64,000 nucleotides of DNA from Planobacterium oryzisoli (GTDB taxonomy: Bacteria > Bacteroidota > Bacteroidia > Flavobacteriales > Weeksellaceae). Below, piece after piece: positions 1-64,000 of this stretch. Below the pieces are notes generated by a model. It searched no databases, was not told where the DNA came from, and worked only from the letters and a program-made list of their open reading frames with translations. Positions within the stretch are counted from its first letter, which is position 1. Each line of letters opens with the position of its first letter. The position numbers were made by a program, and so were the translations under genes. The stretch is from the NCBI RefSeq assembly GCF_015354315.1, contig NZ_JADKYY010000001.1:1-64000 (forward strand), given 5' to 3'.

Positions 1-288
1 CCTTCCACTAATCCACATGAAGTTGATGTTCTCCTTCAAGGCCTTCTCTATCTTACGGCTCGAGTAGATATTATCCATATATCCGTAGACAAGAACTTTT
101 AGTAGCATCTTGGGATGATACCCAGGCTTACCCTCCACACGGTAGGTACTGATAAGCTCACGTAAATCGATCTGCTCAATAATCTCATCCACTATACGAA
201 CGGGATGGTCCTGAGGTACCAACTCATCGATAGAGGGCGGGAAAAGCCAGAGTTGGTCTTGGTTGTATTCTTTGAAAGTAGGTCGCAT
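1..288 (-). CDS. IS1182-type transposase, N-terminal part (runs off the left edge)
   Basis: The reverse strand from the ATG at 288 encodes 96 residues without a stop, beginning MRPTFKEYNQDQLWLFPP, followed by a segment with DELVPQDHPVRIVDEI and GYHPKMLLKVLVYGYMDNIYSSRKIE. This is the DUF772 N-terminal region that precedes the DDE catalytic domain of IS1182/IS5-like transposases. The catalytic domain and the other end of the element lie outside the window, so intactness cannot be judged. The upstream leader carries two copies of a 9-base repeat (321-329, 345-353) and a bidirectional hairpin (364-388) that may mark the element's neighbourhood. I could not identify the terminal inverted repeat with one end only. 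Confidence 0.85.
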   Translation of the reverse strand, partial: MRPTFKEYNQDQLWLFPPSIDELVPQDHPVRIVDEIIEQIDLRELISTYRVEGKPGYHPKMLLKVLVYGYMDNIYSSRKIEKALKENINFMWISGR

Positions 289-320
289 CTTGTTGATTAT
301 CAGTAATAAAGATACAAAAT

Positions 321-353
321 ACCTCCTAATTATACAACACTAAAACCTCCTAA
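321..353. repeat. Direct repeat ACCTCCTAA x2 upstream of the transposase
   Basis: ACCTCCTAA occurs at 321-329 and again at 345-353, 24 bases apart start to start. On the transposase strand this reads TTAGGAGGT, a strong Shine-Dalgarno-like string, but both copies are more than 30 bases from the ATG. They may be terminal or transposase-binding sequence of the insertion element; function is not shown. Confidence 0.45.
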
Positions 354-354
354 A

Positions 355-399
355 ATGAAAAAACCGCCTCAATTTAGTATTGAGACGGCTTCTTTTTTT
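355..399. terminator. Bidirectional terminator between the transposase leader and the GlsB-type gene
   Basis: A 10-base stem (364-373 with 379-388, one mismatch, 5-base loop) is flanked by an A-run on the left and a T-run on the right, so it can terminate transcription from either side. It lies 3' of the leftward gene ending at 420. Confidence 0.8.
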
Positions 400-419
400 A
401 TATGAACTCTAGGTAAGGA

Positions 420-662
420 TTAGACCCTTCGACCTGTCAAAAGGTTAATGATGGCCAACAGGACTATGGCACCGACTGCCCCGGTTAAGATTTGACCAAT
501 AATAGCGGTTCCAAAGGTAGCTCCAAGTAGCCAATATCCTATGAATCCACCCACAATACCTACGACGATATTTCCGATTAGTCCTAAGCTTCCTCCTTTA
601 AAAATTTGTGATCCTAGCCATCCTGCGATAGCTCCAATAATTAATGTCCATAAAATTCCCAT
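420..662 (-). CDS. GlsB/YeaQ/YmgE family stress-response membrane protein
   Basis: An 80-residue, very hydrophobic, glycine-rich protein starting MGILWTLIIGAIAGWLGSQI. It has three predicted membrane helices (about residues 2-22, 26-48, 53-76) and ends in LLTGRRV. The pattern GxIAGWL, then a Gly-rich helix with NIVVGIVGGFIG, is that of the transglycosylase-associated (GlsB/YeaQ) family, small inner-membrane proteins usually linked to stress; biochemical role unknown. The start at 662 is preferred over a longer frame because it matches family length and follows an A/T-rich leader. It stands alone, followed by the terminator at 355-399. Confidence 0.88.
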   Translation of the reverse strand: MGILWTLIIGAIAGWLGSQIFKGGSLGLIGNIVVGIVGGFIGYWLLGATFGTAIIGQILTGAVGAIVLLAIINLLTGRRV

Positions 663-758
663 AATATTATTTTTTTTTTGGTTCACTAAAAAGCTATCCA
701 CTCTTATGCCAGTAAGGAAAGAGATGGGAATTATGGAAAATTTTCTAAGCGCTTTTCC

Positions 759-1118
759 TTAGTTCTTATGATTTGCTATCAATCCCAAGTGGGTGAAGTG
801 AAAACCCCGGTGGTACTTGAGTCCATAGCCCAGCATTCTGTCAAAGGAACTATGCGCTAGAAGTACTGTGCCCCCAAGTTGCAACCACTGTACTTCCACA
901 ACATGACCTGCACATAGCAGTGCTACTGCAACCCCTAAATGATGGAATGTATTGTAAAATACTGCACCAATCTTGTTGGAAATCAAGTAGCCTAGCATGG
1001 AGAGGTCCGGTGTAAAGAATAGAAGAGCAAACATCCACCAAGGGAAACTAAGGGTGGTGGAGAAATAAAGTGCAGCCAGAAATAGTGCCGCCCATTCAAG
1101 TTTAAGTAATGTATTCAA
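759..1118 (-). CDS. DUF4260 family membrane protein (TTG start)
   Basis: A 119-residue membrane protein beginning MNTLLKLEWAALFLAALY and containing PDLSMLGYLISNKIGAVFYN, then FHHLGV, SSFDRMLGYGLKYHRGF and a C-terminal HLGLI. These are the recognisable blocks of DUF4260, a small four-helix integral membrane family of unknown function. The initiator is TTG at 1118. There is no in-frame ATG nearby, and family members start at the equivalent of this residue (Met-x-x-Leu-Leu-Lys-Leu-Glu). A near-consensus -7 box (TAACTTTA, complement of 1156-1163) lies about 40 bases upstream. The gene is single and divergent from pnp. Confidence 0.85.
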   Translation of the reverse strand: MNTLLKLEWAALFLAALYFSTTLSFPWWMFALLFFTPDLSMLGYLISNKIGAVFYNTFHHLGVAVALLCAGHVVEVQWLQLGGTVLLAHSSFDRMLGYGLKYHRGFHFTHLGLIANHKN

Positions 1119-1228
1119 TGAGGAAGAGTTTGTTAATTAGTCCCTAAGACCAGTTTAAAGTTACCGTAGTGCTGGTGAAATTTATATAAATGCAAATGCT
1201 GCCAATAGTAGATTCCCTATAATTTATT

Positions 1229-1236
1229 TACCTTTG
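1229..1236 (+). promoter_or_regulatory. Bacteroidota-type -7 box (TACCTTTG) for pnp
   Basis: An exact match to TAnnTTTG, 65 bases before the pnp ATG. No clear TTG -33 element is seen at the usual spacing. Confidence 0.6.
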
Positions 1237-1301
1237 CCCACGATATTTAAAAAGTTTAAATAGTAACGCAGTCAATACGGACTGCATAAGACAGTTAATT
1301 T

Positions 1302-3491
1302 ATGAATGCTCCAGAAGCAATTATTGAAAAAGTACTTTTAAAGGATGGTAGAGAAATTACCATCGAGACAGGACGTCTAGCCAAGCAGGCTAACGGATCT
1401 GTAGTAGTAAGAATGGGAGGCACTATGTTGCTTGCTACCGTAGTAGCCAACAAAGAAGCAAATCCAGGGGTAGATTTCTTACCTCTTACGGTAGATTACC
1501 GTGAAAAGTTTTATGCTGCCGGAAAAATTCCAGGTAACTTCTTTAGGAGAGAAACCAGACCTTCCGATGAGGAGGTATTAACCATGCGTTTGGTAGACAG
1601 GGTTTTAAGACCACTTTTCCCTGCGGACTTTCACGCCGAAGTACAGGTGATGATATCGGTAATCTCTTACGATCCGGAAGTAATGCCAGAAGCGCTTGCA
1701 GGACTTGCAGCTTCCTCTGCTATTGCAGTAACTGATATTCCTTTCAATGGTCCTATGTCCGAGGTTCGCGTAGCCCGAATTAACGGCGAGTATGTTACCA
1801 ATCCAAGCATGGCAGACCTAGCAAATGCGGATTTAGACATCATGGTAGGCGCAACCAAAGATTCCATTGTGATGGTAGAAGGCGAAATGAAGGAGGTTTC
1901 TGAAGCAGAAATGCTGGAGGCCATCAAGTTTGCCCACGAAGAAATCAAAACCCAGGTCGAGGCTCAGGAAAGATTGGCCGGCAGGGTAGCCTCTTCTCAA
2001 ACTAAGAGAGAATACCAACACGAGACCCACAACGAAGAGATTCGTCACTTGGTGTGGGAAAAAACGTACGATAAAGTATACGAGGTAGCAAAAACACCTA
2101 CAGGCAAGGAAGCACGTCACGAGCGTTTTGCCCAGGTTTTGGAAGAATTCCTTTCCCAGTATTCTGAGGAGGAGCGCCTGGAAATCGAACCTTTCGCTAA
2201 AGTATACTACCACGATGTAGAAAAAGAAGCGATGCGTCAAATGATTCTTAATGAAGGAATTCGTCTCGACGGTCGTGATTCTAAGACCATTCGTCCTATA
2301 TGGAGCGAAGTAGATTATCTTCCAGGGGCGCACGGATCCGCGGTGTTCACTCGTGGAGAAACCCAATCCCTGACTGCCGTTACCCTTGGATCGGTGAAGG
2401 ATTCCAATATGGTAGATTCCGTAGCAATAAACTACGACCAAAAATTCTTCCTTCATTATAATTTCCCGCCATTCTCTACCGGAGAAGCACGTCCACTCAG
2501 AGGAACTTCCAGAAGGGAAGTAGGACATGGGAACTTAGCGCAAAGAGCGCTTCAAAATATTATTCCGGCAGAAAACCCATATACAATACGTATTGTTTCT
2601 GATATCTTAGAGTCCAACGGATCTTCCTCTATGGCTACCGTTTGTGCAGGAACCCTAGCACTTATGGATGCAGGTGTTCAAATCACCAAACCGGTTTCTG
2701 GAATCGCTATGGGACTTATCACTGATCCTAAAACAGGTAAGTTTACCGTGCTTTCGGATATCTTAGGAGATGAAGACCACTTAGGGGACATGGACTTCAA
2801 AGTAACTGGAACAAAGGACGGTATTACTGCCTGCCAGATGGATATCAAGATACAAGGGCTTTCCATGGATATTATGGAGACTGCTCTTAACCAGGCGCGT
2901 GAAGGACGCCTACACATTTTGGGAGAAATGCTTAAAACTATTGATGCACCAAGAGAAGATGTGAAACCACATGCACCGAAAATGGAGATACTTGAAATCC
3001 CTAAAGATTTCATAGGTGCGGTAATTGGACCTGGAGGAAAGATTATTCAGCAGCTTCAAAAGGATACGCAGACGGTTATTGCTGTCGAGGAAATAGGTGA
3101 GATTGGACGCATCGAGATCGCCGGAACCGACCGCGCAAAAATCAATGATGCAATAGCACGAATCAACGAAATTACATTTGTACCTGTTGTTGGTGAAGTC
3201 TACAATGGCAAGGTAGTGAAAGTGATGGATTTCGGAGCTTTTGTAGCTATCGCTAAAGGAACCGAAGGACTACTTCACATCTCAGAGATTGATTGGAAGC
3301 GCACCGATAAGGTACCGTATCAAGAGGGTGATGAGGTAGAAGTTAAATTCCTCGGCTACGACGACCGTAAGAAGATGAAACTATCTAGAAAAGTTCTTCT
3401 GCCTAGGCCGCCAAAACCAGAAGGAAAACCTAGAAGAGACTCAGAATCAGGTGAAAACAAGTCGCAAGACACCCCTTCTGAGGGCATCTAA
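1302..3491 (+). CDS. pnp: Polyribonucleotide nucleotidyltransferase (PNPase)
   Basis: A 729-residue exoribonuclease that degrades RNA 3' to 5' by phosphorolysis. Order of domains: first RNase PH domain (about 10-145, with [14 protein letters not shown] and [12 protein letters not shown]), helical linker, second RNase PH domain (about 325-545, with [34 protein letters not shown] and the acidic [12 protein letters not shown] motif), KH domain (about 565-625, [13 protein letters not shown]), and S1 domain (about 628-700, [14 protein letters not shown]). Length is normal and all catalytic blocks look intact. The tail after S1 is charged. In many bacteria pnp follows rpsO; here a DUF4260 gene is divergent upstream instead, so pnp appears monocistronic with its own promoter and terminator. 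Confidence 0.98.
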
Positions 3492-3503
3492 AATAATAAC
3501 CAT

Positions 3504-3540
3504 GCAGGTCTCTGATTATTTCAGAGACCTGCTTTATTTT
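3504..3540 (+). terminator. Intrinsic terminator of pnp
   Basis: A perfect 12-base stem (3504-3515 with 3521-3532, loop TTATT) is followed by TTTATTTT. Confidence 0.9.
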
Positions 3541-3609
3541 CTGTTAGCACTAACCCAGAGAAGAAAAAATGGCGCAGTTCTTGAATGGTATGATTTAAAA
3601 TAAATTATT

Positions 3610-3744
3610 ATGAATCCAACATTATTAAGAAGACTCCTATTATGGGTAGCTCCACTGGTTATTGGCTACGTGGTAAAGAAATACGAAGAGCGTCAAACTA
3701 GAAAGCAGCAACTCAAAAGGCAGGTGGAAAAAATAACTGCCTAA
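3610..3744 (+). CDS. 44-residue single-pass membrane microprotein
   Basis: A short frame of 44 codons starts at ATG 3610 after a TAAAATAAATTATT leader and ends TAA 3742-3744. The product begins MNPTLLRRLLLWVAPLVIGY, has one hydrophobic helix (about residues 8-22, with an Arg-Arg before it), then a strongly basic tail KKYEERQTRKQQLKRQ. It is followed within 10 bases by its own terminator. The combination of a typical leader, one membrane helix, a charged amphipathic tail and a dedicated terminator supports a real gene. I believe similar short proteins occur in related Flavobacteriia but could not search. Function unknown. Confidence 0.72.
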   Translation: MNPTLLRRLLLWVAPLVIGYVVKKYEERQTRKQQLKRQVEKITA

Positions 3745-3753
3745 AAACACAAG

Positions 3754-3777
3754 ACACCCTATGGGGTGTTTTTTTTT
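3754..3777 (+). terminator. Intrinsic terminator after the microprotein gene
   Basis: Stem ACACCC (3754-3759) with GGGTGT (3764-3769) followed by a run of eight or more T. Confidence 0.85.
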
Positions 3778-3802
3778 GCTGATATATCTCAAATGTAATT
3801 TC

Positions 3803-3833
3803 TTGAGCGGCTCTATATAATACCCTAACTTTG
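3803..3833 (+). promoter_or_regulatory. Promoter of fhs
   Basis: TTG at 3803-3805 and TAACTTTG at 3826-3833, separated by 20 bases, match the Bacteroidota -33/-7 arrangement. The ATG follows 25 bases later. Confidence 0.72.
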
Positions 3834-3858
3834 TTATATATAGAATAATTCAAAGACT

Positions 3859-5538
3859 ATGAGTTTTCCCACCGACCTGGAAATAGCCCAACAAGCACCC
3901 ATTAAGCACATCCGTGAAATTGCGGAGAAAATAGGAATTGCCCGAGACGATTTGGAATACTACGGCAAATACAAAGCAAAAATTCCTCTATCCTATTTAA
4001 AGGAAGATAAGATAAAAAAGGCAAAACTTATCTTGGTCACCGCTATCAATCCAACCCCAGCTGGGGAGGGAAAAACGACGGTCTCGGTTGGCTTATGCGA
4101 CGGACTCAATAAGATCGGCGAAAATGCTCTAGCAGTGCTGCGAGAGCCCAGCTTAGGGCCTGTTTTTGGAATTAAGGGCGGCGCCGCAGGGGGTGGCTAC
4201 GCACAGGTGATTCCTATGGTAGATATTAATTTGCATTTTACTGGAGATTTTGCTGCTATTGAAAAAGCCAATAATTTACTTTCCGCTCTAATCGACAATA
4301 ACCTGCAAAGTAAATCGCGTTCCCTGGGGCTGGACCCACGGACAATCACATGGAAACGGGTGATGGATATGAATGACCGTGCCCTGCGCCATATTGTGGT
4401 AGGTATAGGAGGAGCCCAAAGCGGTATCCCTAGAGAGGAAGGCTTTAACATCACTCCCGCCTCTGAGGTGATGGCTATTTTATGTCTTAGCAAGGATTTT
4501 AAAGATTTAAAGGAGCGTCTTGGAAATATATTTATAGGATATACGTGGAGCAAGAAACCAGTGTACGCCCGCGATCTCAATGCCCAAGGTGCGATGGCTA
4601 TTTTACTTAGAGATGCTATCAAGCCGAACTTGGTTCAGACCCTGGAAGGAAACCCTGCGATTCTCCATGGCGGTCCGTTCGCTAATATAGCCCAGGGGAC
4701 CAATACCATAATAGCTACTAAAATGGGACTCTCCCTGGCGGACTATGTGGTGACCGAAGCGGGATTTGGGGCTGATTTGGGAGCTGAGAAATTCCTTCAT
4801 ATAAAATGCCACTACGGAGATCTAAAACCCGATGCGTACGTAATTGTAGCCACTGTGCGGGCTCTACGTTACCACGGAGGAGCGGTACTAAAGGCGCAGT
4901 ATGATGTAGCGGACCTACAAAGCGTTCAAAAAGGGATGGCCAATTTGTTAAAACATATTGAAAATGCACGGAAACTGGGATTGCAGCCTATTGTAGCAAT
5001 CAATCACTTTGCAAGCGACTCCCAGGAGGAACTACAGTTTATAGAAGAGGCTTGTGCTGCTGTGGGCGTACGCGCCCTAGTCGCTGACGAATTCACGCAA
5101 GGAGGTGAGGGGATGAAAGATCTGGCCCGGGAAGTAGTACGCTGCGCCAAGGAATGCGGTAATGATTTTAAACCGCTCTACTCTGTAGAAGACTCTCTGG
5201 AGCACAAGATTGAGACGATCGCTAAGGAAATCTACGGTGCGGAGGGCGTAAATTATTCACAAAAAGCCAAAACGCAACTAAAGACCATTGAAGAACTGGG
5301 CTTTGACAAGCTCCCGGTATGCATGGCCAAAACCCAAAAATCACTCTCGGATGATGAAAAAAAGATCGGCAGGCCGGAAAATTTTAAAGTTACAGTTCGT
5401 GAGTTTGAATTTGCTGCCGGAGCGGGCTTTATTATTCCCATCTTAGGAGATATGATGCGCATGCCGGGACTTCCAGCCATTCCTGCAGCAGAACTTATGG
5501 ATATAGACGATTTCGGAGTGATTACCGGTTTAAGTTAG
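3859..5538 (+). CDS. fhs: Formate--tetrahydrofolate ligase
   Basis: A 559-residue cytoplasmic enzyme that joins formate to tetrahydrofolate using ATP, giving 10-formyl-THF for purine and formyl-Met synthesis. The signature P-loop TAINPTPAGEGKTTVSVG is at about residues 61-78, followed by REPSLGPVFGIKGGAAGGG, HFTGDFAAIEKANNLL, the HGGPFANIAQGTNTI block and near the C-terminus GFIIPILGDMMRMPGLP. Length and motifs are those of intact FTHFS. It is monocistronic with a clear promoter. Confidence 0.98.
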   Translation: MSFPTDLEIAQQAPIKHIREIAEKIGIARDDLEYYGKYKAKIPLSYLKEDKIKKAKLILVTAINPTPAGEGKTTVSVGLCDGLNKIGENALAVLREPSLGPVFGIKGGAAGGGYAQVIPMVDINLHFTGDFAAIEKANNLLSALIDNNLQSKSRSLGLDPRTITWKRVMDMNDRALRHIVVGIGGAQSGIPREEGFNITPASEVMAILCLSKDFKDLKERLGNIFIGYTWSKKPVYARDLNAQGAMAILLRDAIKPNLVQTLEGNPAILHGGPFANIAQGTNTIIATKMGLSLADYVVTEAGFGADLGAEKFLHIKCHYGDLKPDAYVIVATVRALRYHGGAVLKAQYDVADLQSVQKGMANLLKHIENARKLGLQPIVAINHFASDSQEELQFIEEACAAVGVRALVADEFTQGGEGMKDLAREVVRCAKECGNDFKPLYSVEDSLEHKIETIAKEIYGAEGVNYSQKAKTQLKTIEELGFDKLPVCMAKTQKSLSDDEKKIGRPENFKVTVREFEFAAGAGFIIPILGDMMRMPGLPAIPAAELMDIDDFGVITGLS

Positions 5539-5680
5539 GTCAATTTTAATTGATTTCAGAAAATAAAAACAAGCATTTGTTTAAATTTTAATGAATTGAT
5601 AACGTAGTGTTTATGGTTGTTGGTGTATGGTTCACAGGGTTGTGAGCAACTATTTGGCACAATGTTTTCAAGATACTGCT

Positions 5681-5718
5681 CAGTAAAATTAAAATCATTA
5701 AGCAGTAAAATTTAAAAT
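5681..5718 (+). repeat. Near-perfect direct repeat in the leader of the barrel gene
   Basis: CAGTAAAATTAAAAT at 5681-5695 recurs as CAGTAAAATTTAAAAT at 5703-5718, one base longer, immediately before the ATG at 5720. The bases after each copy also resemble each other (ATCATTAAG after the first; GAAATCATTAA within the first codons after the second), as if a translation-initiation segment had been duplicated. Confidence 0.55.
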
Positions 5719-5719
5719 T

Positions 5720-6301
5720 ATGAAATCATTAAAAAAATCAATTTTAGCAGTAGGTATCTTGGGTGCAGGTCTAATAAGTGCTCAGAGTGCCGATATGAAA
5801 AACATGATTAAAGTAGGAGCCAATGTAGGAATAGCAGTTCCACAGGAAAATGCATCCGCAGCATTGGGTCTGGATGTGGCGTACCAAAATCTAGTAACTC
5901 CAGGGTTTGGGCTAGGTATAGCCACGGGATATACCCATTACTTTGGTCGCGAGAACACTGTAGGTGGCTTAGCGGTAGATAATAATGATTTTGGTGTAGT
6001 TCCGGTAGCTGCATTAGTTCGTATCTATCCGAAACAAACCGGATTCTATTTTGGGACCGACCTTGGTTACGGTTTCATCACCGGGGATAAGCAAGTAGCT
6101 TCCAATACCGTAGTAGCAACCGAAAGACCGGACGGAGGACTTTATATCAAACCAGAAATCGGCTACCACAACAGAGACTGGAATTTCGCAGTGCAATACC
6201 AGAAAGTATTCACCGGAGATAAAGGTGAAATAGGAGACCAAAAGTACAATGCTGGCGCTTTAGGCCTAGGAGTATCTTATAATATTCCTTTAGGTCAGTA
6301 A
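5720..6301 (+). CDS. Outer-membrane beta-barrel protein with signal peptide
   Basis: A 193-residue protein with a clear signal peptide (MKSLKKSILAVGILGAGLIS, cleavage after about residue 23, at SAQSA). The mature part alternates hydrophobic and polar residues with many Gly, Tyr and Asn, as in small 8-10 strand outer-membrane barrels: KVGANVGIAVP, GFGLGIATGYTHYF, FYFGTDLGYGF, WNFAVQYQKVF, and a final strand AGALGLGVSYNIPLGQ. It resembles the OmpW/OmpA-barrel-like superfamily (outer membrane beta-barrel domain) without an OmpA C-terminal domain. Substrate or function is unknown. It is monocistronic with a long A/T-rich leader and a terminator 25 bases after the stop. Confidence 0.82.
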   Translation: MKSLKKSILAVGILGAGLISAQSADMKNMIKVGANVGIAVPQENASAALGLDVAYQNLVTPGFGLGIATGYTHYFGRENTVGGLAVDNNDFGVVPVAALVRIYPKQTGFYFGTDLGYGFITGDKQVASNTVVATERPDGGLYIKPEIGYHNRDWNFAVQYQKVFTGDKGEIGDQKYNAGALGLGVSYNIPLGQ

Positions 6302-6326
6302 TTAAGTAACACAGATAATGAGAAGG

Positions 6327-6354
6327 ACCTTTCCCACGTGGAAAGGTTTTTTTA
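6327..6354 (+). terminator. Intrinsic terminator of the barrel gene
   Basis: Stem ACCTTTCC (6327-6334) with GGAAAGGT (6340-6347), loop CACGT, then seven T. Confidence 0.9.
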
Positions 6355-6375
6355 ATTTCTTTTACAAAAGTTTTT

Positions 6376-6383
6376 TATCTTTG
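6376..6383 (+). promoter_or_regulatory. -7 box (TATCTTTG) for glk
   Basis: An exact TAnnTTTG match 17 bases before the glk ATG. Confidence 0.65.
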
Positions 6384-6400
6384 AGAGTAAACCATTAAAT

Positions 6401-7459
6401 ATGAATTATAAAACATATTTTCCACTGTATTCTCCTGGAAGAGAGTGTGAAATAAACCGTAATAACACCCTTCTCACTGCCGATGTACGCTCGGAAGAAA
6501 GTACTGTGGCGGTTTTCGAATGCCGGCAGGGTGAAATTGTGGAGAAGCAGTCCCTTACGCTAAGTACCCAGGAGTACACTTCCCCATCCGAATTGTTGGC
6601 CAAAGCCATAGAAAGCCTAAAAGCAGAGCACGTTAAGAGAATTTCTCTTGCTGTACCGGGCCCGGTCATTGCAGGATACTGCGAGACGCCGAACCTACCT
6701 TGGAGTGTAGATGCAGGAAAGATCAAGGAAGAGATGGGCTTTGACAAAGTATATCTTATCAATGATCTCGAAGCCACGGCGTACAGTCTTGCGGAAACCA
6801 ATGGTGCGCAAATGCAGCTTCTTAACGGCTCCTCCAAGGCCCATTCTGGAAATGTAGCTATTTTGGCTCCCGGCAACGGACTTGGCGAGGCAGGACTATT
6901 TTTTGACGGGGCGTATCTGCGTCCTTTCGCAACCGAAGGGGGGCATACCGAATTTGCACCGCGCAATGACTTTGAGGTCCAGTTCTATCAGTTCCTAAAT
7001 AAAATATATGGAATCGTAACCTGGGAAAAAGTCTTAACAAAGGAGGGGTTGTACAATATTTACCGCTTCCTGCGAGACATAGGGCGCCATCCAGAGGAAG
7101 AATGGCTTCAGCAGCAGATTGCTGCCGAAGGGTTTTTGCCCGCTCTGATGCACGCTGCACAGGAAAAAAAATCACGCCTGGTGAAACTAACAATCAATAT
7201 GTTTTTAGAACTATTGGCACGTGAGGCGAATAATCTGGTCCTAAAGCTTAAGGCCACGGGCGGATTAATAATTACAGGAGAAATAACCGATGTGCTTTAT
7301 CCCTTGATTGACAAAAACAAGTTTTATAAGAGCTTTTTGATATCCGACCGTATGGAGCACTTACTGGAGGATATACCGATCTATGTTCTAAGCAACGAAA
7401 AAAGTATTCTCGAAGGAGCGGCATACTACGGTATCTTTTTTGAGCATCAAGATTCCTAG
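6401..7459 (+). CDS. glk: Glucokinase family protein with altered phosphate-binding loop
   Basis: A 352-residue protein of the bacterial glucokinase family (Pfam Glucokinase), which phosphorylates glucose with ATP. Family blocks present: LAVPGPVIAGYCETPNLPW, VYLINDLEATAYSL (with the catalytic-type Asp), LAPGNGLGEAGLF, and the sugar-binding FATEGGHTEFAPRND. The N-terminal phosphate-1 loop, which should read D-x-G-G-T-K/N-T, is here Asp28-Val-Arg-Ser-Glu-Glu-Ser34 although flanking sequence (LLTA before, TVAVFE after) aligns well. So the Gly-Gly-Thr that contacts ATP phosphates is missing. The frame is otherwise intact and has a promoter and terminator. It may be a catalytically weak or repurposed paralogue; the function of the family member here is uncertain. 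Confidence 0.85.
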   Translation: MNYKTYFPLYSPGRECEINRNNTLLTADVRSEESTVAVFECRQGEIVEKQSLTLSTQEYTSPSELLAKAIESLKAEHVKRISLAVPGPVIAGYCETPNLPWSVDAGKIKEEMGFDKVYLINDLEATAYSLAETNGAQMQLLNGSSKAHSGNVAILAPGNGLGEAGLFFDGAYLRPFATEGGHTEFAPRNDFEVQFYQFLNKIYGIVTWEKVLTKEGLYNIYRFLRDIGRHPEEEWLQQQIAAEGFLPALMHAAQEKKSRLVKLTINMFLELLAREANNLVLKLKATGGLIITGEITDVLYPLIDKNKFYKSFLISDRMEHLLEDIPIYVLSNEKSILEGAAYYGIFFEHQDS

Positions 7460-7475
7460 AATTAAATGAAGATAT

Positions 7476-7498
7476 AGGCCCCTTAGTAGGGCCTTTTT
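7476..7498 (+). terminator. Terminator-like hairpin after glk, abutting the next start codon
   Basis: Stem AGGCCC (7476-7481) with GGGCCT (7489-7494), then TTTTT. The T-run ends two bases before the ATG at 7501, so the hairpin occupies the ribosome-landing region of the downstream gene. Confidence 0.8.
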
Positions 7499-7500
7499 GT

Positions 7501-8169
7501 ATGGAAATGATAGTGTATGTAATTTCAGGCCTGGGCGCAGACTATAAAGTATTAGAACGACTGGAGTTTCCTGAAGGTTTCACTGTGCAGTTTATTCCTT
7601 GGCTTATGCCCCAGCGCAATGAGACCTTTGAGAGCTACACCAGCCGTATGGCAGAGAATATAGACGATTCCAAACCTTTCGTGCTATTAGGCTATTCCTT
7701 TGGAGGTATACTGGTTCAGGAAATTCACCGAATTAAACCGGCTGTGAAAGTTATTATTTTGGCTTCACTGCGCTCAGGCAAGGAAAAATCGGTACTGCTA
7801 AAGGTGGGTTCTTATACCGGAATAACCAGGCTGATTCCGGAGGGTCTTTTTAAAAACGAGTCCAATTACCTCTACCGCTATTTCCGAAAGCTTATCGCCT
7901 CGGACCATCCCCGTCTTAACGAGTATTTCACTCAAAGAGATCCTTACTATCTGAAGTGGAGTGTAGAGAATATTTCGCGGTGGAATGCCGACCCTCAAGA
8001 CAAGGTAATACAAATCATGGGAGACAAGGACCAAGTATTTCCAATAAAAAACTGCAGACCTGATTTCGTTATTCAGGGAGGTACGCATCTTTTTCCCGCA
8101 ACGAAAAGTAGGGAAGTAAATAAAATACTTTTTTCTGTGTTGGAGAAATGTAAGACACTGAGCATATAG
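7501..8169 (+). CDS. Alpha/beta hydrolase, unknown substrate
   Basis: A 222-residue alpha/beta-fold hydrolase without a signal peptide. The nucleophile elbow is Gly-Tyr-Ser66-Phe-Gly-Gly; a likely acid Asp lies in MGDKDQVFP and the likely catalytic His in QGGTHLF near the C-terminus. These form a plausible triad. The start can be ATG 7501 or ATG 7507 (MIVYVISGLGAD); the second is closer to family N-termini. No -7 promoter box is visible between glk and this gene, and the intervening hairpin ends almost at the start codon, so expression may depend on read-through or on a promoter inside glk. Substrate not predictable from sequence. Confidence 0.85.
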   Translation: MEMIVYVISGLGADYKVLERLEFPEGFTVQFIPWLMPQRNETFESYTSRMAENIDDSKPFVLLGYSFGGILVQEIHRIKPAVKVIILASLRSGKEKSVLLKVGSYTGITRLIPEGLFKNESNYLYRYFRKLIASDHPRLNEYFTQRDPYYLKWSVENISRWNADPQDKVIQIMGDKDQVFPIKNCRPDFVIQGGTHLFPATKSREVNKILFSVLEKCKTLSI

Positions 8170-8227
8170 CAGTTAGCTTTTTGTTTATGCCAGCCAAATA
8201 CCGGGTTTTTTAACTTGGCTAAATTGT

Positions 8228-8235
8228 TATATTTG
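8228..8235 (+). promoter_or_regulatory. -7 box (TATATTTG) for sdaA
   Basis: Exact TAnnTTTG match 16 bases before the sdaA ATG. Confidence 0.65.
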
Positions 8236-8251
8236 CACGAGATCAGATAGT

Positions 8252-9670
8252 ATGCAGTCAATAAGTATTTTTGAGATAATTAAAGTGGGCATAGGGCCGT
8301 CTTCTTCACATACCATGGGACCCTGGAATGCAGCCGAGATGTTTTTAGATAAAATAAGAAGGGAGAAAAGCCTGGAGGAGGTGGAAGAAGTACATGTGGT
8401 TTTTTACGGCTCACTTGCTAAGACCGGAGTAGGACATGGAACCGACATTGCAGGAATGCTAGGACTAAGTGGTGAGAATTTCAAAACTATAGACACCGCA
8501 CAGATAGATTCTAAAGTCGAACGGATTAAACAGAGTGGCTTTCTAATTCTCGGAGGTGAAAAGTCCATACCCTTCCGATACGGTGAACATCTGGTGCTGG
8601 ATAAAACCAAGTCCTTGCCCTTTCATCCTAACGGCATGATCTTCACTGCCACGTTTAATGACCACAGTAAATTAGTAGAGGAATACTATTCTGTAGGAGG
8701 TGGGTTTGTAGCCACACCTGAGGAGAATTCTATTGAGCAGGTCTGTACACGCACCCTGTATCCATGCCATAGCGGTGCCGATATCGAACGCTACACCAAG
8801 GCTCTGAATCTCTCGCGTGTATCTGATCTGGTTTTTCTCAATGAAGAAAGTTGGAGGAGCGAAAAGCAGACACGCGATGAAGCCTTGTATATCTGGCAAC
8901 AGATAAAAGAATGCGTCTATAAAGGGACACACCGCACCGGGATACTTCCGGGCGGTCTAAATGTAGTGCGCCGGGCCGCGGATCTTAATAAGAAACTACT
9001 GTGTGAGGGAAATTATTCGGGATTGGAAGAGTGGATGGAACTCCTTCTAAAGTGCGAGCATTCCTTTAATACCATAAATAAGTGGGTGTCCTGCTTTGCA
9101 CTGGCCGTGAATGAGGAAAATGCAAGCTTTGGAAGGATAATTACAGCACCTACCAACGGCGCCAGTGGTGTGATTCCTGCCGTTCTGATGTATTCGCAAA
9201 TCTTTACCCGTTTTCAGGGCGAGGATGCTATTATAAGATTTTTATTGGTGGCGGGTGAGATAGGAACACTATTTAAAAAGAACGCCACCATTTCTGCTGC
9301 TATGGGAGGATGCCAGGCAGAGGTGGGTGTGTCCTCGGCCATGGCCGCTGCCGGACTGACTGAAATTATGGGAGGATCGGTGGGCCAGGTCCTGATGGCA
9401 GCAGAGATAGCTATGGAACATCATCTTGGTCTTACCTGCGACCCTATAGGAGGGCTGGTACAGATTCCTTGTATTGAGCGCAACTCCATGGGCGCAATCA
9501 AGGCCATTACGGCGGCAAATATTGCCATAGAAAGTGATCCTTCGAAGGCGCGTGTGACCCTGGATGAAGTGACCCGATCTATGTGGGACACTGCCCAAAG
9601 CATGAGCGAGCGTTTCAAGGAAACCTCCGAGGGAGGTCTGGCCATTGCCGTAAATGTACCTGAATGCTAA
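8252..9670 (+). CDS. sdaA: Iron-sulfur L-serine ammonia-lyase (single chain)
   Basis: A 472-residue enzyme that deaminates L-serine to pyruvate with a [4Fe-4S] cluster. The N-terminal beta domain starts with SIFEIIKVGIGPSSSHTMGP; the C-terminal alpha domain has ITAPTNGASGVIPAVL. Three cluster cysteines are visible: Cys354 (GGCQAE), Cys396 (LTCDP) and Cys407 (IPCIE), spaced as in E. coli SdaA. The very last residue is Cys472 (NVPEC), matching the 'tail-in-mouth' C-terminal cysteine that fills the cluster's fourth site in type II enzymes. It has its own promoter, and its stop overlaps that of the convergent tyrA by three bases. Confidence 0.97.
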   Translation: MQSISIFEIIKVGIGPSSSHTMGPWNAAEMFLDKIRREKSLEEVEEVHVVFYGSLAKTGVGHGTDIAGMLGLSGENFKTIDTAQIDSKVERIKQSGFLILGGEKSIPFRYGEHLVLDKTKSLPFHPNGMIFTATFNDHSKLVEEYYSVGGGFVATPEENSIEQVCTRTLYPCHSGADIERYTKALNLSRVSDLVFLNEESWRSEKQTRDEALYIWQQIKECVYKGTHRTGILPGGLNVVRRAADLNKKLLCEGNYSGLEEWMELLLKCEHSFNTINKWVSCFALAVNEENASFGRIITAPTNGASGVIPAVLMYSQIFTRFQGEDAIIRFLLVAGEIGTLFKKNATISAAMGGCQAEVGVSSAMAAAGLTEIMGGSVGQVLMAAEIAMEHHLGLTCDPIGGLVQIPCIERNSMGAIKAITAANIAIESDPSKARVTLDEVTRSMWDTAQSMSERFKETSEGGLAIAVNVPEC

Positions 9671-10524
9671 CGCAAGGGTTTATGATCTAGTACAGCGCGT
9701 ATAGCATTAGCCTTCTCAATTAGCTCTTCAAGTGCGAGTTTATCGCATTTTTCAAGGGCACTTTGGAAAAGTTGGAGCTGATGGATGTGCTCTCCAAGAA
9801 CTTCCAGCACGTTGGTACGGTTCTGCATTAGAATGGGAACCCACATTGCGCCGTGGGACTTAGCCAGTCGCACGGTACTGGAAAAACCAGAACTTGCAAG
9901 CTGAAAAATCGTCTCTTCTTCCTGTTCTTTCTCCAGTACAGTATTGGCAAGTGCATAGGAGGTCACGTGCGAGATATGCGAGATGTATGCGGTATGGATA
10001 TCGTGTTCACGGCTGCCCATATAAAGCAAGTGCATCCCTAGTTCCTTAGTGAGCTCTTGGGTTAGAAGCAGTGCATCGTGCGCACTGTACTCTGCGTCGC
10101 AGATTACTCCCGCCCGTCCTTCAAAACTTTGCGTAGTGGCAAACTCCGGACCGCTGTTTTCTGTACCCCACATGGGGTGAAAAGCCACATACCGACGTCT
10201 GTTGGGATGCGTACGCACCACACTGCAAATCTTCTCCTTGGTGGAACCCACGTCGATCACTGTGTGCTTTTCGGTGCACAGATCCAATATTTTAGGCAAA
10301 AGGGTAAGGGAGGCATCAACCGGTACTGCCAAGATAATGAGCTCAGATTCTTCCACAGCCTCGGCAAGTTCTCTCTCCGCATCAATTAATCCCCTCTGAA
10401 ATGCCTGCTGAAGGTGCTTTGGGTTCTTATCTACTCCCAGTACGTGGGTGACTTTCCCTAGCTGCTTGAGTCTAAGAGAAAGAGATCCTCCGATGAGTCC
10501 TACTCCTATTAACGCGCATGTCAT
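9667..10524 (-). CDS. tyrA: Prephenate dehydrogenase
   Basis: A 285-residue NAD(P)-dependent enzyme of tyrosine synthesis converting prephenate to 4-hydroxyphenylpyruvate. The N-terminus MTCALIGVGLIGGSLSLRLK is a Rossmann GxGxxG fold, followed by LGVDKN, ILAVPVDA, VIDVGSTKE and the substrate-site AFHPMWGTENSGPE and HIHTAYISHISHV motifs of the PDH family. No chorismate mutase or ACT domain is fused. It directly abuts the upstream DUF4258-like gene (no gap) in an operon with ald. Confidence 0.95.
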   Translation of the reverse strand: MTCALIGVGLIGGSLSLRLKQLGKVTHVLGVDKNPKHLQQAFQRGLIDAERELAEAVEESELIILAVPVDASLTLLPKILDLCTEKHTVIDVGSTKEKICSVVRTHPNRRRYVAFHPMWGTENSGPEFATTQSFEGRAGVICDAEYSAHDALLLTQELTKELGMHLLYMGSREHDIHTAYISHISHVTSYALANTVLEKEQEEETIFQLASSGFSSTVRLAKSHGAMWVPILMQNRTNVLEVLGEHIHQLQLFQSALEKCDKLALEELIEKANAIRAVLDHKPLR

Positions 10525-10896
10525 CTACCGTACCGATTTTATGCTTTTAAAAACGGCCTCTTCCTTACACTTTATATAGGTAATCTCCAGGCGTGGATTC
10601 TCTTCTGGATACTGCAGTAGATAGCTGGGACAAGGTTTTTTCTGTGCCTGGCTACGGGTAAAATCAATGGCTCCCTTCGTTAGGATGCTGTCGCGTAGGA
10701 ATTCCTCAGAGAGCTTTAAATTCTTCAGACTTGCAGAAAACGTGGGTTCGTATACAAATTCCTTGCTGAGGGTTTCGGCAATGACCCTGCTGTTGGGAAG
10801 ATATCCCGAGCAGCTGGCTCCTTTTTTATTGAGTATGAAGGCCACTAAAAGGAGGCCGGGAATAAGTCCTAAAAGAAAAAACTTGAGCTTGCGCAT
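10525..10896 (-). CDS. DUF4258-like membrane-anchored protein
   Basis: A 123-residue protein with one N-terminal membrane helix (FFLLGLIPGLLLVAFIL, about residues 6-22) and a predicted periplasmic part containing CSGYLPNSRVI, then GAIDFTRSQ and LEITYIKC. The layout (helix, Cys, Tyr-x-Pro-Asn-x-Arg-Val) resembles a flavobacterial group annotated as DUF4258; this assignment is from memory. Its stop is immediately followed by the tyrA ATG, and ald lies 34 bases upstream, so it is probably co-transcribed with both. Function unknown. Confidence 0.75.
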   Translation of the reverse strand: MRKLKFFLLGLIPGLLLVAFILNKKGASCSGYLPNSRVIAETLSKEFVYEPTFSASLKNLKLSEEFLRDSILTKGAIDFTRSQAQKKPCPSYLLQYPEENPRLEITYIKCKEEAVFKSIKSVR

Positions 10897-10930
10897 AGAA
10901 TAGAAAATCTAAAAGTAGGGTAACAGTGCG

Positions 10931-12121
10931 TTAGAAAATAAGAAGATTGATATCGTGGTAGGTTAAGTTAAAGCGCTCGCAAATACTTTTTTTAGTATGA
11001 CGTCCCTTATACATGTAGAGGGAATCCTTCATCTGATTGGTATGCACCAGCATGTTTTCAAATCCTCCCTCCTGATCGTAATTTAAAAGATAGGAAAGGA
11101 AGAAGTTGGAAATAGCTTTGGTGGTAGTCCTAGGGATTCTTGAAGTCAGGTTAGGCAGGCCGCAGTGGATGACTTCATGCTTGATGAAATACGGCTGCTC
11201 CATAGTGGTGAGTTCCGAAGTCTCCGAAACCTTTCCGTGGTCGATGGTAATGTCTATGATTACACTGCCTTTTTTCATTTTGACCACCATTTCCTCAGTG
11301 ATAACTGGCTGTTGGTTCATACGTGCCAAGGCACCGATGACCACATCGGCTCTGCGAAGACTTTTTGCAAGCTCTTTAGGATCAATAATGGAAGTGGGTA
11401 CTCTTCCATCTACCAACGTATGGAGTCTTCTTAGTTTAGAGAGTGAGTTGTCAAAGACCTTGACCGTGGCGCCCAGTCCTATGGCCGCCTTGGCTGCAAA
11501 TTCACCCACGATTCCTGCTCCGATGATTACTACTTCGGTGGGCCGCACACCGGTAATCCCTCCAAGCATAAGACCGTTGGAGAGGGAAAGTAGCTCGCTA
11601 CTGTACAGTACCGATGCGGTGCCGGCAATTTCCCCAATGAGACGCACAAGAGCGCGCTGGTGGTAGTCGTCGGTGATGAACTCAAATGCAATGGCATTGA
11701 CTTTTTTCTCCGCAAGCTTCATGAAATACGCCGTGTCCCGTAAATTGATCTGGAGAGCAGAAATAAGGTAGGTGCATGGCCGGAGCATATTGATTTCTTC
11801 CAAAGTAGGAGGATTGATCTTCATTACCAAATCTTGGGAAAAAGCCTCCGATGGAGAATCTACAATAATAGCCCCTGCCTCGCTGTACTGCTGGTCGGTA
11901 AAAAATGAACCTAAACCCGCACCGGCTTCGATTCGTATTTCGTGCCCGTGCTGGGAGAGCACCTGGACCGCATCGGGAGTGATGCACGTGCGCCTTTCAT
12001 TCAGACAGGTTTCTTTGGGTATACCAATACTGAATTTGGGATTTTTTTTGATGACTTCCAGCTTCTCTTCTTTAGGCAATAATTCCTGTTCGCTGAATGG
12101 TGTGAAAATGTTTCCGCTCAT
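10931..12121 (-). CDS. ald: Alanine dehydrogenase family protein
   Basis: A 396-residue member of the alanine dehydrogenase/pyridine nucleotide transhydrogenase family, which interconverts alanine and pyruvate with NAD. N-terminal domain: SIGIPKETCLNERRTCITPDAV; NAD domain: VVIIGAGIVGEFAAKAAIGLGATVKVFD; later VIGALARMNQQPVIT and IDITIDHGKVSET. The start is set to ATG 12121 (MSGNIFTPF); a longer frame from TTG 12151 would begin inside the -7 box. Compared with classical Ald there is an N-terminal extension of about 35 residues and a C-terminal extension ending YHDINLLIF, as in flavobacterial homologues. First gene of the ald - DUF4258-like - tyrA operon. Confidence 0.9.
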   Translation of the reverse strand: MSGNIFTPFSEQELLPKEEKLEVIKKNPKFSIGIPKETCLNERRTCITPDAVQVLSQHGHEIRIEAGAGLGSFFTDQQYSEAGAIIVDSPSEAFSQDLVMKINPPTLEEINMLRPCTYLISALQINLRDTAYFMKLAEKKVNAIAFEFITDDYHQRALVRLIGEIAGTASVLYSSELLSLSNGLMLGGITGVRPTEVVIIGAGIVGEFAAKAAIGLGATVKVFDNSLSKLRRLHTLVDGRVPTSIIDPKELAKSLRRADVVIGALARMNQQPVITEEMVVKMKKGSVIIDITIDHGKVSETSELTTMEQPYFIKHEVIHCGLPNLTSRIPRTTTKAISNFFLSYLLNYDQEGGFENMLVHTNQMKDSLYMYKGRHTKKSICERFNLTYHDINLLIF

Positions 12122-12148
12122 AGCCGGGCACTGTAATGGATTAGAGTG

Positions 12149-12156
12149 CAAAGATA
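12149..12156 (-). promoter_or_regulatory. -7 box (TATCTTTG) for ald
   Basis: CAAAGATA on the top strand is TATCTTTG on the gene strand, 27 bases before the ATG at 12121. Confidence 0.7.
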
Positions 12157-12180
12157 CAATATTCCCTCAAGGAAGGTGCC

Positions 12181-12588
12181 TTAGTTGAAAGTTACACTGC
12201 GTACATCGTCTTGGACGCTGATTACCATGTGGTGGTGGGGATAATGCTGGAGTTCTTCCTCATAGATTTCCGGCCATTCGATAATGCATAGGTATGCGTC
12301 TCCAAAGTATTCTTCCAGTCCTATATCCATTACCTCTTGCATAGATTTAAGCCGGTAGAGGTCAAAATGAAAAACCTTTCCAAGAGGAGTGTGGTACTGG
12401 TTAACTAAGGCATAGGTAGGGGAAGAGACCTCATCAGAACTTCCCAGTGCGCGCAGCAGTGATTGCGTAAAAGTGGTTTTTCCTGCACCCAGGTTCCCTT
12501 TGAGTAATAGTAGAGGATGGGTTAGCTCAACGGCTACTTTCTTAGCAAAATCTTCCCAGTCCTTTAGCGAATATAGTACGGTTGTCAT
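12181..12588 (-). CDS. tsaE: tRNA threonylcarbamoyladenosine biosynthesis ATPase TsaE
   Basis: A 135-residue P-loop ATPase that works with TsaB, TsaD and TsaC to make t6A37 on tRNAs reading ANN codons. Walker A is GNLGAGKTT (about residues 31-39), followed by SPTYALVNQYH and FHFDLYRL, and CIIEWPE as the Walker-B-like strand; all are typical for TsaE. Length is normal. It lies 14 bases downstream of the asparaginase gene and is probably co-transcribed with it. Confidence 0.95.
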   Translation of the reverse strand: MTTVLYSLKDWEDFAKKVAVELTHPLLLLKGNLGAGKTTFTQSLLRALGSSDEVSSPTYALVNQYHTPLGKVFHFDLYRLKSMQEVMDIGLEEYFGDAYLCIIEWPEIYEEELQHYPHHHMVISVQDDVRSVTFN

Positions 12589-12602
12589 GAATTGTCTTAC
12601 GG

Positions 12603-13598
12603 TTATTTGTATATAAAAGTGTAAATCGTACCCGACTCCGTGATATACCCTCGATACATTCCTGCCGTATTGAACGGTAGGGCCACATTTCCTTTGGAAT
12701 CCAGCGCTATTAAGCCTCCGTCTCCTCCTAGGGATGCAATATGTTCAATAGTCTGTGATGCTGCACTTGCTACATCCAGGCCCTTATACTCCATTAAGGC
12801 GGCCAGGCTTCGTGCTGCAGTGGTACGTATAAAAAATTCTCCCCAACCCGTGGCAGATACTCCTACCATATGGTTTGCGTAGGTTCCTGCTCCTATGATC
12901 GGTGCATCACCAATTCGGTTCCAACGCTTATTGGTCATCCCGCCGGTAGAGGTTCCCGCAGCCAGGTGCCCTTTTTGGTCCAGAGCTACGGCACCCACTG
13001 TCCCAAACTTGTAGTCGTGTAATGCCTGCGCCTTTATACTGTTACTTGCGGAAGGGTCTTTTTTCTCGGATTGTCTGGCTTTTTCCAGCCCTTTCCAGCG
13101 CTCCTTGGTGTAGAAATAACTCGGGTCCACAATCTCGAGTCCTACGGACCTGGAAAACTCCTCTGCACCTTTCCCGGAGAGCATTACATGTGGGGAGTGC
13201 TCCATCACAGCAATCGCTGCGTTAATGGGGTTTTTAACTGTCTGTATGCCACTTACTGCGCCTGCTTTAAGAGAGTGTCCCAGCATGATGGCCGCATCCA
13301 TTTCGTTTTTACCTTCGTGGGTGAATACGGCGCCTTTTCCTGCGTTAAACAAGGGAGAATCTTCCAGTACCATTATGGCTTTTGACACAGCCTGCTGGGC
13401 ATCTTCACCATTTTGGATTGCGGTAAATCCCGCCTTTAAGGCCTGTGAGAGGGCTTGGTGGTAAAGTCTTTCTTTTTCTTCTGATAGCTGGCTTTTAAGG
13501 ATGGTCCCGGCGCCTCCATGAATGACCAGCACGTATTTTTCCTGCCCTGTGAGCAGTCCTGCCCACAAAAGGACAAGAAATACTATGGATTTGTACAT
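12603..13598 (-). CDS. Secreted isoaspartyl peptidase/L-asparaginase (Ntn hydrolase)
   Basis: A 331-residue plant-type asparaginase precursor. A signal peptide (MYKSIVFLVLLWAGLLTGQ) directs it to the periplasm or exterior. The body contains VIHGGAGTI, LEDSPLFNAGKGAVFTHEG and MDAAIMLG; the autocleavage/nucleophile site is Gly-Thr200 in KFGTVGAVALD, then GTSTGGMTNKRWNRIGDAPIIGAGTYA. Thr200 becomes the N-terminal nucleophile after self-processing. It cleaves beta-aspartyl (isoaspartyl) dipeptides or asparagine. Upstream of tsaE with its own promoter. Confidence 0.93.
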   Translation of the reverse strand: MYKSIVFLVLLWAGLLTGQEKYVLVIHGGAGTILKSQLSEEKERLYHQALSQALKAGFTAIQNGEDAQQAVSKAIMVLEDSPLFNAGKGAVFTHEGKNEMDAAIMLGHSLKAGAVSGIQTVKNPINAAIAVMEHSPHVMLSGKGAEEFSRSVGLEIVDPSYFYTKERWKGLEKARQSEKKDPSASNSIKAQALHDYKFGTVGAVALDQKGHLAAGTSTGGMTNKRWNRIGDAPIIGAGTYANHMVGVSATGWGEFFIRTTAARSLAALMEYKGLDVASAASQTIEHIASLGGDGGLIALDSKGNVALPFNTAGMYRGYITESGTIYTFIYK

Positions 13599-13614
13599 GC
13601 GAATAGATTTGATT

Positions 13615-13622
13615 CAAATGTA
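13615..13622 (-). promoter_or_regulatory. -7 box (TACATTTG) for the asparaginase gene
   Basis: Top strand CAAATGTA; exact TAnnTTTG on the gene strand, 16 bases before the ATG at 13598. Confidence 0.6.
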
Positions 13623-13646
13623 CTAAAAAAGACATTTAATGATTGG

Positions 13647-14333
13647 TTAGGATCCCGAATTTTCCTCTCGGTCCTTCACCTTTCCAAATACGAGCTTTAA
13701 GATCACTGGAAGGGTAGTTACCAAAACTAGTACAAGGACGATAGATCCTAAATGGGCCTTGAGATCGATTCCAAATTCTACTATAAAGAGTCGGTCCAAG
13801 TAATGTCCTGCAAAGACAAGGGTATAGGACCAGAGAAATGCCGAGAAGATATTATCGAACAAAAACCTTTTTTTGTCCATCTTGACGATTCCTGCTACAA
13901 TGGGAACAAACGTGCGAACAATAGGAAGGAAGCGGGCCATGATGATGGCCAAACTGCCGTGCTTTTCAAAAAAGTCATGTGCCTGAAAAAGATACTTTTT
14001 TTTAAAGAAAAACGAATCTTCTCGTTTATAGAATGCGGGTCCGGTTTTATACCCGAACCAGTAACCTACCTCGTTGCCTAGAATGGCGCACAGTGCTATA
14101 CAGGTGGAAAGTATCGTAGTATCGAGAAATCCACTCCCCGTAGACCCGAAGGTCGCCGAGATAAGTTCCACGGAATAAATTCCCGAAATAAACAACAGGC
14201 TGTCTCCTGGTAGGAAAAAACCTACAAAAAGCCCGGTCTCTGCAAAAATGATGAACATTACCAGCCAAAATCCGCCAAGCTTGATGTAAAATTCAGGATT
14301 AATCAGATCTTTCCAACTCTCAAAATGTTCCAT
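13647..14333 (-). CDS. DedA family inner-membrane protein
   Basis: A 228-residue polytopic protein of the DedA/VTT family, linked in other bacteria to membrane lipid (undecaprenyl phosphate or phospholipid) translocation. Motifs: FAETGLFVGFFLPGDSLLFISG near the N-terminus, GNEVGYWFGYKTG, and the characteristic MARFLPIVRTFVPIVAGIVKMDKKRF, followed by two C-terminal helices. No fused domains. It is preceded by a -7 box and is transcribed alone. Confidence 0.93.
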   Translation of the reverse strand: MEHFESWKDLINPEFYIKLGGFWLVMFIIFAETGLFVGFFLPGDSLLFISGIYSVELISATFGSTGSGFLDTTILSTCIALCAILGNEVGYWFGYKTGPAFYKREDSFFFKKKYLFQAHDFFEKHGSLAIIMARFLPIVRTFVPIVAGIVKMDKKRFLFDNIFSAFLWSYTLVFAGHYLDRLFIVEFGIDLKAHLGSIVLVLVLVTTLPVILKLVFGKVKDREENSGS

Positions 14334-14351
14334 GCAGTAATCGAATATCTA

Positions 14352-14385
14352 CAAAAATAGCGGAAAAAGCGCTTTGCTAAAACAA
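14352..14385 (-). promoter_or_regulatory. Promoter of the DedA gene
   Basis: On the gene strand TATTTTTG (14359-14352) with TTG at 14385-14383, 23 bases apart; the ATG is at 14333. The rest of the 207-base gap to prfB shows no frame or structured RNA I can support. Confidence 0.6.
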
Positions 14386-14540
14386 ATTAAGATTTTTTAA
14401 CAACACGAATATTAAAGTGGAAAGCCTCATGCGCATTTCAGCATTCCGCCTGTCCTTTTTCCAGCTTGTGCAGGAAACTGAGTGAACCCGCACGCTAAAG
14501 AAATTGTAAAGAGGTATATGAAACGGTACCACTACGGCTT

Positions 14541-15653
14541 TTAAAGTTCCATTGAATCGCTCTGAGCCCCTGATCCATCGGCCATTAAGAAAGCTTTCAG
14601 GAAAGGCGTGAGCCCTCCGTTCATCACACTTTCTACATCTGAAGTCTCATACCCGCTCCTAACATCCTTGACTAATTTGTAGGGGTGCATGACGTAATTC
14701 CGTATCTGGCTTCCCCATTCAATCTTCATCTTATTAGCCTCGATTTCATTACGCGCCTGCATACGCTGTTCGAGTTCAATTTCGTAAAGACGTGATTTGA
14801 GGAGCTGGAGCGCCTTCTCCTTGTTTTGAAGCTGCGAGCGGCTCTCTGAATTTTCAATGATGATTCCGGTCGGGGCATGCCGAAGACGAACGGCCGTTTC
14901 CACTTTATTGACATTTTGACCTCCAGCACCTGAGGAGCGCATCGTCTCGAAGGAAATGTCGGCAGGGTTGATCTGAATGTCGATCGTATCGTCAACTAAC
15001 GGATATACGTATACCGAGACAAAAGACGTATGGCGTTTGGCATTGGAATCAAAAGGAGAAATACGAACTAGCCTGTGCACTCCGTTTTCTCCACGCAGGT
15101 ACCCAAAAGCAAATTCGCCTTCAATTTCGAGTGTCACCGTCTTGACTCCTGCCACATCGCCCGCTTGGTAATTGAGTTCCTTGATTCGATAGCCCTGTTT
15201 TTCTGCCCACATGCTGTACATGCGCATAAGCATCGAGGCCCAGTCGCAGCTTTCTGTTCCTCCAGCACCTGCAGTTATCTGCAGTACTGCGGATAGTTCG
15301 TCTCCTTCGTTAGATAGCATGTTTTTAAATTCCAAGTCCTCAATCTTCTCCACGAGCCTTGGATATTCCTGTTCGAGTTCCTCAGCACTTTGGGGGTCTT
15401 CTTTTGAAAATTCCAGTAGGACTTCCAAGTCTTCTTGCATGGTGGAGAGAGTCTCGTACTGCTCTACCCACTTTTTCTTGCTTCGAAGGTTCTTTAGAAA
15501 GGCCTCGGCTTCCTTGGGGTGGTCCCAAAAGGTAGGATCAGCCGTTTTCTCTTCTTCGTTAGATATCTCAATTCGCTTCTTCTCTATTTGGAGGTAACGG
15601 TATAAATCATCGATACGCGCCTTGGAATCACGCATTTGGTCGGTACTAATCAA
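14541..15653 (-). CDS. prfB: Peptide chain release factor 2, no programmed frameshift (TTG start)
   Basis: A 370-residue class I release factor that ends translation at UGA and UAA. The stop-codon tripeptide Ser-Pro-Phe ([15 protein letters not shown]) marks RF2 rather than RF1, and the catalytic GGQ is in [13 protein letters not shown]. In most bacteria prfB carries an in-frame UGA at the Leu-Asp junction near codon 25; here that site reads Tyr-Leu-Gln (CTC CAA), so the frame is continuous and frameshift autoregulation is absent. The start is placed at TTG 15653 because the N-terminus MISTDQ then aligns with related RF2s; the first ATG is at 15635. The -7 box at 15670-15677 is compatible with either. 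Confidence 0.95.
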
Positions 15654-15669
15654 TGGTCGGGTATTTTTG

Positions 15670-15677
15670 CAAATATA
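15670..15677 (-). promoter_or_regulatory. -7 box (TATATTTG) for prfB
   Basis: Top strand CAAATATA; exact match on the gene strand, 16 bases before the TTG start. Confidence 0.65.
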
Positions 15678-15707
15678 CTATTTTTTAGGCTCGAGGATAG
15701 CAGAGAC

Positions 15708-17048
15708 TCAAGGGGTGGGAGGCATCTTATGGTGGTCAAACCCAATCTTTCTGCGAGGCGCTTCTTTTACACGGTAGGTATCAAGTTCCTTTTTAAGCGC
15801 TTCAATTCGGCGTGCAAACACATCGTAATCGCTTGCAGATACTTCCCGAATAAACTGCTGGACGGAAGAGAGATATTCGTCGGTAAGTTTGGTAGCTGCC
15901 TGGCGCAGGCTGTAGTCGAGCATAGTGGAGTCAATTCGAAGTTGGTTGCTCTTGTGGCGAAGGTACTGCGTGCGGAGCCGTTTTTTAAGGCTTTGTGTAA
16001 AATCAATGACCATCGTGTTGCTAAAGAGCCGCATCTGCGCTGCATAGTTCTGCCAGAAAGGTTTTTTGTCTGCACCATTGAATTTCAGTATTTCCATCAA
16101 GGCCGAGTCCTGCTCCAGGTTTAGTGTCATATAGCGAAGAATCATCTGTGCACGTTCGTCGGCATTGGGCGGGAATACCGGTATTCGGACATCCATGCGT
16201 CCCGGTGCAAAGACCTCATTGTCCATACCCTCCAACTGATCTGCCGAGACGATCATTAATAGATTCTCATTAACAAAATGGTGAATGCTGTGCAGAATCA
16301 TGTCCTTGGTGTGGGCATATTGGGAGTCCACACCCGATTCTGCGGCAATTTGATCAAAGTTCTCCAGGAACAGCACAACCTTATTGCCTTTCATCATGCT
16401 GCTGAGATAGTCATTAAAATTAGTTTTATGCCCGTCCACAAAGGATGTGCCTAGGTAGGATTGTTTCACTTCCTTGAATTGGTACCCAATAATCTGCGCG
16501 ATCTTTCGTGCCCAGAAAATACGTCCCGATCCTTTTGGACCGTAGAGAATGATCCCTGCCGGCTTATTGATGCCCCAATCGTAAGCCTGCTGAGGATCGA
16601 TGAAAGGATTAAGCATTTCTGTGATGTAGAAAAACAAATCCCGGTAGCCTATAAAATCCCGGCGCGCCAAAGGCGTCTTTCTTCCGAAATAATCGTATAC
16701 AAATCGGTAATTGCCTCCCAGTTCGTGGTCAATCCCGTAACTGGATACTGAAGAACGGTACATGCCGCTCTCATAGAGGTTGGGAAGTTTACGTTTTATC
16801 ACCTGCTCCACCTTATCCACCGGTTGGTTGATTTCCTGGGCTATCTGGTCGGAGGTTTTCTCTTTACTTAAGTCCTTTTCGTAGTTGCGCAGAAATTTTT
16901 GATTCTCCCTGGCAAACTTGAGAAAATCTGGCTTGACGGTTAGGTCTGGGTGCAAGCATTCGGAAAGTTCCAAATCAAAGTCTTCGATAAACTGTTTTAT
17001 GCTTTCGGTACTAACCTCAAGCTCTTGGGCAAGTTCAGTGATTTTCAT
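15708..17048 (-). CDS. AAA-ATPase-like protein with IF2-N-like head and degenerate Walker motifs
   Basis: A 446-residue cytoplasmic protein. Residues 1-35 (MKITELAQELEVSTESIKQF) resemble the IF2 N-terminal helix-turn fold (ELAxELxVS); residues 60-90 may hold a second copy (SDQIAQEINQPVDKVEQVI). An AAA-type core follows: GPKGSGRI at 170-177 in the Walker A position, VVLFLENFD at 224-232 in the Walker B position, and FAPGRMDVRIPVFPPN as sensor/arginine-finger region. The Walker A Lys-Thr and the Walker B Asp-Glu are replaced (Arg-Ile; Glu-Asn), so ATP hydrolysis is doubtful. The start is ATG 17048; the longer TTG frame adds nine residues with no homology. Related proteins exist in Flavobacteriia; function unknown. 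Confidence 0.82.
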   Translation of the reverse strand: MKITELAQELEVSTESIKQFIEDFDLELSECLHPDLTVKPDFLKFARENQKFLRNYEKDLSKEKTSDQIAQEINQPVDKVEQVIKRKLPNLYESGMYRSSVSSYGIDHELGGNYRFVYDYFGRKTPLARRDFIGYRDLFFYITEMLNPFIDPQQAYDWGINKPAGIILYGPKGSGRIFWARKIAQIIGYQFKEVKQSYLGTSFVDGHKTNFNDYLSSMMKGNKVVLFLENFDQIAAESGVDSQYAHTKDMILHSIHHFVNENLLMIVSADQLEGMDNEVFAPGRMDVRIPVFPPNADERAQMILRYMTLNLEQDSALMEILKFNGADKKPFWQNYAAQMRLFSNTMVIDFTQSLKKRLRTQYLRHKSNQLRIDSTMLDYSLRQAATKLTDEYLSSVQQFIREVSASDYDVFARRIEALKKELDTYRVKEAPRRKIGFDHHKMPPTP

Positions 17049-17153
17049 TGGAAGGAAGATACAAAAATGATGCAAAATGAGTGAATGCGGTCGGCGCTAG
17101 GGATTTGGAGATGGTTTTAAAGGAAAATATTCGCTAAATCCTGAATGAATTTC

Positions 17154-17186
17154 TTGCAAGTCTACACAAACAAATTAGTAAATTTG
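17154..17186 (+). promoter_or_regulatory. Promoter of alaS
   Basis: TTG at 17154-17156 and TAAATTTG at 17179-17186 (22-base spacer); ATG at 17233. Confidence 0.65.
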
Positions 17187-17232
17187 CCCCTTATCGGGAC
17201 TTAGGAGCCCATTAAAGGAAAAGCACACCACT

Positions 17233-19890
17233 ATGACATCGAACGAAATACGCCAAAAGTATCTGGATTTTTTTGCCTCTAAAGGACATACCATAGTTCC
17301 TTCTGCACCCATTGTACTTAAAGACGACCCCACCCTTATGTTTTCCAATTCAGGAATGACCCAGTTCAAAGACTACTTTCTTGGATATAAGGCGCCTTCC
17401 AGCCCGCGAATCGCGGATTCTCAAAAATGCCTTCGCGTTTCTGGGAAGCATAACGATCTGGACGATGTGGGACGCGATACCTACCACCATACCATGTTTG
17501 AGATGCTGGGTAACTGGTCTTTTGGGGACTATTTTAAAAAAGAAGCAATTGATTGGGCCTGGGAGCTTCTTACCAAGGAGTACGGTATTTCTAAGGACGA
17601 TATCTATGTGACGGTATTCGAAGGCGACACGGCGGAGGACTTAGCTAGAGACCATGAGGCTTTTGACTACTGGCTTGCCCACGTATCTCAGGAGCGTATT
17701 TTAAACGGAAACAAGAAAGATAATTTCTGGGAGATGGGAGAGAGTGGCCCTTGTGGCCCTTGCTCGGAAATCCACTTGGACCTTCGTACCCCGGTGGAGA
17801 AAGCACTTCTTCCGGGAAGTGAACTGGTCAATCAGGACCACCCTCAGGTTATCGAGATCTGGAATCTGGTTTTCATGGAGTACAACCGTAAAGCAGACGG
17901 GTCGCTGGAGAAATTACCGGCAAAACATGTAGATACTGGAATGGGCTTTGAGCGCCTCTGCATGGCACTCCAGGGTAAAACATCCAATTACGATACCGAT
18001 GTATTTACGCCCCTTATTGATAAAGTAGCCCAGCTAACAGGCAAGCAGTACGAAGGGATTTTGCAGAACGACAAAGATACAGCCATTCGGGTGGTAGTTG
18101 ACCATATCCGTGCGGTTGCATTTGCCATTGCCGACGGGCAGCTTCCTTCCAATACGGGAGCAGGTTATGTCATTAGAAGGATACTTCGCCGCGCCATATC
18201 CTATAGTTACCGCTTTTTAAAAGCGAAAGAACCAGTGCTTTTTGAATTGGTCGAAGTACTTGCCACTCAGATGGGATCGGCCTTCCCGGAACTGGTAAGG
18301 CAGCAGAAGCTGATCTCTGAGGTCGTACGCGAGGAAGAGCAATCCTTCTTAAAAACCATTGAGACCGGACTTGTGCGTCTTGACCATATCCTGAAAGAAA
18401 CCGTAAATTTAGGCTCTAAGGTAGTTTCCGGAGAAGCCGTCTTTGAGTTGTACGATACGTACGGATTTCCTGCCGATCTTTCCCGCATCATTGCCGAGGA
18501 GAAATCCCTTAGCATAGACCAGGAAGGATTTGAAGCGCAAATGCAGCTGCAAAAACAGCGCTCAAAGAAAGACTCTAAATCCAAGGTATTCGACTGGGTG
18601 ATCCTGGAGAATGCAGCACAAAATTTTGTGGGTTACGATCAGTTAAGTGCCACCACACAGATTGCACGTTACCGGAAAGTAGAAAATAAGGACGGGGAGT
18701 TTTATCAGATCGTCCTTACCACCACTCCTTTTTATCCTGAAGGCGGTGGACAGGTGGGCGATAACGGTATTCTGATCCCTAGCTACGCTGAAAACTTCAA
18801 CATAGACCATCCAGAGCATTTTGATCCAGAGCTAAGTGAGGAAGTGGTCGAAGTCCTAGAAACCCGTAAAGAGAATAATCTTATCATTTCGCTTATTAAG
18901 ACTCTTCCTAAGGATCCAGGAGCAGTCTTCTACGCGCAGGTTAAATCTGCTGCGCGCACCAGTACGCAAAGCAACCACAGCGCCACCCATTTGCTTCACC
19001 AAGCACTGCGAGAGGTTTTAGGAACGCACGTGGAACAGAAAGGCTCGTATGTGGGACCGGATTACTTGCGCTTTGACTTTTCGCATTTCTCCAAAATCAC
19101 TCCTGAGCAACTGCAAGCCATTGAAAATTTGGTAAACGAGAAGATACAAAGTGCACTGCCTCTTGAGGAATTTCGTGACATTCCACTCCAGGAGGCATTA
19201 TCTAAAGGAGCAATGGCTCTGTTTGGAGAGAAATACGGAGATTCCGTTCGGATGATACAATTTGGAAGTTCCATGGAACTCTGTGGAGGCACCCATGTAG
19301 GGAATACCTCGGAGATCGGAGCATTTAAGATCCTTGCGGAAGCATCCGCAGCTGCGGGCATTCGTCGTATTGAAGCGATCTCTGGAGGGGCACTAAGGGC
19401 GCACCATCAAGCAGTAGAGAAAGCCATGAACGAGCTCTCGCAGATGCTTAAGAGCAAGGACGTGCTTAAAGCAGTGGAGAAGCTCCAGTCGGAGAACACC
19501 CAATTGCGTACGGAACTCGACCAGCTAAAAAAGGAGCAGACCAAGAATGTACTCTCTGCTTGGAGTCAGGAGTTCACTCGGCAAGAGGGTAAAAACCTTC
19601 TTGTAAAACGTACTTCCCTGGATTCTCAGAGCGTGAAGGACATTGTATTTACTCTTAAATCTCAGGTAGAGAATGCCCTTATTGTCGTGGTAAGCGACCA
19701 TGGAGGTAAGCCCCTTATTACGGTGGGCGTTTCTGCTTCACTGGAAGCAACCTATGCTGCAGGATCGATCGTTAAAACCCTATCTAAGGAAATTCAAGGC
19801 GGAGGCGGCGGAAATGCAGGCTTTGCCACTGCAGGAGGAAAAGATCTGAGTGGAATTGAGCGCGTAGTAGAGAAGGCACGGCTATTATAA
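17233..19890 (+). CDS. alaS: Alanine--tRNA ligase
   Basis: An 885-residue class II synthetase charging tRNA-Ala. The N-terminus MTSNEIRQKYLDFFASKGH and the following MFSNSGMTQFKDYF and GPCGPCSEIH blocks form the aminoacylation core. The editing domain has the zinc-binding SNHSATHLLHQALR and CGGTHVGNTSEIG sites, and the C-Ala region ends with a Gly-rich QGGGGGNAGFATAGGKD. Full length and intact. The downstream DUF5686 gene starts 9 bases after the stop, suggesting co-transcription. Confidence 0.98.
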   Translation: MTSNEIRQKYLDFFASKGHTIVPSAPIVLKDDPTLMFSNSGMTQFKDYFLGYKAPSSPRIADSQKCLRVSGKHNDLDDVGRDTYHHTMFEMLGNWSFGDYFKKEAIDWAWELLTKEYGISKDDIYVTVFEGDTAEDLARDHEAFDYWLAHVSQERILNGNKKDNFWEMGESGPCGPCSEIHLDLRTPVEKALLPGSELVNQDHPQVIEIWNLVFMEYNRKADGSLEKLPAKHVDTGMGFERLCMALQGKTSNYDTDVFTPLIDKVAQLTGKQYEGILQNDKDTAIRVVVDHIRAVAFAIADGQLPSNTGAGYVIRRILRRAISYSYRFLKAKEPVLFELVEVLATQMGSAFPELVRQQKLISEVVREEEQSFLKTIETGLVRLDHILKETVNLGSKVVSGEAVFELYDTYGFPADLSRIIAEEKSLSIDQEGFEAQMQLQKQRSKKDSKSKVFDWVILENAAQNFVGYDQLSATTQIARYRKVENKDGEFYQIVLTTTPFYPEGGGQVGDNGILIPSYAENFNIDHPEHFDPELSEEVVEVLETRKENNLIISLIKTLPKDPGAVFYAQVKSAARTSTQSNHSATHLLHQALREVLGTHVEQKGSYVGPDYLRFDFSHFSKITPEQLQAIENLVNEKIQSALPLEEFRDIPLQEALSKGAMALFGEKYGDSVRMIQFGSSMELCGGTHVGNTSEIGAFKILAEASAAAGIRRIEAISGGALRAHHQAVEKAMNELSQMLKSKDVLKAVEKLQSENTQLRTELDQLKKEQTKNVLSAWSQEFTRQEGKNLLVKRTSLDSQSVKDIVFTLKSQVENALIVVVSDHGGKPLITVGVSASLEATYAAGSIVKTLSKEIQGGGGGNAGFATAGGKDLSGIERVVEKARLL

Positions 19891-19899
19891 AAAAAATCA

Positions 19900-22125
19900 A
19901 TGCGCGGTATACTTAAGTCGGTTCTGCTTTGGGGCCTCTGTAGCAGTCTTACCCTTCTCAAGGGGCAGAGCAGTGGCCCGGAATCAATGCTGCGTGAAGG
20001 ATCCATTGCTTCCCTGGAGATTCAGAACAAAAGCGACCCCAGGGCGCTGGATTTACTGCGCAAAGTGGAGAAAAAGGCCTTTGAGAACTCTCCCGAGAGT
20101 TTGGAAGGCTACCGCTTTACGCAGTACGAGAAAATGCGCTTCGATTTGCATCCCGATTCGGTGCAAAGTTTTAACCGCTCCACGCGCGCACTAACTCTGG
20201 AAAAAGCTACGCGTACACAACCATCCAAGAAGCAGCGCGATTCGCTTCGCGCCCTAGAGCTTCTTAGCCTCAACCGCAGCAGTGCTTTGTTTCTGTTTGA
20301 AAGGGCTCAGGAATTTACCTATAGCAAAGGGGCGGGACTAAAATCCCGAGTACTGGATTCGCGCATAGCTGGTCTGAAGGATCCTCCCTATGCCCTGCTT
20401 GCACTACGTGGAGAAACACAGGGGCTTGCAAAGGAGCTACAATCAGAGAGTTTTCCCATCTATCGTTACTTTTTATCCGACACCATACAGACCGAGGGTC
20501 GAGAGTATTGGGTGGTTCGTTTCCGGGAGGTTAAGAAAAACCGGCCTTCTGGTTCTAGACGCTACAGCGGCTCGGTTTGGATCGATTCAAGCACTTTGGG
20601 CGTTAGAAGAATAGAGAGTCAGGGCACTGGACCTTTCGAAGCTTCCAAGGTTAGGGACTACCGATTGGTAAGTGGAAAATGGTTTCTCCAGCACGAATCA
20701 CTACGGTTTGAATCCGAGCGTTTTTCCACTATGCTTGCCCAGACGGCCGGGTTAGGTTCCGCGGATTTTGCCCGTTATTTCACTCTTGAATCTTATTACA
20801 GCGACTTCTATGCAGGTCCGGTTTCTCTTCCAAGGCAAATGTATGAGCTAAGCGTCGATTCCCCATCGCAAGACGCATTGGCCTTGTACCGCCAAGAGGA
20901 GCTATCATCAAGGGAAGAAGCTACCTACCGAGTGCTGGATAGTGTGGGAAGAGGAAAGCAATGGCAAGGGAAAGCGAATTTTCTAGGGACGCTGCTTAAA
21001 GGCAGGATCCAGCTGGGTCCGGTGGATATTTTGGCCGACCGTCTGCTGGGCTTGAACCAGGTGGAAGGACTGCGCACCGGTGTGGGGATTGAACTGAACG
21101 AACATTTTCATCCTCGTTTCAGGCCCTCAGGATACCTGGCCTACGGTTGGAAGGACCAGAGGTTAAAATACGGACTGGAAATGAAATACCGCACTTCCAA
21201 AATGTGGCACAGTATACTTGGAGTTTATTACAAAGACGATGTGAAGGCAGCAGGAAGGTTTAGTGAGACGCTTTGGAATTTTCGTATGAAGCTGCTCAAT
21301 GCGGGTGTGAATTTAAAGAATCCCCGTTTCTATTCTTATCAGGGGGGTGGTGTATTTTACGAATACGATGTAAGTTCGGATCTTTCCTTTCGCCTGGAAG
21401 CAGACCACTACCGTGAAGAGGCGCTCTTTCCCTACACCTTCAATAGGCTTGAAGGTCCGCTACGAAATACGCAACTAAGTCTTACGGCGCATTATGCGCC
21501 CTTTAACCGCAGTGTGATGACGCACCAAGGGAAATACACCTACCAATACCAACTGCCTGAAGTTTTCTTTAATTTTTCCCAGGGTCTGAAAGCAATGGAT
21601 GGAGCCCACCGGTATAGTAAGATACAGCTCCTAGCCAACCACCAGCTAAAGAGCGCATTAGGAGAAAGCCATATACGCATGTACGGAGGACTAGTGAGTG
21701 GGTCGGTGCCTCTTTGGCATCACTTTGAAATGAATGGGCTGGCAGGAAGCGATCCAGGACTGCATTTCAATCTTACTTCCTATTTAGGCTTTGCTACCAT
21801 GCCTGCCGGAGTGTATTACAGTAGCAAGATGGCCGGCACCTACCTTTCCCATGAGCTTCCCTTTACCTTCAAGAGCCTGGGGAGTCACTATTCCAGCTTT
21901 AATGTGGTGTACCGCGCAGCGATTGGCTCCAGTATAGACCCCACCATACACCAGCTAGCTTTTCGGTCGCTGGAAAAGCCCTACCAGGAAGTAGGTCTAG
22001 AGTGGAATAATTTCTTAAGCACACGCTTCAATTTGGGGGCATTCTACCGGGTAGGGCACTACCAAACCAATACTTTTAAAGAGAATTTTGCACTGCAACT
22101 CAAGTTCAGTCTCTTAGGTTTTTAG
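19900..22125 (+). CDS. DUF5686 family outer-membrane protein
   Basis: A 741-residue protein with a signal peptide (MRGILKSVLLWGLCSSLTLLKGQ) and a long region rich in beta strands. Recognisable blocks are the helical RALDLLRKVEKKAFENSPES near residue 45-70, FPIYRYFLSDTIQTEGREYWVVRF, and SGSVWIDSSTLGVRRIE, which characterise DUF5686; the C-terminal half (from about residue 360) looks like a barrel ending FALQLKFSLLGF with a terminal Phe. Many relatives carry an N-terminal carboxypeptidase-like domain, which is absent here. Likely outer-membrane located; function unknown. It follows alaS by 9 bases and converges on the thiolase gene 11 bases away. Confidence 0.82.
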   Translation: MRGILKSVLLWGLCSSLTLLKGQSSGPESMLREGSIASLEIQNKSDPRALDLLRKVEKKAFENSPESLEGYRFTQYEKMRFDLHPDSVQSFNRSTRALTLEKATRTQPSKKQRDSLRALELLSLNRSSALFLFERAQEFTYSKGAGLKSRVLDSRIAGLKDPPYALLALRGETQGLAKELQSESFPIYRYFLSDTIQTEGREYWVVRFREVKKNRPSGSRRYSGSVWIDSSTLGVRRIESQGTGPFEASKVRDYRLVSGKWFLQHESLRFESERFSTMLAQTAGLGSADFARYFTLESYYSDFYAGPVSLPRQMYELSVDSPSQDALALYRQEELSSREEATYRVLDSVGRGKQWQGKANFLGTLLKGRIQLGPVDILADRLLGLNQVEGLRTGVGIELNEHFHPRFRPSGYLAYGWKDQRLKYGLEMKYRTSKMWHSILGVYYKDDVKAAGRFSETLWNFRMKLLNAGVNLKNPRFYSYQGGGVFYEYDVSSDLSFRLEADHYREEALFPYTFNRLEGPLRNTQLSLTAHYAPFNRSVMTHQGKYTYQYQLPEVFFNFSQGLKAMDGAHRYSKIQLLANHQLKSALGESHIRMYGGLVSGSVPLWHHFEMNGLAGSDPGLHFNLTSYLGFATMPAGVYYSSKMAGTYLSHELPFTFKSLGSHYSSFNVVYRAAIGSSIDPTIHQLAFRSLEKPYQEVGLEWNNFLSTRFNLGAFYRVGHYQTNTFKENFALQLKFSLLGF

Positions 22126-22136
22126 AGGGCAAATTT

Positions 22137-23354
22137 CTAGACATGCGGGTTTTCCAGGACCACGGCATAGCCCTGACCTACTCCTATGCACATGGTAACC
22201 AGTGCATAGCGCTTGTTTTGAAGTGAAAGTTCCAGTGCAGCAGAATGAAGGATACGTGCCCCGCTCATACCCAGAGGGTGTCCCAGAGCGATGGCGCCAC
22301 CGTTGCAATTAAGACGTGGATCCTCAGGGGAGATTTGCATTTCTTTCAAGCACGCTAACACCTGCGCAGCAAAGGCCTCATTAATCTCAATGATATCCAT
22401 CTGCGCCAGAGAAAGTCCTGCGCGGGAAAGAGCCAAAGCACTGGCCTGTACAGGACCTATGCCCATCACGGAGGGTTCAACGCCACTTACCCCGGAAGAC
22501 ACGATGCGTGCCAGCGGGCTAAGTCCGTAGTCTTTTACGGCGTAGTCCGAGGCTATAAGCAGTGCAGCCGCACCGTCGTTGAGGCCTGAGGCATTGCCGG
22601 CGGTAACCGTACCGTTTTTCTTGAATGCCGCACGTAAACGTGCAAGTCCTTCCATGGTGGTATGTGGTTTGAGAAATTCGTCCTTACTAAATTCCAGGGG
22701 ATCGGATTTTCGCTGAGCAACAAGCACAGGAGTGATTTCCTTGGAGAAACGTCCCCGTTGCTGGGCAGCAAAGGCTTTTTGTTGCGACTGCACGGCAAAG
22801 GCGTCTTGCATTTCGCGGCTGATGCCGTAGCGTTCTGCCAGGTTTTCTGCCGTTTGGCCCATCCCTTCGCAACCGTAAAGTGCTTCCATCCGGGGATTGA
22901 TGAAACGCCATCCAAAGCTGGAATCAAACATTTCCTGGCCCGTGGAATATGCCTCGTGCGCTTTTGAAAGCACGTACGGAGCACGGCTCATACCCTCCAC
23001 GCCGCCTGCTATAAACAGGTGGCCTTCCTGGGCGCGAACCGCCCGGTGGGCCTGCACTACCGCACTCATTCCCGAGGCACAAAGGCGGTTGATCGTCTCA
23101 CCAGGTACTTCCACGGGCATTCCTGCCAAAAGCAATGCCATCCTTGCTACATTACGGTTGTCCTCCCCGGCTTGATTGGCACATCCAATCAGTACATCGT
23201 CCGTTTTCTCCCACGGGACGTTTGGGTGCTTTGCCAGTAGTGCAGCAAGGACCTGCGATAGTAAATCGTCGGTACGAACGGCCGAGAGGGTACCTTTAAA
23301 ATTGCCTATGGCAGATCTAAGACCTGAGATGATGTACGCGGAGTTAGAAGACAT
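22137..23354 (-). CDS. paaJ: Thiolase, 3-oxoadipyl-CoA thiolase type
   Basis: A 405-residue acetyl-CoA C-acyltransferase. The active-site Cys is in NRLCASGMSA, the base His in GGAIALGHPLGMSGARI and the second Cys in TMCIGVGQG. The block GCANQAGEDNRNVARMALLL is typical of 3-oxoadipyl-CoA thiolases (PaaJ/PcaF) that finish phenylacetate or beta-ketoadipate degradation rather than of fatty-acid FadA. No other aromatic-degradation gene is in the window, so the physiological substrate is uncertain and a general thiolase role is possible. Single leftward gene; an imperfect -7 box (TATCTTTTG) lies about 30 bases upstream. Confidence 0.88.
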   Translation of the reverse strand: MSSNSAYIISGLRSAIGNFKGTLSAVRTDDLLSQVLAALLAKHPNVPWEKTDDVLIGCANQAGEDNRNVARMALLLAGMPVEVPGETINRLCASGMSAVVQAHRAVRAQEGHLFIAGGVEGMSRAPYVLSKAHEAYSTGQEMFDSSFGWRFINPRMEALYGCEGMGQTAENLAERYGISREMQDAFAVQSQQKAFAAQQRGRFSKEITPVLVAQRKSDPLEFSKDEFLKPHTTMEGLARLRAAFKKNGTVTAGNASGLNDGAAALLIASDYAVKDYGLSPLARIVSSGVSGVEPSVMGIGPVQASALALSRAGLSLAQMDIIEINEAFAAQVLACLKEMQISPEDPRLNCNGGAIALGHPLGMSGARILHSAALELSLQNKRYALVTMCIGVGQGYAVVLENPHV

Positions 23355-23540
23355 AAAGAATGATGTATTTTAGTAGGGCAAAAGATACATATTTTCGGTT
23401 TTCCCGCAAAGCTCTTCGTATTTTAAGCGGTGCAGTCGGGGGAGAAAAAAAACAGATATTTATCAGTAAGAGGATTTTAGACTTTAAAAATTCGCTACCT
23501 TTAAGTAGTTTAAATTGTTCAACCTTAAAAACATACAGCT

Positions 23541-23963
23541 ATGCACGAGAATGTAGTCGTTAAGCAGAGACTTAACGCACCTGTAGCAAAAGTTTGGAAC
23601 GCGCTCACGGACCGCGAGGAAATGAAGAACTGGTATTTTGATATTCCTGATTTCAAATTGGATATGCATCATGAATTCAATTTTTTTGAACCGGGAGGGG
23701 AAAAATTCCACCACCATGGCGAGATTTTGGAGATTATACCGGAGCGTAAATTGAAACACTCCTGGTCGTATCCTGAATTTTCCAAAGAGAAAACCCTGGT
23801 ACGCTGGGAATTGGAACCTGTGGGCGAGTATACGGAGGTGACTCTCACCCATAAGGGTTTGGAAAATTTCGAGCACCTAGGCGTAGACTTCCGCAAGGAA
23901 AGTTTCGAACAAGGCTGGAAAGACATAGTGGGTAAGCAACTAAAGCAATACGTGGAAAAATAG
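23541..23963 (+). CDS. SRPBCC (AHSA1-type) domain protein
   Basis: A 140-residue single-domain protein beginning MHENVVVKQRLNAPVAKVWN, with LTDREEMKNWYFDIPDF, HHGEILEIIPERKLKHSWSY and ending FEQGWKDIVGKQLKQYVE. This is the START-like helix-grip fold of the activator-of-Hsp90-homologue (AHSA1) group, which forms a ligand-binding pocket; ligand unknown. A near-consensus -7 box TACCTTTA is at 23496-23503, and a strong terminator follows the stop. Confidence 0.9.
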   Translation: MHENVVVKQRLNAPVAKVWNALTDREEMKNWYFDIPDFKLDMHHEFNFFEPGGEKFHHHGEILEIIPERKLKHSWSYPEFSKEKTLVRWELEPVGEYTEVTLTHKGLENFEHLGVDFRKESFEQGWKDIVGKQLKQYVEK

Positions 23964-23998
23964 AGTTCAAAGACTTTTTCGTTAGGCACAACTCCAGG

Positions 23999-24026
23999 CC
24001 GGTCCCCATAAGGACCGGTTTTTTTT
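23999..24026 (+). terminator. Intrinsic terminator after the SRPBCC gene
   Basis: Stem CCGGTCC (23999-24005) with GGACCGG (24012-24018), followed by eight T. Confidence 0.92.
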
Positions 24027-24061
24027 GGCAGGACCGGCAGTGTGATGGATGTAAAAAACAG

Positions 24062-24069
24062 TAACTTTG
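24062..24069 (+). promoter_or_regulatory. -7 box (TAACTTTG) for the glutaminyl cyclase gene
   Basis: Exact TAnnTTTG match 25 bases before the ATG at 24095. Confidence 0.65.
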
Positions 24070-24094
24070 CTGCAATAAACTTTAATCCATCAGA

Positions 24095-25117
24095 ATGAAA
24101 CAAACGCTGATTTTAGCTCTTGTAGCTTCTCTTTTTCTTGTAAGCTGTACAAAGGACAAGGAAATTTTAAATGTTCTAAATACCTACAACCTCGAAATGG
24201 AATCTAAGGGTTACGTACTAGGGGAGACCATTGAACTACCCCAGGAAGTAACGCAGAATGCCAAGACAATAACGCTTAGTTTCGGGGATCAATCGACCGA
24301 TAAATTGGTGGTCGACCCCAAGTTCTTTCTTCTTGGAGACAACGCAGTGACTTTTCAGGTGGAGACCTCCTCAGGAGAGGTTCTTTCCCAGGATGCTACC
24401 ATCAACGTATTTGCAAAAAATCCCGAAAAGGAGCAAAACTTCGAAATCGTACAGCAGTACCCCCACGACACCTCCCTATTTACTCAGGGGTTCTATTTGG
24501 AGGGAAATACCATCTACGAAAGTGACGGAAAGAACGGGGGGTCCCGCTTGGTAACTTATCCGCTGGGAAGCACAACCCTTTCCCAAGTAACGATGCAGCC
24601 TCAGGATGTTTTTGCGGAAGGACTCGCCGTGGTGGGTGATAAGATCTTTCAACTTACCTGGTACAACAAGAAAGGATTTATCTATGACAAAAATACCTTA
24701 AACCTTCTTGGTGAATTCCCGTATCCTGGAATGATGGGAGAGGGCTGGGGTCTTACTTTTGACGGGAAGCAGCTAATCGCCTCCGACGGTAGTAAGAATC
24801 TCTATTTTCTAGATTCAGAGAACCCTTCCACTATCCTTAAAGTCATTGGAGTGGCAGGGCATAAAGAGGTATTCTCGCAGCTCAATGAGCTGGAATACCA
24901 TAAAGGTTTTATCTATGCCAATGTATGGCAAAAACCCATCGTGCTGAAGATCGACCCTGCTTTTGGTGAAGTGGTGGCAACGTATGATTTTTCCCAGCTT
25001 GCCTTAAAGCACACTACCGGAAACGACGATGTACTCAATGGGATTACCTTCAAAGGCGAGAATATGCTCGTTACCGGAAAGAACTGGCCTACCATCTACG
25101 AGGTACGAACCAATTAA
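24095..25117 (+). CDS. Glutaminyl-peptide cyclotransferase, lipoprotein
   Basis: A 340-residue lipoprotein (MKQTLILALVASLFLVSC, lipobox Cys18 followed by TKDKE, acidic as in surface-export signals). After an N-terminal Ig-like segment (about 30-110), the C-terminal part is the beta-propeller glutamine cyclotransferase fold: QYPHDTSLFTQGFYLEGNTIYESDG, VFAEGLAVVGDKIFQLTW, GWGLTFDGKQLIASDGS, LNELEYHKGFIYANVW and LNGITFKGENMLVTGKNWP. It cyclises N-terminal Gln to pyroglutamate, which protects exported proteins after signal peptidase II/I cleavage in Bacteroidota. Single gene. Confidence 0.93.
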   Translation: MKQTLILALVASLFLVSCTKDKEILNVLNTYNLEMESKGYVLGETIELPQEVTQNAKTITLSFGDQSTDKLVVDPKFFLLGDNAVTFQVETSSGEVLSQDATINVFAKNPEKEQNFEIVQQYPHDTSLFTQGFYLEGNTIYESDGKNGGSRLVTYPLGSTTLSQVTMQPQDVFAEGLAVVGDKIFQLTWYNKKGFIYDKNTLNLLGEFPYPGMMGEGWGLTFDGKQLIASDGSKNLYFLDSENPSTILKVIGVAGHKEVFSQLNELEYHKGFIYANVWQKPIVLKIDPAFGEVVATYDFSQLALKHTTGNDDVLNGITFKGENMLVTGKNWPTIYEVRTN

Positions 25118-25262
25118 TTAAAGTAGGAGCAAAGTAGGATAAAATCTACAGTACACTCTTGTACGCGTCGTAAAAAGTGCTTTATCTTTACCGCTTTGTT
25201 TGGATCCACCCCTGGACTGCGGCCACAGGATTTTACTAATTAAAAGCAATTACAACAACAGA

Positions 25263-25877
25263 ATGCATATAGCTATTACCGGAAATATTGGAGCAGGAAA
25301 AACCACTCTCACCACTATGTTAGCCAAGCACTATGGCTGGGAGGCGCAGTTTGAGGATGTAGACCACAATCCCTATCTAGAGGATTTCTACGCCGATATG
25401 AGCAAGTGGAGCTTTGCGCTTCAGATTTATTTTCTGGGAAGCCGATTCCGCCAGGTGAAGGAAATTCGCGAAAGCGGTAAGAACATCGTACAGGACCGTA
25501 CGATTTACGAAGATGCCCATATTTTTGCAGAAAACCTAAGTGATATGGGACTGCTCACCGAGCGCGATTTTAAAAATTATTCCTCCGTATTCGAGCTGAT
25601 GAAGTCTTTTGTTCTTGCACCCGATCTGCTTATTTACCTCAAGAGTGATGTGCCTAATCTGGTAAAAAAAATATACAAAAGGGGTAGAGACTACGAGGCC
25701 TCCATTTCCATTGAGTACCTCTCTAAACTGAACCAGAAGTACGAAAAATGGATATCGGGATACCAGGAAGGAAAGCTGCTGGTAATTGAGGTGGACGAGC
25801 TGGACTTTGTAGAAAGACCGGAGGATTTTGGGTATATTCTCGAGCGTATCGAATCCCAGATGCACGGATTGTTTTAA
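25263..25877 (+). CDS. Deoxynucleoside kinase
   Basis: A 204-residue kinase of the deoxyadenosine/deoxyguanosine kinase family (dNK), salvaging deoxynucleosides with ATP. P-loop ITGNIGAGKTTL at residues 5-16, YLEDFYADMSKWSFALQIYFL, the DRT motif in VQDRTIYEDAHIFAENL, and the lid YKRGRDYEASISIEYL are all present. The start is ATG 25263 just before the P-loop strand; an upstream TTG frame has no homology. A near-consensus -7 box TATCTTTA is at 25183-25190. First gene of a three-gene run with the ArsC-like and AraC-type genes (gaps of 11 and 6 bases). Confidence 0.93.
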   Translation: MHIAITGNIGAGKTTLTTMLAKHYGWEAQFEDVDHNPYLEDFYADMSKWSFALQIYFLGSRFRQVKEIRESGKNIVQDRTIYEDAHIFAENLSDMGLLTERDFKNYSSVFELMKSFVLAPDLLIYLKSDVPNLVKKIYKRGRDYEASISIEYLSKLNQKYEKWISGYQEGKLLVIEVDELDFVERPEDFGYILERIESQMHGLF

Positions 25878-25888
25878 AAGAAAGTACC

Positions 25889-26236
25889 ATGCTAAAGATT
25901 TTGCACCATCCATCGTGTTCCAAAAGCAGAAAAATTCTGGAAATTCTCGACGAGAATGCTGTGGAGTTTGAACTTATAGATTTTGTCGCAGAGCCTCTCT
26001 CCCCCGAGGAGATTCAGGTACTTGTACGTAAGCACGGTGAGCCCTACGAATCTTTAGTGCGAACGCAGGATCCACTATTCAAGGAGCGATATGAGGGTAT
26101 GGAATTCTCTGCGGAAAATGTGGCTCGTCTCCTAGAGCAGTCCAGGGAGCTTCTCCAAAGACCCATTGCCGTGTCGGGTGGTGTGGCCATGGTGCTGCGG
26201 CCGTCCGAAAGGCTCTACTATTTTTTCAAAAAATAA
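25889..26236 (+). CDS. ArsC/Spx family reductase-like protein
   Basis: A 115-residue thioredoxin-fold protein. The N-terminus LKILHHPSCSKSRKILEILDE holds the catalytic-type Cys10 in the CSKSR motif, and the C-terminal RPIAVSGG loop is the family's cis-Pro/Arg region. The sequence fits glutaredoxin-dependent arsenate reductases of the ArsC group; no other arsenic gene is nearby, so the role may be general thiol chemistry. It lies between a deoxynucleoside kinase and a metal-sensing regulator in one apparent transcript. Confidence 0.88.
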   Translation: MLKILHHPSCSKSRKILEILDENAVEFELIDFVAEPLSPEEIQVLVRKHGEPYESLVRTQDPLFKERYEGMEFSAENVARLLEQSRELLQRPIAVSGGVAMVLRPSERLYYFFKK

Positions 26237-26242
26237 GGAGTT

Positions 26243-26815
26243 ATGGGAACTGCAGAGAAGATATATATCAAAAACATGGTGTGCAACCGGTGCATACTAG
26301 CTGTGGAACGGGAACTTGAGCTCATGGAGCTTTCCGATTTTAAGGTACTTTTAGGAGAAGTACATCTGCCCTCTGCACTTAGTAAATCGCAGCAAAGCCA
26401 CTTGCGGATGCGCCTGGAGAACCTTGGATTTGAAATCCTGGACGAGCGTAAGGCGCAACTCATAGAACAAATCAAGCAAACGGTACGCGCAATGGTATAC
26501 CGCGAGCCCGGGGCCCCAGCAGTCAATCTCTCTCAGCTCATTACCGAGAAGATACCCTACGACTATTCCTACCTTTCTTCGCTATTTTCCCATACCGAAG
26601 GTATTACAATAGAGAAGTACACTATTGGAGTGAAGATCGAGAGGGTGAAGGAACTTCTGGTGTACGGAGAGCTCTCCTTAAGCGAAATAGCCCTTACTAT
26701 GGACTATTCCAGTGTGGCCTACCTAAGCAATCAGTTCAAGAAAATTACCGGCCTTTCGCCCAGTCATTTCAAAGCCATTGGTAAGATTAAAAGAACGCCA
26801 TTGGATAAGATTTAA
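26243..26815 (+). CDS. AraC-type regulator with an N-terminal HMA-like metal-binding head
   Basis: A 190-residue protein. Residues 1-75 look like a heavy-metal-associated domain: KIYIKNMVCNRCILAVERELE with Cys14-x-x-Cys17. From about residue 95 an AraC/XylS two-helix-turn-helix DNA-binding domain follows: LSSLFSHTEGITIEKYTIG, VKELLVYGELSLSEIALTMDYSSVAYLSNQFKKITG. An HMA head fused directly to an AraC domain suggests copper or similar soft-metal sensing, and copA follows 103 bases downstream on the same strand. An AAGGAG sequence (26235-26240) precedes the ATG, unusual for this phylum but only 2 bases away. Probably the activator of copA. Confidence 0.88.
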   Translation: MGTAEKIYIKNMVCNRCILAVERELELMELSDFKVLLGEVHLPSALSKSQQSHLRMRLENLGFEILDERKAQLIEQIKQTVRAMVYREPGAPAVNLSQLITEKIPYDYSYLSSLFSHTEGITIEKYTIGVKIERVKELLVYGELSLSEIALTMDYSSVAYLSNQFKKITGLSPSHFKAIGKIKRTPLDKI

Positions 26816-26883
26816 AGGCAGTGGTCCAAAAACTTCGTAATTCAAATCCTAAGTATTACAACAGAGGCTTGTACATCTTATCG

Positions 26884-26908
26884 CATCTTTGTATCTACAA
26901 ATAGATAC
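26884..26908 (+). promoter_or_regulatory. copA promoter region with 7-base inverted repeat
   Basis: CATCTTTG at 26884-26891 is a one-mismatch -7 box. It is followed directly by GTATCTA (26891-26897), a 4-base spacer and TAGATAC (26902-26908), a perfect inverted repeat ending 10 bases before the copA ATG. It may be an operator or a leader hairpin; no T-run follows, so it is not a terminator. Confidence 0.5.
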
Positions 26909-26918
26909 TAAGTACACG

Positions 26919-29330
26919 ATGCAATCAAAATCCTATACTATACCGCTCCAAGGCGTGGACAGTGCCCACTGTGCACAAATTATCGAGCGCGCACTATGCA
27001 AGCTTCAGGGCGTGGAATCGGCCACAGTGGAAGTAAACAACAACCGGGCAGTAGTTCTGGCCACAGGACCCAAGTCGCTCGATGCGGTTATTAAGACGGT
27101 ACGAAGCCTAGGGTATGAGGTGCCTACCGCACAGATCGCGTATCCTGTCTTGGGCATGACCTGCGCTTCGTGCGCCACAAGTGCCCAAAAGGTGGTTTCC
27201 CGCCAGCCGGGAGTCATTGAGGCTTCGGTAAACTATGGAAACGGTATGCTTTCCGCACAGTATATGGTGGGAGAGACCAGTTCTAATGAGCTGAAGGCGG
27301 CCCTGGTGAAAGCCGGTTACGATCTGCTCCTGGAAGAAGCCGACCAAAGGGCCGTTTCCCTGGAAACCATTCAAAAGGAAAAAGTACGCGAGCTTCGCCG
27401 TGCCACCTACTATTCCCTGGCCCTAGCACTGCCTGTAGTGGTTATTGGAATGTTCTTTATGAATATGCCTTATGCCAATACCATCATGCTGCTCTTCTCC
27501 ACCCCGGTAGTGCTTTATTTCGGACGGGGATTTTTTCAAAACGCGTGGAAACAGGCGCGCCACGGGACTGCAAACATGGACACCCTGGTAGCGCTCAGTA
27601 CAGGTATTGCCTATCTGTTCTCGCTGGTGAACATGCTGTTTGCTAAGCAACTAATGCAGATGGGCATTCATCCCCATGTGTATTTCGAGGCCGCTGCAGT
27701 AATTATAGCCTTTATCCTTCTTGGTAAATTACTCGAAGAGCGGGCCAAGGGCCAGACCTCCGAGGCTATTAAAAAACTTATGGACCTCCAACCACAGCAG
27801 GTACGGCTGGTGCGCGGGGACGGCACCTTTCATACCGCACCTTTGCAGCAGGTGGGCACAGGAGAGAGAATTGCAGTGTTGCCTGGAGAGAAAATCCCGC
27901 TGGACGGAGAGGTGGTAGCAGGGGAATCCTATGTAGATGAGAGCATGCTCACGGGGGAGAGCATAGCGGCCGTAAAAAAAATGGGCACCGCTGTATTTGC
28001 AGGTACCATCAACCAGAAAGGCAGTCTGGAGATTGTAACCACAAAAGTAGGTAAGGATACGCTGCTTTCCAAGATCATCTCCGCGGTTCAAAGTGCGCAA
28101 GGAAGTAAAGCGCCCGTACAGAAGATTGTGGACCGTATTGCCGCAGTATTTGTTCCCGTAGTTGTCTTACTCTCTGTCCTGACCTTTGTGCTCTGGTCTT
28201 TTTCTGGCGTAGAAAATGCCATGGTTCAGGGACTGATTGCAGCAATCACGGTACTGGTTATCGCATGTCCTTGCGCGCTTGGACTCGCTACCCCTACGGC
28301 AATAATGGTAGGTATGGGCAAAGGAGCGCAGGAGGGAATTTTAATCAAAGATGCACAGAGCCTCGAGCTTTCAAAAAAGATAACGGCTGTGGTACTGGAC
28401 AAGACAGGAACGATCACCAAGGGGGCACCGTCGGTAAAGAAGACCTACGCAGCAGAAACTTCTGTACAGTGGCAGAGCATTCTCTTTTCCCTAGAGCACC
28501 AAAGTGAACATCCTCTGGCGCAGGCCATTGTTGGTTTCTTTAACAAGGTTTCTTTGCTTCCCGTAACGGATTTTAAAAGTATTACGGGTCGAGGTATTTC
28601 CGGAACGATTAATGGCGAGCAGTATTTTGTTGGTAACAGGGACCTTATGGTAGAACAGCAGCTCACCATCGGGGAGGAGTTCGAGCAAAAAGCAGAGGAT
28701 TGGAGTAAGCACGCCGTCACTGTAGTGTACTTGGCCTCTGCTACCGCAGTGGTGGCCATTGTGGGAATTGCGGACCAGATCAAAGCCACTTCCAAAAGCG
28801 CCGTGGCTGATCTACGCAGTATGGGCATTGAGATCCATATGCTCACGGGAGATAATGCGTGGGTGGCCCACAGTGTGGCAGATGAGGTGGGGATTAAACA
28901 TATCAAGGCCGGAGTTCTTCCAGAAGAAAAGGCCAATTATGTCAAGAATCTCCAGAAAGAGGGCCATACGGTGGCCATGGTAGGGGACGGCATTAACGAC
29001 AGTACGGCACTTGCCACAGCCGACGTGAGTATTGCCATGGGGCAAGGAAGTGACATTGCGATGGATGTGGCCATGGTTACGCTGCTAACATCAGACTTAT
29101 CCAAGGTACCTGAGGCTATTCGTCTTTCCCGAAGTACGGTGGCTACCATTCGTCAAAATCTGTTTTGGGCTTTTGTATACAACGTGATTGGAATACCAAT
29201 TGCAGCAGGTATACTGTATCCGGTGAATGGATTCCTGCTTAATCCGATGCTGGCCGGAGCGGCCATGGCCCTCTCCAGTGTAAGTGTGGTAAGTAATTCG
29301 CTGCGTCTTAAGCTAAAGAGCATCCGCTAG
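26919..29330 (+). CDS. copA: Copper-transporting P-type ATPase (P1B)
   Basis: An 803-residue ATPase exporting Cu(I). Two N-terminal HMA domains: the second keeps GMTCASC (Cys82, Cys85), but the first reads GVDSAHC, losing the first Cys. Then six to eight membrane helices with the ion-site Cys-Pro-Cys at 450-452 (IACPCALGLATPTA), phosphorylation site Asp494 (VLDKTGTITKG), HP motif (SEHPLAQA), GDGINDSTALATADV, and late-helix signatures VYN and ALSSVSVVSNS, which define the Cu+ subclass. The start is ATG 26919; a TTG frame from 26889 would begin within the promoter box. Preceded by the HMA-AraC regulator and followed by a small HMA chaperone. Confidence 0.95.
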   Translation: MQSKSYTIPLQGVDSAHCAQIIERALCKLQGVESATVEVNNNRAVVLATGPKSLDAVIKTVRSLGYEVPTAQIAYPVLGMTCASCATSAQKVVSRQPGVIEASVNYGNGMLSAQYMVGETSSNELKAALVKAGYDLLLEEADQRAVSLETIQKEKVRELRRATYYSLALALPVVVIGMFFMNMPYANTIMLLFSTPVVLYFGRGFFQNAWKQARHGTANMDTLVALSTGIAYLFSLVNMLFAKQLMQMGIHPHVYFEAAAVIIAFILLGKLLEERAKGQTSEAIKKLMDLQPQQVRLVRGDGTFHTAPLQQVGTGERIAVLPGEKIPLDGEVVAGESYVDESMLTGESIAAVKKMGTAVFAGTINQKGSLEIVTTKVGKDTLLSKIISAVQSAQGSKAPVQKIVDRIAAVFVPVVVLLSVLTFVLWSFSGVENAMVQGLIAAITVLVIACPCALGLATPTAIMVGMGKGAQEGILIKDAQSLELSKKITAVVLDKTGTITKGAPSVKKTYAAETSVQWQSILFSLEHQSEHPLAQAIVGFFNKVSLLPVTDFKSITGRGISGTINGEQYFVGNRDLMVEQQLTIGEEFEQKAEDWSKHAVTVVYLASATAVVAIVGIADQIKATSKSAVADLRSMGIEIHMLTGDNAWVAHSVADEVGIKHIKAGVLPEEKANYVKNLQKEGHTVAMVGDGINDSTALATADVSIAMGQGSDIAMDVAMVTLLTSDLSKVPEAIRLSRSTVATIRQNLFWAFVYNVIGIPIAAGILYPVNGFLLNPMLAGAAMALSSVSVVSNSLRLKLKSIR

Positions 29331-29408
29331 GATACTAAAGACACAGAAAAAAAATAGAAATTCATAGTAAATTAACTAGCTAAACCAAACAACTAAACAA
29401 ACTTGATT

Positions 29409-29624
29409 ATGGAACAAGACACACTGAAATTCAAAACCGATTTAAACTGCGGTAACTGCGTAAGCAAAGTACAGAAAGAACTCGATACCTTACTTGGAGA
29501 AGGTAACTGGAAAGTAGATACCGCGCACGAGGACAAAATCTTAACCACCACTTCCACGCAAATTGACTCAGAACAGATCATTGAGGCAGTCGAGAGCTAC
29601 GGCTTTGAAGCGGAGAGGATCTAA
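29409..29624 (+). CDS. Small HMA-domain metallochaperone (CopZ-like)
   Basis: A 71-residue protein starting MEQDTLKFKTDLNCGNCVSK with the metal-binding Cys14-x-x-Cys17, then the beta-alpha-beta pattern of a single heavy-metal-associated domain (KVDTAHEDKILTT; IIEAVESYGFEAE). The usual Met before CxxC is Leu-Asn here. It lies 78 bases after copA and probably delivers copper to it. The start is ATG 29409; the frame extends to a TTG two codons earlier. It converges on the TIGR01777 gene with 3 bases between stops. Confidence 0.9.
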   Translation: MEQDTLKFKTDLNCGNCVSKVQKELDTLLGEGNWKVDTAHEDKILTTTSTQIDSEQIIEAVESYGFEAERI

Positions 29625-29627
29625 TAC

Positions 29628-30524
29628 CTAATACAGAAGTTTACGAAGGGCGGGTTCCAGTTTTGGATAAAGCAGGGGAATTCCCGCCTTTTCCATTTTT
29701 TGATTCGAGACCCGGCTGCCTTCCAAAAGTATGCTGCTCATTTCTCCGAGTACGCCGCGCAAGACTACTGAAGGTACGGCCAACGGGATAAATAACTTCC
29801 CATTAACTTGGGCAAGAGTCTTCATAAATTCACGATTGGTAGGAATTTCGCTTGCAACTGCGTTGAGTGCACCCTCTATCTGCGGATTTTCGAGACTGTG
29901 GAGGTATACCGAAACCAAATCTTCTATATGGATCCATGGAAAGTACTGCCTGCCGCTACCGACTGGAGAGGAGAGGTGAAAGTCTGAGAGCAATTTTAAC
30001 GGTTTGAAACTACCCCCGTCCTTACTAAGTACCGGGGCCGTTCGAATTTTTACTACTCGCTCGCTATGGGGAGAAAAACTATCGGCCGCTGCTTCCCACT
30101 TTTCACATACTAGGGAAAGAAAATCCTTGGAAACGGCAGGGTCCTGCTCGGTGAATATCTTGGTAGTGGTTACAGTACCGTAGTAGTTAGTACCTGAGGC
30201 ACTTATAAAAGCTTTTAACTTCTGTCCGGTTTTTTCAAGCTGCTCCCGCAGGAACTGGGCCGAATCTACCCTTGAGGAGAGAATTTCCTCCTTGTATTTC
30301 TCGGTCCAACGTTTTGCTATACTAGCGCCTGCTAAGTGCACTATACAGTCCACTCCGTTAAGGGCACCCGGATCTATTTGCTTTTTTTGATAGTTCCATA
30401 AGAATGTGCCGGGATCGTCCGATTTTGCACGTACCAATATCCGGACTTCATGTCCGCGCTGCTTAAGTTTTTTAACCAGTGCCGTTCCGACAAGACCGGT
30501 CCCGCCGGTTAATAGTACCACCAT
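29628..30524 (-). CDS. TIGR01777 family NAD(P)-binding epimerase-like protein
   Basis: A 298-residue SDR-superfamily protein (YfcH-like). The N-terminus VLLTGGTGLVGTALVKKLKQRGHEV is an extended-SDR Rossmann motif (GxxGxxG), followed by IVHLAGASIAKRWTEKYK and SSRVDSA, SASGTNYYG and the C-terminal DUF1731-type LLEGSRVSNQKMEKAGIPLLYP. These identify the TIGR01777 family; substrate unknown. It follows the DUF493 gene by 9 bases, likely one transcript. Confidence 0.92.
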   Translation of the reverse strand: MVVLLTGGTGLVGTALVKKLKQRGHEVRILVRAKSDDPGTFLWNYQKKQIDPGALNGVDCIVHLAGASIAKRWTEKYKEEILSSRVDSAQFLREQLEKTGQKLKAFISASGTNYYGTVTTTKIFTEQDPAVSKDFLSLVCEKWEAAADSFSPHSERVVKIRTAPVLSKDGGSFKPLKLLSDFHLSSPVGSGRQYFPWIHIEDLVSVYLHSLENPQIEGALNAVASEIPTNREFMKTLAQVNGKLFIPLAVPSVVLRGVLGEMSSILLEGSRVSNQKMEKAGIPLLYPKLEPALRKLLY

Positions 30525-30533
30525 AACTTTACT

Positions 30534-30845
30534 TTAAAGCATAATCACTCCTTCGATTTCAGAGACCTTCTTATAGAGCTCCACCACATGGTTGGCATCG
30601 AGTACAAACGCAGTGATACTGGCCGAAAGGTATTTGGCATTTTTACTCTCCCGGGTGGAGATCGTGTATTTCACCTTATCGAAAGCTTGGTAGAGCTCAA
30701 TGAGTTTGGTGTGCTCGTTAGGAAATATGAATTTATAATGGTAGTCTTCAGGAAAATTGTGGTTCTCCTCCAATTTCTCTTTCAGTGAGCGGTAAAATTC
30801 CTCGGGATCCTGCCCCGAAGTATCCGCATTTAGTAGTTTACTCAT
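30534..30845 (-). CDS. DUF493 family protein (YbeD-like)
   Basis: A 103-residue protein with the ferredoxin-like DUF493 pattern: EFYRSLKEKLEENHNFPEDYHYKFIFPNEHTKLIELY, STRESKNAKYLSASITAFVLDANHVVELYKKVSEIEGVIML. These are small regulatory-ACT-like cytoplasmic proteins of unknown role. First gene of a two-gene unit with the TIGR01777 gene; preceded by a consensus -7 box. Confidence 0.9.
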   Translation of the reverse strand: MSKLLNADTSGQDPEEFYRSLKEKLEENHNFPEDYHYKFIFPNEHTKLIELYQAFDKVKYTISTRESKNAKYLSASITAFVLDANHVVELYKKVSEIEGVIML

Positions 30846-30886
30846 AATACAATTTAAGGATCCTTATTCTAACCGGAATGGATCAC

Positions 30887-30894
30887 CAAAGTTA
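30887..30894 (-). promoter_or_regulatory. -7 box (TAACTTTG) for the DUF493 gene
   Basis: Top strand CAAAGTTA; exact TAnnTTTG on the gene strand, 41 bases before the ATG at 30845. Confidence 0.6.
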
Positions 30895-30911
30895 GAGATA
30901 ATTTTTATTCC

Positions 30912-31586
30912 CTACTGCTTTTGAATAGCATCCAGAAGTTGGATGGAGTTTTGCTGTTCGTGCTGCTCCACAAGCTTGAAGAGTCCGTTGACTAGCTGCT
31001 CACTGGCAAGTCTACTTAAAGGTGAGGTAGCACTCATTGCGGAATTCGAACCCAAAATGGATCCCAGTATCTGGTTGCCTTGCAGAGCCATATTGATGGA
31101 ACTAACGATTCCAAATTCATTGAGCTTCTGATCCACTTTAGGTTGGATTGCCAGCATGAGCTGCTCGGCGGTTTTCTCCTTAAGTAGCATCGTGGCAGCA
31201 CCTTTTCCGCCATTAGCAACCCTTTGTACATCTTCGGCAGTAAGGCTGTTTACTGCATTAACCAAAATAGGTTCGGCGATATTTACAGTATAGGCAGCCG
31301 CCTCAGCTATGTACTCCCTTTCTTTCTGCACCAGGGAGGGTGCGATTTTTTCCAGTACCGAGTTGATTTGCCTTAGCTCGCTGGGCAGTGCCTGATCGAT
31401 TAGATTGTTTTGTAAAAATGCATTCTTGTCAGCGAATATTCCTAATCCCTTAGTAATTCCCCCCAATAGAATTTGCTTTAAAATGGATAGCCCTATGCTA
31501 GAAGTAGCCAGTGCAAGGCAGGACTGTGTGGTGGTGGCTAAGGTCGCTACCCCCACAGTGGCAATCATTACGGTCTTGATTTTCAT
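30912..31586 (-). CDS. DUF4197 family lipoprotein
   Basis: A 224-residue protein with an N-terminal lipoprotein signal (MKIKTVMIATVGVATLATTT, Cys23 in TQSC). The body is alpha-helical: LGIFADKNAFLQNNLIDQALPSELRQINSVLEKI, ILVNAVNSLTAEDVQRVANGGKGAATMLLKEKT, then a Gln-rich tail. This matches DUF4197. No acidic residues follow the lipid Cys, so it is likely periplasm-facing. The start is ATG 31586 rather than a longer frame, which lacks signal-peptide character. Function unknown. Confidence 0.88.
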   Translation of the reverse strand: MKIKTVMIATVGVATLATTTQSCLALATSSIGLSILKQILLGGITKGLGIFADKNAFLQNNLIDQALPSELRQINSVLEKIAPSLVQKEREYIAEAAAYTVNIAEPILVNAVNSLTAEDVQRVANGGKGAATMLLKEKTAEQLMLAIQPKVDQKLNEFGIVSSINMALQGNQILGSILGSNSAMSATSPLSRLASEQLVNGLFKLVEQHEQQNSIQLLDAIQKQ

Positions 31587-31650
31587 TTTGTGTCTTTTTA
31601 GAGTGTTGGATAAGAGGACTTTCAAATATTACGCCAAGATGAATATTGCG

Positions 31651-31658
31651 CAAAAGTA
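31651..31658 (-). promoter_or_regulatory. -7 box (TACTTTTG) for the DUF4197 gene
   Basis: Top strand CAAAAGTA; matches TAnnTTTG on the gene strand, 64 bases before the ATG. Confidence 0.5.
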
Positions 31659-31717
31659 GTTAGATGTTATGCTGTAAATAAATCCTTTACTAATGAGGAT
31701 TTTTGTAAATTAATTTC

Positions 31718-31725
31718 TAAATTTG
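31718..31725 (+). promoter_or_regulatory. -7 box (TAAATTTG) for the glucan utilization operon
   Basis: Exact TAnnTTTG match 62 bases before the SusC-like ATG, leaving a leader of about 55 bases. No sigma/anti-sigma or hybrid two-component gene is in the window to explain control. Confidence 0.6.
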
Positions 31726-31787
31726 AGATAATATTTCTGGTGTTCAGAAATCAAAGGCCATGAAAAATTAATTCAAATGCTAACTAT

Positions 31788-34607
31788 ATGAAAAACAGTA
31801 ATCTTAAGTTTCCTTGCCTGATTGCCGCTTTCTACTTTGGAGTAAGTGTACAGGCACAGACGACTCAGGACACGGTACGCGAACAGCGTATCGATGAGGT
31901 GGTTGTGATCGGTTACGGTACTGCCAAGAAAAGGGACCTAGCAGGTTCGATTGTCAAAGTGGACGGTCAGCTTGTAGCGGACAAACCCTCTTCCAATCCG
32001 GTGAATGCGCTGCAGGGTAAAGTTGCGGGGGTCTCCATTGTGAACTCCGGGCAGCCAGGCTCCCAGGCCGACGTGAGGATCCGTGGTACGGTGACGATCA
32101 ACCAGACCCAGCCGCAATACATTGTGGACGGGGTTTTTGTAGACAACATTGACTTTGTTAATCCCAACGACATTGAGTCGATGGAGATTCTTAAGGATCC
32201 TTCGTCTTTAGCTATCTTCGGAAGCCGCGGTGCGAATGGTGCCATTATCATTACGACCAAAAGAGGGCGTAGCGGACGTACTAATGTAAATCTTTACTCC
32301 TCGGTAGGAGTGAAATCATTTGACGGCCGGCCGGACGTAACCAATGGGGACCAGTACCGCATGCTCTACAACGAAGACATGGTAAACCAAGGTCTTTCAC
32401 CGTACGATGGCTTTAATATGTTCAACGCCAATACCAATTGGGTGGACCTTATCACCAATAAAGGAGCGATGGTAGCCAACCACGGGGTGTCTATTTCTAA
32501 CGGTAACGATAAAAACAGGGTAAGCTTCTCTTTTGGATACCAAACAGAAGAAGGTTCCATTAAGTACGAGGACTACTCCCGTATGACCCTCAAGTTCAAC
32601 GACGATCTTAAGATTACCGATAATATCCGTGCAGGGGTAGGGTTTACGGGTTCATTTTCAAAGCTTCCACAAACCCGTTCCTTTGGTTCAGCTCTAAATG
32701 CTACGCCAGTAGTTGAGCCGATCAATACCATGGCTGGAGATTACTACGGTATGTATAATTCGCTTCCGCAGGAATTAGGTGCGGCGCAAATCGCCAACCC
32801 TCTGGCTTTCATAGAAGGACAAAAACATACCCAGAAGGACAAGGAGATGCAGTTCAATCCAAACTTATACTTTGAATTTGACTTCCTGGAAAATTTCACT
32901 TTCCGCTCCAGTTTCTATGGTCAGTTCCGTCAGAGAAACGGAAGAGGGTACGATCCTATATTTGACCTCTATGTGCCGGAAACCAATTCCACGACTCCAT
33001 TTATAAGTAGAATCCTTACGGGGGTGCGTCAGCACGAAAACCGTACGCAGTCCTTCCAACAGGACCACTTACTTACCTATAGAAATCGTTTCGGAAAACA
33101 CGATCTGACCGCCATGGCTGGTTTCACCAGTATGTACGACGACTATTATGCACTAAGTGCTTCAGCGCGCGGAAGTCTCTCCTCACCGCTAGGTCAGATT
33201 CCGTACGATCCAAGGTTCTGGTACATCAGTTCGGATTATGTGGATTCCACAACCAAGGAGGTGAAGAGCGAGCAGAACAAAGCGACGCAAACTGCCGTCC
33301 TGGGTCGAATACTTTATAACTACGACAATAAATACATCCTTAACGGCTCTATTCGTAACGATGCGTCCTCGCGACTTTCTCCAAGCAACAGAAACCAGAT
33401 GTTCTGGTCATTAGGTGCTGCGTGGGAAGTAACAAGAGAGAGTTTCATGGACAATCAAACCGTATTCGATCTTTTAAAACTTAAGGGATCTATAGGAACA
33501 CTGGGTAATCAGTTCGTTCCTGAAAACTATCTGTACTATCCAACATACCAAGAAGGAGGTACCGGTGTGTTCAACGGGTTTTTATATCCTGCATTTATAA
33601 AAGCGTTTGAGGAAAATGAAAATCTCAAGTGGGAAGAAATTGAATCCTACGAAGTGGGCCTAGAGTCTATGATGGTGGGCCGTAAGCTGTCTTTCGATGC
33701 CACGTACTACAACAAGCAGACCAACGATCTTCTCACCTACGTACAAGGAACTACCAGTTTCTTTACCAATGCGGGTTCTATCCAATCCAATGGTTTTGAA
33801 TTCACCGCCGGATGGAAAGACAGAATCTCGGACAATTTTAATTATTATTTAAATGCCAACCTTACCACGACCAACACGGAAGTGTTAAGCGTGTTTGAAG
33901 ACGGGTACGAAGTGTTCTCCGGTCCTGCCATATTTAGAAAGGGAGCTCCTGTAGGAGCGTTCTACGGCTATGTGGTGGACGGGGTATACCAGTCCTATGC
34001 CGACATTCTCGCCTCTCCACCCACTACCATCGGTGACGTAGGCCCAGGTGATTTGAAATACCGCGATATCAACGGGGACGGCTCCATTACTCCGGACGAC
34101 CGTACCATTATTGGAGACCCAACTCCTGATTTTACCTACGGTTTCAGTGTAGGAGGAGACTACAAAGGGTTCTACATGAATGCTGATTTCTTTGGTGTGT
34201 ACGGAAACGAAGTGTTCCGGACATGGGGGAACGGGAATTCATTTGCACCGTTTAACTACCGTACCGAACGTTTGGACCGCTGGACAGGACCTGGTACTTC
34301 CAACTGGGAGCCTAGAAGCTACAGTAAATCTGCGTACAACCGTGAGAACTCCACCTATATGATTGAGGACGGTAGCTTCTTTAGAATCCGAAATGTACAG
34401 TTAGGATATAATTTTAACAGAGATTTAATCGAAGGTCTTAACATTCAGGCCCTTAAAGTGTATTTTAATGTTCAGAATCTAAAAACGTGGGATCATGTGA
34501 ACGGATTTACTCCGGAATCAGGAGGTTCGGCCCTTCAGTTCGGAGTGAACGGCAGCGGCTATCCAAACCCTAGGGTGACCAGTTTTGGTGTGAATGTAAC
34601 TTTCTAA
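31788..34607 (+). CDS. SusC/RagA family TonB-linked outer-membrane transporter
   Basis: A 939-residue outer-membrane importer. Signal peptide to about residue 24 (FYFGVSVQAQ), then a TonB-box-like RIDEVVVIGYGTAKKRD at 35-50 and the plug domain (LQGKVAGVSIVNSGQPGSQADVRIRG; YIVDGVF; SMEILKDPSSLAIFGSRGANGAI), followed by a long barrel with RSYSKSAYNRENSTYMIEDGSFFRIRNVQLGYNF and a terminal NVTF. The carboxypeptidase-like domain that precedes the plug in most SusC proteins is absent. It is the first gene of the putative glucan locus; SusD follows after 10 bases. Confidence 0.96.
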   Translation: MKNSNLKFPCLIAAFYFGVSVQAQTTQDTVREQRIDEVVVIGYGTAKKRDLAGSIVKVDGQLVADKPSSNPVNALQGKVAGVSIVNSGQPGSQADVRIRGTVTINQTQPQYIVDGVFVDNIDFVNPNDIESMEILKDPSSLAIFGSRGANGAIIITTKRGRSGRTNVNLYSSVGVKSFDGRPDVTNGDQYRMLYNEDMVNQGLSPYDGFNMFNANTNWVDLITNKGAMVANHGVSISNGNDKNRVSFSFGYQTEEGSIKYEDYSRMTLKFNDDLKITDNIRAGVGFTGSFSKLPQTRSFGSALNATPVVEPINTMAGDYYGMYNSLPQELGAAQIANPLAFIEGQKHTQKDKEMQFNPNLYFEFDFLENFTFRSSFYGQFRQRNGRGYDPIFDLYVPETNSTTPFISRILTGVRQHENRTQSFQQDHLLTYRNRFGKHDLTAMAGFTSMYDDYYALSASARGSLSSPLGQIPYDPRFWYISSDYVDSTTKEVKSEQNKATQTAVLGRILYNYDNKYILNGSIRNDASSRLSPSNRNQMFWSLGAAWEVTRESFMDNQTVFDLLKLKGSIGTLGNQFVPENYLYYPTYQEGGTGVFNGFLYPAFIKAFEENENLKWEEIESYEVGLESMMVGRKLSFDATYYNKQTNDLLTYVQGTTSFFTNAGSIQSNGFEFTAGWKDRISDNFNYYLNANLTTTNTEVLSVFEDGYEVFSGPAIFRKGAPVGAFYGYVVDGVYQSYADILASPPTTIGDVGPGDLKYRDINGDGSITPDDRTIIGDPTPDFTYGFSVGGDYKGFYMNADFFGVYGNEVFRTWGNGNSFAPFNYRTERLDRWTGPGTSNWEPRSYSKSAYNRENSTYMIEDGSFFRIRNVQLGYNFNRDLIEGLNIQALKVYFNVQNLKTWDHVNGFTPESGGSALQFGVNGSGYPNPRVTSFGVNVTF

Positions 34608-34617
34608 AAACAACATT

Positions 34618-36090
34618 ATGAATAAGAATATAATCCGAGTTTTCCTGCTTGCAGGACTATTAAGCTCTACGGCAGGAGTAGTTAGCAGCTGTAGCAGCGA
34701 TTATCTTGATCTCAAACCGGAAGGAAGACCTACCGTGGGCGAAGTTCCCATCGGAGGATTTGAAGCCCAGGCCTTCGGTTTGTACAGTACCTTACGTACG
34801 GAAGGAGGTATTGCAGATTTCACCAAAATATGGGTTAGTATCATCAGAAGCGACGATTCCAATAAAGGTAGCTCCGAATCCGATGCGGCCAACGACGGCA
34901 ACGTTTTCGATCGTTTTGCCTACGTCCCTACCAACGGACATATCACCAATACCTGGAACGGCCACTACAAACTGATATTTGACGCCAACGAACTCATCAA
35001 TGACGCGTTGGAATCGGGCGACACCTCACAAGGGACCCTGACCAACATAGCAGAAGCAAAAGCCATACGCGCCTACGCCTATTTTGAACTGCGCAGAAAC
35101 TATGGGGAAGTTCCGGTGATCTTAAAATCCATTGACAACCCACAGGACGAAATCGCTCCCAAAAATACGGTAGCAGAAGTAGATGCGCAGATCGAGAAAG
35201 ATTTCACGGAAGCCATCGAATCCCTTCCGGTACAGTGGCCTTCCGCGTATTGGGGACGGGCAACTAAAGGGATGGCGCAGGCCTACCTCGCCAAACTCTA
35301 CCTTTACCAGCGTAATTGGTCCAAAGCATTAGAACTTACCGAGGCCGTCATTGGCTCTGGAGCCTACACCTTAAATTCTTCCTACGATAAGGAATTCTCC
35401 AAGGAAGGGAACAATTCCAGGGAGTCGGTGTTCGAGGTGCAGAAAACCTACGACTATCCTACCAAATATAGCAACAATTTCTACGAATCGCAGGGGGTTC
35501 GTGGTTCCGGTGAATGGGATTTAGGATGGGGATTCAATGTGCCTTCCGAGGATTTTGTGGCTGCGTACGAGGCAGGTGACCTACGTAAGAAAACCACTAT
35601 ACTTGAGAGCGGTAAGCCGGATATCTACGGAATAAAAACCCTACCGGATTCTCCACCACTGGCGCAGAAATACTGGAACGGTAAAGCCTATACACTGCCA
35701 AGTGAACGTGAATTTTATGGCCAGAATAAAAACCATTGGGAGAACATTAAATTCATGAGATACGCGGATGTACTGCTTATGGCTGCCGAGGCCGCCAATG
35801 AGATTGGCCAGACTTCGAAAGCCGCTACGTATGTGAATCAGGTGCGTGTACGCGCAGGTCTTTCTAATACGACGGCTTCAGGTCAGCTGGCCATGCGCGA
35901 TGCGATCAAGCACGAGCGAAGAGTTGAGTTTGGAATGGAATTCGAGCGTTTTTACGACTTGGTACGTTGGGGTGATGCCATTACTGTTTTGGCTTCCAAA
36001 GGGTATACCGACCGTAACAAATACCTTCCTATCCCGCAGGAAGCCATTGACAAGAGTCAGGGAATACTAACGCAAAATCCAAATTATTAA
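34618..36090 (+). CDS. SusD/RagB family glycan-binding lipoprotein
   Basis: A 490-residue surface lipoprotein (lipobox Cys25 in VVSSCSSDYLDLKP). It has the alpha-helical TPR scaffold of SusD: AEAKAIRAYAYFELRRNYGEVPVI, RATKGMAQAYLAKLYLYQRNWSKAL, and the C-terminal MRYADVLLMAAEAANEIGQ, VNQVRVRAGL, IKHERRVEFGMEFERFYDLVRWG and YLPIPQEAIDKSQGILTQNPNY. It caps the adjacent SusC and captures oligosaccharide at the cell surface. Confidence 0.97.
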   Translation: MNKNIIRVFLLAGLLSSTAGVVSSCSSDYLDLKPEGRPTVGEVPIGGFEAQAFGLYSTLRTEGGIADFTKIWVSIIRSDDSNKGSSESDAANDGNVFDRFAYVPTNGHITNTWNGHYKLIFDANELINDALESGDTSQGTLTNIAEAKAIRAYAYFELRRNYGEVPVILKSIDNPQDEIAPKNTVAEVDAQIEKDFTEAIESLPVQWPSAYWGRATKGMAQAYLAKLYLYQRNWSKALELTEAVIGSGAYTLNSSYDKEFSKEGNNSRESVFEVQKTYDYPTKYSNNFYESQGVRGSGEWDLGWGFNVPSEDFVAAYEAGDLRKKTTILESGKPDIYGIKTLPDSPPLAQKYWNGKAYTLPSEREFYGQNKNHWENIKFMRYADVLLMAAEAANEIGQTSKAATYVNQVRVRAGLSNTTASGQLAMRDAIKHERRVEFGMEFERFYDLVRWGDAITVLASKGYTDRNKYLPIPQEAIDKSQGILTQNPNY

Positions 36091-36108
36091 CCGTTAATTT
36101 AAACAGCA

Positions 36109-36948
36109 ATGAATAAGATTGTAAGTCAATTATTATATGTGCTTTCCTTCCTTGCGGTATTTTCCTGCCAAGATTTGGAGAGACCGGAACTGGGAGACTA
36201 TCCTACGGATGCCAACCCGGTTGGAGGGCCTTTGAAGTTCTACGTAGCTTTTGATGGAGAGAGCACCAATCCGCTGATGAACGCGGTGGACAGTATACGT
36301 GCAAAATTCCCAAGCAGTAATCCACTTACTTCAGTAGAAGGAGCGAATGGACTAGCCGTTCAGGGGGAGCAGTACAAATATGTGAAATACACTAGTGCAA
36401 ACGATTTTGCAGCCACTGCAGGCAGTTTCACTGTATCGGTTTGGGCTAAGAAAGGGGAACTTAAAACCGACCATATTTTCAGTATGCCGGCTGTATCAGG
36501 TTACCACTGGTCTCAAGGTTCCATGTTTCTTCTTACTGAAGGTTCGGTGTCTTCCCCGGTTGTGAAGTTTTTCGTAAAAGATGCTACGGGTGAAAAATGG
36601 TTTGAATGGTTAGGGGCCAATGCAGTCGCTGGACTGTACGACGGTAACTGGCACCATCTTGCGTTCGTCTACGACGGTACTACCTCCAAGATGACACTTT
36701 ATAAGGACGGAGTAGCGCTAGGATTTCAGCCAGAATGGACCAACCATGGGAATGTAAAACTCGAGGAATCCAAAATTACAGGTCTTAAGATTGGCGCCGG
36801 GCCACAGGAATTCACTGCCGAGCAGATTGAAGCAGGTGCAGGGGATTGGCTGAAAAACTCCTGGACGGGAGGAATCGATCAATTCCGTATGTATTCGGTG
36901 GCGCTTTCTGCGCAAGAAGTACAGTCGCTGTACACACAAAAACGTTAA
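36109..36948 (+). CDS. LamG/concanavalin-like surface lipoprotein, likely glycan-binding
   Basis: A 279-residue lipoprotein (MNKIVSQLLYVLSFLAVFSC, Cys20, followed by QDLERPE, an acidic surface-export-type signal). Residues 40-279 form one LamG-like jelly-roll: YVKYTSANDFAATAGSFTVSVWAKKG, NWHHLAFVYDGTTSKMTLYKDGVALG, SWTGGIDQFRMYSVALSAQEVQSLY. No catalytic motif is apparent, so a surface glycan-binding role like SusE/SGBP is the best guess. It is the third gene after SusC/SusD, and a strong hairpin follows its stop. Confidence 0.88.
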   Translation: MNKIVSQLLYVLSFLAVFSCQDLERPELGDYPTDANPVGGPLKFYVAFDGESTNPLMNAVDSIRAKFPSSNPLTSVEGANGLAVQGEQYKYVKYTSANDFAATAGSFTVSVWAKKGELKTDHIFSMPAVSGYHWSQGSMFLLTEGSVSSPVVKFFVKDATGEKWFEWLGANAVAGLYDGNWHHLAFVYDGTTSKMTLYKDGVALGFQPEWTNHGNVKLEESKITGLKIGAGPQEFTAEQIEAGAGDWLKNSWTGGIDQFRMYSVALSAQEVQSLYTQKR

Positions 36949-36964
36949 TTAACTATCTAACTTC

Positions 36965-37008
36965 AGGTATGGAAGCCTATACGCATGGGCTTTCATACCT
37001 TTTTTTTT
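36965..37008 (+). terminator. Long terminator-like hairpin inside the glucan locus
   Basis: A 13-base stem (36965-36977 with 36988-37000, one G-T pair, 10-base loop) followed by eight or more T. The T-run ends exactly where the ATG (37009) of the first GH144 gene begins. It probably makes downstream enzyme genes less expressed than SusC/SusD/LamG or acts as a conditional attenuator. Confidence 0.88.
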
Positions 37009-38403
37009 ATGTTGGGATTTAAAAATTTTCTTCTAGTCAGCAGCATTCTAGCCCTTCTCTCTTGTAGCGGATCCGAGGAGTCGCCTGCAGTGAAGCCTGA
37101 ACCCGTACCTCCAACACCTCCGCCTCAGGCAGTACTTACCGAAGCGGAGCTGATGGACAAGGTCCAGCGTGATGTACTGAGGTATTTCTGGGAATACGCA
37201 CATCCAGAGTCGAAGCTAACGCGGGAACGCTACCATGTGGATAACCCTGGTTTTGATGCCTCGGTGCTTTCGGCCGGAGGATCGGGTTTTGGTATGCTTA
37301 ATATCCTGGTGGGTATAAAGAATGGGTACGTGCCGCGCAGTGAGGCGGTAGCACGGCTTACCACTGCCCTTACTTTTCTACAGAATGCAGACCGGTTCCA
37401 CGGCGCCTGGCCCCATTGGATCAATGGATCTACAGGAAAAGTTCTGCCTTTTTCTGCCAAAGACGATGGAGGAGACCTGGTGGAAACCGCCTTTATAGCA
37501 CAGGGTCTTATTGCGGTACGTGAGTATTTCAAGAACTCGGCTAATGCGCAGGAAAAAGAGCTTTCCGAAAAAGCCGATACGCTGTGGCGCGCAATCGAGT
37601 GGAACTTCTATACCCAAGGAAAAGAGGAGGGCCTGTATTGGCACTGGTCTCCCAACTACGGATTTGAAATGAATATGAAACTGCAGGGCTTTGATGAGAC
37701 GCTGGTAACCTATATACTTGCGGCCTCCTCGCCTGAGCATTCCATCTCTAAGGTAAACTACGAGCGTGGCTGGGCTCGGTCTGGAGCGGTACGCAGTGCC
37801 TCTTCCCAGTACGGAATACCGGTTCTGGCCCAACACAACGGGCAGGGCACTGGGGTAGGGCCCCTCTTTTGGTCGCACTATTCGTTTCTGTGTCTAAATC
37901 CAATGGGACTCCAAGACGCGTATCTAGACTATGGAAAAGTAACTACAAACCATGCCCAGATACAGTACCAGTACGCATTGGCCAATCCTAAAAAGTGGAA
38001 AGACTACGGCGCCAAGCACTGGGGACTGACCGCAAGCTATTCACGTGCCTCGGACGGGGGTACTACCTATAATGCCCATTCACCCCAGAACGATCTGGGA
38101 GTAATTTCTCCTACAGCAGCTCTTTCCTCCATGCCGTTCACTCCTAAGGAGAGCATGCAGCACCTGCGTATGCTCTATGAAGAGAGAGCCTCTTCGCTGG
38201 TGGGTGTGGCAGGTCCGTACGATGCCTATGCACCGCATTATAACTGGGTGGCAAACCGCTACCTTGCTATAGACCAAGGAACCATTGGGGTTATGGTAGA
38301 GAACCACAAATCCTCTTTTCTGTGGGATTTGTTTATGAATGCACCGGAGATTAAACTGGGACTCAAGAAGCTGGGTTTTACTTCGTCCCGATATACACTT
38401 TAA
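37009..38403 (+). CDS. GH144-like glucanase lipoprotein, first copy
   Basis: A 464-residue lipoprotein (Cys19 in LALLSCSGSEES; acidic residues just after the Cys favour surface display). A Pro-rich linker follows, then the (alpha/alpha)6-type glucoamylase-like domain: LRYFWEYAHPESKLTRERY, GGSGFGMLNILVGIKNGYVPR, HGAWPHWINGSTGKV, KDDGGDLVETAFIAQG, LYWHWSPNYGFEMN, PLFWSHYSFL, ISPTAALSSMPFTP, YLAIDQGTIGVMVENH. This is the PF10091/GH144 family; characterised members act on beta-1,2-glucan. The start at 37009 gives a proper lipoprotein signal; the in-frame ATG at 36985 lies inside the terminator stem. A tandem paralogue follows after 13 bases. Confidence 0.88.
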   Translation: MLGFKNFLLVSSILALLSCSGSEESPAVKPEPVPPTPPPQAVLTEAELMDKVQRDVLRYFWEYAHPESKLTRERYHVDNPGFDASVLSAGGSGFGMLNILVGIKNGYVPRSEAVARLTTALTFLQNADRFHGAWPHWINGSTGKVLPFSAKDDGGDLVETAFIAQGLIAVREYFKNSANAQEKELSEKADTLWRAIEWNFYTQGKEEGLYWHWSPNYGFEMNMKLQGFDETLVTYILAASSPEHSISKVNYERGWARSGAVRSASSQYGIPVLAQHNGQGTGVGPLFWSHYSFLCLNPMGLQDAYLDYGKVTTNHAQIQYQYALANPKKWKDYGAKHWGLTASYSRASDGGTTYNAHSPQNDLGVISPTAALSSMPFTPKESMQHLRMLYEERASSLVGVAGPYDAYAPHYNWVANRYLAIDQGTIGVMVENHKSSFLWDLFMNAPEIKLGLKKLGFTSSRYTL

Positions 38404-38416
38404 AAATAATTCGCTT

Positions 38417-39787
38417 ATGAAAAAATACATTCTCGCAGTGGGTGTACTTTCCCTAGGTATTGCCTCCTCTTGCCAAAATATGCAAAACCCTGTGGCCAAC
38501 CACCAGGGGGTGGAGCACAACAAGGAGCAGCATCTGATGGATCAGGTACAAAAGGATGCACTCAAGTATTTTTGGGATTTTGCCGAGCCCAATTCCCTTT
38601 TAGCCAGGGAACGCTACCATCAGGACGGAGTTTATCCCCAAAACGATTCGGATGTGGTAACCACTGGCGGAAGTGGTTTTGGTCTAATGTCTCTGCTGGT
38701 AGGGGTGGAGAGAGGCTTTATTCCCAGAGCCGAAGCAGTGGATAGACTAACCCATGTAGCGGATTTTCTGGCTTCTGCGGAAAGGCACCACGGTGCATGG
38801 TCGCATTGGATCGATGGAAGAAATGGTAAGACGGTTTCCTTTGGTAAAAAAGACGACGGAGGAGATCTGGTAGAAACCGCCTTCCTTGTTCAGGGACTTA
38901 TTACCGTAAGGGAATACTTTAAGAATGGAACTGCGAAAGAAAAGGCGCTTGCTGAGAAGATGGACGCGCTTTGGAGAGGGGTTGAATGGCAGTGGTATAC
39001 CAAAGGGGAAAAAGTACTCTATTGGCACTGGTCCCCTAACTACGGATGGGAAATGAATTTTCCTTTGGAAGGATACAATGAGTGCTTAATCACCTATGTA
39101 CTGGCCGCCTCGTCCCCGACCCATCCCATTGACAGTGAAACCTACTATAAAGGTTGGACCCGTAATGGAACCTACCTCTCAGAGAACAGCAAATACGGTT
39201 TAAATTTAATAGTACAGCACAACGGTGCGCAGGAATATGGAGGCCCTTTGTTTTGGGCGCATTACTCGTATCTGGGACTGGATCCTAGGGGGCTATCCGA
39301 CCGTCTGGTTAAAGATTATTTTGAACTTAACCGCAACCACGTTCTAATTAGCCACCGCTACGCATTGGAAAACCCTAAGAACTTTAAAGGATACGGTGAA
39401 AACTATTGGGGTATGACGGCCTCCTACACACGAAATCCCGACGGTTCGGTTGGATACACGGCGCATATGCCTTCCAATGACCGTGGAGTCATTACCCCGA
39501 CGGCTGCACTTAGTAGTTTTCCATACACCCCTGAGGAATCGATGAATGTGCTGCGGTATTTATACGAGGAGAAAAAAGAATTTATCGGAAGTGCAGGACC
39601 GTACGATGCTACCTCCGTGCATTACGATAACTGGACCACTCCACGCTATTTGGCTATCGACCAGGGTACTATTGCACCAATGATTGAAAACCACCGAACG
39701 GGCCTTCTTTGGAATCTCTTTATGAATGCACCGGACATTAAGCAAGGTCTTAAAAAACTAGAATTCACCTCTACTAAACACCCTTAA
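38417..39787 (+). CDS. GH144-like glucanase lipoprotein, second copy
   Basis: A 456-residue paralogue of the preceding enzyme. Lipoprotein signal MKKYILAVGVLSLGIASSC (Cys19) followed by QNMQNPVANHQ, with no acidic residues, which favours retention on the periplasmic side. The catalytic domain shares long blocks with the first copy: KYFWDFAEPNSLLARERYH, GGSGFGLMSLLVGVERGF, KDDGGDLVETAFLVQG, LYWHWSPNYGWEMNF, ITPTAALSSFPYTPEESM, YLAIDQGTIAPMIENHRT. Known GH144 members include endo- and exo-acting enzymes, so the pair may divide labour. The start is ATG 38417; the frame extends further upstream into the previous gene without homology. Confidence 0.88.
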   Translation: MKKYILAVGVLSLGIASSCQNMQNPVANHQGVEHNKEQHLMDQVQKDALKYFWDFAEPNSLLARERYHQDGVYPQNDSDVVTTGGSGFGLMSLLVGVERGFIPRAEAVDRLTHVADFLASAERHHGAWSHWIDGRNGKTVSFGKKDDGGDLVETAFLVQGLITVREYFKNGTAKEKALAEKMDALWRGVEWQWYTKGEKVLYWHWSPNYGWEMNFPLEGYNECLITYVLAASSPTHPIDSETYYKGWTRNGTYLSENSKYGLNLIVQHNGAQEYGGPLFWAHYSYLGLDPRGLSDRLVKDYFELNRNHVLISHRYALENPKNFKGYGENYWGMTASYTRNPDGSVGYTAHMPSNDRGVITPTAALSSFPYTPEESMNVLRYLYEEKKEFIGSAGPYDATSVHYDNWTTPRYLAIDQGTIAPMIENHRTGLLWNLFMNAPDIKQGLKKLEFTSTKHP

Positions 39788-39795
39788 TTACCACC

Positions 39796-40533
39796 ATGAT
39801 GCGTATAAAACAAACACTACTGCTGGGTCTGCTCTCTATTTCCTTAGGGGGAACCCTAGCAAAGGCTCAGGAAACTAAAGCGTATTTTGACCAAAAGATC
39901 ACCGAGGAAAAAAAGATCGGGTATGTACTAGATTACCCTAAGGATGTAAAGGGTAAACTTCCTCTTATTGTATTTCTCCACGGTTCTGGTGAACGGGGGG
40001 ACGATTTGGAAAAAGCCAAAGCGCACGGACCTTTTAACTACAAATCGCTACTGGGAGAACCCGTAGCACTGCTGGCCCCACAAACCCCACTTAACGAGTG
40101 GTGGGATACCCAGGCCGTATACCACCTAATTGAAGATATTGCTACGCGCTACAATATCGACAGGTCCCGGATTTATCTTACCGGTCTTTCCATGGGGGGA
40201 TGGGGAAGTTGGAAACTTGCCAATGAACATCCTGAGCTCTTTGCAGCTCTGGCCCCGGTCTGTGCTCCTTCCGATCGCTGGATGCAGGCTACCATCCACC
40301 AGTACAAAGACCTTCCTATAAAAATCTTCCATGGTGGTAACGACGATATTGTATCGCCAATGACCTCAATTGATATGTACCAAAAGATCAAACGTATCAA
40401 TCCTAATGTGGAACTAATTATCTTCCCAGACGATAATCATAATTCGTGGGACTCCACTTATTCCGATCCGGCATTTTACCGCTGGTTGCTCTCGCAGAGA
40501 AAACCTCAAATAGTAAGTAATTCAAAAAAATAG
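39796..40533 (+). CDS. Secreted alpha/beta hydrolase (esterase/peptidase S9-like) of the glucan locus
   Basis: A 245-residue exported hydrolase with signal peptide (to about residue 25, GGTLAKAQE). Oxyanion/strand motif PLIVFLHGSGERGDD, nucleophile Ser132 in YLTGLSMGGWGSWK, likely acid in HGGNDDIVSP and His in FPDDNHNSW. It resembles the prolyl-oligopeptidase/dienelactone-hydrolase group often annotated as carboxylesterase or phospholipase. In a glycan locus the natural inference is removal of acyl substituents, for instance succinyl groups on bacterial periplasmic glucans, but the substrate is not shown. Lies 8 bases after the second GH144 gene and 2 bases before bglX. Confidence 0.85.
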   Translation: MMRIKQTLLLGLLSISLGGTLAKAQETKAYFDQKITEEKKIGYVLDYPKDVKGKLPLIVFLHGSGERGDDLEKAKAHGPFNYKSLLGEPVALLAPQTPLNEWWDTQAVYHLIEDIATRYNIDRSRIYLTGLSMGGWGSWKLANEHPELFAALAPVCAPSDRWMQATIHQYKDLPIKIFHGGNDDIVSPMTSIDMYQKIKRINPNVELIIFPDDNHNSWDSTYSDPAFYRWLLSQRKPQIVSNSKK

Positions 40534-40535
40534 TT

Positions 40536-42863
40536 ATGAAAAAATTCATTGGAATTGCACTGCTCAGCCTTTCACCACTCTTTATGGCACAGCAGATTAT
40601 AAACCAACCGGTACAGACCTTCCAAACGGCTCAGTACCAATCCACTAAAAAGGCTTTTATTGATAATTTAATTGCCCAGATGACGCTTCAAGAGAAGATC
40701 GGTCAGCTTAATCTTCCTACCTCAGGAGACTTTACTACCGGACAGGCGCAGAGTTCCAATATTGGAAAGAAAATAGAGCAGGGCCTGGTAGGAGGACTTT
40801 TCAATATCAAGGGGGCAGACAAAATTCGTGCAGTACAGAAAGTTGCTGTGGAAAAATCCCGCCTAAAGATCCCTATGATCTTTGGCATGGATGTGATCCA
40901 TGGATATGAGACCACTTTTCCGATTCCCTTAGGTCTTGCAGCTACTTGGGATACGGACCTGGTCCAGCAGTCTGCGCAGATTGCCGCAAGGGAAGCTGCA
41001 GCGGACGGGATTAACTGGACCTTTTCTCCTATGGTGGACATCTCTAGGGAACCCAGGTGGGGAAGAGTCTCGGAAGGTAGCGGCGAAGACCCATTCCTAG
41101 CCAGTGAAGTGGCAAAAGCCATGGTGTATGGATACCAAGGAAAAGATCTGGCCCTTAAAAACACCATCCTTGCCTGTGTGAAACACTTTGCTCTTTACGG
41201 AGCACCGGAAGGTGGGATGGACTACAACACGGTGGATATGAGCCATACCCGTATGTTCAATGAATATTTCCCTCCGTACAAGGCCGCTGTGGATGCCGGG
41301 GTAGGCTCGGTTATGGCGTCCTTCAATGAGGTGGATGGAATACCAGCGACAGGTAACAAATGGCTGATGGACGAGGTCCTTCGCAAGAAATGGGGCTTTG
41401 ACGGCTTTATCGTAACGGATTATACCGGAATTAACGAAATGGTGGAACACGGCATGGGAGATCTGCAGCAGTCTTCTGCTCTTGCACTCAATGCGGGAAT
41501 TGATATGGATATGGTAGGGGAAGGCTTTCTCACTACATTGGAAAAATCCTTGAAGGAAGGAAAGGTGAGCGAGGCGCAAATTACCCAGGCTGCACGTAGA
41601 ATTCTGGAAGCCAAATACGATTTGGGTCTTTTCCAGGATCCGTACCGGTACGGCAATGCAGCGGAAGCCAAGAAAGAAGTGTTCAGCCAGAAGAACCGTG
41701 ACGCAGCGCGCAGCATAGCGGCGCAGAGTATGGTCTTACTGAAGAATGACAATCAGGTACTTCCATTGAAGAAACAGGGAACTGTAGCTGTTATAGGCCC
41801 ATTGGTTAATAACTCGGTGAATATGCCCGGAACCTGGAGTGTTGCAACCAAACACGGTTCGGCTGTCACGCTAGTAGATGGTTTGAAGCAGGTGGTAGGT
41901 AAAGACGTGAAAATACTTACGGCCAAAGGCTCCAACGTGGAAGATTCAGAGAAGTTGGAGAATATTTACGCTGCACACGGTAAGGTGGTAGACCGCGATA
42001 ATCGTGGTAAAGAAGTACTACTCAAGGAAGCCGTAGAAGTTGCCTCCAAAGCCGATGTCATTGTCTTGGCTATTGGTGAGAGTGCCGAAATGAGCGGAGA
42101 ATCCTCTTCAAGAGCGGAAATTACCATTCCTCAGACGCAGGTCGATTTACTCGAGGCTCTTAAGAAAACCGGTAAACCCATCGCCATGGTACTATTCACT
42201 GGTAGGCCACTTGCACTATCCAACGTACACGAAACTCCGGATGCTATACTAAATGCGTGGTTTCCTGGAACCGAGGCAGGACTGGCAATAGCCGATGTGC
42301 TTTTTGGAAAAGTGAATCCTTCGGGTAAACTCCCGATGACATTCCCTAGAAGCCTGGGACAAGTTCCTATCTACTACAACCATAAGAATACGGGAAGGCC
42401 ATTGAATCCGCAGAAAGTAGAGAAATGTGAATACGAACGATTCCGTGCCAACTACATGGACGAGTGTAATACTCCGCTTTATCCTTTTGGTTATGGATTA
42501 AGCTACACCTCGTTTACCTATTCGGAGCCGCGCGTCTCCAAAGAGCGTCCTAAAGGAAACGACAAACTCCAGGTAAGCGTGGATGTCTCTAACACAGGAT
42601 CGTACGATGGTGCCGAAGTGGTACAGCTATATGTTAGGGACCTGGTAGGTTCCAATACCCGTCCTGTGAAAGAACTGAAAGGGTTTGAGAAGGTGCTGCT
42701 TAAGAAGGGAGAAACCAAAACCGTTACTTTTACCCTGACCCCGGAAGATCTGAAGTTTTACGACCACAAGCTTAATTACGAGTGGGAAGAAGGTGAATTT
42801 GATATCATGGTAGGAACTAATTCCGCTGAGGTAAAATCCAAACGCATCTACTGGTCCAAATAA
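40536..42863 (+). CDS. bglX: GH3 beta-glucosidase
   Basis: A 775-residue exported family 3 glycoside hydrolase (signal peptide to about residue 18, LSPLFMAQ). TIM-barrel domain: MTLQEKIGQLNL, GMDVIHGYETTFPIPLGLAATWD, SPMVDISREPRWGRVSEGSGEDP, and the nucleophile Asp295 in GFIVTDYTGI. The second domain has the likely acid/base Glu in IGESAEMSGESSSRAEI, then WFPGTEAGLAIADVLFG. A C-terminal fibronectin III-like domain (GYGLSYTSFTYSEP; VSNTGSYDGAEVVQLYV) completes it. It would hydrolyse glucooligosaccharides such as sophorose in the periplasm. Last gene of the locus; a terminator follows. Confidence 0.95.
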   Translation: MKKFIGIALLSLSPLFMAQQIINQPVQTFQTAQYQSTKKAFIDNLIAQMTLQEKIGQLNLPTSGDFTTGQAQSSNIGKKIEQGLVGGLFNIKGADKIRAVQKVAVEKSRLKIPMIFGMDVIHGYETTFPIPLGLAATWDTDLVQQSAQIAAREAAADGINWTFSPMVDISREPRWGRVSEGSGEDPFLASEVAKAMVYGYQGKDLALKNTILACVKHFALYGAPEGGMDYNTVDMSHTRMFNEYFPPYKAAVDAGVGSVMASFNEVDGIPATGNKWLMDEVLRKKWGFDGFIVTDYTGINEMVEHGMGDLQQSSALALNAGIDMDMVGEGFLTTLEKSLKEGKVSEAQITQAARRILEAKYDLGLFQDPYRYGNAAEAKKEVFSQKNRDAARSIAAQSMVLLKNDNQVLPLKKQGTVAVIGPLVNNSVNMPGTWSVATKHGSAVTLVDGLKQVVGKDVKILTAKGSNVEDSEKLENIYAAHGKVVDRDNRGKEVLLKEAVEVASKADVIVLAIGESAEMSGESSSRAEITIPQTQVDLLEALKKTGKPIAMVLFTGRPLALSNVHETPDAILNAWFPGTEAGLAIADVLFGKVNPSGKLPMTFPRSLGQVPIYYNHKNTGRPLNPQKVEKCEYERFRANYMDECNTPLYPFGYGLSYTSFTYSEPRVSKERPKGNDKLQVSVDVSNTGSYDGAEVVQLYVRDLVGSNTRPVKELKGFEKVLLKKGETKTVTFTLTPEDLKFYDHKLNYEWEEGEFDIMVGTNSAEVKSKRIYWSK

Positions 42864-42884
42864 GTAAAAATCAATCATAGAATT

Positions 42885-42924
42885 CTGCTCCTGTACGTTA
42901 CGTATTCAGGGGCAGTTTTTCTTT
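42885..42924 (+). terminator. Intrinsic terminator of the glucan locus
   Basis: Stem CTGCTCCTG (42885-42893) with CAGGGGCAG (42907-42915), one G-T pair, with an inner TACG/CGTA pairing, then TTTTTCTTTT. Confidence 0.85.
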
Positions 42925-42987
42925 TGAGACAGTATAATTTGCTACGTACTCCCTGCCGCAATTCTTTTCTTTCTCGAGAAATTTGAC

Positions 42988-42995
42988 TAATTTTG
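42988..42995 (+). promoter_or_regulatory. -7 box (TAATTTTG) for purB
   Basis: Matches TAnnTTTG, 27 bases before the purB ATG. A 9-base string GACTAATTT occurs over this box (42985-42993) and again at 43012-43020 just before the ATG. Confidence 0.55.
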
Positions 42996-43022
42996 TCGTA
43001 GATCAAAAAACGACTAATTTCG

Positions 43023-44450
43023 ATGAATTCGTACAAAAATCCTTTGGAGGAGCGTTATTCCAGTGAGGAGATGCTTTTTAACTTTTCCCACAACAATAAG
43101 TTCCGCACCTGGCGAAAGCTATGGATTGCTTTGGCAGAGATCCAGAAGGATTTAGGTCTGGATATTACCGAGGCACAGATAAATGAGCTTAAAGCGGCTC
43201 AGGACTTGATTGATTACGATCTGGCTGCCAAGTACGAAAAGAAGTTTCGGCACGATGTAATGGCCCATGTCCACACCTACGGTGATGCTGCCCCAGGAGC
43301 TAAGGGCATTATTCATCTGGGCGCTACATCGGCTTTCGTTGGAGACAACACAGACTTAATTCAGATTCGCGACGGTCTTCTCATACTACGTAAGAAACTG
43401 GTCAACGTGATGGAAAGTCTTAAGGACTTTGCGCTGGAGTATAAGGATCTCCCTACACTGGGATTCACCCATTTTCAACCGGCCCAATTAACCACCGTAG
43501 GAAAGAGAGCCACCTTATGGCTTCAGTCACTTGTTTTGGATTTGGAAGAGATGGAGTTTTTCCTCGATACCTTGCGTTTTCGCGGTGTAAAAGGTACTAC
43601 CGGTACGGCAGCAAGTTTTTTGGAACTCTTCGAGTCGGATTATTCCAAGGTACAGCATCTGGACCGAGAACTTTCCAGAAGGTTTGGATTTGAAAAAGTG
43701 TTTGGCGTTTCGGGTCAGACCTACGACCGTAAAGTAGATGCCAAAGTGGTGGCACTGCTCTCCAATATTGCGCAATCGGCCCATAAGTTTACCAATGATT
43801 TACGTCTGCTCCAGAATCTAAAAGAAATAGAGGAGCCGTTTGAAAAGGACCAAATAGGTTCTTCCGCAATGGCTTATAAAAGAAATCCGATGCGCTCGGA
43901 GCGTATCGGAGCGCTTTCCAAGTATGTTATGTCCCTCTCATCGAGCTCTGCAATGGTGGCTTCCACGCAATGGTTCGAACGCACCCTGGACGACAGTGCA
44001 AACAAACGACTCACCATCCCACAGGCATTTCTGGCCGTGGATGCGATTCTTCTTATCTGGCACAACATCCTGAACGGAATTGTGGTATATCCCAACCGTA
44101 TCAAGAAACATATCATGGAAGAGCTTCCTTTTATGGCTACCGAATACATCATCATGGAAGAGGTCAAGGCTGGAGGTGACCGACAAGAGATCCATGAAAT
44201 TATCCGTCAGCACTCTATGGAAGCAAGCAAGAAGGTTAAGATGGACGGAGAGGAAAACGACCTCTTGGAGCGGATTCTTGCAGATACTACGCTGCGCCTG
44301 GACAAGACCAAGTTGATGCAGGTACTGGACCCTAAGAATTTTATTGGCTTCGCACCCGTCCAGACGCAGGAATTTATTGATAACGAAATAGCGCCTCTGC
44401 TGAAAAAGTACGCTCAGGATCTGGGCATGCAGACCGAACTTAAAGTGTAA
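43023..44450 (+). CDS. purB: Adenylosuccinate lyase
   Basis: A 475-residue member of the fumarase/aspartase superfamily that cleaves SAICAR and adenylosuccinate in purine synthesis. Motifs: HDVMAHVHTYGDAAPGAKGIIHLGATSAFVGDN, GFTHFQPAQLTTVGKRA (with the catalytic-type His), KGTTGTAASF, and the superfamily signature GSSAMAYKRNPMRSERI. The length is that of the longer, human-like PurB form. A terminator-like hairpin separates it from purL. Confidence 0.97.
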   Translation: MNSYKNPLEERYSSEEMLFNFSHNNKFRTWRKLWIALAEIQKDLGLDITEAQINELKAAQDLIDYDLAAKYEKKFRHDVMAHVHTYGDAAPGAKGIIHLGATSAFVGDNTDLIQIRDGLLILRKKLVNVMESLKDFALEYKDLPTLGFTHFQPAQLTTVGKRATLWLQSLVLDLEEMEFFLDTLRFRGVKGTTGTAASFLELFESDYSKVQHLDRELSRRFGFEKVFGVSGQTYDRKVDAKVVALLSNIAQSAHKFTNDLRLLQNLKEIEEPFEKDQIGSSAMAYKRNPMRSERIGALSKYVMSLSSSSAMVASTQWFERTLDDSANKRLTIPQAFLAVDAILLIWHNILNGIVVYPNRIKKHIMEELPFMATEYIIMEEVKAGGDRQEIHEIIRQHSMEASKKVKMDGEENDLLERILADTTLRLDKTKLMQVLDPKNFIGFAPVQTQEFIDNEIAPLLKKYAQDLGMQTELKV

Positions 44451-44455
44451 CCTAC

Positions 44456-44484
44456 ATGCAGTCTTCTGGGCTGCATATTTTTTT
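44456..44484 (+). terminator. Terminator between purB and purL
   Basis: Stem ATGCAG (44456-44461) with CTGCAT (44471-44476), extendable by two more pairs, then seven T. Confidence 0.8.
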
Positions 44485-44537
44485 AAACGGCCTTGTTGTA
44501 AGATGCCATTTATTATTCCCTGTGAGGAAGAACTGCT

Positions 44538-47500
44538 ATGAAAAAAAGAATATTTGTTGAGAAGCGTGGTCTCTTTGATGTAGAAAGTCCTAAAGTGATG
44601 GACGAGATTAAATCGATAGATTCCTCCATCACTGGGGTTAAGGTGTATAATATCTACGATATTTTTGGTATTGAACCTAGCCAGTATGAGAAAGCTCTAT
44701 ACAGCACCTTCGTGGACCCGGTGATGGATCAGCTCCATGAGGAAAATCCTGCCCAGGCCCACTATTTTGCGATGGAATACCTTCCGGGACAGTACGACCA
44801 GAGAGCGGACTCCGCGCAGCAGTGCATTGCACTTCTAACCGGTAATACTACGGCGCAGGTGCGCAGTGGAAAGCTCATTGAAGTACTCGGAGCTTCCAAG
44901 GCGGTGGTAGAGGAGGTGGCAAAGTCTCTAATCAATAAAGTGGAGAGTCAGGAAAAAGACCTTCAGATACTGGAAATCCCGACGCAAAGTACGCCACAAC
45001 CAGTACTCTACCACGAGGGCTTTACTACCTGGGGCCCCAGCGAACTGGAAGCGTTTTACTATCAGGAAGCGTTTTCCTTTGGCCTAGACGACTTGTATCA
45101 TATCCAGAGTTATTTTATTTCTGAGAAGAGAGATCCCTCGCAGACCGAGCTAAAAATGCTAGATACCTACTGGAGTGACCATTGCCGACATACCACCTTT
45201 GAAACGGAGCTTACAGACATTGAATTCCAAGGCCCCTACAAGGAGGTTCTCGAGCGAATCTTTACCCACTACAAGCAGACGCGCAGAGCCTTAGGGCGAG
45301 AGCACCGCTCGATTTCCCTTATGGATATCGGTACTTTAGCTGCTAAATACCTCTACCAGAACGCACAGCTGTCTAACTTGGTAATCTCCGAAGAAATCAA
45401 TGCATGTACGGTAGAAATAGAGGCCGAATACGACGGTAGGAAGGAACCTTGGTACCTTCTCTTTAAAAACGAAACCCATAACCACCCCACCGAGATAGAA
45501 CCCTTTGGGGGTGCTTCGACGTGCCTTGGAGGCGCCATCAGGGATCCCCTCTCGGGACGTTCCTATGTCTACCAAGCGATGCGTCTTTCGGGCGCTGCCA
45601 ATGTGCTGGAACCTCTCGACCAAACCCTCAAGGGCAAACTGCCACAGAGAACCATTTCCAAACAGGCAGCCAACGGATATTCTTCCTATGGAAACCAGAT
45701 CGGACTTGCCACCACACAGGTAAGTGAAATTTACCATCCTGGCTATAAGGCCAAGCGTATGGAAGTAGGGTTTGTAGTTGGGGCCGTACCACAGGATTGG
45801 GTGCGCCGTGAGACGCCTGTGCCTGGTGATAAAGTCATAGTTCTGGGAGGAGCTACCGGAAGAGACGGTGTGGGTGGCGCAACAGGAAGCAGTAAAGAGC
45901 AGGACGAGACCTCCATACACACTCTCTCTACGGAGGTGCAAAAAGGTAATGCGGTCGAGGAGCGCAAGATTCAGCGTCTTTTCCGCAATCCGGAGGTCAC
46001 CAAACTTATTAAAAAATCCAACGATTTTGGTGCAGGGGGAGTGAGCGTGGCCATTGGGGAGATAGCCCAAAGTCTGGAGATTAATCTAGATACCATGCCT
46101 TTGAAGTATGAGGGACTCAATGGTACAGAACTCGCTATTTCCGAATCCCAGGAGCGCATGGCCGTGGTCGTCTCGGCCGGCCAGGAGAAAAAGTTTATTG
46201 AACTGTGTGCAAAGGAGAACATTCACGCCTTCACTATTGCTGAAATCACAGATACCGGAAGGCTGCGTATGTATTGGAGAGGAGAGAAAATTGTAGATCT
46301 AAGCAGGGAATTTCTAGATACCAATGGGTGCAAGAAAGTACAAGCAGCAAAGGTTACCCACCTTAAGCCAGTGCAAAGCATTCCAAAGAGTTTCTCCATG
46401 ACCGCGCTCAAAGAAGAACTTAAGCAACTCAATACTGCCTCCCAGAAAGGCCTAAGTGAAATGTTTGATTCCTCGGTAGGTGCTACCACTGTAGCCATGC
46501 CTTTTGGAGGAACCTTTCAGCAGACGCCCATGGAAGGAAGTGTCCAGACCCTCCCCGTGTTAGGAGCCAGGGACATAGAGACGGTTTCTCTGGCAAGCTG
46601 GGGATTTGACCCCTACCTGTCCGAACAAAATTCTCTGCTCGGCGCCTCGTACGCCGTAGTGGAAAGTGTGGCCAAAGTGGTGGCCATGGGTGGGGAGCGA
46701 AAAAATATACGACTGAGTTTCCAGGAATATTTTGAGAAGCTAGGCACCGACTCCAGTAAATGGGGCAAACCACTCTCTTCGCTACTGGGGGCCTTCGATG
46801 CACAGATGCAACTAGGACTTGCTGCCATAGGCGGAAAAGACAGTATGAGTGGAACGTATCAGGATTTGACTGTTCCTCCGACCCTTATTTCGTTTGCCTG
46901 TGCGCACGGCAGAAAAAGCCATATCATTTCTCCGGAATTTAAATCACCCGGAAACACCCTATACTTCTACCACCACAAAGCACAAAGGGATGCAATGCCT
47001 AACTACGAGGAACTGAAAGAGGTCTACGACCTAGTGCACAAAGCCATTGCAGAGGGGAGCATCGTAGCGGCCAAGACCATTAAAGACGGAGGCCTTGCCG
47101 GCGCACTGTCCGTAATGTCGTTTGGAAACAAATTAGGAGCGAAGGTTACGGCTCAGGAGCAGGTCCTGTTTGAGAAAAACATTGGTTCTTTGGTACTTGA
47201 GGCCCAAGGCGAAATAGACCATCCGCTGCTTAAGAAAATTGGAACGGTCTGCTCTTCTTCACTTTTAGAGATCAATGGGGAAGTGATGGAAATTGATGAT
47301 CTGTTATCAGCTTATACCTCTACTTTTGAGGAGCTCTTTCCCACTAAAGAAAAGACCAGAGTGATTCTAGAGCCACCCGCAGGGAAGGCAACAGGTCTAC
47401 AGGTCGTGATCAAGAAGCATGGCTTTGGAACTCCGCAGGTATTTGCACCTATTTTCCCGGGAACCAACTGTGAATACGAAACCCAGAATGCCTTTGCACA

Positions 47501-48224
47501 GGAGGGCGCCCGCGTGGTTAGTTCCCCACTGGTGAATCTTTCTGCCCAGCATCTCAATGAAAGCATTGCTACTTGGGTAGAACATATAGAGCGTTCGCAG
47601 ATCGTGGTTTTTTCTGGAGGATTTTCTGCAGGGGACGAGCCGGATGGTAGTGCTAAATTCATTGTCAACGTTCTAAAGAACGATCGCATGCAGGATGCCA
47701 TTGCTGCTCTCTTAGAGCGCGACGGGATGATTTTAGGAATTTGCAACGGTTTTCAGGCCCTTGTGAAGTCTGGTTTGCTGCCTTATGGACGCATAAGGGA
47801 TTTAGATCAAAATTCACCGACTCTAGCGCACAATGCCATCGGTCGGCATATCTCCCAGATGGTTCATGTAAAGGTACTCAACGACCAAAGTCCTTGGCTT
47901 ACAGGCGATAAAGGTAAGGTCTTCACAGTCCCTATATCGCACGGAGAGGGCCGTTTCGTTGCCTCGGAGTCGGTGCTTGCATCCTTGTTTGAAGCGGGAC
48001 AGGTGGCAACGCAGTATGTGGATTTGGAAGGACAGGTGGCCCATGGCATGCCTTTCAACCCGAACAATTCGCTTATGGGAATCGAGGGTGTGACTTCAAG
48101 AGACGGAAAAATTTACGGAAGGATGAGTCATCCGGAACGCGTAGCAAAAGGCCTGATGCGCAATATTCCAGGTGCAGACTATCATAATATTTTCCGAAAC
48201 GGCGTACTCTATTTCAAGGGGTAG
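44538..48224 (+). CDS. purL: Phosphoribosylformylglycinamidine synthase, single-chain
   Basis: A 1228-residue enzyme converting FGAR to FGAM in purine synthesis. It is the large form with the PurS-like N-terminus (MKKRIFVEKRGLFDVESPK), two AIRS-type synthase halves (LDTYWSDHCRHTTFETEL, NETHNHPTEIEPFGGASTCLGGAIRD, then GASYAVVESVAKVVAMGGE and GLAAIGGKDSMSGTY), and a C-terminal class I glutaminase (about 960-1228) with IFPGTNCEYETQNAF, FSGGFSAGDEPDG, nucleophile Cys in ILGICNGFQALVKSG, and ISHGEGRF plus a late His. All domains look intact. The purB gene is directly upstream. No clear -7 box is visible in the 53-base gap after the hairpin. Confidence 0.97.
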   Translation: MKKRIFVEKRGLFDVESPKVMDEIKSIDSSITGVKVYNIYDIFGIEPSQYEKALYSTFVDPVMDQLHEENPAQAHYFAMEYLPGQYDQRADSAQQCIALLTGNTTAQVRSGKLIEVLGASKAVVEEVAKSLINKVESQEKDLQILEIPTQSTPQPVLYHEGFTTWGPSELEAFYYQEAFSFGLDDLYHIQSYFISEKRDPSQTELKMLDTYWSDHCRHTTFETELTDIEFQGPYKEVLERIFTHYKQTRRALGREHRSISLMDIGTLAAKYLYQNAQLSNLVISEEINACTVEIEAEYDGRKEPWYLLFKNETHNHPTEIEPFGGASTCLGGAIRDPLSGRSYVYQAMRLSGAANVLEPLDQTLKGKLPQRTISKQAANGYSSYGNQIGLATTQVSEIYHPGYKAKRMEVGFVVGAVPQDWVRRETPVPGDKVIVLGGATGRDGVGGATGSSKEQDETSIHTLSTEVQKGNAVEERKIQRLFRNPEVTKLIKKSNDFGAGGVSVAIGEIAQSLEINLDTMPLKYEGLNGTELAISESQERMAVVVSAGQEKKFIELCAKENIHAFTIAEITDTGRLRMYWRGEKIVDLSREFLDTNGCKKVQAAKVTHLKPVQSIPKSFSMTALKEELKQLNTASQKGLSEMFDSSVGATTVAMPFGGTFQQTPMEGSVQTLPVLGARDIETVSLASWGFDPYLSEQNSLLGASYAVVESVAKVVAMGGERKNIRLSFQEYFEKLGTDSSKWGKPLSSLLGAFDAQMQLGLAAIGGKDSMSGTYQDLTVPPTLISFACAHGRKSHIISPEFKSPGNTLYFYHHKAQRDAMPNYEELKEVYDLVHKAIAEGSIVAAKTIKDGGLAGALSVMSFGNKLGAKVTAQEQVLFEKNIGSLVLEAQGEIDHPLLKKIGTVCSSSLLEINGEVMEIDDLLSAYTSTFEELFPTKEKTRVILEPPAGKATGLQVVIKKHGFGTPQVFAPIFPGTNCEYETQNAFAQEGARVVSSPLVNLSAQHLNESIATWVEHIERSQIVVFSGGFSAGDEPDGSAKFIVNVLKNDRMQDAIAALLERDGMILGICNGFQALVKSGLLPYGRIRDLDQNSPTLAHNAIGRHISQMVHVKVLNDQSPWLTGDKGKVFTVPISHGEGRFVASESVLASLFEAGQVATQYVDLEGQVAHGMPFNPNNSLMGIEGVTSRDGKIYGRMSHPERVAKGLMRNIPGADYHNIFRNGVLYFKG

Positions 48225-48240
48225 AGCACAGCCCACTGTT

Positions 48241-48615
48241 TTACCGCAGTAAAAGAGCTGCAACGTAGGGGTAGTATACTACAACTCCTACAATGAGTGC
48301 CAGTGCGGCGCAGAGTAAAACAGCTCCTGCGCATAGGTCCTTCACAAGACCTATGATGGGATGGTGGGAAGGATGCAAAGCGTCGCAGAGTTTTTCTACC
48401 GCCGTATTAAGTGTCTCGGCAAAGAGAACCAAAAGACAGACCGAGAGAATCATCAATGTCTTTAAAAGCGGTACTTCTAGTACTACGATCAGTACAAGAT
48501 TTAGTAGAAGAGCTGCCACCTCAATCTGAAAATTCCGCTCAGAGCGTAGAAGGTGTACAAGGCCCGACAAGGCATTGCTTAGGCTGCTGGCAAAGGAAGT
48601 TTTTTTACTGCGCAT
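48241..48615 (-). CDS. dgkA: Diacylglycerol/undecaprenol kinase (DgkA type)
   Basis: A 124-residue integral membrane kinase. Pattern: SNALSGLVHLLRSERNFQIEV (amphipathic helix), three membrane helices, and the catalytic VLFAETLNTAVEKLCDALHP with Glu-x-x-Asn-Thr-Ala-x-Glu. It phosphorylates diacylglycerol or undecaprenol. Convergent with purL (16 bases between stops), divergent from dnaN. Confidence 0.94.
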   Translation of the reverse strand: MRSKKTSFASSLSNALSGLVHLLRSERNFQIEVAALLLNLVLIVVLEVPLLKTLMILSVCLLVLFAETLNTAVEKLCDALHPSHHPIIGLVKDLCAGAVLLCAALALIVGVVVYYPYVAALLLR

Positions 48616-48721
48616 AGAGTAAAGATAAGAGATTTATAGAGACTGGAAACAGGCAGAGAGTTCTGCGGCTTGAATCCTAAAAAGTAAATGTTTCCTATGG
48701 TCTAATGTAGAGTCAATTTGT

Positions 48722-48729
48722 TATATTTG
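48722..48729 (+). promoter_or_regulatory. -7 box (TATATTTG) for dnaN
   Basis: Exact TAnnTTTG match 19 bases before the dnaN ATG. Confidence 0.65.
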
Positions 48730-48748
48730 TAAAAATTAATTCAAATCT

Positions 48749-49876
48749 ATGAAGTTTATTGTTTCAAGTGGAGAACTGCAAAAAGCGCTTCAAACCGTCA
48801 GTGGAGTGATATCCAATTCACAATCCCGGCCTATCCTGGAAAACTATCTGTTCACACTGGAGCAGAACAGTCTTCAGATTACTGCATCGGACGGGGAGAC
48901 TACGCTGGTTACTTCCCTTGAGGTAAAGTCCGAGAACAGCGGAAAGATAGCTGTACCGGCAAAAATATTTCAGGACTTTTTAAAAACCTACGGCGAGCAG
49001 CCGCTGACCCTTTCGGTAAAAGACAATCCAGAATCGGGAGGAAGCTTACTTGAGATTCTTGACGAGAAGGACAATTTCGCCGTGGCGCTTGACAATGCCG
49101 AGGACTACCCTGAACTTCCTGAATTTGATGCGGCGCGCAGTGTGACCCTTCCGGCGGGAGTGCTCTCAGAGGCACTGTCCAATACCCTTTTTGCCACTTC
49201 CAACGATTCGCTTCGCCCGATGATGACCGGAGTACTTTTCCAGTTTACGGAGAACGAAACCAATTTTGTTTCCACGGATTCCCACCGCCTGGTGGTATAC
49301 AGCCGCAAAGACTTGGTAGCCGAACCTATGGAATTCATCCTACCTAAGAAGCCCCTGAGCCTTTTCAGAGGTATACTTTCCAATTCCTCAGAGGATGTTG
49401 TGATCGAATTCAGTGATAATATGGCTAAATTTTCCTTCTCCACTCATGTATGGATTTGTAGGCTGATTGACGGGAAGTTCCCTAATTATGCTGCGGTTAT
49501 TCCTAAGGAAAGTCCTAATGTGCTTATAATCAATCGTAATTTATTGCTCGGCGCTATTCGTAGAGCATCCATCATGTCCAATAAGTCTACTAATCAAGTT
49601 CGTTTCAAGCTTTCAGGCAATATTCTACACCTTCATGCGGAGGATACCGAGTTTGCAAATAAAGCGGACATGCAGATTCCTTGTGATTACAATGGTGAGG
49701 ATATCAATATAGGGTTCAGTTCGAAGTTTCTAACGGAAATGCTAACAGTATTGACTTCGGAGGATATTACCATGAAACTTTCCCAGCCAAACCGTCCGGG
49801 AATTGTAGAACCTCTTGATGGACTGGAGCAGAGTGAGCATCTTTTAATGCTATCCATGCCTGTGATCGGCATGTAA
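48749..49876 (+). CDS. dnaN: DNA polymerase III beta sliding clamp
   Basis: A 375-residue processivity clamp with three repeated clamp domains. Motifs: MKFIVSSGELQKALQTVSGVI, SRPILENYLFTLEQ, RPMMTGVLFQF, STDSHRLVVYSRKD, and the C-terminal VLTSEDITMKLSQPNRPGIVEPL ending MLSMPVIGM, the conserved hydrophobic cleft region that binds polymerases. Not located with dnaA or recF here, as in other Flavobacteriia. Monocistronic with a perfect terminator. Confidence 0.97.
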   Translation: MKFIVSSGELQKALQTVSGVISNSQSRPILENYLFTLEQNSLQITASDGETTLVTSLEVKSENSGKIAVPAKIFQDFLKTYGEQPLTLSVKDNPESGGSLLEILDEKDNFAVALDNAEDYPELPEFDAARSVTLPAGVLSEALSNTLFATSNDSLRPMMTGVLFQFTENETNFVSTDSHRLVVYSRKDLVAEPMEFILPKKPLSLFRGILSNSSEDVVIEFSDNMAKFSFSTHVWICRLIDGKFPNYAAVIPKESPNVLIINRNLLLGAIRRASIMSNKSTNQVRFKLSGNILHLHAEDTEFANKADMQIPCDYNGEDINIGFSSKFLTEMLTVLTSEDITMKLSQPNRPGIVEPLDGLEQSEHLLMLSMPVIGM

Positions 49877-49900
49877 GGAATACTCCCAAACAAACTAATG

Positions 49901-49928
49901 AGATCCGAACCCACGTTCGGATCTTTTG
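49901..49928 (+). terminator. Intrinsic terminator of dnaN
   Basis: Perfect 10-base stem (49901-49910 with 49915-49924, loop CCAC) followed by TTTTG. Confidence 0.9.
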
Positions 49929-50006
49929 TATTTTGGAGGCATAATTTTCCTGTGTGCCCTAAATTCACGATATTTGCACTCGAAATTAACGCAAAACACA
50001 GACTGC

Positions 50007-52409
50007 ATGAAGATCTCCAGTAACTGGCTAAAAGATTATATAACAACGGACCTCAAGACCGAACGTATTGGGGAACTTCTCACCGACATAGGCCTGGAAG
50101 TGGAAGGTATCACTCCGTACGAGAGCATCCCTGGAGGGCTTTCTGGAGTGCTGGTAGGGAAGGTACTCACCTGTCAAAAGCACCCCAATGCAGACAAACT
50201 AAATACCACAACGGTAGATGTGGGTGGAGGGGAAATTCTTTCCATTGTCTGTGGAGCGCCCAACGTGGCTGCAGGCCAAACCGTGGCAGTGGCAACGGTA
50301 GGTACAACTTTGTATGGCGACCAAGGACAGGAACTGGTAATCAAGGAAGCTAAAATCCGCGGAGAGAAGTCCCAAGGGATGCTCTGCTCGGAGAAGGAAC
50401 TTTCCCTTGGCGAAGACCAAAGCGGTATACTAGTTCTGGATCCCGCCAAGTACCAGGTAGGTACGCCTCTTTCACAGTACTTTGATTTGGTTTCGGATCA
50501 GATTCTTGAAATTGGACTTACTCCAAACCGCACCGACGCCATGTCCCATTACGGTGTGGCACGGGATCTTCACGCCTATCTCACATCGAACGCCTTAAAA
50601 TCCCAACTGGAAAAGCCTTCTAAATTCTCCCTGGAATCAGAAGGTGAGAGCGGTATTTCATTAGTAGTGGAGGATAGTGAATTAGCACCACGTTATCTAG
50701 GCGCCGTGCTTGAGAACGTAACCGTAGAGGAATCACCAGAGTGGCTCCAAAACCGACTCCGCTCTATAGGTCTTGCACCGATAAACAACGTAGTAGATAT
50801 TACCAACTATATCCTGCACAGTGTGGGACAACCACTTCATGCATTCGATGCTGCGAAAATAAAAAAAGCGCAGGTACGGGTTGGAACAGTTCCTAATGGA
50901 ACGCTTTTTACCACACTCGACGGCGTGGAGCGTATACTTCAGGGTACGGAGATACTTATTAAGGACGGTGAAAATAACCCACTCTGTATTGCCGGTGTTT
51001 TTGGTGGAAAAAATTCTGGAGTGGAGAGTTCCACTACCACGGTCTTTTTGGAAAGTGCCTACTTTGACCCCGTTGCAGTACGTAAAGCAGCTAAGGCCCA
51101 TGGTCTTAGTACCGATGCCTCATTTCGATTTGAGCGCGGGGTAGATCCGGAAATGGTTCGCAGCGCCCTGGGCATGGCGGTACACCTTATACAGGAGATT
51201 GCAGGAGGTTCCCTTGTTGGAAGCATTCTGGAAGCCGATACGCTATCCGACACAGGGCATTATGTGGTTCTTCGTTACTCCATGTTGGATCTGATCTTAG
51301 GAGTAAAGATACACCGCGAGAAGGTCAAAGAAATTCTTCGTTCTTTGGAGATTGTTATACTCAATGAGATCACTAACGGACTGGAACTTCAGGTACCTGC
51401 TTTCAAAGCGGATGTCACCCGCGAGATCGATGTAATCGAGGAGGTACTTCGCATTTACGGCTACAATAAAGTAGAGGCACCTTCAAAATTTAATTTCACG
51501 CCGCATAAAAAAGAGAAATCAACCAAGGAGCAGCTGGAGAATTATCTTGCGCGGATGCTTCAAGGAAATGGTTTTTTCGAAGTGATGAATAACTCCCTCA
51601 CCTCCCTAAAAGATACTCCTAAAGCAGTAAAATTATTAAATCCCCTCTCCAATGAGCTGGCTATGATGCGCCAATCTTTACTGGAAGGTTTGCTGGAGAA
51701 CGCCGCATACAACAGCAACCGTAAGTCTTCGGACCTTAAGTTATTCGAACTGGGTAAGATTTATTATAAAGAGGATGGTTACCAGGAAAGAAAGCAGCTT
51801 GCACTACTACTTACCGGTAAAGAAAATACAGAGAACTGGATACAGAAGAAGGTAGTGAGTGACTTTTACTATCTGAAGTCTTATGTACTGCTTCTTTTAG
51901 AGAAACTCACCCTTCCATTGGAGGAAGAGCATCTTGAAGACAGCCGTTTTGTCCAAGGACTCCAGATCCAGGCCCAGGGTAAAACGCTGGCCCGGATGGG
52001 GCAAGTTTCCACTGCACTGTGTAAGGAATTTGACCTGGCACAGGACTGTTTTTATGCAGAGCTAGAGCTTGAGAATCTCCACAGTTTGCTTTTAGAAACG
52101 CAGCTGAAGTTCCGGACCCTTCCGAAATTTAATGCGGTACGAAGGGATCTTGCTCTACTGGTGGATTCCACTACTACGTTTGGGGAACTGCAAAAGGCAT
52201 CATACAGTATTAATTCGCCGTATTTACGCTCTGTGGGGCTTTTCGATGTATACGAAGGGGCAAACCTCCCAGAGGGAAAAAAATCCTATGCGCTGAACTT
52301 TTCTTTGCTTAGTGAAGAAAAGACCCTAGAAGAAAAGGAAATCGCACAGGTGATGCAGCAACTTGTTGCACTCTTCGAAAAGAAATTTACGGCGCAGCTA
52401 AGAGGGTAG
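50007..52409 (+). CDS. pheT: Phenylalanine--tRNA ligase beta subunit
   Basis: An 800-residue subunit that pairs with PheS. Domain order: N-terminal MKISSNWLKDYITTDLKTE, tRNA-binding OB fold (about 40-150, VGKVLTCQKHPNADKLNTTTVDVG), B3/B4 editing domain (about 205-395, LTPNRTDAMSHYGVARDLHAY and GVFGGKNSGVESSTTTVFLES), B5, the class II-like core, and the C-terminal FDX-ACB anticodon-binding domain (about 705-800, LPKFNAVRRDLALLVD). The start is ATG 50007; a longer frame lacks homology. A near-consensus -7 box GATATTTG is at 49969-49976. pheS is not in the window. Confidence 0.96.
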   Translation: MKISSNWLKDYITTDLKTERIGELLTDIGLEVEGITPYESIPGGLSGVLVGKVLTCQKHPNADKLNTTTVDVGGGEILSIVCGAPNVAAGQTVAVATVGTTLYGDQGQELVIKEAKIRGEKSQGMLCSEKELSLGEDQSGILVLDPAKYQVGTPLSQYFDLVSDQILEIGLTPNRTDAMSHYGVARDLHAYLTSNALKSQLEKPSKFSLESEGESGISLVVEDSELAPRYLGAVLENVTVEESPEWLQNRLRSIGLAPINNVVDITNYILHSVGQPLHAFDAAKIKKAQVRVGTVPNGTLFTTLDGVERILQGTEILIKDGENNPLCIAGVFGGKNSGVESSTTTVFLESAYFDPVAVRKAAKAHGLSTDASFRFERGVDPEMVRSALGMAVHLIQEIAGGSLVGSILEADTLSDTGHYVVLRYSMLDLILGVKIHREKVKEILRSLEIVILNEITNGLELQVPAFKADVTREIDVIEEVLRIYGYNKVEAPSKFNFTPHKKEKSTKEQLENYLARMLQGNGFFEVMNNSLTSLKDTPKAVKLLNPLSNELAMMRQSLLEGLLENAAYNSNRKSSDLKLFELGKIYYKEDGYQERKQLALLLTGKENTENWIQKKVVSDFYYLKSYVLLLLEKLTLPLEEEHLEDSRFVQGLQIQAQGKTLARMGQVSTALCKEFDLAQDCFYAELELENLHSLLLETQLKFRTLPKFNAVRRDLALLVDSTTTFGELQKASYSINSPYLRSVGLFDVYEGANLPEGKKSYALNFSLLSEEKTLEEKEIAQVMQQLVALFEKKFTAQLRG

Positions 52410-52508
52410 TACTTTCGTAGCTGTAAGAACTGGAAGGCAAGTGGCATGTGCTTTGTAACGGTAGTCTCAGAGCGTCTGATTTACAATAGGCATTCCGTTT
52501 TTATTTCT

Positions 52509-52516
52509 TAAATTTG
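52509..52516 (+). promoter_or_regulatory. -7 box (TAAATTTG) for the META lipoprotein gene
   Basis: Exact TAnnTTTG match 16 bases before the ATG at 52533. Confidence 0.65.
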
Positions 52517-52532
52517 AATTAAATACCTGTTT

Positions 52533-52940
52533 ATGAAAAAAGTACTGTTGTTCGCACTGTTATTTGTGCTTGTAGTTTCGTGTAATGTACTCCCATCGGG
52601 AAGTAAGGTAGGTTCTAAACAAGTAGCGATCAGTTCCACGCAGTGGCAACTGGCGGACCAGGTAAAAGGCAAGACGCCCACCCTTATTCTCGAGCAGGAC
52701 CGCATCTCAGGAAATGCGGGATGTAATAATTATTTCGGTACGCTTTCTCTCAACGCCTCTAATGGTGGTTTTTCCGTAACTCGTATAGGCTCGACAAAAA
52801 TGGCTTGTGAGGATATGATGACTGAAACAAACTTTCTGCAGGCTCTTTCCCAGGTGGATACCTATGTTGTGAATCAGGGAGTACTTGAGCTCTATAAGGG
52901 CAATTTGCTGTTGATGAAATTCAATCGTTTTACTCCATAG
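52533..52940 (+). CDS. META-domain lipoprotein (HslJ-like)
   Basis: A 135-residue lipoprotein (MKKVLLFALLFVLVVSC, Cys17). The single META domain shows STQWQLADQ, TLILEQDRISGNAGCNNYFG, RIGSTKMACEDMMTETNFLQALSQVDTYVV and LELYKGNLLLMKFNR. META/HslJ proteins are linked to motility or stress resistance in other bacteria; molecular role unknown. Single gene sharing a bidirectional terminator with the opposite-strand acidic protein. Confidence 0.92.
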   Translation: MKKVLLFALLFVLVVSCNVLPSGSKVGSKQVAISSTQWQLADQVKGKTPTLILEQDRISGNAGCNNYFGTLSLNASNGGFSVTRIGSTKMACEDMMTETNFLQALSQVDTYVVNQGVLELYKGNLLLMKFNRFTP

Positions 52941-52978
52941 ATTTTCTTTAGTGGGCTTTTGTCCACACTCCATAAAAG

Positions 52979-53012
52979 AAGGCCAACCTTAATGAATTTA
53001 GGGTTGGCCTTT
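52979..53012. terminator. Bidirectional terminator between META gene and acidic protein gene
   Basis: Stem AAGGCCAACC (52979-52988) pairs with GGTTGGCCTT (53002-53011), 13-base loop, between two convergent genes. Confidence 0.82.
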
Positions 53013-53033
53013 GTGTATGAATTCGTAGGGAAA

Positions 53034-53276
53034 TTATTCCTCGTCTTCTTCTTCGTCGTATTTAGCAAGTTCCTCATCACACCATACGAAAGCTTGTTCT
53101 ACCACCTTGGTAGCTTCATCGGCCATGGTTTCCTCATCGTCACCTTCCAAATCATCCAACCATTCTACTTCTTCCTCTTCTACGTTAAGGATGAAACGTG
53201 GATATTCGGTGTGTACTACAAATAAATCTTCCGGCATTTCGGAATTATCGGCAAGTAAAAATTTAGGTAATTTCAT
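53034..53276 (-). CDS. Conserved acidic small protein
   Basis: An 80-residue protein beginning MKLPKFLLADNSEMPEDLFV with VHTEYPRFILNVEEEEVEWLDDL and ending in an extremely acidic tail (LAKYDEEEDEE). I recall similar short proteins in Flavobacteriia annotated as hypothetical. No known domain is recognised. The first 35 residues look like a small beta structure; the rest is acidic helix. The start is ATG 53276. It lies 72 bases upstream (by strand) of nothing else and shares a terminator with the META gene. Confidence 0.8.
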   Translation of the reverse strand: MKLPKFLLADNSEMPEDLFVVHTEYPRFILNVEEEEVEWLDDLEGDDEETMADEATKVVEQAFVWCDEELAKYDEEEDEE

Positions 53277-53348
53277 TTTCTTAGGGTTTATTTTAATCAA
53301 AGATAAACAAATTTGCTTTAGCGAAGGTGGAGCGTTTTTTAAATTATG

Positions 53349-54245
53349 TTAAAATTCGGGTCCGAACATTGTGGATACTTTCTCTGCTTTTTTGCTCTGG
53401 GAGTAGTCGTAGAAACCCTCTCCGGACTTCACGCCTAATTTTCCAGCCTGCACCATATTGACCAGTAAAGGATTGGGTGCATATTTAGGGTTCTTAAAGC
53501 CATCGTACAGTACATTGAGAATGGCAAGACATACGTCCAAACCAATGAAATCGGCAAGTTGCAGCGGTCCCATTGGGTGCGCCATTCCTAATTTCATAAC
53601 GGTATCGATTTGCTGGACACCCGCTACTCGGTTGTAGAGGGTTTCAATAGCTTCATTAATCATTGGCATCAGTATACGGTTGGCGACAAAACCAGGATAG
53701 TCGTTGGCCTCTACCGGCACTTTTCCCAAGGTTTCAGAGAGGTTGTAGATCTGTTCGAAAGTCTGCTTTGAAGTAGAATACCCTTTGATCACTTCTACCA
53801 GCTTCATGACCGGAACCGGATTCATGAAGTGCATTCCTATCACTTTATCCGGTCTCTGTGTAACGGAGGCTATCTCAGTAATGGAAATGGAGGAAGTATT
53901 GGTAGCAAGGATACATCCCTCAGGAGCCAGAGAGTCCATTTCTTTAAATATGCGAAATTTCAGTTCCTTGTTTTCTGTTGCAGCTTCCACAATGAGTTCC
54001 GCTTGCCTCGCAGCCTGGGAGAGCTCGGTATAGGTATTAATATTTGCAAGGGTGTTGTCTTTGTCTTGGGAAGAAATGGTCTGCTTGGACACCATGCGGT
54101 CCAAATTCTTTTCAATCGTCTGCATTCCTTTTTCCAGCGCTGAGGCCGATACATCCACTAAAGAGACGCTAAAACCGCTTTGTGCGAACGTATGGGCAAT
54201 TCCATTTCCCATGGTTCCTGCGCCGATTACTACAACTTGTTTCAT
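53349..54245 (-). CDS. hbd: 3-hydroxybutyryl-CoA dehydrogenase family protein
   Basis: A 298-residue NAD(P)-dependent 3-hydroxyacyl-CoA dehydrogenase without a fused hydratase. Rossmann motif VVIGAGTMGNGIAHTFAQSGFSVSLVD, ILATNTSSISITEIA, and GMHFMNPVPVMKLVEVIKG (catalytic His), then VEANDYPGFVANRILMPMINEAIE and GPLQLADFIGLDV. It interconverts 3-hydroxybutyryl-CoA and acetoacetyl-CoA. It follows the M23 peptidase gene by 24 bases and may share its transcript. Confidence 0.94.
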   Translation of the reverse strand: MKQVVVIGAGTMGNGIAHTFAQSGFSVSLVDVSASALEKGMQTIEKNLDRMVSKQTISSQDKDNTLANINTYTELSQAARQAELIVEAATENKELKFRIFKEMDSLAPEGCILATNTSSISITEIASVTQRPDKVIGMHFMNPVPVMKLVEVIKGYSTSKQTFEQIYNLSETLGKVPVEANDYPGFVANRILMPMINEAIETLYNRVAGVQQIDTVMKLGMAHPMGPLQLADFIGLDVCLAILNVLYDGFKNPKYAPNPLLVNMVQAGKLGVKSGEGFYDYSQSKKAEKVSTMFGPEF

Positions 54246-54269
54246 TGGATTTTGATTTATTATTAGGTG

Positions 54270-55091
54270 TTATTTGTTTCTGTACGTTTTGTGCTCCTCC
54301 AGCAGGGTTCTTTCCTTAGAGTGGGTTTCAAAATAGGTCGGTAGATACACTTTCTGCCCAGAAATGCGGTGTAAGTATACCCCAAAGTGCAGATGCGGTC
54401 CACTGGAATATCCTGTATTTCCGCTTTTTGCCAGAAGGCCGCCTTTCTCAATATACTGTCCCTTTTCTACCACTGCGCTCTGAGGATAAAGGTGGGTGTA
54501 CTGTGCAAAAGTACCGTCTTCGTGCAGGACGATTATTTCATTATTGTACTTAGCACACTCCGGCCTATAGCAGTGCGTGGTATGTTGGTCCTGGACAAAG
54601 ACCACTCGGCCTTCTCTAGCAGCATGCACGGGGCTTTTTTCTGGCATCGCAAAATCCAGCGCATGGATTCCTTGGTGGGTACGCGTACCATTGTAGCCCT
54701 GTCCTACCGCATATGAAGCTCCCTGCTTAAAAGGTAGGGAATAGATATATAGGCTGTCGTAGTGCTTTATTCTGGTGTCCCCGTAATTGGAGAGTGTTTT
54801 ATAATGGAAGTGGGTTTTTCCCTTATTGATGGGGTTAAATCGCGTGATTTCCTGGCGCTGCGTACGGGGAGATAATACCACGGTATCGCCTGATTTAAGC
54901 TTAGACTTCATGCCGATTAGTTGCAAAGTTAGCTGACTGGATATGGGGGTGTACTCCTCATTGTCGGCATAGAGTATAGCTTGGTACCCCTTAATTTCGT
55001 GGTAAAATCGTACCTGAAATTTTCCCTGTCCATAGAGTGGTAGTAGGGAACAAAGCGTAAAAAGTAGTAGGGCAGTGCGCAATACTGTCAT
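54270..55091 (-). CDS. M23 family metallopeptidase, exported
   Basis: A 273-residue protein with a signal peptide (MTVLRTALLLFTLCSLLPLYGQ). The C-terminal LytM/peptidase M23 domain has RTHQGIHALDFAMPEKSPVHAAREGRVV (His and Asp zinc ligands), IIVLHEDGTFAQYTHL and the HxH motif in SSGPHLHFGVY. It would cut peptidoglycan cross-links or act as an amidase activator. The start ATG overlaps the stop of the upstream Gfo/Idh gene (ATGA), indicating translational coupling. Confidence 0.92.
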   Translation of the reverse strand: MTVLRTALLLFTLCSLLPLYGQGKFQVRFYHEIKGYQAILYADNEEYTPISSQLTLQLIGMKSKLKSGDTVVLSPRTQRQEITRFNPINKGKTHFHYKTLSNYGDTRIKHYDSLYIYSLPFKQGASYAVGQGYNGTRTHQGIHALDFAMPEKSPVHAAREGRVVFVQDQHTTHCYRPECAKYNNEIIVLHEDGTFAQYTHLYPQSAVVEKGQYIEKGGLLAKSGNTGYSSGPHLHFGVYLHRISGQKVYLPTYFETHSKERTLLEEHKTYRNK

Positions 55092-56065
55092 TGCGGATTT
55101 TCCTTGGTGATAAGTCGCATAATCTCTAAGGCTACCTCCAAGGCCAGCATACCATCTTCTAAGGAGACCTCTACATGCTGGTTGTTTTCTATTGCTTGTG
55201 CGAAGGCGTTAAGTTCGTCCAAGATTGCATTGTTGGATTCGATCTGCGGATACTCAAAAACTATCTGATTCTTCTCCCCCTCAGCATTTTCTATGATCAT
55301 ATCGAATGGAGAACTCTGGGCACTTACCGGCTTCATACGAATCACTTCGGCTTTTTTTTCCAGAAAATCTACCGAAATATAGGCATCTTGCTGGAAAAAG
55401 CGGGATTTACGCATGGCTTTCATAGAAATACGTGAAGTGGTTAGGTTGGCCACACAACCGTTTTCAAATTCAATGCGGGCATTGGTGATGTCTGGTGTTT
55501 TGGAAACCACACAAACACCGCTGGCATGTATCTGCTTGATTTTTGACTTCACTAGGCTTAAAAGGATGTCCAGATCGTGGATCATCAGGTCCAGTACTAC
55601 CGATACGTCCGTACCGCGGGGATTGAATTCTGCCAACCGGTGGATTTCAATGAACATGGGATTCTGTATGTAGGACCGGGTGGCAATGAATGCGGGATTG
55701 TAGCGCTCCACATGGCCTACCTGGGCTTTGATGCCGTATTTGTTACAAAGAAATACAATGTCCTTAGCCTGCTCGAGCGTTTGGGTTACCGGCTTTTCCA
55801 AAAAGAAGTGTTTGCCCGCTGCGATTGCTTTCAGTGCATAGTCGTAATGGTAAAGAGTTGGGGTGACAATGTCCAGCATGTCGATTTGCTCGAGAAGGGA
55901 ATCGAAATCTTCAAAATAACGGTATCCCAGCTCTTTTTCAATGGCCTTTCCCACGTGTGGATCGGCATCGTGGAATCCAACAAGCGAGTATTTCTCACTT
56001 TGCTCCAGTAGTTTCAAATGAATTTTCCCCAGGTGTCCAGCACCCACAAGACCCGCTCGTAACAT
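55088..56065 (-). CDS. Gfo/Idh/MocA family oxidoreductase
   Basis: A 325-residue NAD(P)-dependent oxidoreductase. Rossmann motif LRAGLVGAGHLGKIHLKLLEQ, then DIVTPTLYHYDYALKAIAAGKHFFLEKPVTQT with the Glu-Lys-Pro motif, and GHVERYNPAF and MIHDLDILLSLV in the C-terminal domain. The family acts mostly on sugars or inositols; substrate not predictable. First gene of the Gfo/Idh - M23 - hbd run; a near-consensus -7 box TATATTTA (complement of 56083-56090) precedes it. Confidence 0.92.
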   Translation of the reverse strand: MLRAGLVGAGHLGKIHLKLLEQSEKYSLVGFHDADPHVGKAIEKELGYRYFEDFDSLLEQIDMLDIVTPTLYHYDYALKAIAAGKHFFLEKPVTQTLEQAKDIVFLCNKYGIKAQVGHVERYNPAFIATRSYIQNPMFIEIHRLAEFNPRGTDVSVVLDLMIHDLDILLSLVKSKIKQIHASGVCVVSKTPDITNARIEFENGCVANLTTSRISMKAMRKSRFFQQDAYISVDFLEKKAEVIRMKPVSAQSSPFDMIIENAEGEKNQIVFEYPQIESNNAILDELNAFAQAIENNQHVEVSLEDGMLALEVALEIMRLITKENPQ

Positions 56066-56178
56066 GGTATAGATAATTTGTGTAAATATAGTAATTAGCT
56101 CAGGAATTTACCGTATCGGCCTGCCCTTGCAGTCGCTTTTTTCTCGGTTTAACTCTGGTAGGAATGACTCTAAATCTT

Positions 56179-56186
56179 TACTTTTG
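56179..56186 (+). promoter_or_regulatory. -7 box (TACTTTTG) directly before pcm
   Basis: Matches TAnnTTTG and ends only 4 bases before the pcm ATG, so if used it would give a leaderless or nearly leaderless transcript. Confidence 0.5.
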
Positions 56187-56190
56187 TTAG

Positions 56191-56838
56191 ATGCAGGATT
56201 CATTTTTACATAAGGGACACCGGAAGAAGCTCGTGGAGTACCTCAGGGACCACTGCAGCATTACTAGCCCGCTGGTTCTGCGTGCCATGGAGCAGGTGCC
56301 TAGACATCTGTTTCTAGAAAGCATTTTTCATGAATACGCCTATCAGGACCGAGCCTTTCCCATCGCTTCGAACCAAACGATTTCCCATCCCTCCACCGTG
56401 GCGGAGCAAAGCCAGTTGCTTGAGGCTAGAGAAGGAGACAAGGTACTGGAAATTGGGACCGGTAGTGGGTACCAAACGGCGGTCTTGGTAGCGATGGGTC
56501 TGCAGGTATATTCCGTGGAGCGTCAAAAGGAGCTGTTTGATTTTTCCCACAAAACCTTAAAGGAGATAGGACTACGGCCTAAGTTTCAAAGTTTTGGCGA
56601 TGGCTTTCAGGGCCTGCCCACGTTTGCTCCTTTTGACAGTGTTTTAGTGACCTGTGGTGCGCAGCAGCTTCCAAGCGAGCTGTTAAAACAGCTGAAAGTA
56701 GGCGGGAGGATGGTGATTCCCCTAGGTCCTTTGCAGGAACAGATACTGTATCGATTCACCAAAATTGCACCAACGGAATTTGAAAAAGAGTCTTTCGGGC
56801 GGTACCGGTTTGTACCGATGCTGGGATCGACTAACTAA
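56191..56838 (+). CDS. pcm: Protein-L-isoaspartate O-methyltransferase
   Basis: A 215-residue SAM-dependent enzyme that repairs isoaspartyl residues. Motifs: VLRAMEQVPRHLFLESIF, AFPIASNQTISHPSTVAEQSQLL, the SAM-binding VLEIGTGSGYQTAVLVAMG, and VGGRMVIPLGPLQEQ. Normal length. hutU starts 8 bases after its stop, so the two are likely co-transcribed. The start is the only ATG consistent with the family N-terminus. Confidence 0.94.
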   Translation: MQDSFLHKGHRKKLVEYLRDHCSITSPLVLRAMEQVPRHLFLESIFHEYAYQDRAFPIASNQTISHPSTVAEQSQLLEAREGDKVLEIGTGSGYQTAVLVAMGLQVYSVERQKELFDFSHKTLKEIGLRPKFQSFGDGFQGLPTFAPFDSVLVTCGAQQLPSELLKQLKVGGRMVIPLGPLQEQILYRFTKIAPTEFEKESFGRYRFVPMLGSTN

Positions 56839-56846
56839 TATGTACT

Positions 56847-58850
56847 ATGGAAGAAACGAATTTCAAAAAGTTAATACAACAGGGGATTCCTGAGAACTTA
56901 CCCGAACCAAGGCCACTGGACCCTTCCGTGAACAGGGCGCCCCACAGAAAGCAAATTCTCACTGCACAGGAAGAAAAACTCGCCCTGGAAAATGCACTGC
57001 GCTATTTCCCGGCAAAATGGCACGAAGAATTAATAGGAGAGTTCTTGACCGAATTACGTACCTACGGTAGGATCTATATGTATCGCTTTCGTCCTACCTA
57101 TCCCATCTATGCGCGCAGTATTTCCGAGTATCCCGGTAAATCGCTCCAGGCGCAGGCTATAATGTTGATGATTCATAATAATCTTGATCCCCAGGTAGCA
57201 CAACACCCCGAGGAACTGATCACCTATGGAGGGAATGGTGCGGTCTTTAGTAATTGGGCCCAGTATCTTCTTACGATGAAGTACTTGTCGGAAATGGAAC
57301 CCACCCAAACCTTGGTGATGTATTCGGGACATCCTATGGGACTTTTTCCGTCCCACCCCGATGCCCCCCGCGTAGTAGTGACTAACGGGATGGTAATCCC
57401 TAATTATTCGCAGGCAGACGACTACGAGCGGTTTAATGCCCTTGGGGTAAGTCAATACGGGCAGATGACAGCAGGTAGCTATATGTATATCGGTCCCCAA
57501 GGTATTGTGCACGGAACCACCATCACGGTGCTCAATGCGTTTCGCAAGATAGGCCTTAAACCACAGGGAAATGTATTTGTTACCTCGGGGTTAGGGGGAA
57601 TGTCAGGAGCCCAGCCTAAAGCGGGTACTATCGCAGGCTGTATCACGGTTTGCGCGGAGGTGAATCCAAAAATAACCCAAATCCGACACGCCCAGGGCTG
57701 GATTGACGAGATATTCTCCGACCTACAAGAACTCACTAAGCGCGTGCAAAAGGCACAGCATAATGGAGAGGCCGTTTCTCTTGCCTACTTAGGAAATGTA
57801 GTAGAGGTGTGGGAATATTTTAAAGAGGTGGGAATTTTCATCGCGGTCGGCTCGGATCAGACCTCCCTCCATAATCCGTGGGCCGGTGGGTACTATCCGG
57901 TCTCCTTGAGTTTTGAGGAGTCCAACCGTATGATGGCCCAGGATCCCAGCGCCTTTAAAGCCCATGTACAAGAGAGCCTAAGAAGACACGCACGAGCCAT
58001 CGCCTCCCATACCAGCGAAGGAACATATTTCTTTGATTACGGAAACGCCTTCCTGCTAGAAGCGGGAAGGGCAGGGGCCGACGTAATGGCCTCCGAGCCT
58101 ACCCTTGGAAGGGAATATAAGTACCCTAGCTATGTGCAGGACATCATGGGTCCCATGTGTTTTGATTATGGGTTCGGACCTTTCCGTTGGGTATGCGCAA
58201 GTGGTAGTGAAAAGGATCTGGACAAAACCGATGCCTTGGCCCTTGAGGTGCTGGAGCAATTAGCTAGGCAGGCTCCGAGTGAGATTGCCCAACAAATGGC
58301 CGATAATATTCAGTGGATTCAAGGAGCGAAAGCCAACCGATTGGTGGTGGGCTCCAAGGCGCGAATACTTTATGCCGATGCCCAAGGTAGGATTCAGATT
58401 GCTCAGGCATTCAATGAGGCAATTGCGCGTGGGGAGATTGGTCCGGTAGTACTGGGCCGCGACCACCACGATGTCTCGGGAACAGATTCTCCCTACAGGG
58501 AAACTTCCAATATCTACGACGGATCACGTTTTACCGCAGATATGGCCATACAGAATGTCATTGGAGACAGTTTCCGTGGAGCTACCTGGGTTTCCATACA
58601 CAATGGAGGTGGTGTAGGTTGGGGAGAAGTAATCAACGGAGGGTTTGGCATGCTGCTGGATGGAAGTAAAGAATCGCAGCGCCGTTTGGAATCCATGCTT
58701 TTTTGGGACGTTAACAACGGTATAGCCCGGCGTAGCTGGGCGCGTAATGAGGGAGCTATGGATGCCATTAAGCGAGCCATGGAGAGAGAGCCTCAGCTAC
58801 GCGTGACACTGCCTAATCGGGTAGATCCCGGCTTACTTAGCTCCCTATAA
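56847..58850 (+). CDS. hutU: Urocanate hydratase, long form
   Basis: A 667-residue NAD-dependent enzyme of histidine degradation. Motifs: YGGNGAVFSNWAQYLLTM, YSGHPMGLFPSHPDAPRVVVTNGM, GPQGIVHGTTIT, TSGLGGMSGAQPKAGTIAG, the active-site MGPMCFDYGFGPFRWVCASG and GGVGWGEVINGGFGM. It is about 100 residues longer than the usual proteobacterial HutU and near the eukaryotic length. No other hut gene is in the window. Directly after its stop lies a truncated nitroreductase fragment. Confidence 0.96.
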   Translation: MEETNFKKLIQQGIPENLPEPRPLDPSVNRAPHRKQILTAQEEKLALENALRYFPAKWHEELIGEFLTELRTYGRIYMYRFRPTYPIYARSISEYPGKSLQAQAIMLMIHNNLDPQVAQHPEELITYGGNGAVFSNWAQYLLTMKYLSEMEPTQTLVMYSGHPMGLFPSHPDAPRVVVTNGMVIPNYSQADDYERFNALGVSQYGQMTAGSYMYIGPQGIVHGTTITVLNAFRKIGLKPQGNVFVTSGLGGMSGAQPKAGTIAGCITVCAEVNPKITQIRHAQGWIDEIFSDLQELTKRVQKAQHNGEAVSLAYLGNVVEVWEYFKEVGIFIAVGSDQTSLHNPWAGGYYPVSLSFEESNRMMAQDPSAFKAHVQESLRRHARAIASHTSEGTYFFDYGNAFLLEAGRAGADVMASEPTLGREYKYPSYVQDIMGPMCFDYGFGPFRWVCASGSEKDLDKTDALALEVLEQLARQAPSEIAQQMADNIQWIQGAKANRLVVGSKARILYADAQGRIQIAQAFNEAIARGEIGPVVLGRDHHDVSGTDSPYRETSNIYDGSRFTADMAIQNVIGDSFRGATWVSIHNGGGVGWGEVINGGFGMLLDGSKESQRRLESMLFWDVNNGIARRSWARNEGAMDAIKRAMEREPQLRVTLPNRVDPGLLSSL

Positions 58851-58866
58851 ACCCTAACAAACTACA

Positions 58867-58971
58867 ATTACGGAAACTGCAGATGCCATCAGGCGCCGTC
58901 GGGCCGTGCGCAAATTTGATACTTCCCAACCTTTGGATTCCGATAGGGTGCGCAACTGTCTTCAGCTGGCG
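58867..58971 (+). pseudogene. Nitroreductase-like 5' fragment fused to a receptor fragment
   Basis: After an in-frame stop at 58855-58857 the frame reads ITETADAIRRRRAVRKFD and TSQPLDSDRVRNCLQLA, the first 35 or so residues of a nitroreductase-family FMN protein (AIRxRRxVRKF). No ATG, GTG or TTG precedes the family start in this frame; the nearest usable codon is GTG 58906. The rest of the nitroreductase, including all FMN-binding loops, is missing, and the frame continues without a stop into receptor sequence at about 58972. Interpreted as the left half of a deletion junction. Confidence 0.65.
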
Positions 58972-59556
58972 CATACCTACGGTGTGGAACTTTTGGCACA
59001 AAAGAGGACCTTAAATGATTTCTACGGAATAATGGCATATACACTAGGGTATTCGGAGTTTACCAATGCTCAAGGTACCTACGAACCATCAAGTTGGGAC
59101 AGTAGGCACATACTTTCCCTCACGGCAGGAAAATACCTTAAAAGAGACTGGAACTTGGCTGCAAGGTTCCGGTTGCAAAGTGCCTTGCCTGAGACCCCTT
59201 ACGACCTTTCACAAAGTGCACGGGTGGTGGTATGGAACGTAGCCAATGCGCCGGTGAAGGACTTTACTCTGCTCAATTCTCAGCGGGGAAATCTGGTGCA
59301 CCAACTGGATCTGCGCGCAGAGAAGAAATGGACGTTTCCCTCCTGGCAATTTACCTTCTATCTTGATGTGGTCAATGCCTATGGTTCCGATAATCCCAGC
59401 AGACTGCCGGTACTTGCCCTATCACGTGATGCGCAGGGTAATGGCATCATAACCAACCCCGATGCCCAAAGGGAGCAGCAAATATACCAGCTGGAGACTG
59501 CGCAGAACGACCGCTCCACGCCGCTGCCTTACTTTGGATTTATCTTTGAGTTTTAG
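58972..59556 (+). pseudogene. C-terminal remnant of a TonB-dependent receptor
   Basis: About 194 residues, starting HTYGVELLAQKRTLNDFYG and including YEPSSWDSRHILSLTAGKYL, WNLAARFRLQSALPETPYD, LDLRAEKKWTFPSWQFTFYLD, DVVNAYGSDNPSR and a terminal PLPYFGFIFEF. This is the last few strands of a TonB-dependent receptor barrel with the expected C-terminal Phe. Signal peptide, plug and most of the barrel are absent. It is in frame with the preceding nitroreductase fragment, and its stop overlaps the convergent S41 gene by 17 bases. Confidence 0.8.
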
Positions 59557-61084
59557 GTCTGGAGATTCTCTTAAGGATCCTATCTACGGCAGCATCACGC
59601 GATGTGCCAGGCAGAAGGGAATCTGTAGGTAGGTTAAGGTCGGGATCTACACCGTGGCCTTTTCTATGCTCTTTTCCGTGGGTGTAGCTCGTTACCTTCA
59701 TAAGTCCAATAGGGAGAAGCAGCCTACTGTGGGGTAGTTGCTTCACGGCGTATTGTCCGGCCACCGCCCAGTTTGCAGCACCTCCTGTTTCTTCGCCTAA
59801 GATCTCTGCCCTCCCTGCGCTCTGGAGTTTGCTGGCCAGGGTAGAGGCTGCGGAGAAACTGCTGCCATTGACCAGAACATAGAGAGATTTCGTATAGGCT
59901 GTCTTTTTTGGTTTTTTGGGGTAGGTCCAGTAGGTACTTGAGAATACATACCGGTCTTGGTGTTTTCGTACCAGTAGATAGGAGCCCAGACGGTAGGGAA
60001 TGTAGAAAGTCCACATAACTGGTCTTAATACTTTAGGGAATAGTCTCTGGTAACTGCTGTGAAGAAGTGAACTACGGCTATTTAATTCTATGGGTTCAAT
60101 GAGTTTAAAGCGCTGCTCCAGACTTACGTAGGAGTAGAGATCATGAATTTCTGCCAGAGACCCCCCTAAGTTATTACGAAGGTCCAGAATAAGGTGCTCC
60201 GTACGGTTGTCTTTGAGCTCCTGAAAACTGGACTTATAAAAACTACGTGCGCCCCTATAGGAAAAACTACGTATTTTAAGGAGTGCTACCTTGCGGTCGG
60301 CATCGAGGTATTCCAACGTGCGGTTGTAGGATTTTGTAAGGGGATTATAGTCCCGGGTCTTTTCCGCTGCTTTTTTCTTTTTCTCCTGCTGATCCTCCTT
60401 TAGATCCTGTGGAGTCTTGGGAGCACGTACCAGAGTGAGTTGCTGCAGGGAATCATTCCTTTTAAGGGTAAGTTGCAGTGAATCGTTCAAAGAGTGCTCG
60501 GCCGTATAATATACGGGCCAGCGCCGGGCCAGCGCGTAGGGCAAAAATGTGGTGTTGTAGCCGTCACGGCTTACCAGTCTGCTGTAGGACTGCAGTAGTT
60601 CACTGGCGGATTTTCCTTCTATCTGAGTGAGTTCGGACTGGTTGTAGTGGGCCAAGGAGGGATCCTTTACGGCTTTGATGTAGATGCGCCCGTCTTTAAC
60701 CTGGTAGGAGAACTCGGAAAGCAATCCTTTTTTGTTTTTTAACGCCTTGGACTCTTTAATAGTAGAACGCCTTTGCGCAGGTTGTAGCTGCAGATGGCCC
60801 TGACGTACTTCGGTAATAAGTGGAGCCAGCCTAAAATAGAACTCGCGTGGAGTGAGTGGCCTGTTCAAGGTCTCTATTAGGGAATCCTTCTTAAAGTAGA
60901 ACGTTTCTTTGGGTGTATATCCGTAGAGTTCTGGATGTAATTTTTCAAGCTGCTCCAGGGCATACTCCACGTCTTGGTGCAGTTGGAAGGGTTCCAGAGG
61001 CGTGTCCAACCTGCTGTTGTGCTTCTGCACACTGGTGCAGGAAAGCATGGCGGTGAGAAGAACTAATGAAAGCCGTTTTTTCAA
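59540..61084 (-). CDS. S41 family peptidase, lipoprotein (TTG start)
   Basis: A 514-residue exported serine peptidase. Lipoprotein signal MKKRLSLVLLTAMLSC (Cys16). A helical N-terminal domain precedes a degenerate PDZ-like region (QIEGKSASELLQSYSRLV), a Lys/Glu-rich insert (QEKKKKAAEK), then the S41 core: KVALLKIRSFSYRGARSFY, LILDLRNNLGGSLAE, and the nucleophile region VLVNGSSFSAASTLASKL, followed by GEETGGA. The start is put at TTG 61084, because a TTG at 61102 falls inside the -7 box and there is no ATG ahead of the signal peptide. Substrate unknown. Confidence 0.85.
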   Translation of the reverse strand: MKKRLSLVLLTAMLSCTSVQKHNSRLDTPLEPFQLHQDVEYALEQLEKLHPELYGYTPKETFYFKKDSLIETLNRPLTPREFYFRLAPLITEVRQGHLQLQPAQRRSTIKESKALKNKKGLLSEFSYQVKDGRIYIKAVKDPSLAHYNQSELTQIEGKSASELLQSYSRLVSRDGYNTTFLPYALARRWPVYYTAEHSLNDSLQLTLKRNDSLQQLTLVRAPKTPQDLKEDQQEKKKKAAEKTRDYNPLTKSYNRTLEYLDADRKVALLKIRSFSYRGARSFYKSSFQELKDNRTEHLILDLRNNLGGSLAEIHDLYSYVSLEQRFKLIEPIELNSRSSLLHSSYQRLFPKVLRPVMWTFYIPYRLGSYLLVRKHQDRYVFSSTYWTYPKKPKKTAYTKSLYVLVNGSSFSAASTLASKLQSAGRAEILGEETGGAANWAVAGQYAVKQLPHSRLLLPIGLMKVTSYTHGKEHRKGHGVDPDLNLPTDSLLPGTSRDAAVDRILKRISRPKTQR

Positions 61085-61099
61085 GGAGAGTGTTTTAGT

Positions 61100-61107
61100 C
61101 AAAAATA
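61100..61107 (-). promoter_or_regulatory. -7 box (TATTTTTG) for the S41 gene
   Basis: Top strand CAAAAATA; matches TAnnTTTG on the gene strand, 15 bases before the TTG at 61084. Confidence 0.55.
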
Positions 61108-61135
61108 AACATTTGTTCCTATTGGAACGATACGA

Positions 61136-61163
61136 TAAAAAAAAACTCCGCCGTAGCGGAGTT
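61136..61163 (-). terminator. Intrinsic terminator of icd
   Basis: Stem AACTCCGC (61144-61151) with GCGGAGTT (61156-61163); on the icd strand it is followed by a run of T. Confidence 0.9.
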
Positions 61164-61169
61164 GAAAAT

Positions 61170-63425
<2,256 letters not shown>

Positions 63426-63536
63426 ATGTTTTTTTAGCCATTATACGGTATTGTACGAAAGGTATTAGCCAGGAAGAAAAACCTTTTTTAAGATATATTT
63501 AACCTTTACAAGCAAGTTTCTAAGGGGTAAATTGGT

Positions 63537-63544
63537 TATTTTTG
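63537..63544 (+). promoter_or_regulatory. -7 box (TATTTTTG) for tpx
   Basis: Matches TAnnTTTG, 26 bases before the tpx ATG; lies in the 184-base divergent gap shared with icd. Confidence 0.6.
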
Positions 63545-63570
63545 GTACAAACAATAATAAAAATAGAATT

Positions 63571-64000
63571 ATGGCAAATATTACTTTAAAGGGCCAGCCG
63601 GTGCATACCGTGGGCGAATTACCTTTAGTGGGAACCACCGTACGGGATTTTGAGTTGGTGAACGAAAATTTAGAGGTGAAAAGACTCTCGGACTATAAAG
63701 GTAAAAAAGTGATTTACAATATTTTCCCGAGTATTGATACCGGTATCTGCGCAGCCTCGGCCCGTGCATTCAACGAGAAGGCGGGAGCGCTGGAAAATAC
63801 CGTGGTGGTGAATGTCTCCAAGGACCTTCCTTTTGCCTTGGGTAGATTCTGCGCCGCGGAAGGCCTTGACCATGTGGAGACACTGTCGGATTTCAGGTCC
63901 AATTTCGCCGACGATTATGGAGTGCGTATTACCGACGGTCCTATGGAAGGACTTTTAAGCAGAGCGGTAGTCGTTACCGATGAAAACGCGCAGGTAATTT
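63571..64000 (+). CDS. tpx: Thiol peroxidase Tpx (runs off the right edge)
   Basis: The first 143 residues of an atypical 2-Cys peroxiredoxin that reduces hydrogen and organic peroxides. MANITLKGQPVHTVGELP leads to the peroxidatic Cys60 in FPSIDTGICAASARAFN and the resolving Cys94 in GRFCAAEGL, the same spacing as in E. coli Tpx (61 and 95). The C-terminal 20-25 residues lie outside the window. Confidence 0.95.
   Translation, partial: MANITLKGQPVHTVGELPLVGTTVRDFELVNENLEVKRLSDYKGKKVIYNIFPSIDTGICAASARAFNEKAGALENTVVVNVSKDLPFALGRFCAAEGLDHVETLSDFRSNFADDYGVRITDGPMEGLLSRAVVVTDENAQVI

Follow-up and report, generated by a model that had tools for sequence, protein, structure and literature searches.

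The operon at positions 31788-42863 of the window, by which we mean the whole 64,000-nucleotide stretch of Planobacterium oryzisoli DNA that was analysed, most likely is a polysaccharide utilisation operon directed at beta-1,2-glucan, a reading to which we assign a probability of roughly 85%. This reading is not new, since loci combining GH144 and GH3 are in print. Such SusCD-type loci are described as common across the Bacteroidetes and conserved in Elizabethkingia (PMC6786605, PMC6499787), for which the use of bacterial beta-1,2-glucans has already been proposed (PMC6786605). The parts of these reports that describe the loci make no mention of GH144 enzymes in two compartments, importer replacement, an alpha/beta-hydrolase, or a junction hairpin (PMC6786605, PMC6499787). 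What looks new is that the relatives of this operon keep the digestive enzymes while repeatedly exchanging the importer in front of them.

The ORF list for 31788-42863 contains seven ORFs, all on the + strand and separated by small gaps, with SusC and SusD adjacent and carbohydrate-active enzymes on the same strand, as is usual for polysaccharide utilisation loci. The features are the following:

31788-34607, + strand: SusC/RagA TonB-dependent transporter, importer of what we call type A (Pfam, NCBIfam, SusC typing).
34618-36090, + strand: SusD-like surface lipoprotein, mature CSSDYLD... (ORF, Pfam, lipoprotein-signal check).
36109-36948, + strand: LamG-domain lipoprotein, mature CQDLERPE... 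(from the ORF), probable surface glycan-binding protein by position and domain.
36965-37008, + strand: hairpin of 16 bp (36965-37000) with a T run behind it, between the importer and enzyme genes, resembling an attenuator or a terminator (fold energy, relatives).
37009-38403, + strand: GH144a, endo-beta-1,2-glucanase-like lipoprotein, mature CSGSEES..., probably at the cell surface (Pfam, PDB match, residues; longest ORF from 36985).
38417-39787, + strand: GH144b, endo-beta-1,2-glucanase-like lipoprotein, mature CQNMQNP..., probably periplasm-facing (Pfam, PDB match, residues).
39796-40533, + strand: alpha/beta-hydrolase with a signal peptide (by eye) and a probable S132-D183-H215 triad, possibly an esterase for glucan substituents (Pfam, alignment).
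40536-42863, + strand: GH3 beta-glucosidase of 775 aa, probable CsBGL orthologue, with D295 as nucleophile and E522 as acid/base by correspondence with CsBGL.
42885-42923, + strand: terminator-like stem and T run 3' of GH3, seen by eye (its loop exceeds the limit of the hairpin scan, which hence does not list it).

The gene order proposed in the initial annotation was borne out by the ORFs, Pfam, and NCBIfam, with two starts corrected. The start of GH144a is probably 37009 and not 36985, because the latter falls within the 16-bp hairpin, and that of GH144b was placed at about 38417 because the longest ORF, starting at 38339, overlaps GH144a. Pfam matched the SusC plug (PF07715), SusD (PF07980/PF14322), Laminin_G_3 in the LamG lipoprotein, several alpha/beta-hydrolase families in the hydrolase, and N, C, and Fn3-like domains in the GH3. 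PF10091 had two hits, of 221 and 259 bits against a cut-off of 27. NCBIfam gave SusC/RagA (TIGR04056, 713 bits) and a BglX-type GH3 (949 bits). An AraC-type gene lies upstream of the operon at 26243-26815; the ORFs at 29628-31625 and the downstream purB/purL are not regulator-like, judging by their sequences. The G+C content of the operon genes is 0.45-0.51, for 0.467 in the window, and in 30 of the 41 Weeksellaceae loci studied DUF4197/DUF493 genes are encoded ahead of SusC at a distance of up to 3 kb (in at least one other, L074, the stretch ends before the site). Neither the composition nor these conserved neighbours suggest that the whole operon was acquired from outside.

Both PF10091 enzymes have as best solved relative CpSGL, the founding GH144 endo-beta-1,2-glucanase of Chitinophaga pinensis (5gzk/5gzh), over nearly their whole length: 463 bits for GH144a (E 9e-138/1e-137) and 541 bits for GH144b (E 4e-161). 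The exo-type BDI_3064 ranks behind, with 304 and 371 bits respectively. The PDB matches with E <=0.001, 8 for GH144a and 7 for GH144b, presumably include no GH162 or GH189 chain, as we recognised none among those listed. The match to 5z06 starts at residue 282-284, and the region before it has no counterpart in the GH144s of the window. An extra N-terminal region, which BDI_3064 possesses, has been tied to exo action (PMC8861115). The CpSGL residues D135, D139, E142, E211, F268, and Y330, for which there is mutational or clan-defining evidence (PMC12102758), are kept in both enzymes and in 122/122 aligned rows, a set that includes the CpSGL reference and counts the window pair twice. These similarities support the assignment of both enzymes to GH144 rather than to other PF10091 members. 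While CpSGL is one enzyme of this type, the window encodes two diverged copies (56% identical) with unlike lipoprotein signals, and no further PF10091 protein was found in the genome.

Among solved structures, the GH3 is most similar to JMB19063 (1133 bits), which comes from a compost metagenome, and less so to 5xxl (994 bits); the strong match to 5xxl/5xxn links it to the GH3 of Bacteroides thetaiotaomicron, BtBGL (5xxn), which we take to be BT_3567. The GH3 also resembles an assayed enzyme of Chryseobacterium scophthalmum, CsBGL, which has the same length of 775 aa and of which all ten named residues are matched with a constant shift of 18; the stated length of the CsBGL signal peptide is also 18 (PMC8546341). 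Residues and length together make the window GH3 a probable orthologue of CsBGL. Relative to rebaudioside D, CsBGL is reported to have 81% activity on sophorose and 80.5% on laminaribiose, with cellobiose and gentiobiose giving no more than about 0.1% (PMC8546341). The GH3 of the window has in this way a residue-level match to a sophorose-cleaving enzyme, but CsBGL cleaves beta-1,3 and beta-1,2 links with similar efficiency, so that the GH3 alone leaves the linkage unfixed.

This double activity (PMC8546341) could also mean that the target of the operon is another glucan or a mixed one, such as a beta-1,3/beta-1,2-glucan or a decorated exopolysaccharide, with beta-1,2 links making up just a part of it. 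In Bacteroides xylanisolvens, a GH35 encoded beside a GH144 gene is described as a beta-1,2-galactosidase inactive on beta-1,2-gluco-oligosaccharides (PMC11739564), so that plain beta-1,2-glucan need not be the target of every GH144 locus. Some loci, of Flavobacterium and others, do carry extra GH43 or GH97 genes. Yet, the operon in the window lacks such extras, having just two GH144 and one GH3, and we regard a mixed target as very improbable. The CpSGL-type residues of the GH144s and the CsBGL-type GH3 together argue for beta-1,2-glucan, in agreement with the initial annotation. Concerning extra genes, marine GH144 loci have been reported with a sulfatase (PMC6499787). We found none among the six extra ORFs that were scanned in L079, L084, L107, and L112, a handful rather than a census, which comprised three GH43-like genes, one GH97, one LamG, and one LuxR-type regulator.

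The two GH144 enzymes differ in their predicted location. Surface export of lipoproteins has been linked to acidic residues shortly after the lipid-bearing cysteine (PMC5080379), a signal defined in genera other than that of the window. In the window, SusD and GH144a have this signal and GH144b lacks it. Among the Weeksellaceae proteins, an acidic residue is found at positions +2 to +6 in 41/41 SusD, 13/15 GH144a (the other two have none within +6), and 0/41 GH144b. These opposite signals suggest a location on the surface for GH144a and in the periplasm for GH144b. A division of labour was proposed earlier for the gene cluster of Ignavibacterium album, which also has two GH144 genes and a GH3, in addition to GH35/GH94: one GH144 would act outside and the others after TonB-dependent import (PMC8861115). 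That cluster differs from the window in having an ABC transporter and other enzymes, and its description does not include a SusCD operon of the form found here (PMC8861115).

In the mechanism that we propose, SusC/SusD and the LamG lipoprotein would capture and import the glucan, surface GH144a would shorten the chains too long for import, and periplasmic GH144b would convert linear or cyclic chains into sophoro-oligosaccharides, from which the GH3 would free glucose. The alpha/beta-hydrolase may strip ester substituents from the glucan, which makes an esterase role possible; S132, D183, and H215, which we assign to the triad, are identical in 41/41 Weeksellaceae hydrolases. Since beta-1,2-glucans are made by bacteria, such loci would let one bacterium eat the osmolytes or infection-related glucans of another. 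We found no MdoG/OpgG in the genome, which, together with the absence of further PF10091 proteins, fits neighbouring Proteobacteria as a possible source of the glucan.

GH144 loci were found in 212 of the 296 sampled genomes of the family. The comparison across the Weeksellaceae that had been recommended at the outset showed a window-matched alpha/beta-hydrolase, encoded on the same strand as a GH144 and no more than 2.5 kb downstream of it, in 41/41 loci, and a GH3 within 5.5 kb downstream in 38/41, frequencies which show that the gene order is not due to chance. In L048 and L053 the hydrolase follows the GH3 and has just 31-32% identity. The three loci without a downstream GH3 are L043, L046, and L062, the last two having one ahead of SusC, where the stretch ends. 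Outside the family, 20/58 loci have no such hydrolase close downstream, so that the system can do without it.

The importer has a different history. Relative to a relative of the same genus, GH144b and GH3 are 73-81% identical, whereas SusC is 31% identical. Across the 41 Weeksellaceae loci the enzymes persist, and the SusC-SusD(-SGBP) unit was repeatedly replaced in place. Close pairs harbour unrelated importers between collinear flanks; of the 11 pairs compared, 8 have GH3s that are 92-97% identical. The breakpoints fall within SusC and within or at the edge of the first GH144 gene or SusD. Window-type SusC is present in 24 of the 296 genomes of the family, all 24 of which have PF10091. The solved relatives of SusC and SusD are distant (best 363 and 162 bits) and none is known to import beta-1,2-glucan. 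A single origin of the type-A importer along the enzyme tree was rejected: constraining the six Weeksellaceae type-A rows, a group defined by SusC clustering and not by the enzyme tree, to stay together costs 466 log-likelihood units (p-AU 2e-41).

One could suppose that the importer types, instead of replacing each other by recombination, go back to ancient paralogues of which different lineages lost different copies. Sequence divergence between the types is about 60-70%, the types are met again in other families, and extra importer pieces are present in two non-Weeksellaceae maps (a second SusD upstream in L131, two SusC pieces in L111). Such sorting accords poorly with unrelated importers between collinear flanks and the breakpoints described above, with the lack of any SusC identity from 40 to 60% in 193 close pairs, and with the Weeksellaceae maps, where no second SusC-SusD pair was seen beside the operon. 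We thus consider it quite improbable.

Replacement could instead be driven by escape from phages or bacteriocins, since SusC-type proteins can serve as phage or toxin receptors, and not by different forms of the substrate. The exchange hits the surface-exposed SusC, SusD, and SGBP and spares GH144b, the hydrolase, and GH3, as expected from such escape. However, importer type tracks enzyme content: GH144a is missing in 22/22 type-B loci and present in 15/19 others, and 6 of 7 independent pairs were concordant, the seventh showing no difference (p 0.031). Moreover, GH144a, though probably surface-exposed, varies with the enzymes, its rank correlation being 0.88 with GH144b and 0.10 with SusC (15 rows). 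Receptor escape therefore seems to us a rather doubtful driver.

A more novel reading, to which we give somewhat less than even odds, is a fixed enzyme chassis in Weeksellaceae and Flavobacterium with a plug-in importer that is swapped as a unit, with the flanks conserved, ahead of an expression-separating hairpin. Type-B lineages, without the surface GH144a and the binding lipoprotein, would import intact glucan, and the importer type would tell which form is eaten, long linear or short/cyclic periplasmic. There is a precedent in the fructan locus of B. thetaiotaomicron, where a phylogenetically distinct SusC/SusD pair decides the polymer form used and the longer polymer needs a surface endo-enzyme (PMC5967196). 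That case concerns fructans and strains of one species; ours would extend across genera in a GH144 locus. If importer type does predict glucan form, the genome alone would tell who eats whose glucan. The same enzymes in the same place with a different importer also provide a natural experiment separating the contributions of importer and enzymes, a question usually addressed locus by locus.

The hairpin between the importer and enzyme genes (36965-37000) has a fold energy of -25.3 kcal/mol (z -5.6). At a threshold of -15 kcal/mol, a strong hairpin is found at this junction in 85/98 loci, for 80/329 of the other junctions, among them 24/49 SusD-SGBP junctions; fold energy alone is thus less specific than the hairpin with its T run. 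It might be a plain terminator, the enzymes being transcribed from their own promoter, rather than an attenuator within one transcript, a reading in keeping with the T run after the stem. But the stretch from LamG to the likely GH144a start is just 60 bases long and mostly filled by the hairpin and T run, with no obvious room for a promoter, and in some relatives the strong hairpin lies within the signal-peptide codons of the first enzyme. A plain terminator is for these reasons unlikely, and the hairpin would rather lower the expression of the enzymes relative to the importer.

The data do not support the hairpin as an exclusive mark of the GH144 system. We measured 33 of the 34 SusD loci fetched from the window genome and its relatives (L143 was too short), of which 5 are GH144 loci. 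Among the non-GH144 loci, a hairpin with a T run was found 3' of SusD in 7 of the 26 whose next gene lies within 250 bases and in 1 of the 2 that have no gene so close. This may be a more general feature of SusCD-type operons, and, as it apparently also lies behind their importer genes, it could offer a simple handle on the importer:enzyme ratio. The genome of the window itself has such a hairpin and T run in 2 of its 5 other SusD loci.

The reading frames and the Pfam and NCBIfam matches bear out the initial annotation of a seven-gene, same-strand set with small gaps: the operon consists of seven intact, tightly spaced ORFs encoding a SusC/RagA protein, SusD, a LamG protein, two PF10091 proteins (GH144a and GH144b), an alpha/beta-hydrolase and a GH3 protein. 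The start of GH144b is corrected to near 38417, and that of GH144a probably to 37009. The names DUF4197, purB and DUF493 are those we presume from the sequence.

30912-31625, minus strand: DUF4197-like gene (presumed name), upstream neighbour
31788-42863, plus strand: the seven-gene operon
43023-44450: purB (presumed name), downstream neighbour

Upstream of SusC, TAAATTTG at 31718-31725 fits what we take to be the Bacteroidota -7 promoter motif; no matching upstream element was seen at the usual spacing.

GH144a and GH144b are the only PF10091 proteins found in this 2.1 Mb genome. Their best solved-structure match is CpSGL, the endo-beta-1,2-glucanase of Chitinophaga pinensis (463 and 541 bits, respectively), which upholds their assignment as GH144-like. 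Three "putative glucoamylase" entries come next, followed by the exo-type BDI_3064 (304 and 371 bits) and XCC2207 (137 and 132.5 bits). The CpSGL residues D135, D139, E142, E211, F268 and Y330, whose roles are treated in PMC12102758, correspond to D160, D164, E167, E238, F295 and Y362 of GH144a (counted from 36985) and to D146, D150, E153, E222, F279 and Y347 of GH144b (counted from 38417); none of them varies across the 122 aligned rows. The GH3 protein has 775 residues, the length reported for CsBGL of Chryseobacterium scophthalmum (PMC8546341). According to that paper, CsBGL carries a signal peptide of 18 residues and is highly active on sophorose and laminaribiose, with activity of about 0.1% or less towards cellobiose and gentiobiose. 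All ten CsBGL residues named there have their match in the GH3 protein at a fixed offset of 18 positions (3/10 at the second-best offset). One of them, H463, is not general: it is H in 27 and F in 12 of 40 Weeksellaceae rows. The operon's GH3 shares 49, 45 and 28% identity with three other GH3-like genes of the genome. The claimed target, beta-1,2-glucan, is well supported as the predicted substrate. GH144 loci are reported among the abundant ones in Bacteroidetes (PMC6499787), and the core idea of the initial annotation, a locus aimed at beta-1,2-glucan, is already in print.

PF10091 occurs in 212 of the 296 sampled genomes of the family, in 11 of 33 genera. We compared 101 loci: that of the window, 20 stretches from relatives, and 80 named loci, the best 80 of at least 516 confirmed. 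The window and L038-L077 form the Weeksellaceae set of 41 loci, in genera that we take to belong to this family. There the hydrolase lies downstream of GH144 in 41/41 and GH3 in 38/41; the figures are 38/58 and 54/58 in the other loci, a count omitting L110 and L119, in which no protein carries the GH144b label. In 30 of the 41, the 3 kb upstream of SusC include DUF4197 or DUF493. Many Flavobacterium loci have a protein of 921-925 residues upstream of SusC, with no counterpart adjoining the window operon; the one scanned (L079, 2396-5173) carries a LuxR-type GerE domain and may thus regulate its operon. Some Flavobacterium and other GH144 loci encode extra GH43-like proteins with F5/8-type domains, or GH97 (L079 15559-17481, L107 12173-14002, L112 11574-13307, L084 14365-16461), which may indicate a more complex glucan in those loci.

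The importer genes behave differently from the enzymes. In a same-genus relative (L038), identity to the window is 72% for DUF4197, 81% for GH3 and 86% for purB, but 30% for SusC, 35% for SusD and 25% for the LamG protein; DNA similarity ends inside SusC (31920) and returns inside GH144a (37177). Other close pairs show the same pattern; L091 and L095, for example, share 97% identity in GH3, 95% in GH144b and 84% and 89% in flanks of 4.7 kb each, but 37% in SusC. In Weeksellaceae, 193 pairs share at least 85% identity in GH3; SusC identity is below 40% in 82 of them and 60% or higher in the other 111, and no pair falls in between. Rank correlations of pairwise identity are 0.88 for GH144a-GH144b, 0.65 for GH144b-GH3 and 0.72 for SusC-SusD; they are 0.10 for GH144a-SusC and a weak 0.28 for SusC-GH3, a value reached in 0/500 permutations. 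SusC and SusD thus move jointly, and the enzymes mostly stay.

We grouped 100 SusC proteins into importer types by single linkage at 50% identity, a threshold-dependent grouping (groups fuse or divide at 45 and 55%). In a 62-row tree built on GH144b and GH3 (from 65 hand-picked of the 101 loci; L043, L110 and L119 lacked one gene and were dropped), type changes 22 times, for a possible minimum of 6. Shuffled labels gave a mean of 35.2 changes, and 22 or fewer in 0/200, so importer types are in part inherited as well. The window's type A, with 9 rows, requires 8 changes, of which 7 or more fall on well-supported branches. A single clade of the six Weeksellaceae type-A rows was rejected (p-AU 2e-41). 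Among the open-licence matches listed, titles and abstract openings held no description of importer exchange in GH144 loci, and such exchange over a fixed enzyme set is worth following.

Window-type SusC was found in 24/296 genomes (the window's included) and 6/33 genera, with a cut-off of E 1e-250 and no more than two candidates scored in each genome; leaving aside the window's genome, identity is 49-77%. Each of the 24 encodes PF10091, and SusC lies within about 5 kb of GH144 in the 13/13 with GH144 coordinates listed, window included. Importer type goes with enzyme content: GH144a is present in 5/6 Weeksellaceae loci of type A, 0/22 of B, 4/7 of C, 2/2 of D and 4/4 of E, and six of seven independent tree pairs agree, one showing no difference and none opposing (p 0.031). 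Type-B loci leave no room for a gene between SusD and GH144b in 21/22; in the exception, L041, the place is taken by a papain-family protease (7392-8972) that carries an Ig-like domain and, at its C-terminus, a Por-type sorting domain. The fructan type used by B. thetaiotaomicron is reported to depend on a distinct SusC/SusD pair, and short inulin probably enters without a surface endo-enzyme (PMC5967196). Loci without GH144a might similarly take up beta-1,2-glucan that is short or cyclic without cutting it first.

The surface export signal is described as a short run of acidic residues following the lipidated cysteine (PMC5080379). With lipoboxes located by a simple in-house rule, an acidic residue occurs at +2 to +6 in SusD in 41/41 Weeksellaceae loci, in GH144a in 13/15 and in GH144b in 0/41; the window's mature N-termini are CSSDYLD (SusD), CQDLERP (LamG), CSGSEES (GH144a) and CQNMQNP (GH144b). 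For Ignavibacterium, GH144 enzymes had earlier been proposed to share the work between outside and inside (PMC8861115).

Between the importer genes and GH144a, positions 36965-37000 form a hairpin whose stem spans 16 bp and whose loop has 4 bases; a T run comes next. The fold energy is -25.3 kcal/mol, and shuffled sequences average -10.8 (z -5.6, 0/200). The table gives the frequency of such elements by junction.

Junctions with a stem of 7 or more pairs and a T run
Importer to GH144, Weeksellaceae: 26/41 (0.4/41 after dinucleotide shuffling)
Importer to GH144, other loci: 23/57 (0.6/57 after dinucleotide shuffling)
SusC-SusD: 0/98
SusD-SGBP (surface glycan-binding protein): 3/49
GH144-next: 1/90
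GH144-GH144: 0/33
Hydrolase-GH3: 1/57

Fold energy in 50-base windows is -15 kcal/mol or lower at 85/98 importer-to-GH144 junctions versus 80/329 others, and below that of the same locus's SusC-SusD junction in 94/98. Stem sequences diverge widely between groups. In seven loci (L046, L048, L051, L053, L054, L055, L060), printed folds inspected by eye place a strong hairpin, of about 14-17 bp by our count, within the first enzyme's signal-peptide codons, an unusual location for such strength. A hairpin and T run also follow SusD in 7/26 unrelated SusD loci that have another gene shortly after it, so the element seems to be a broader trait of operons of this kind and not specific to the GH144 ones; loci without GH144 showing it after the SusD stop are L036 and L037 of the window genome, L142, L153, L154, L156, L157 and L166. 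A mid-operon hairpin behind importer genes may thus be general in the group. Intra-operonic RNAs able to end at terminators are a reported class in B. thetaiotaomicron (PMC7366714). The titles and abstract openings of the open-licence matches listed did not describe the junction hairpin of GH144 loci; as a possibly general feature, it merits following.

Elsewhere in the window, a glucokinase gene (6401-7459), about 24 kb from the operon, could use glucose freed by it, and 61170-63386 encodes an ordinary monomeric isocitrate dehydrogenase.
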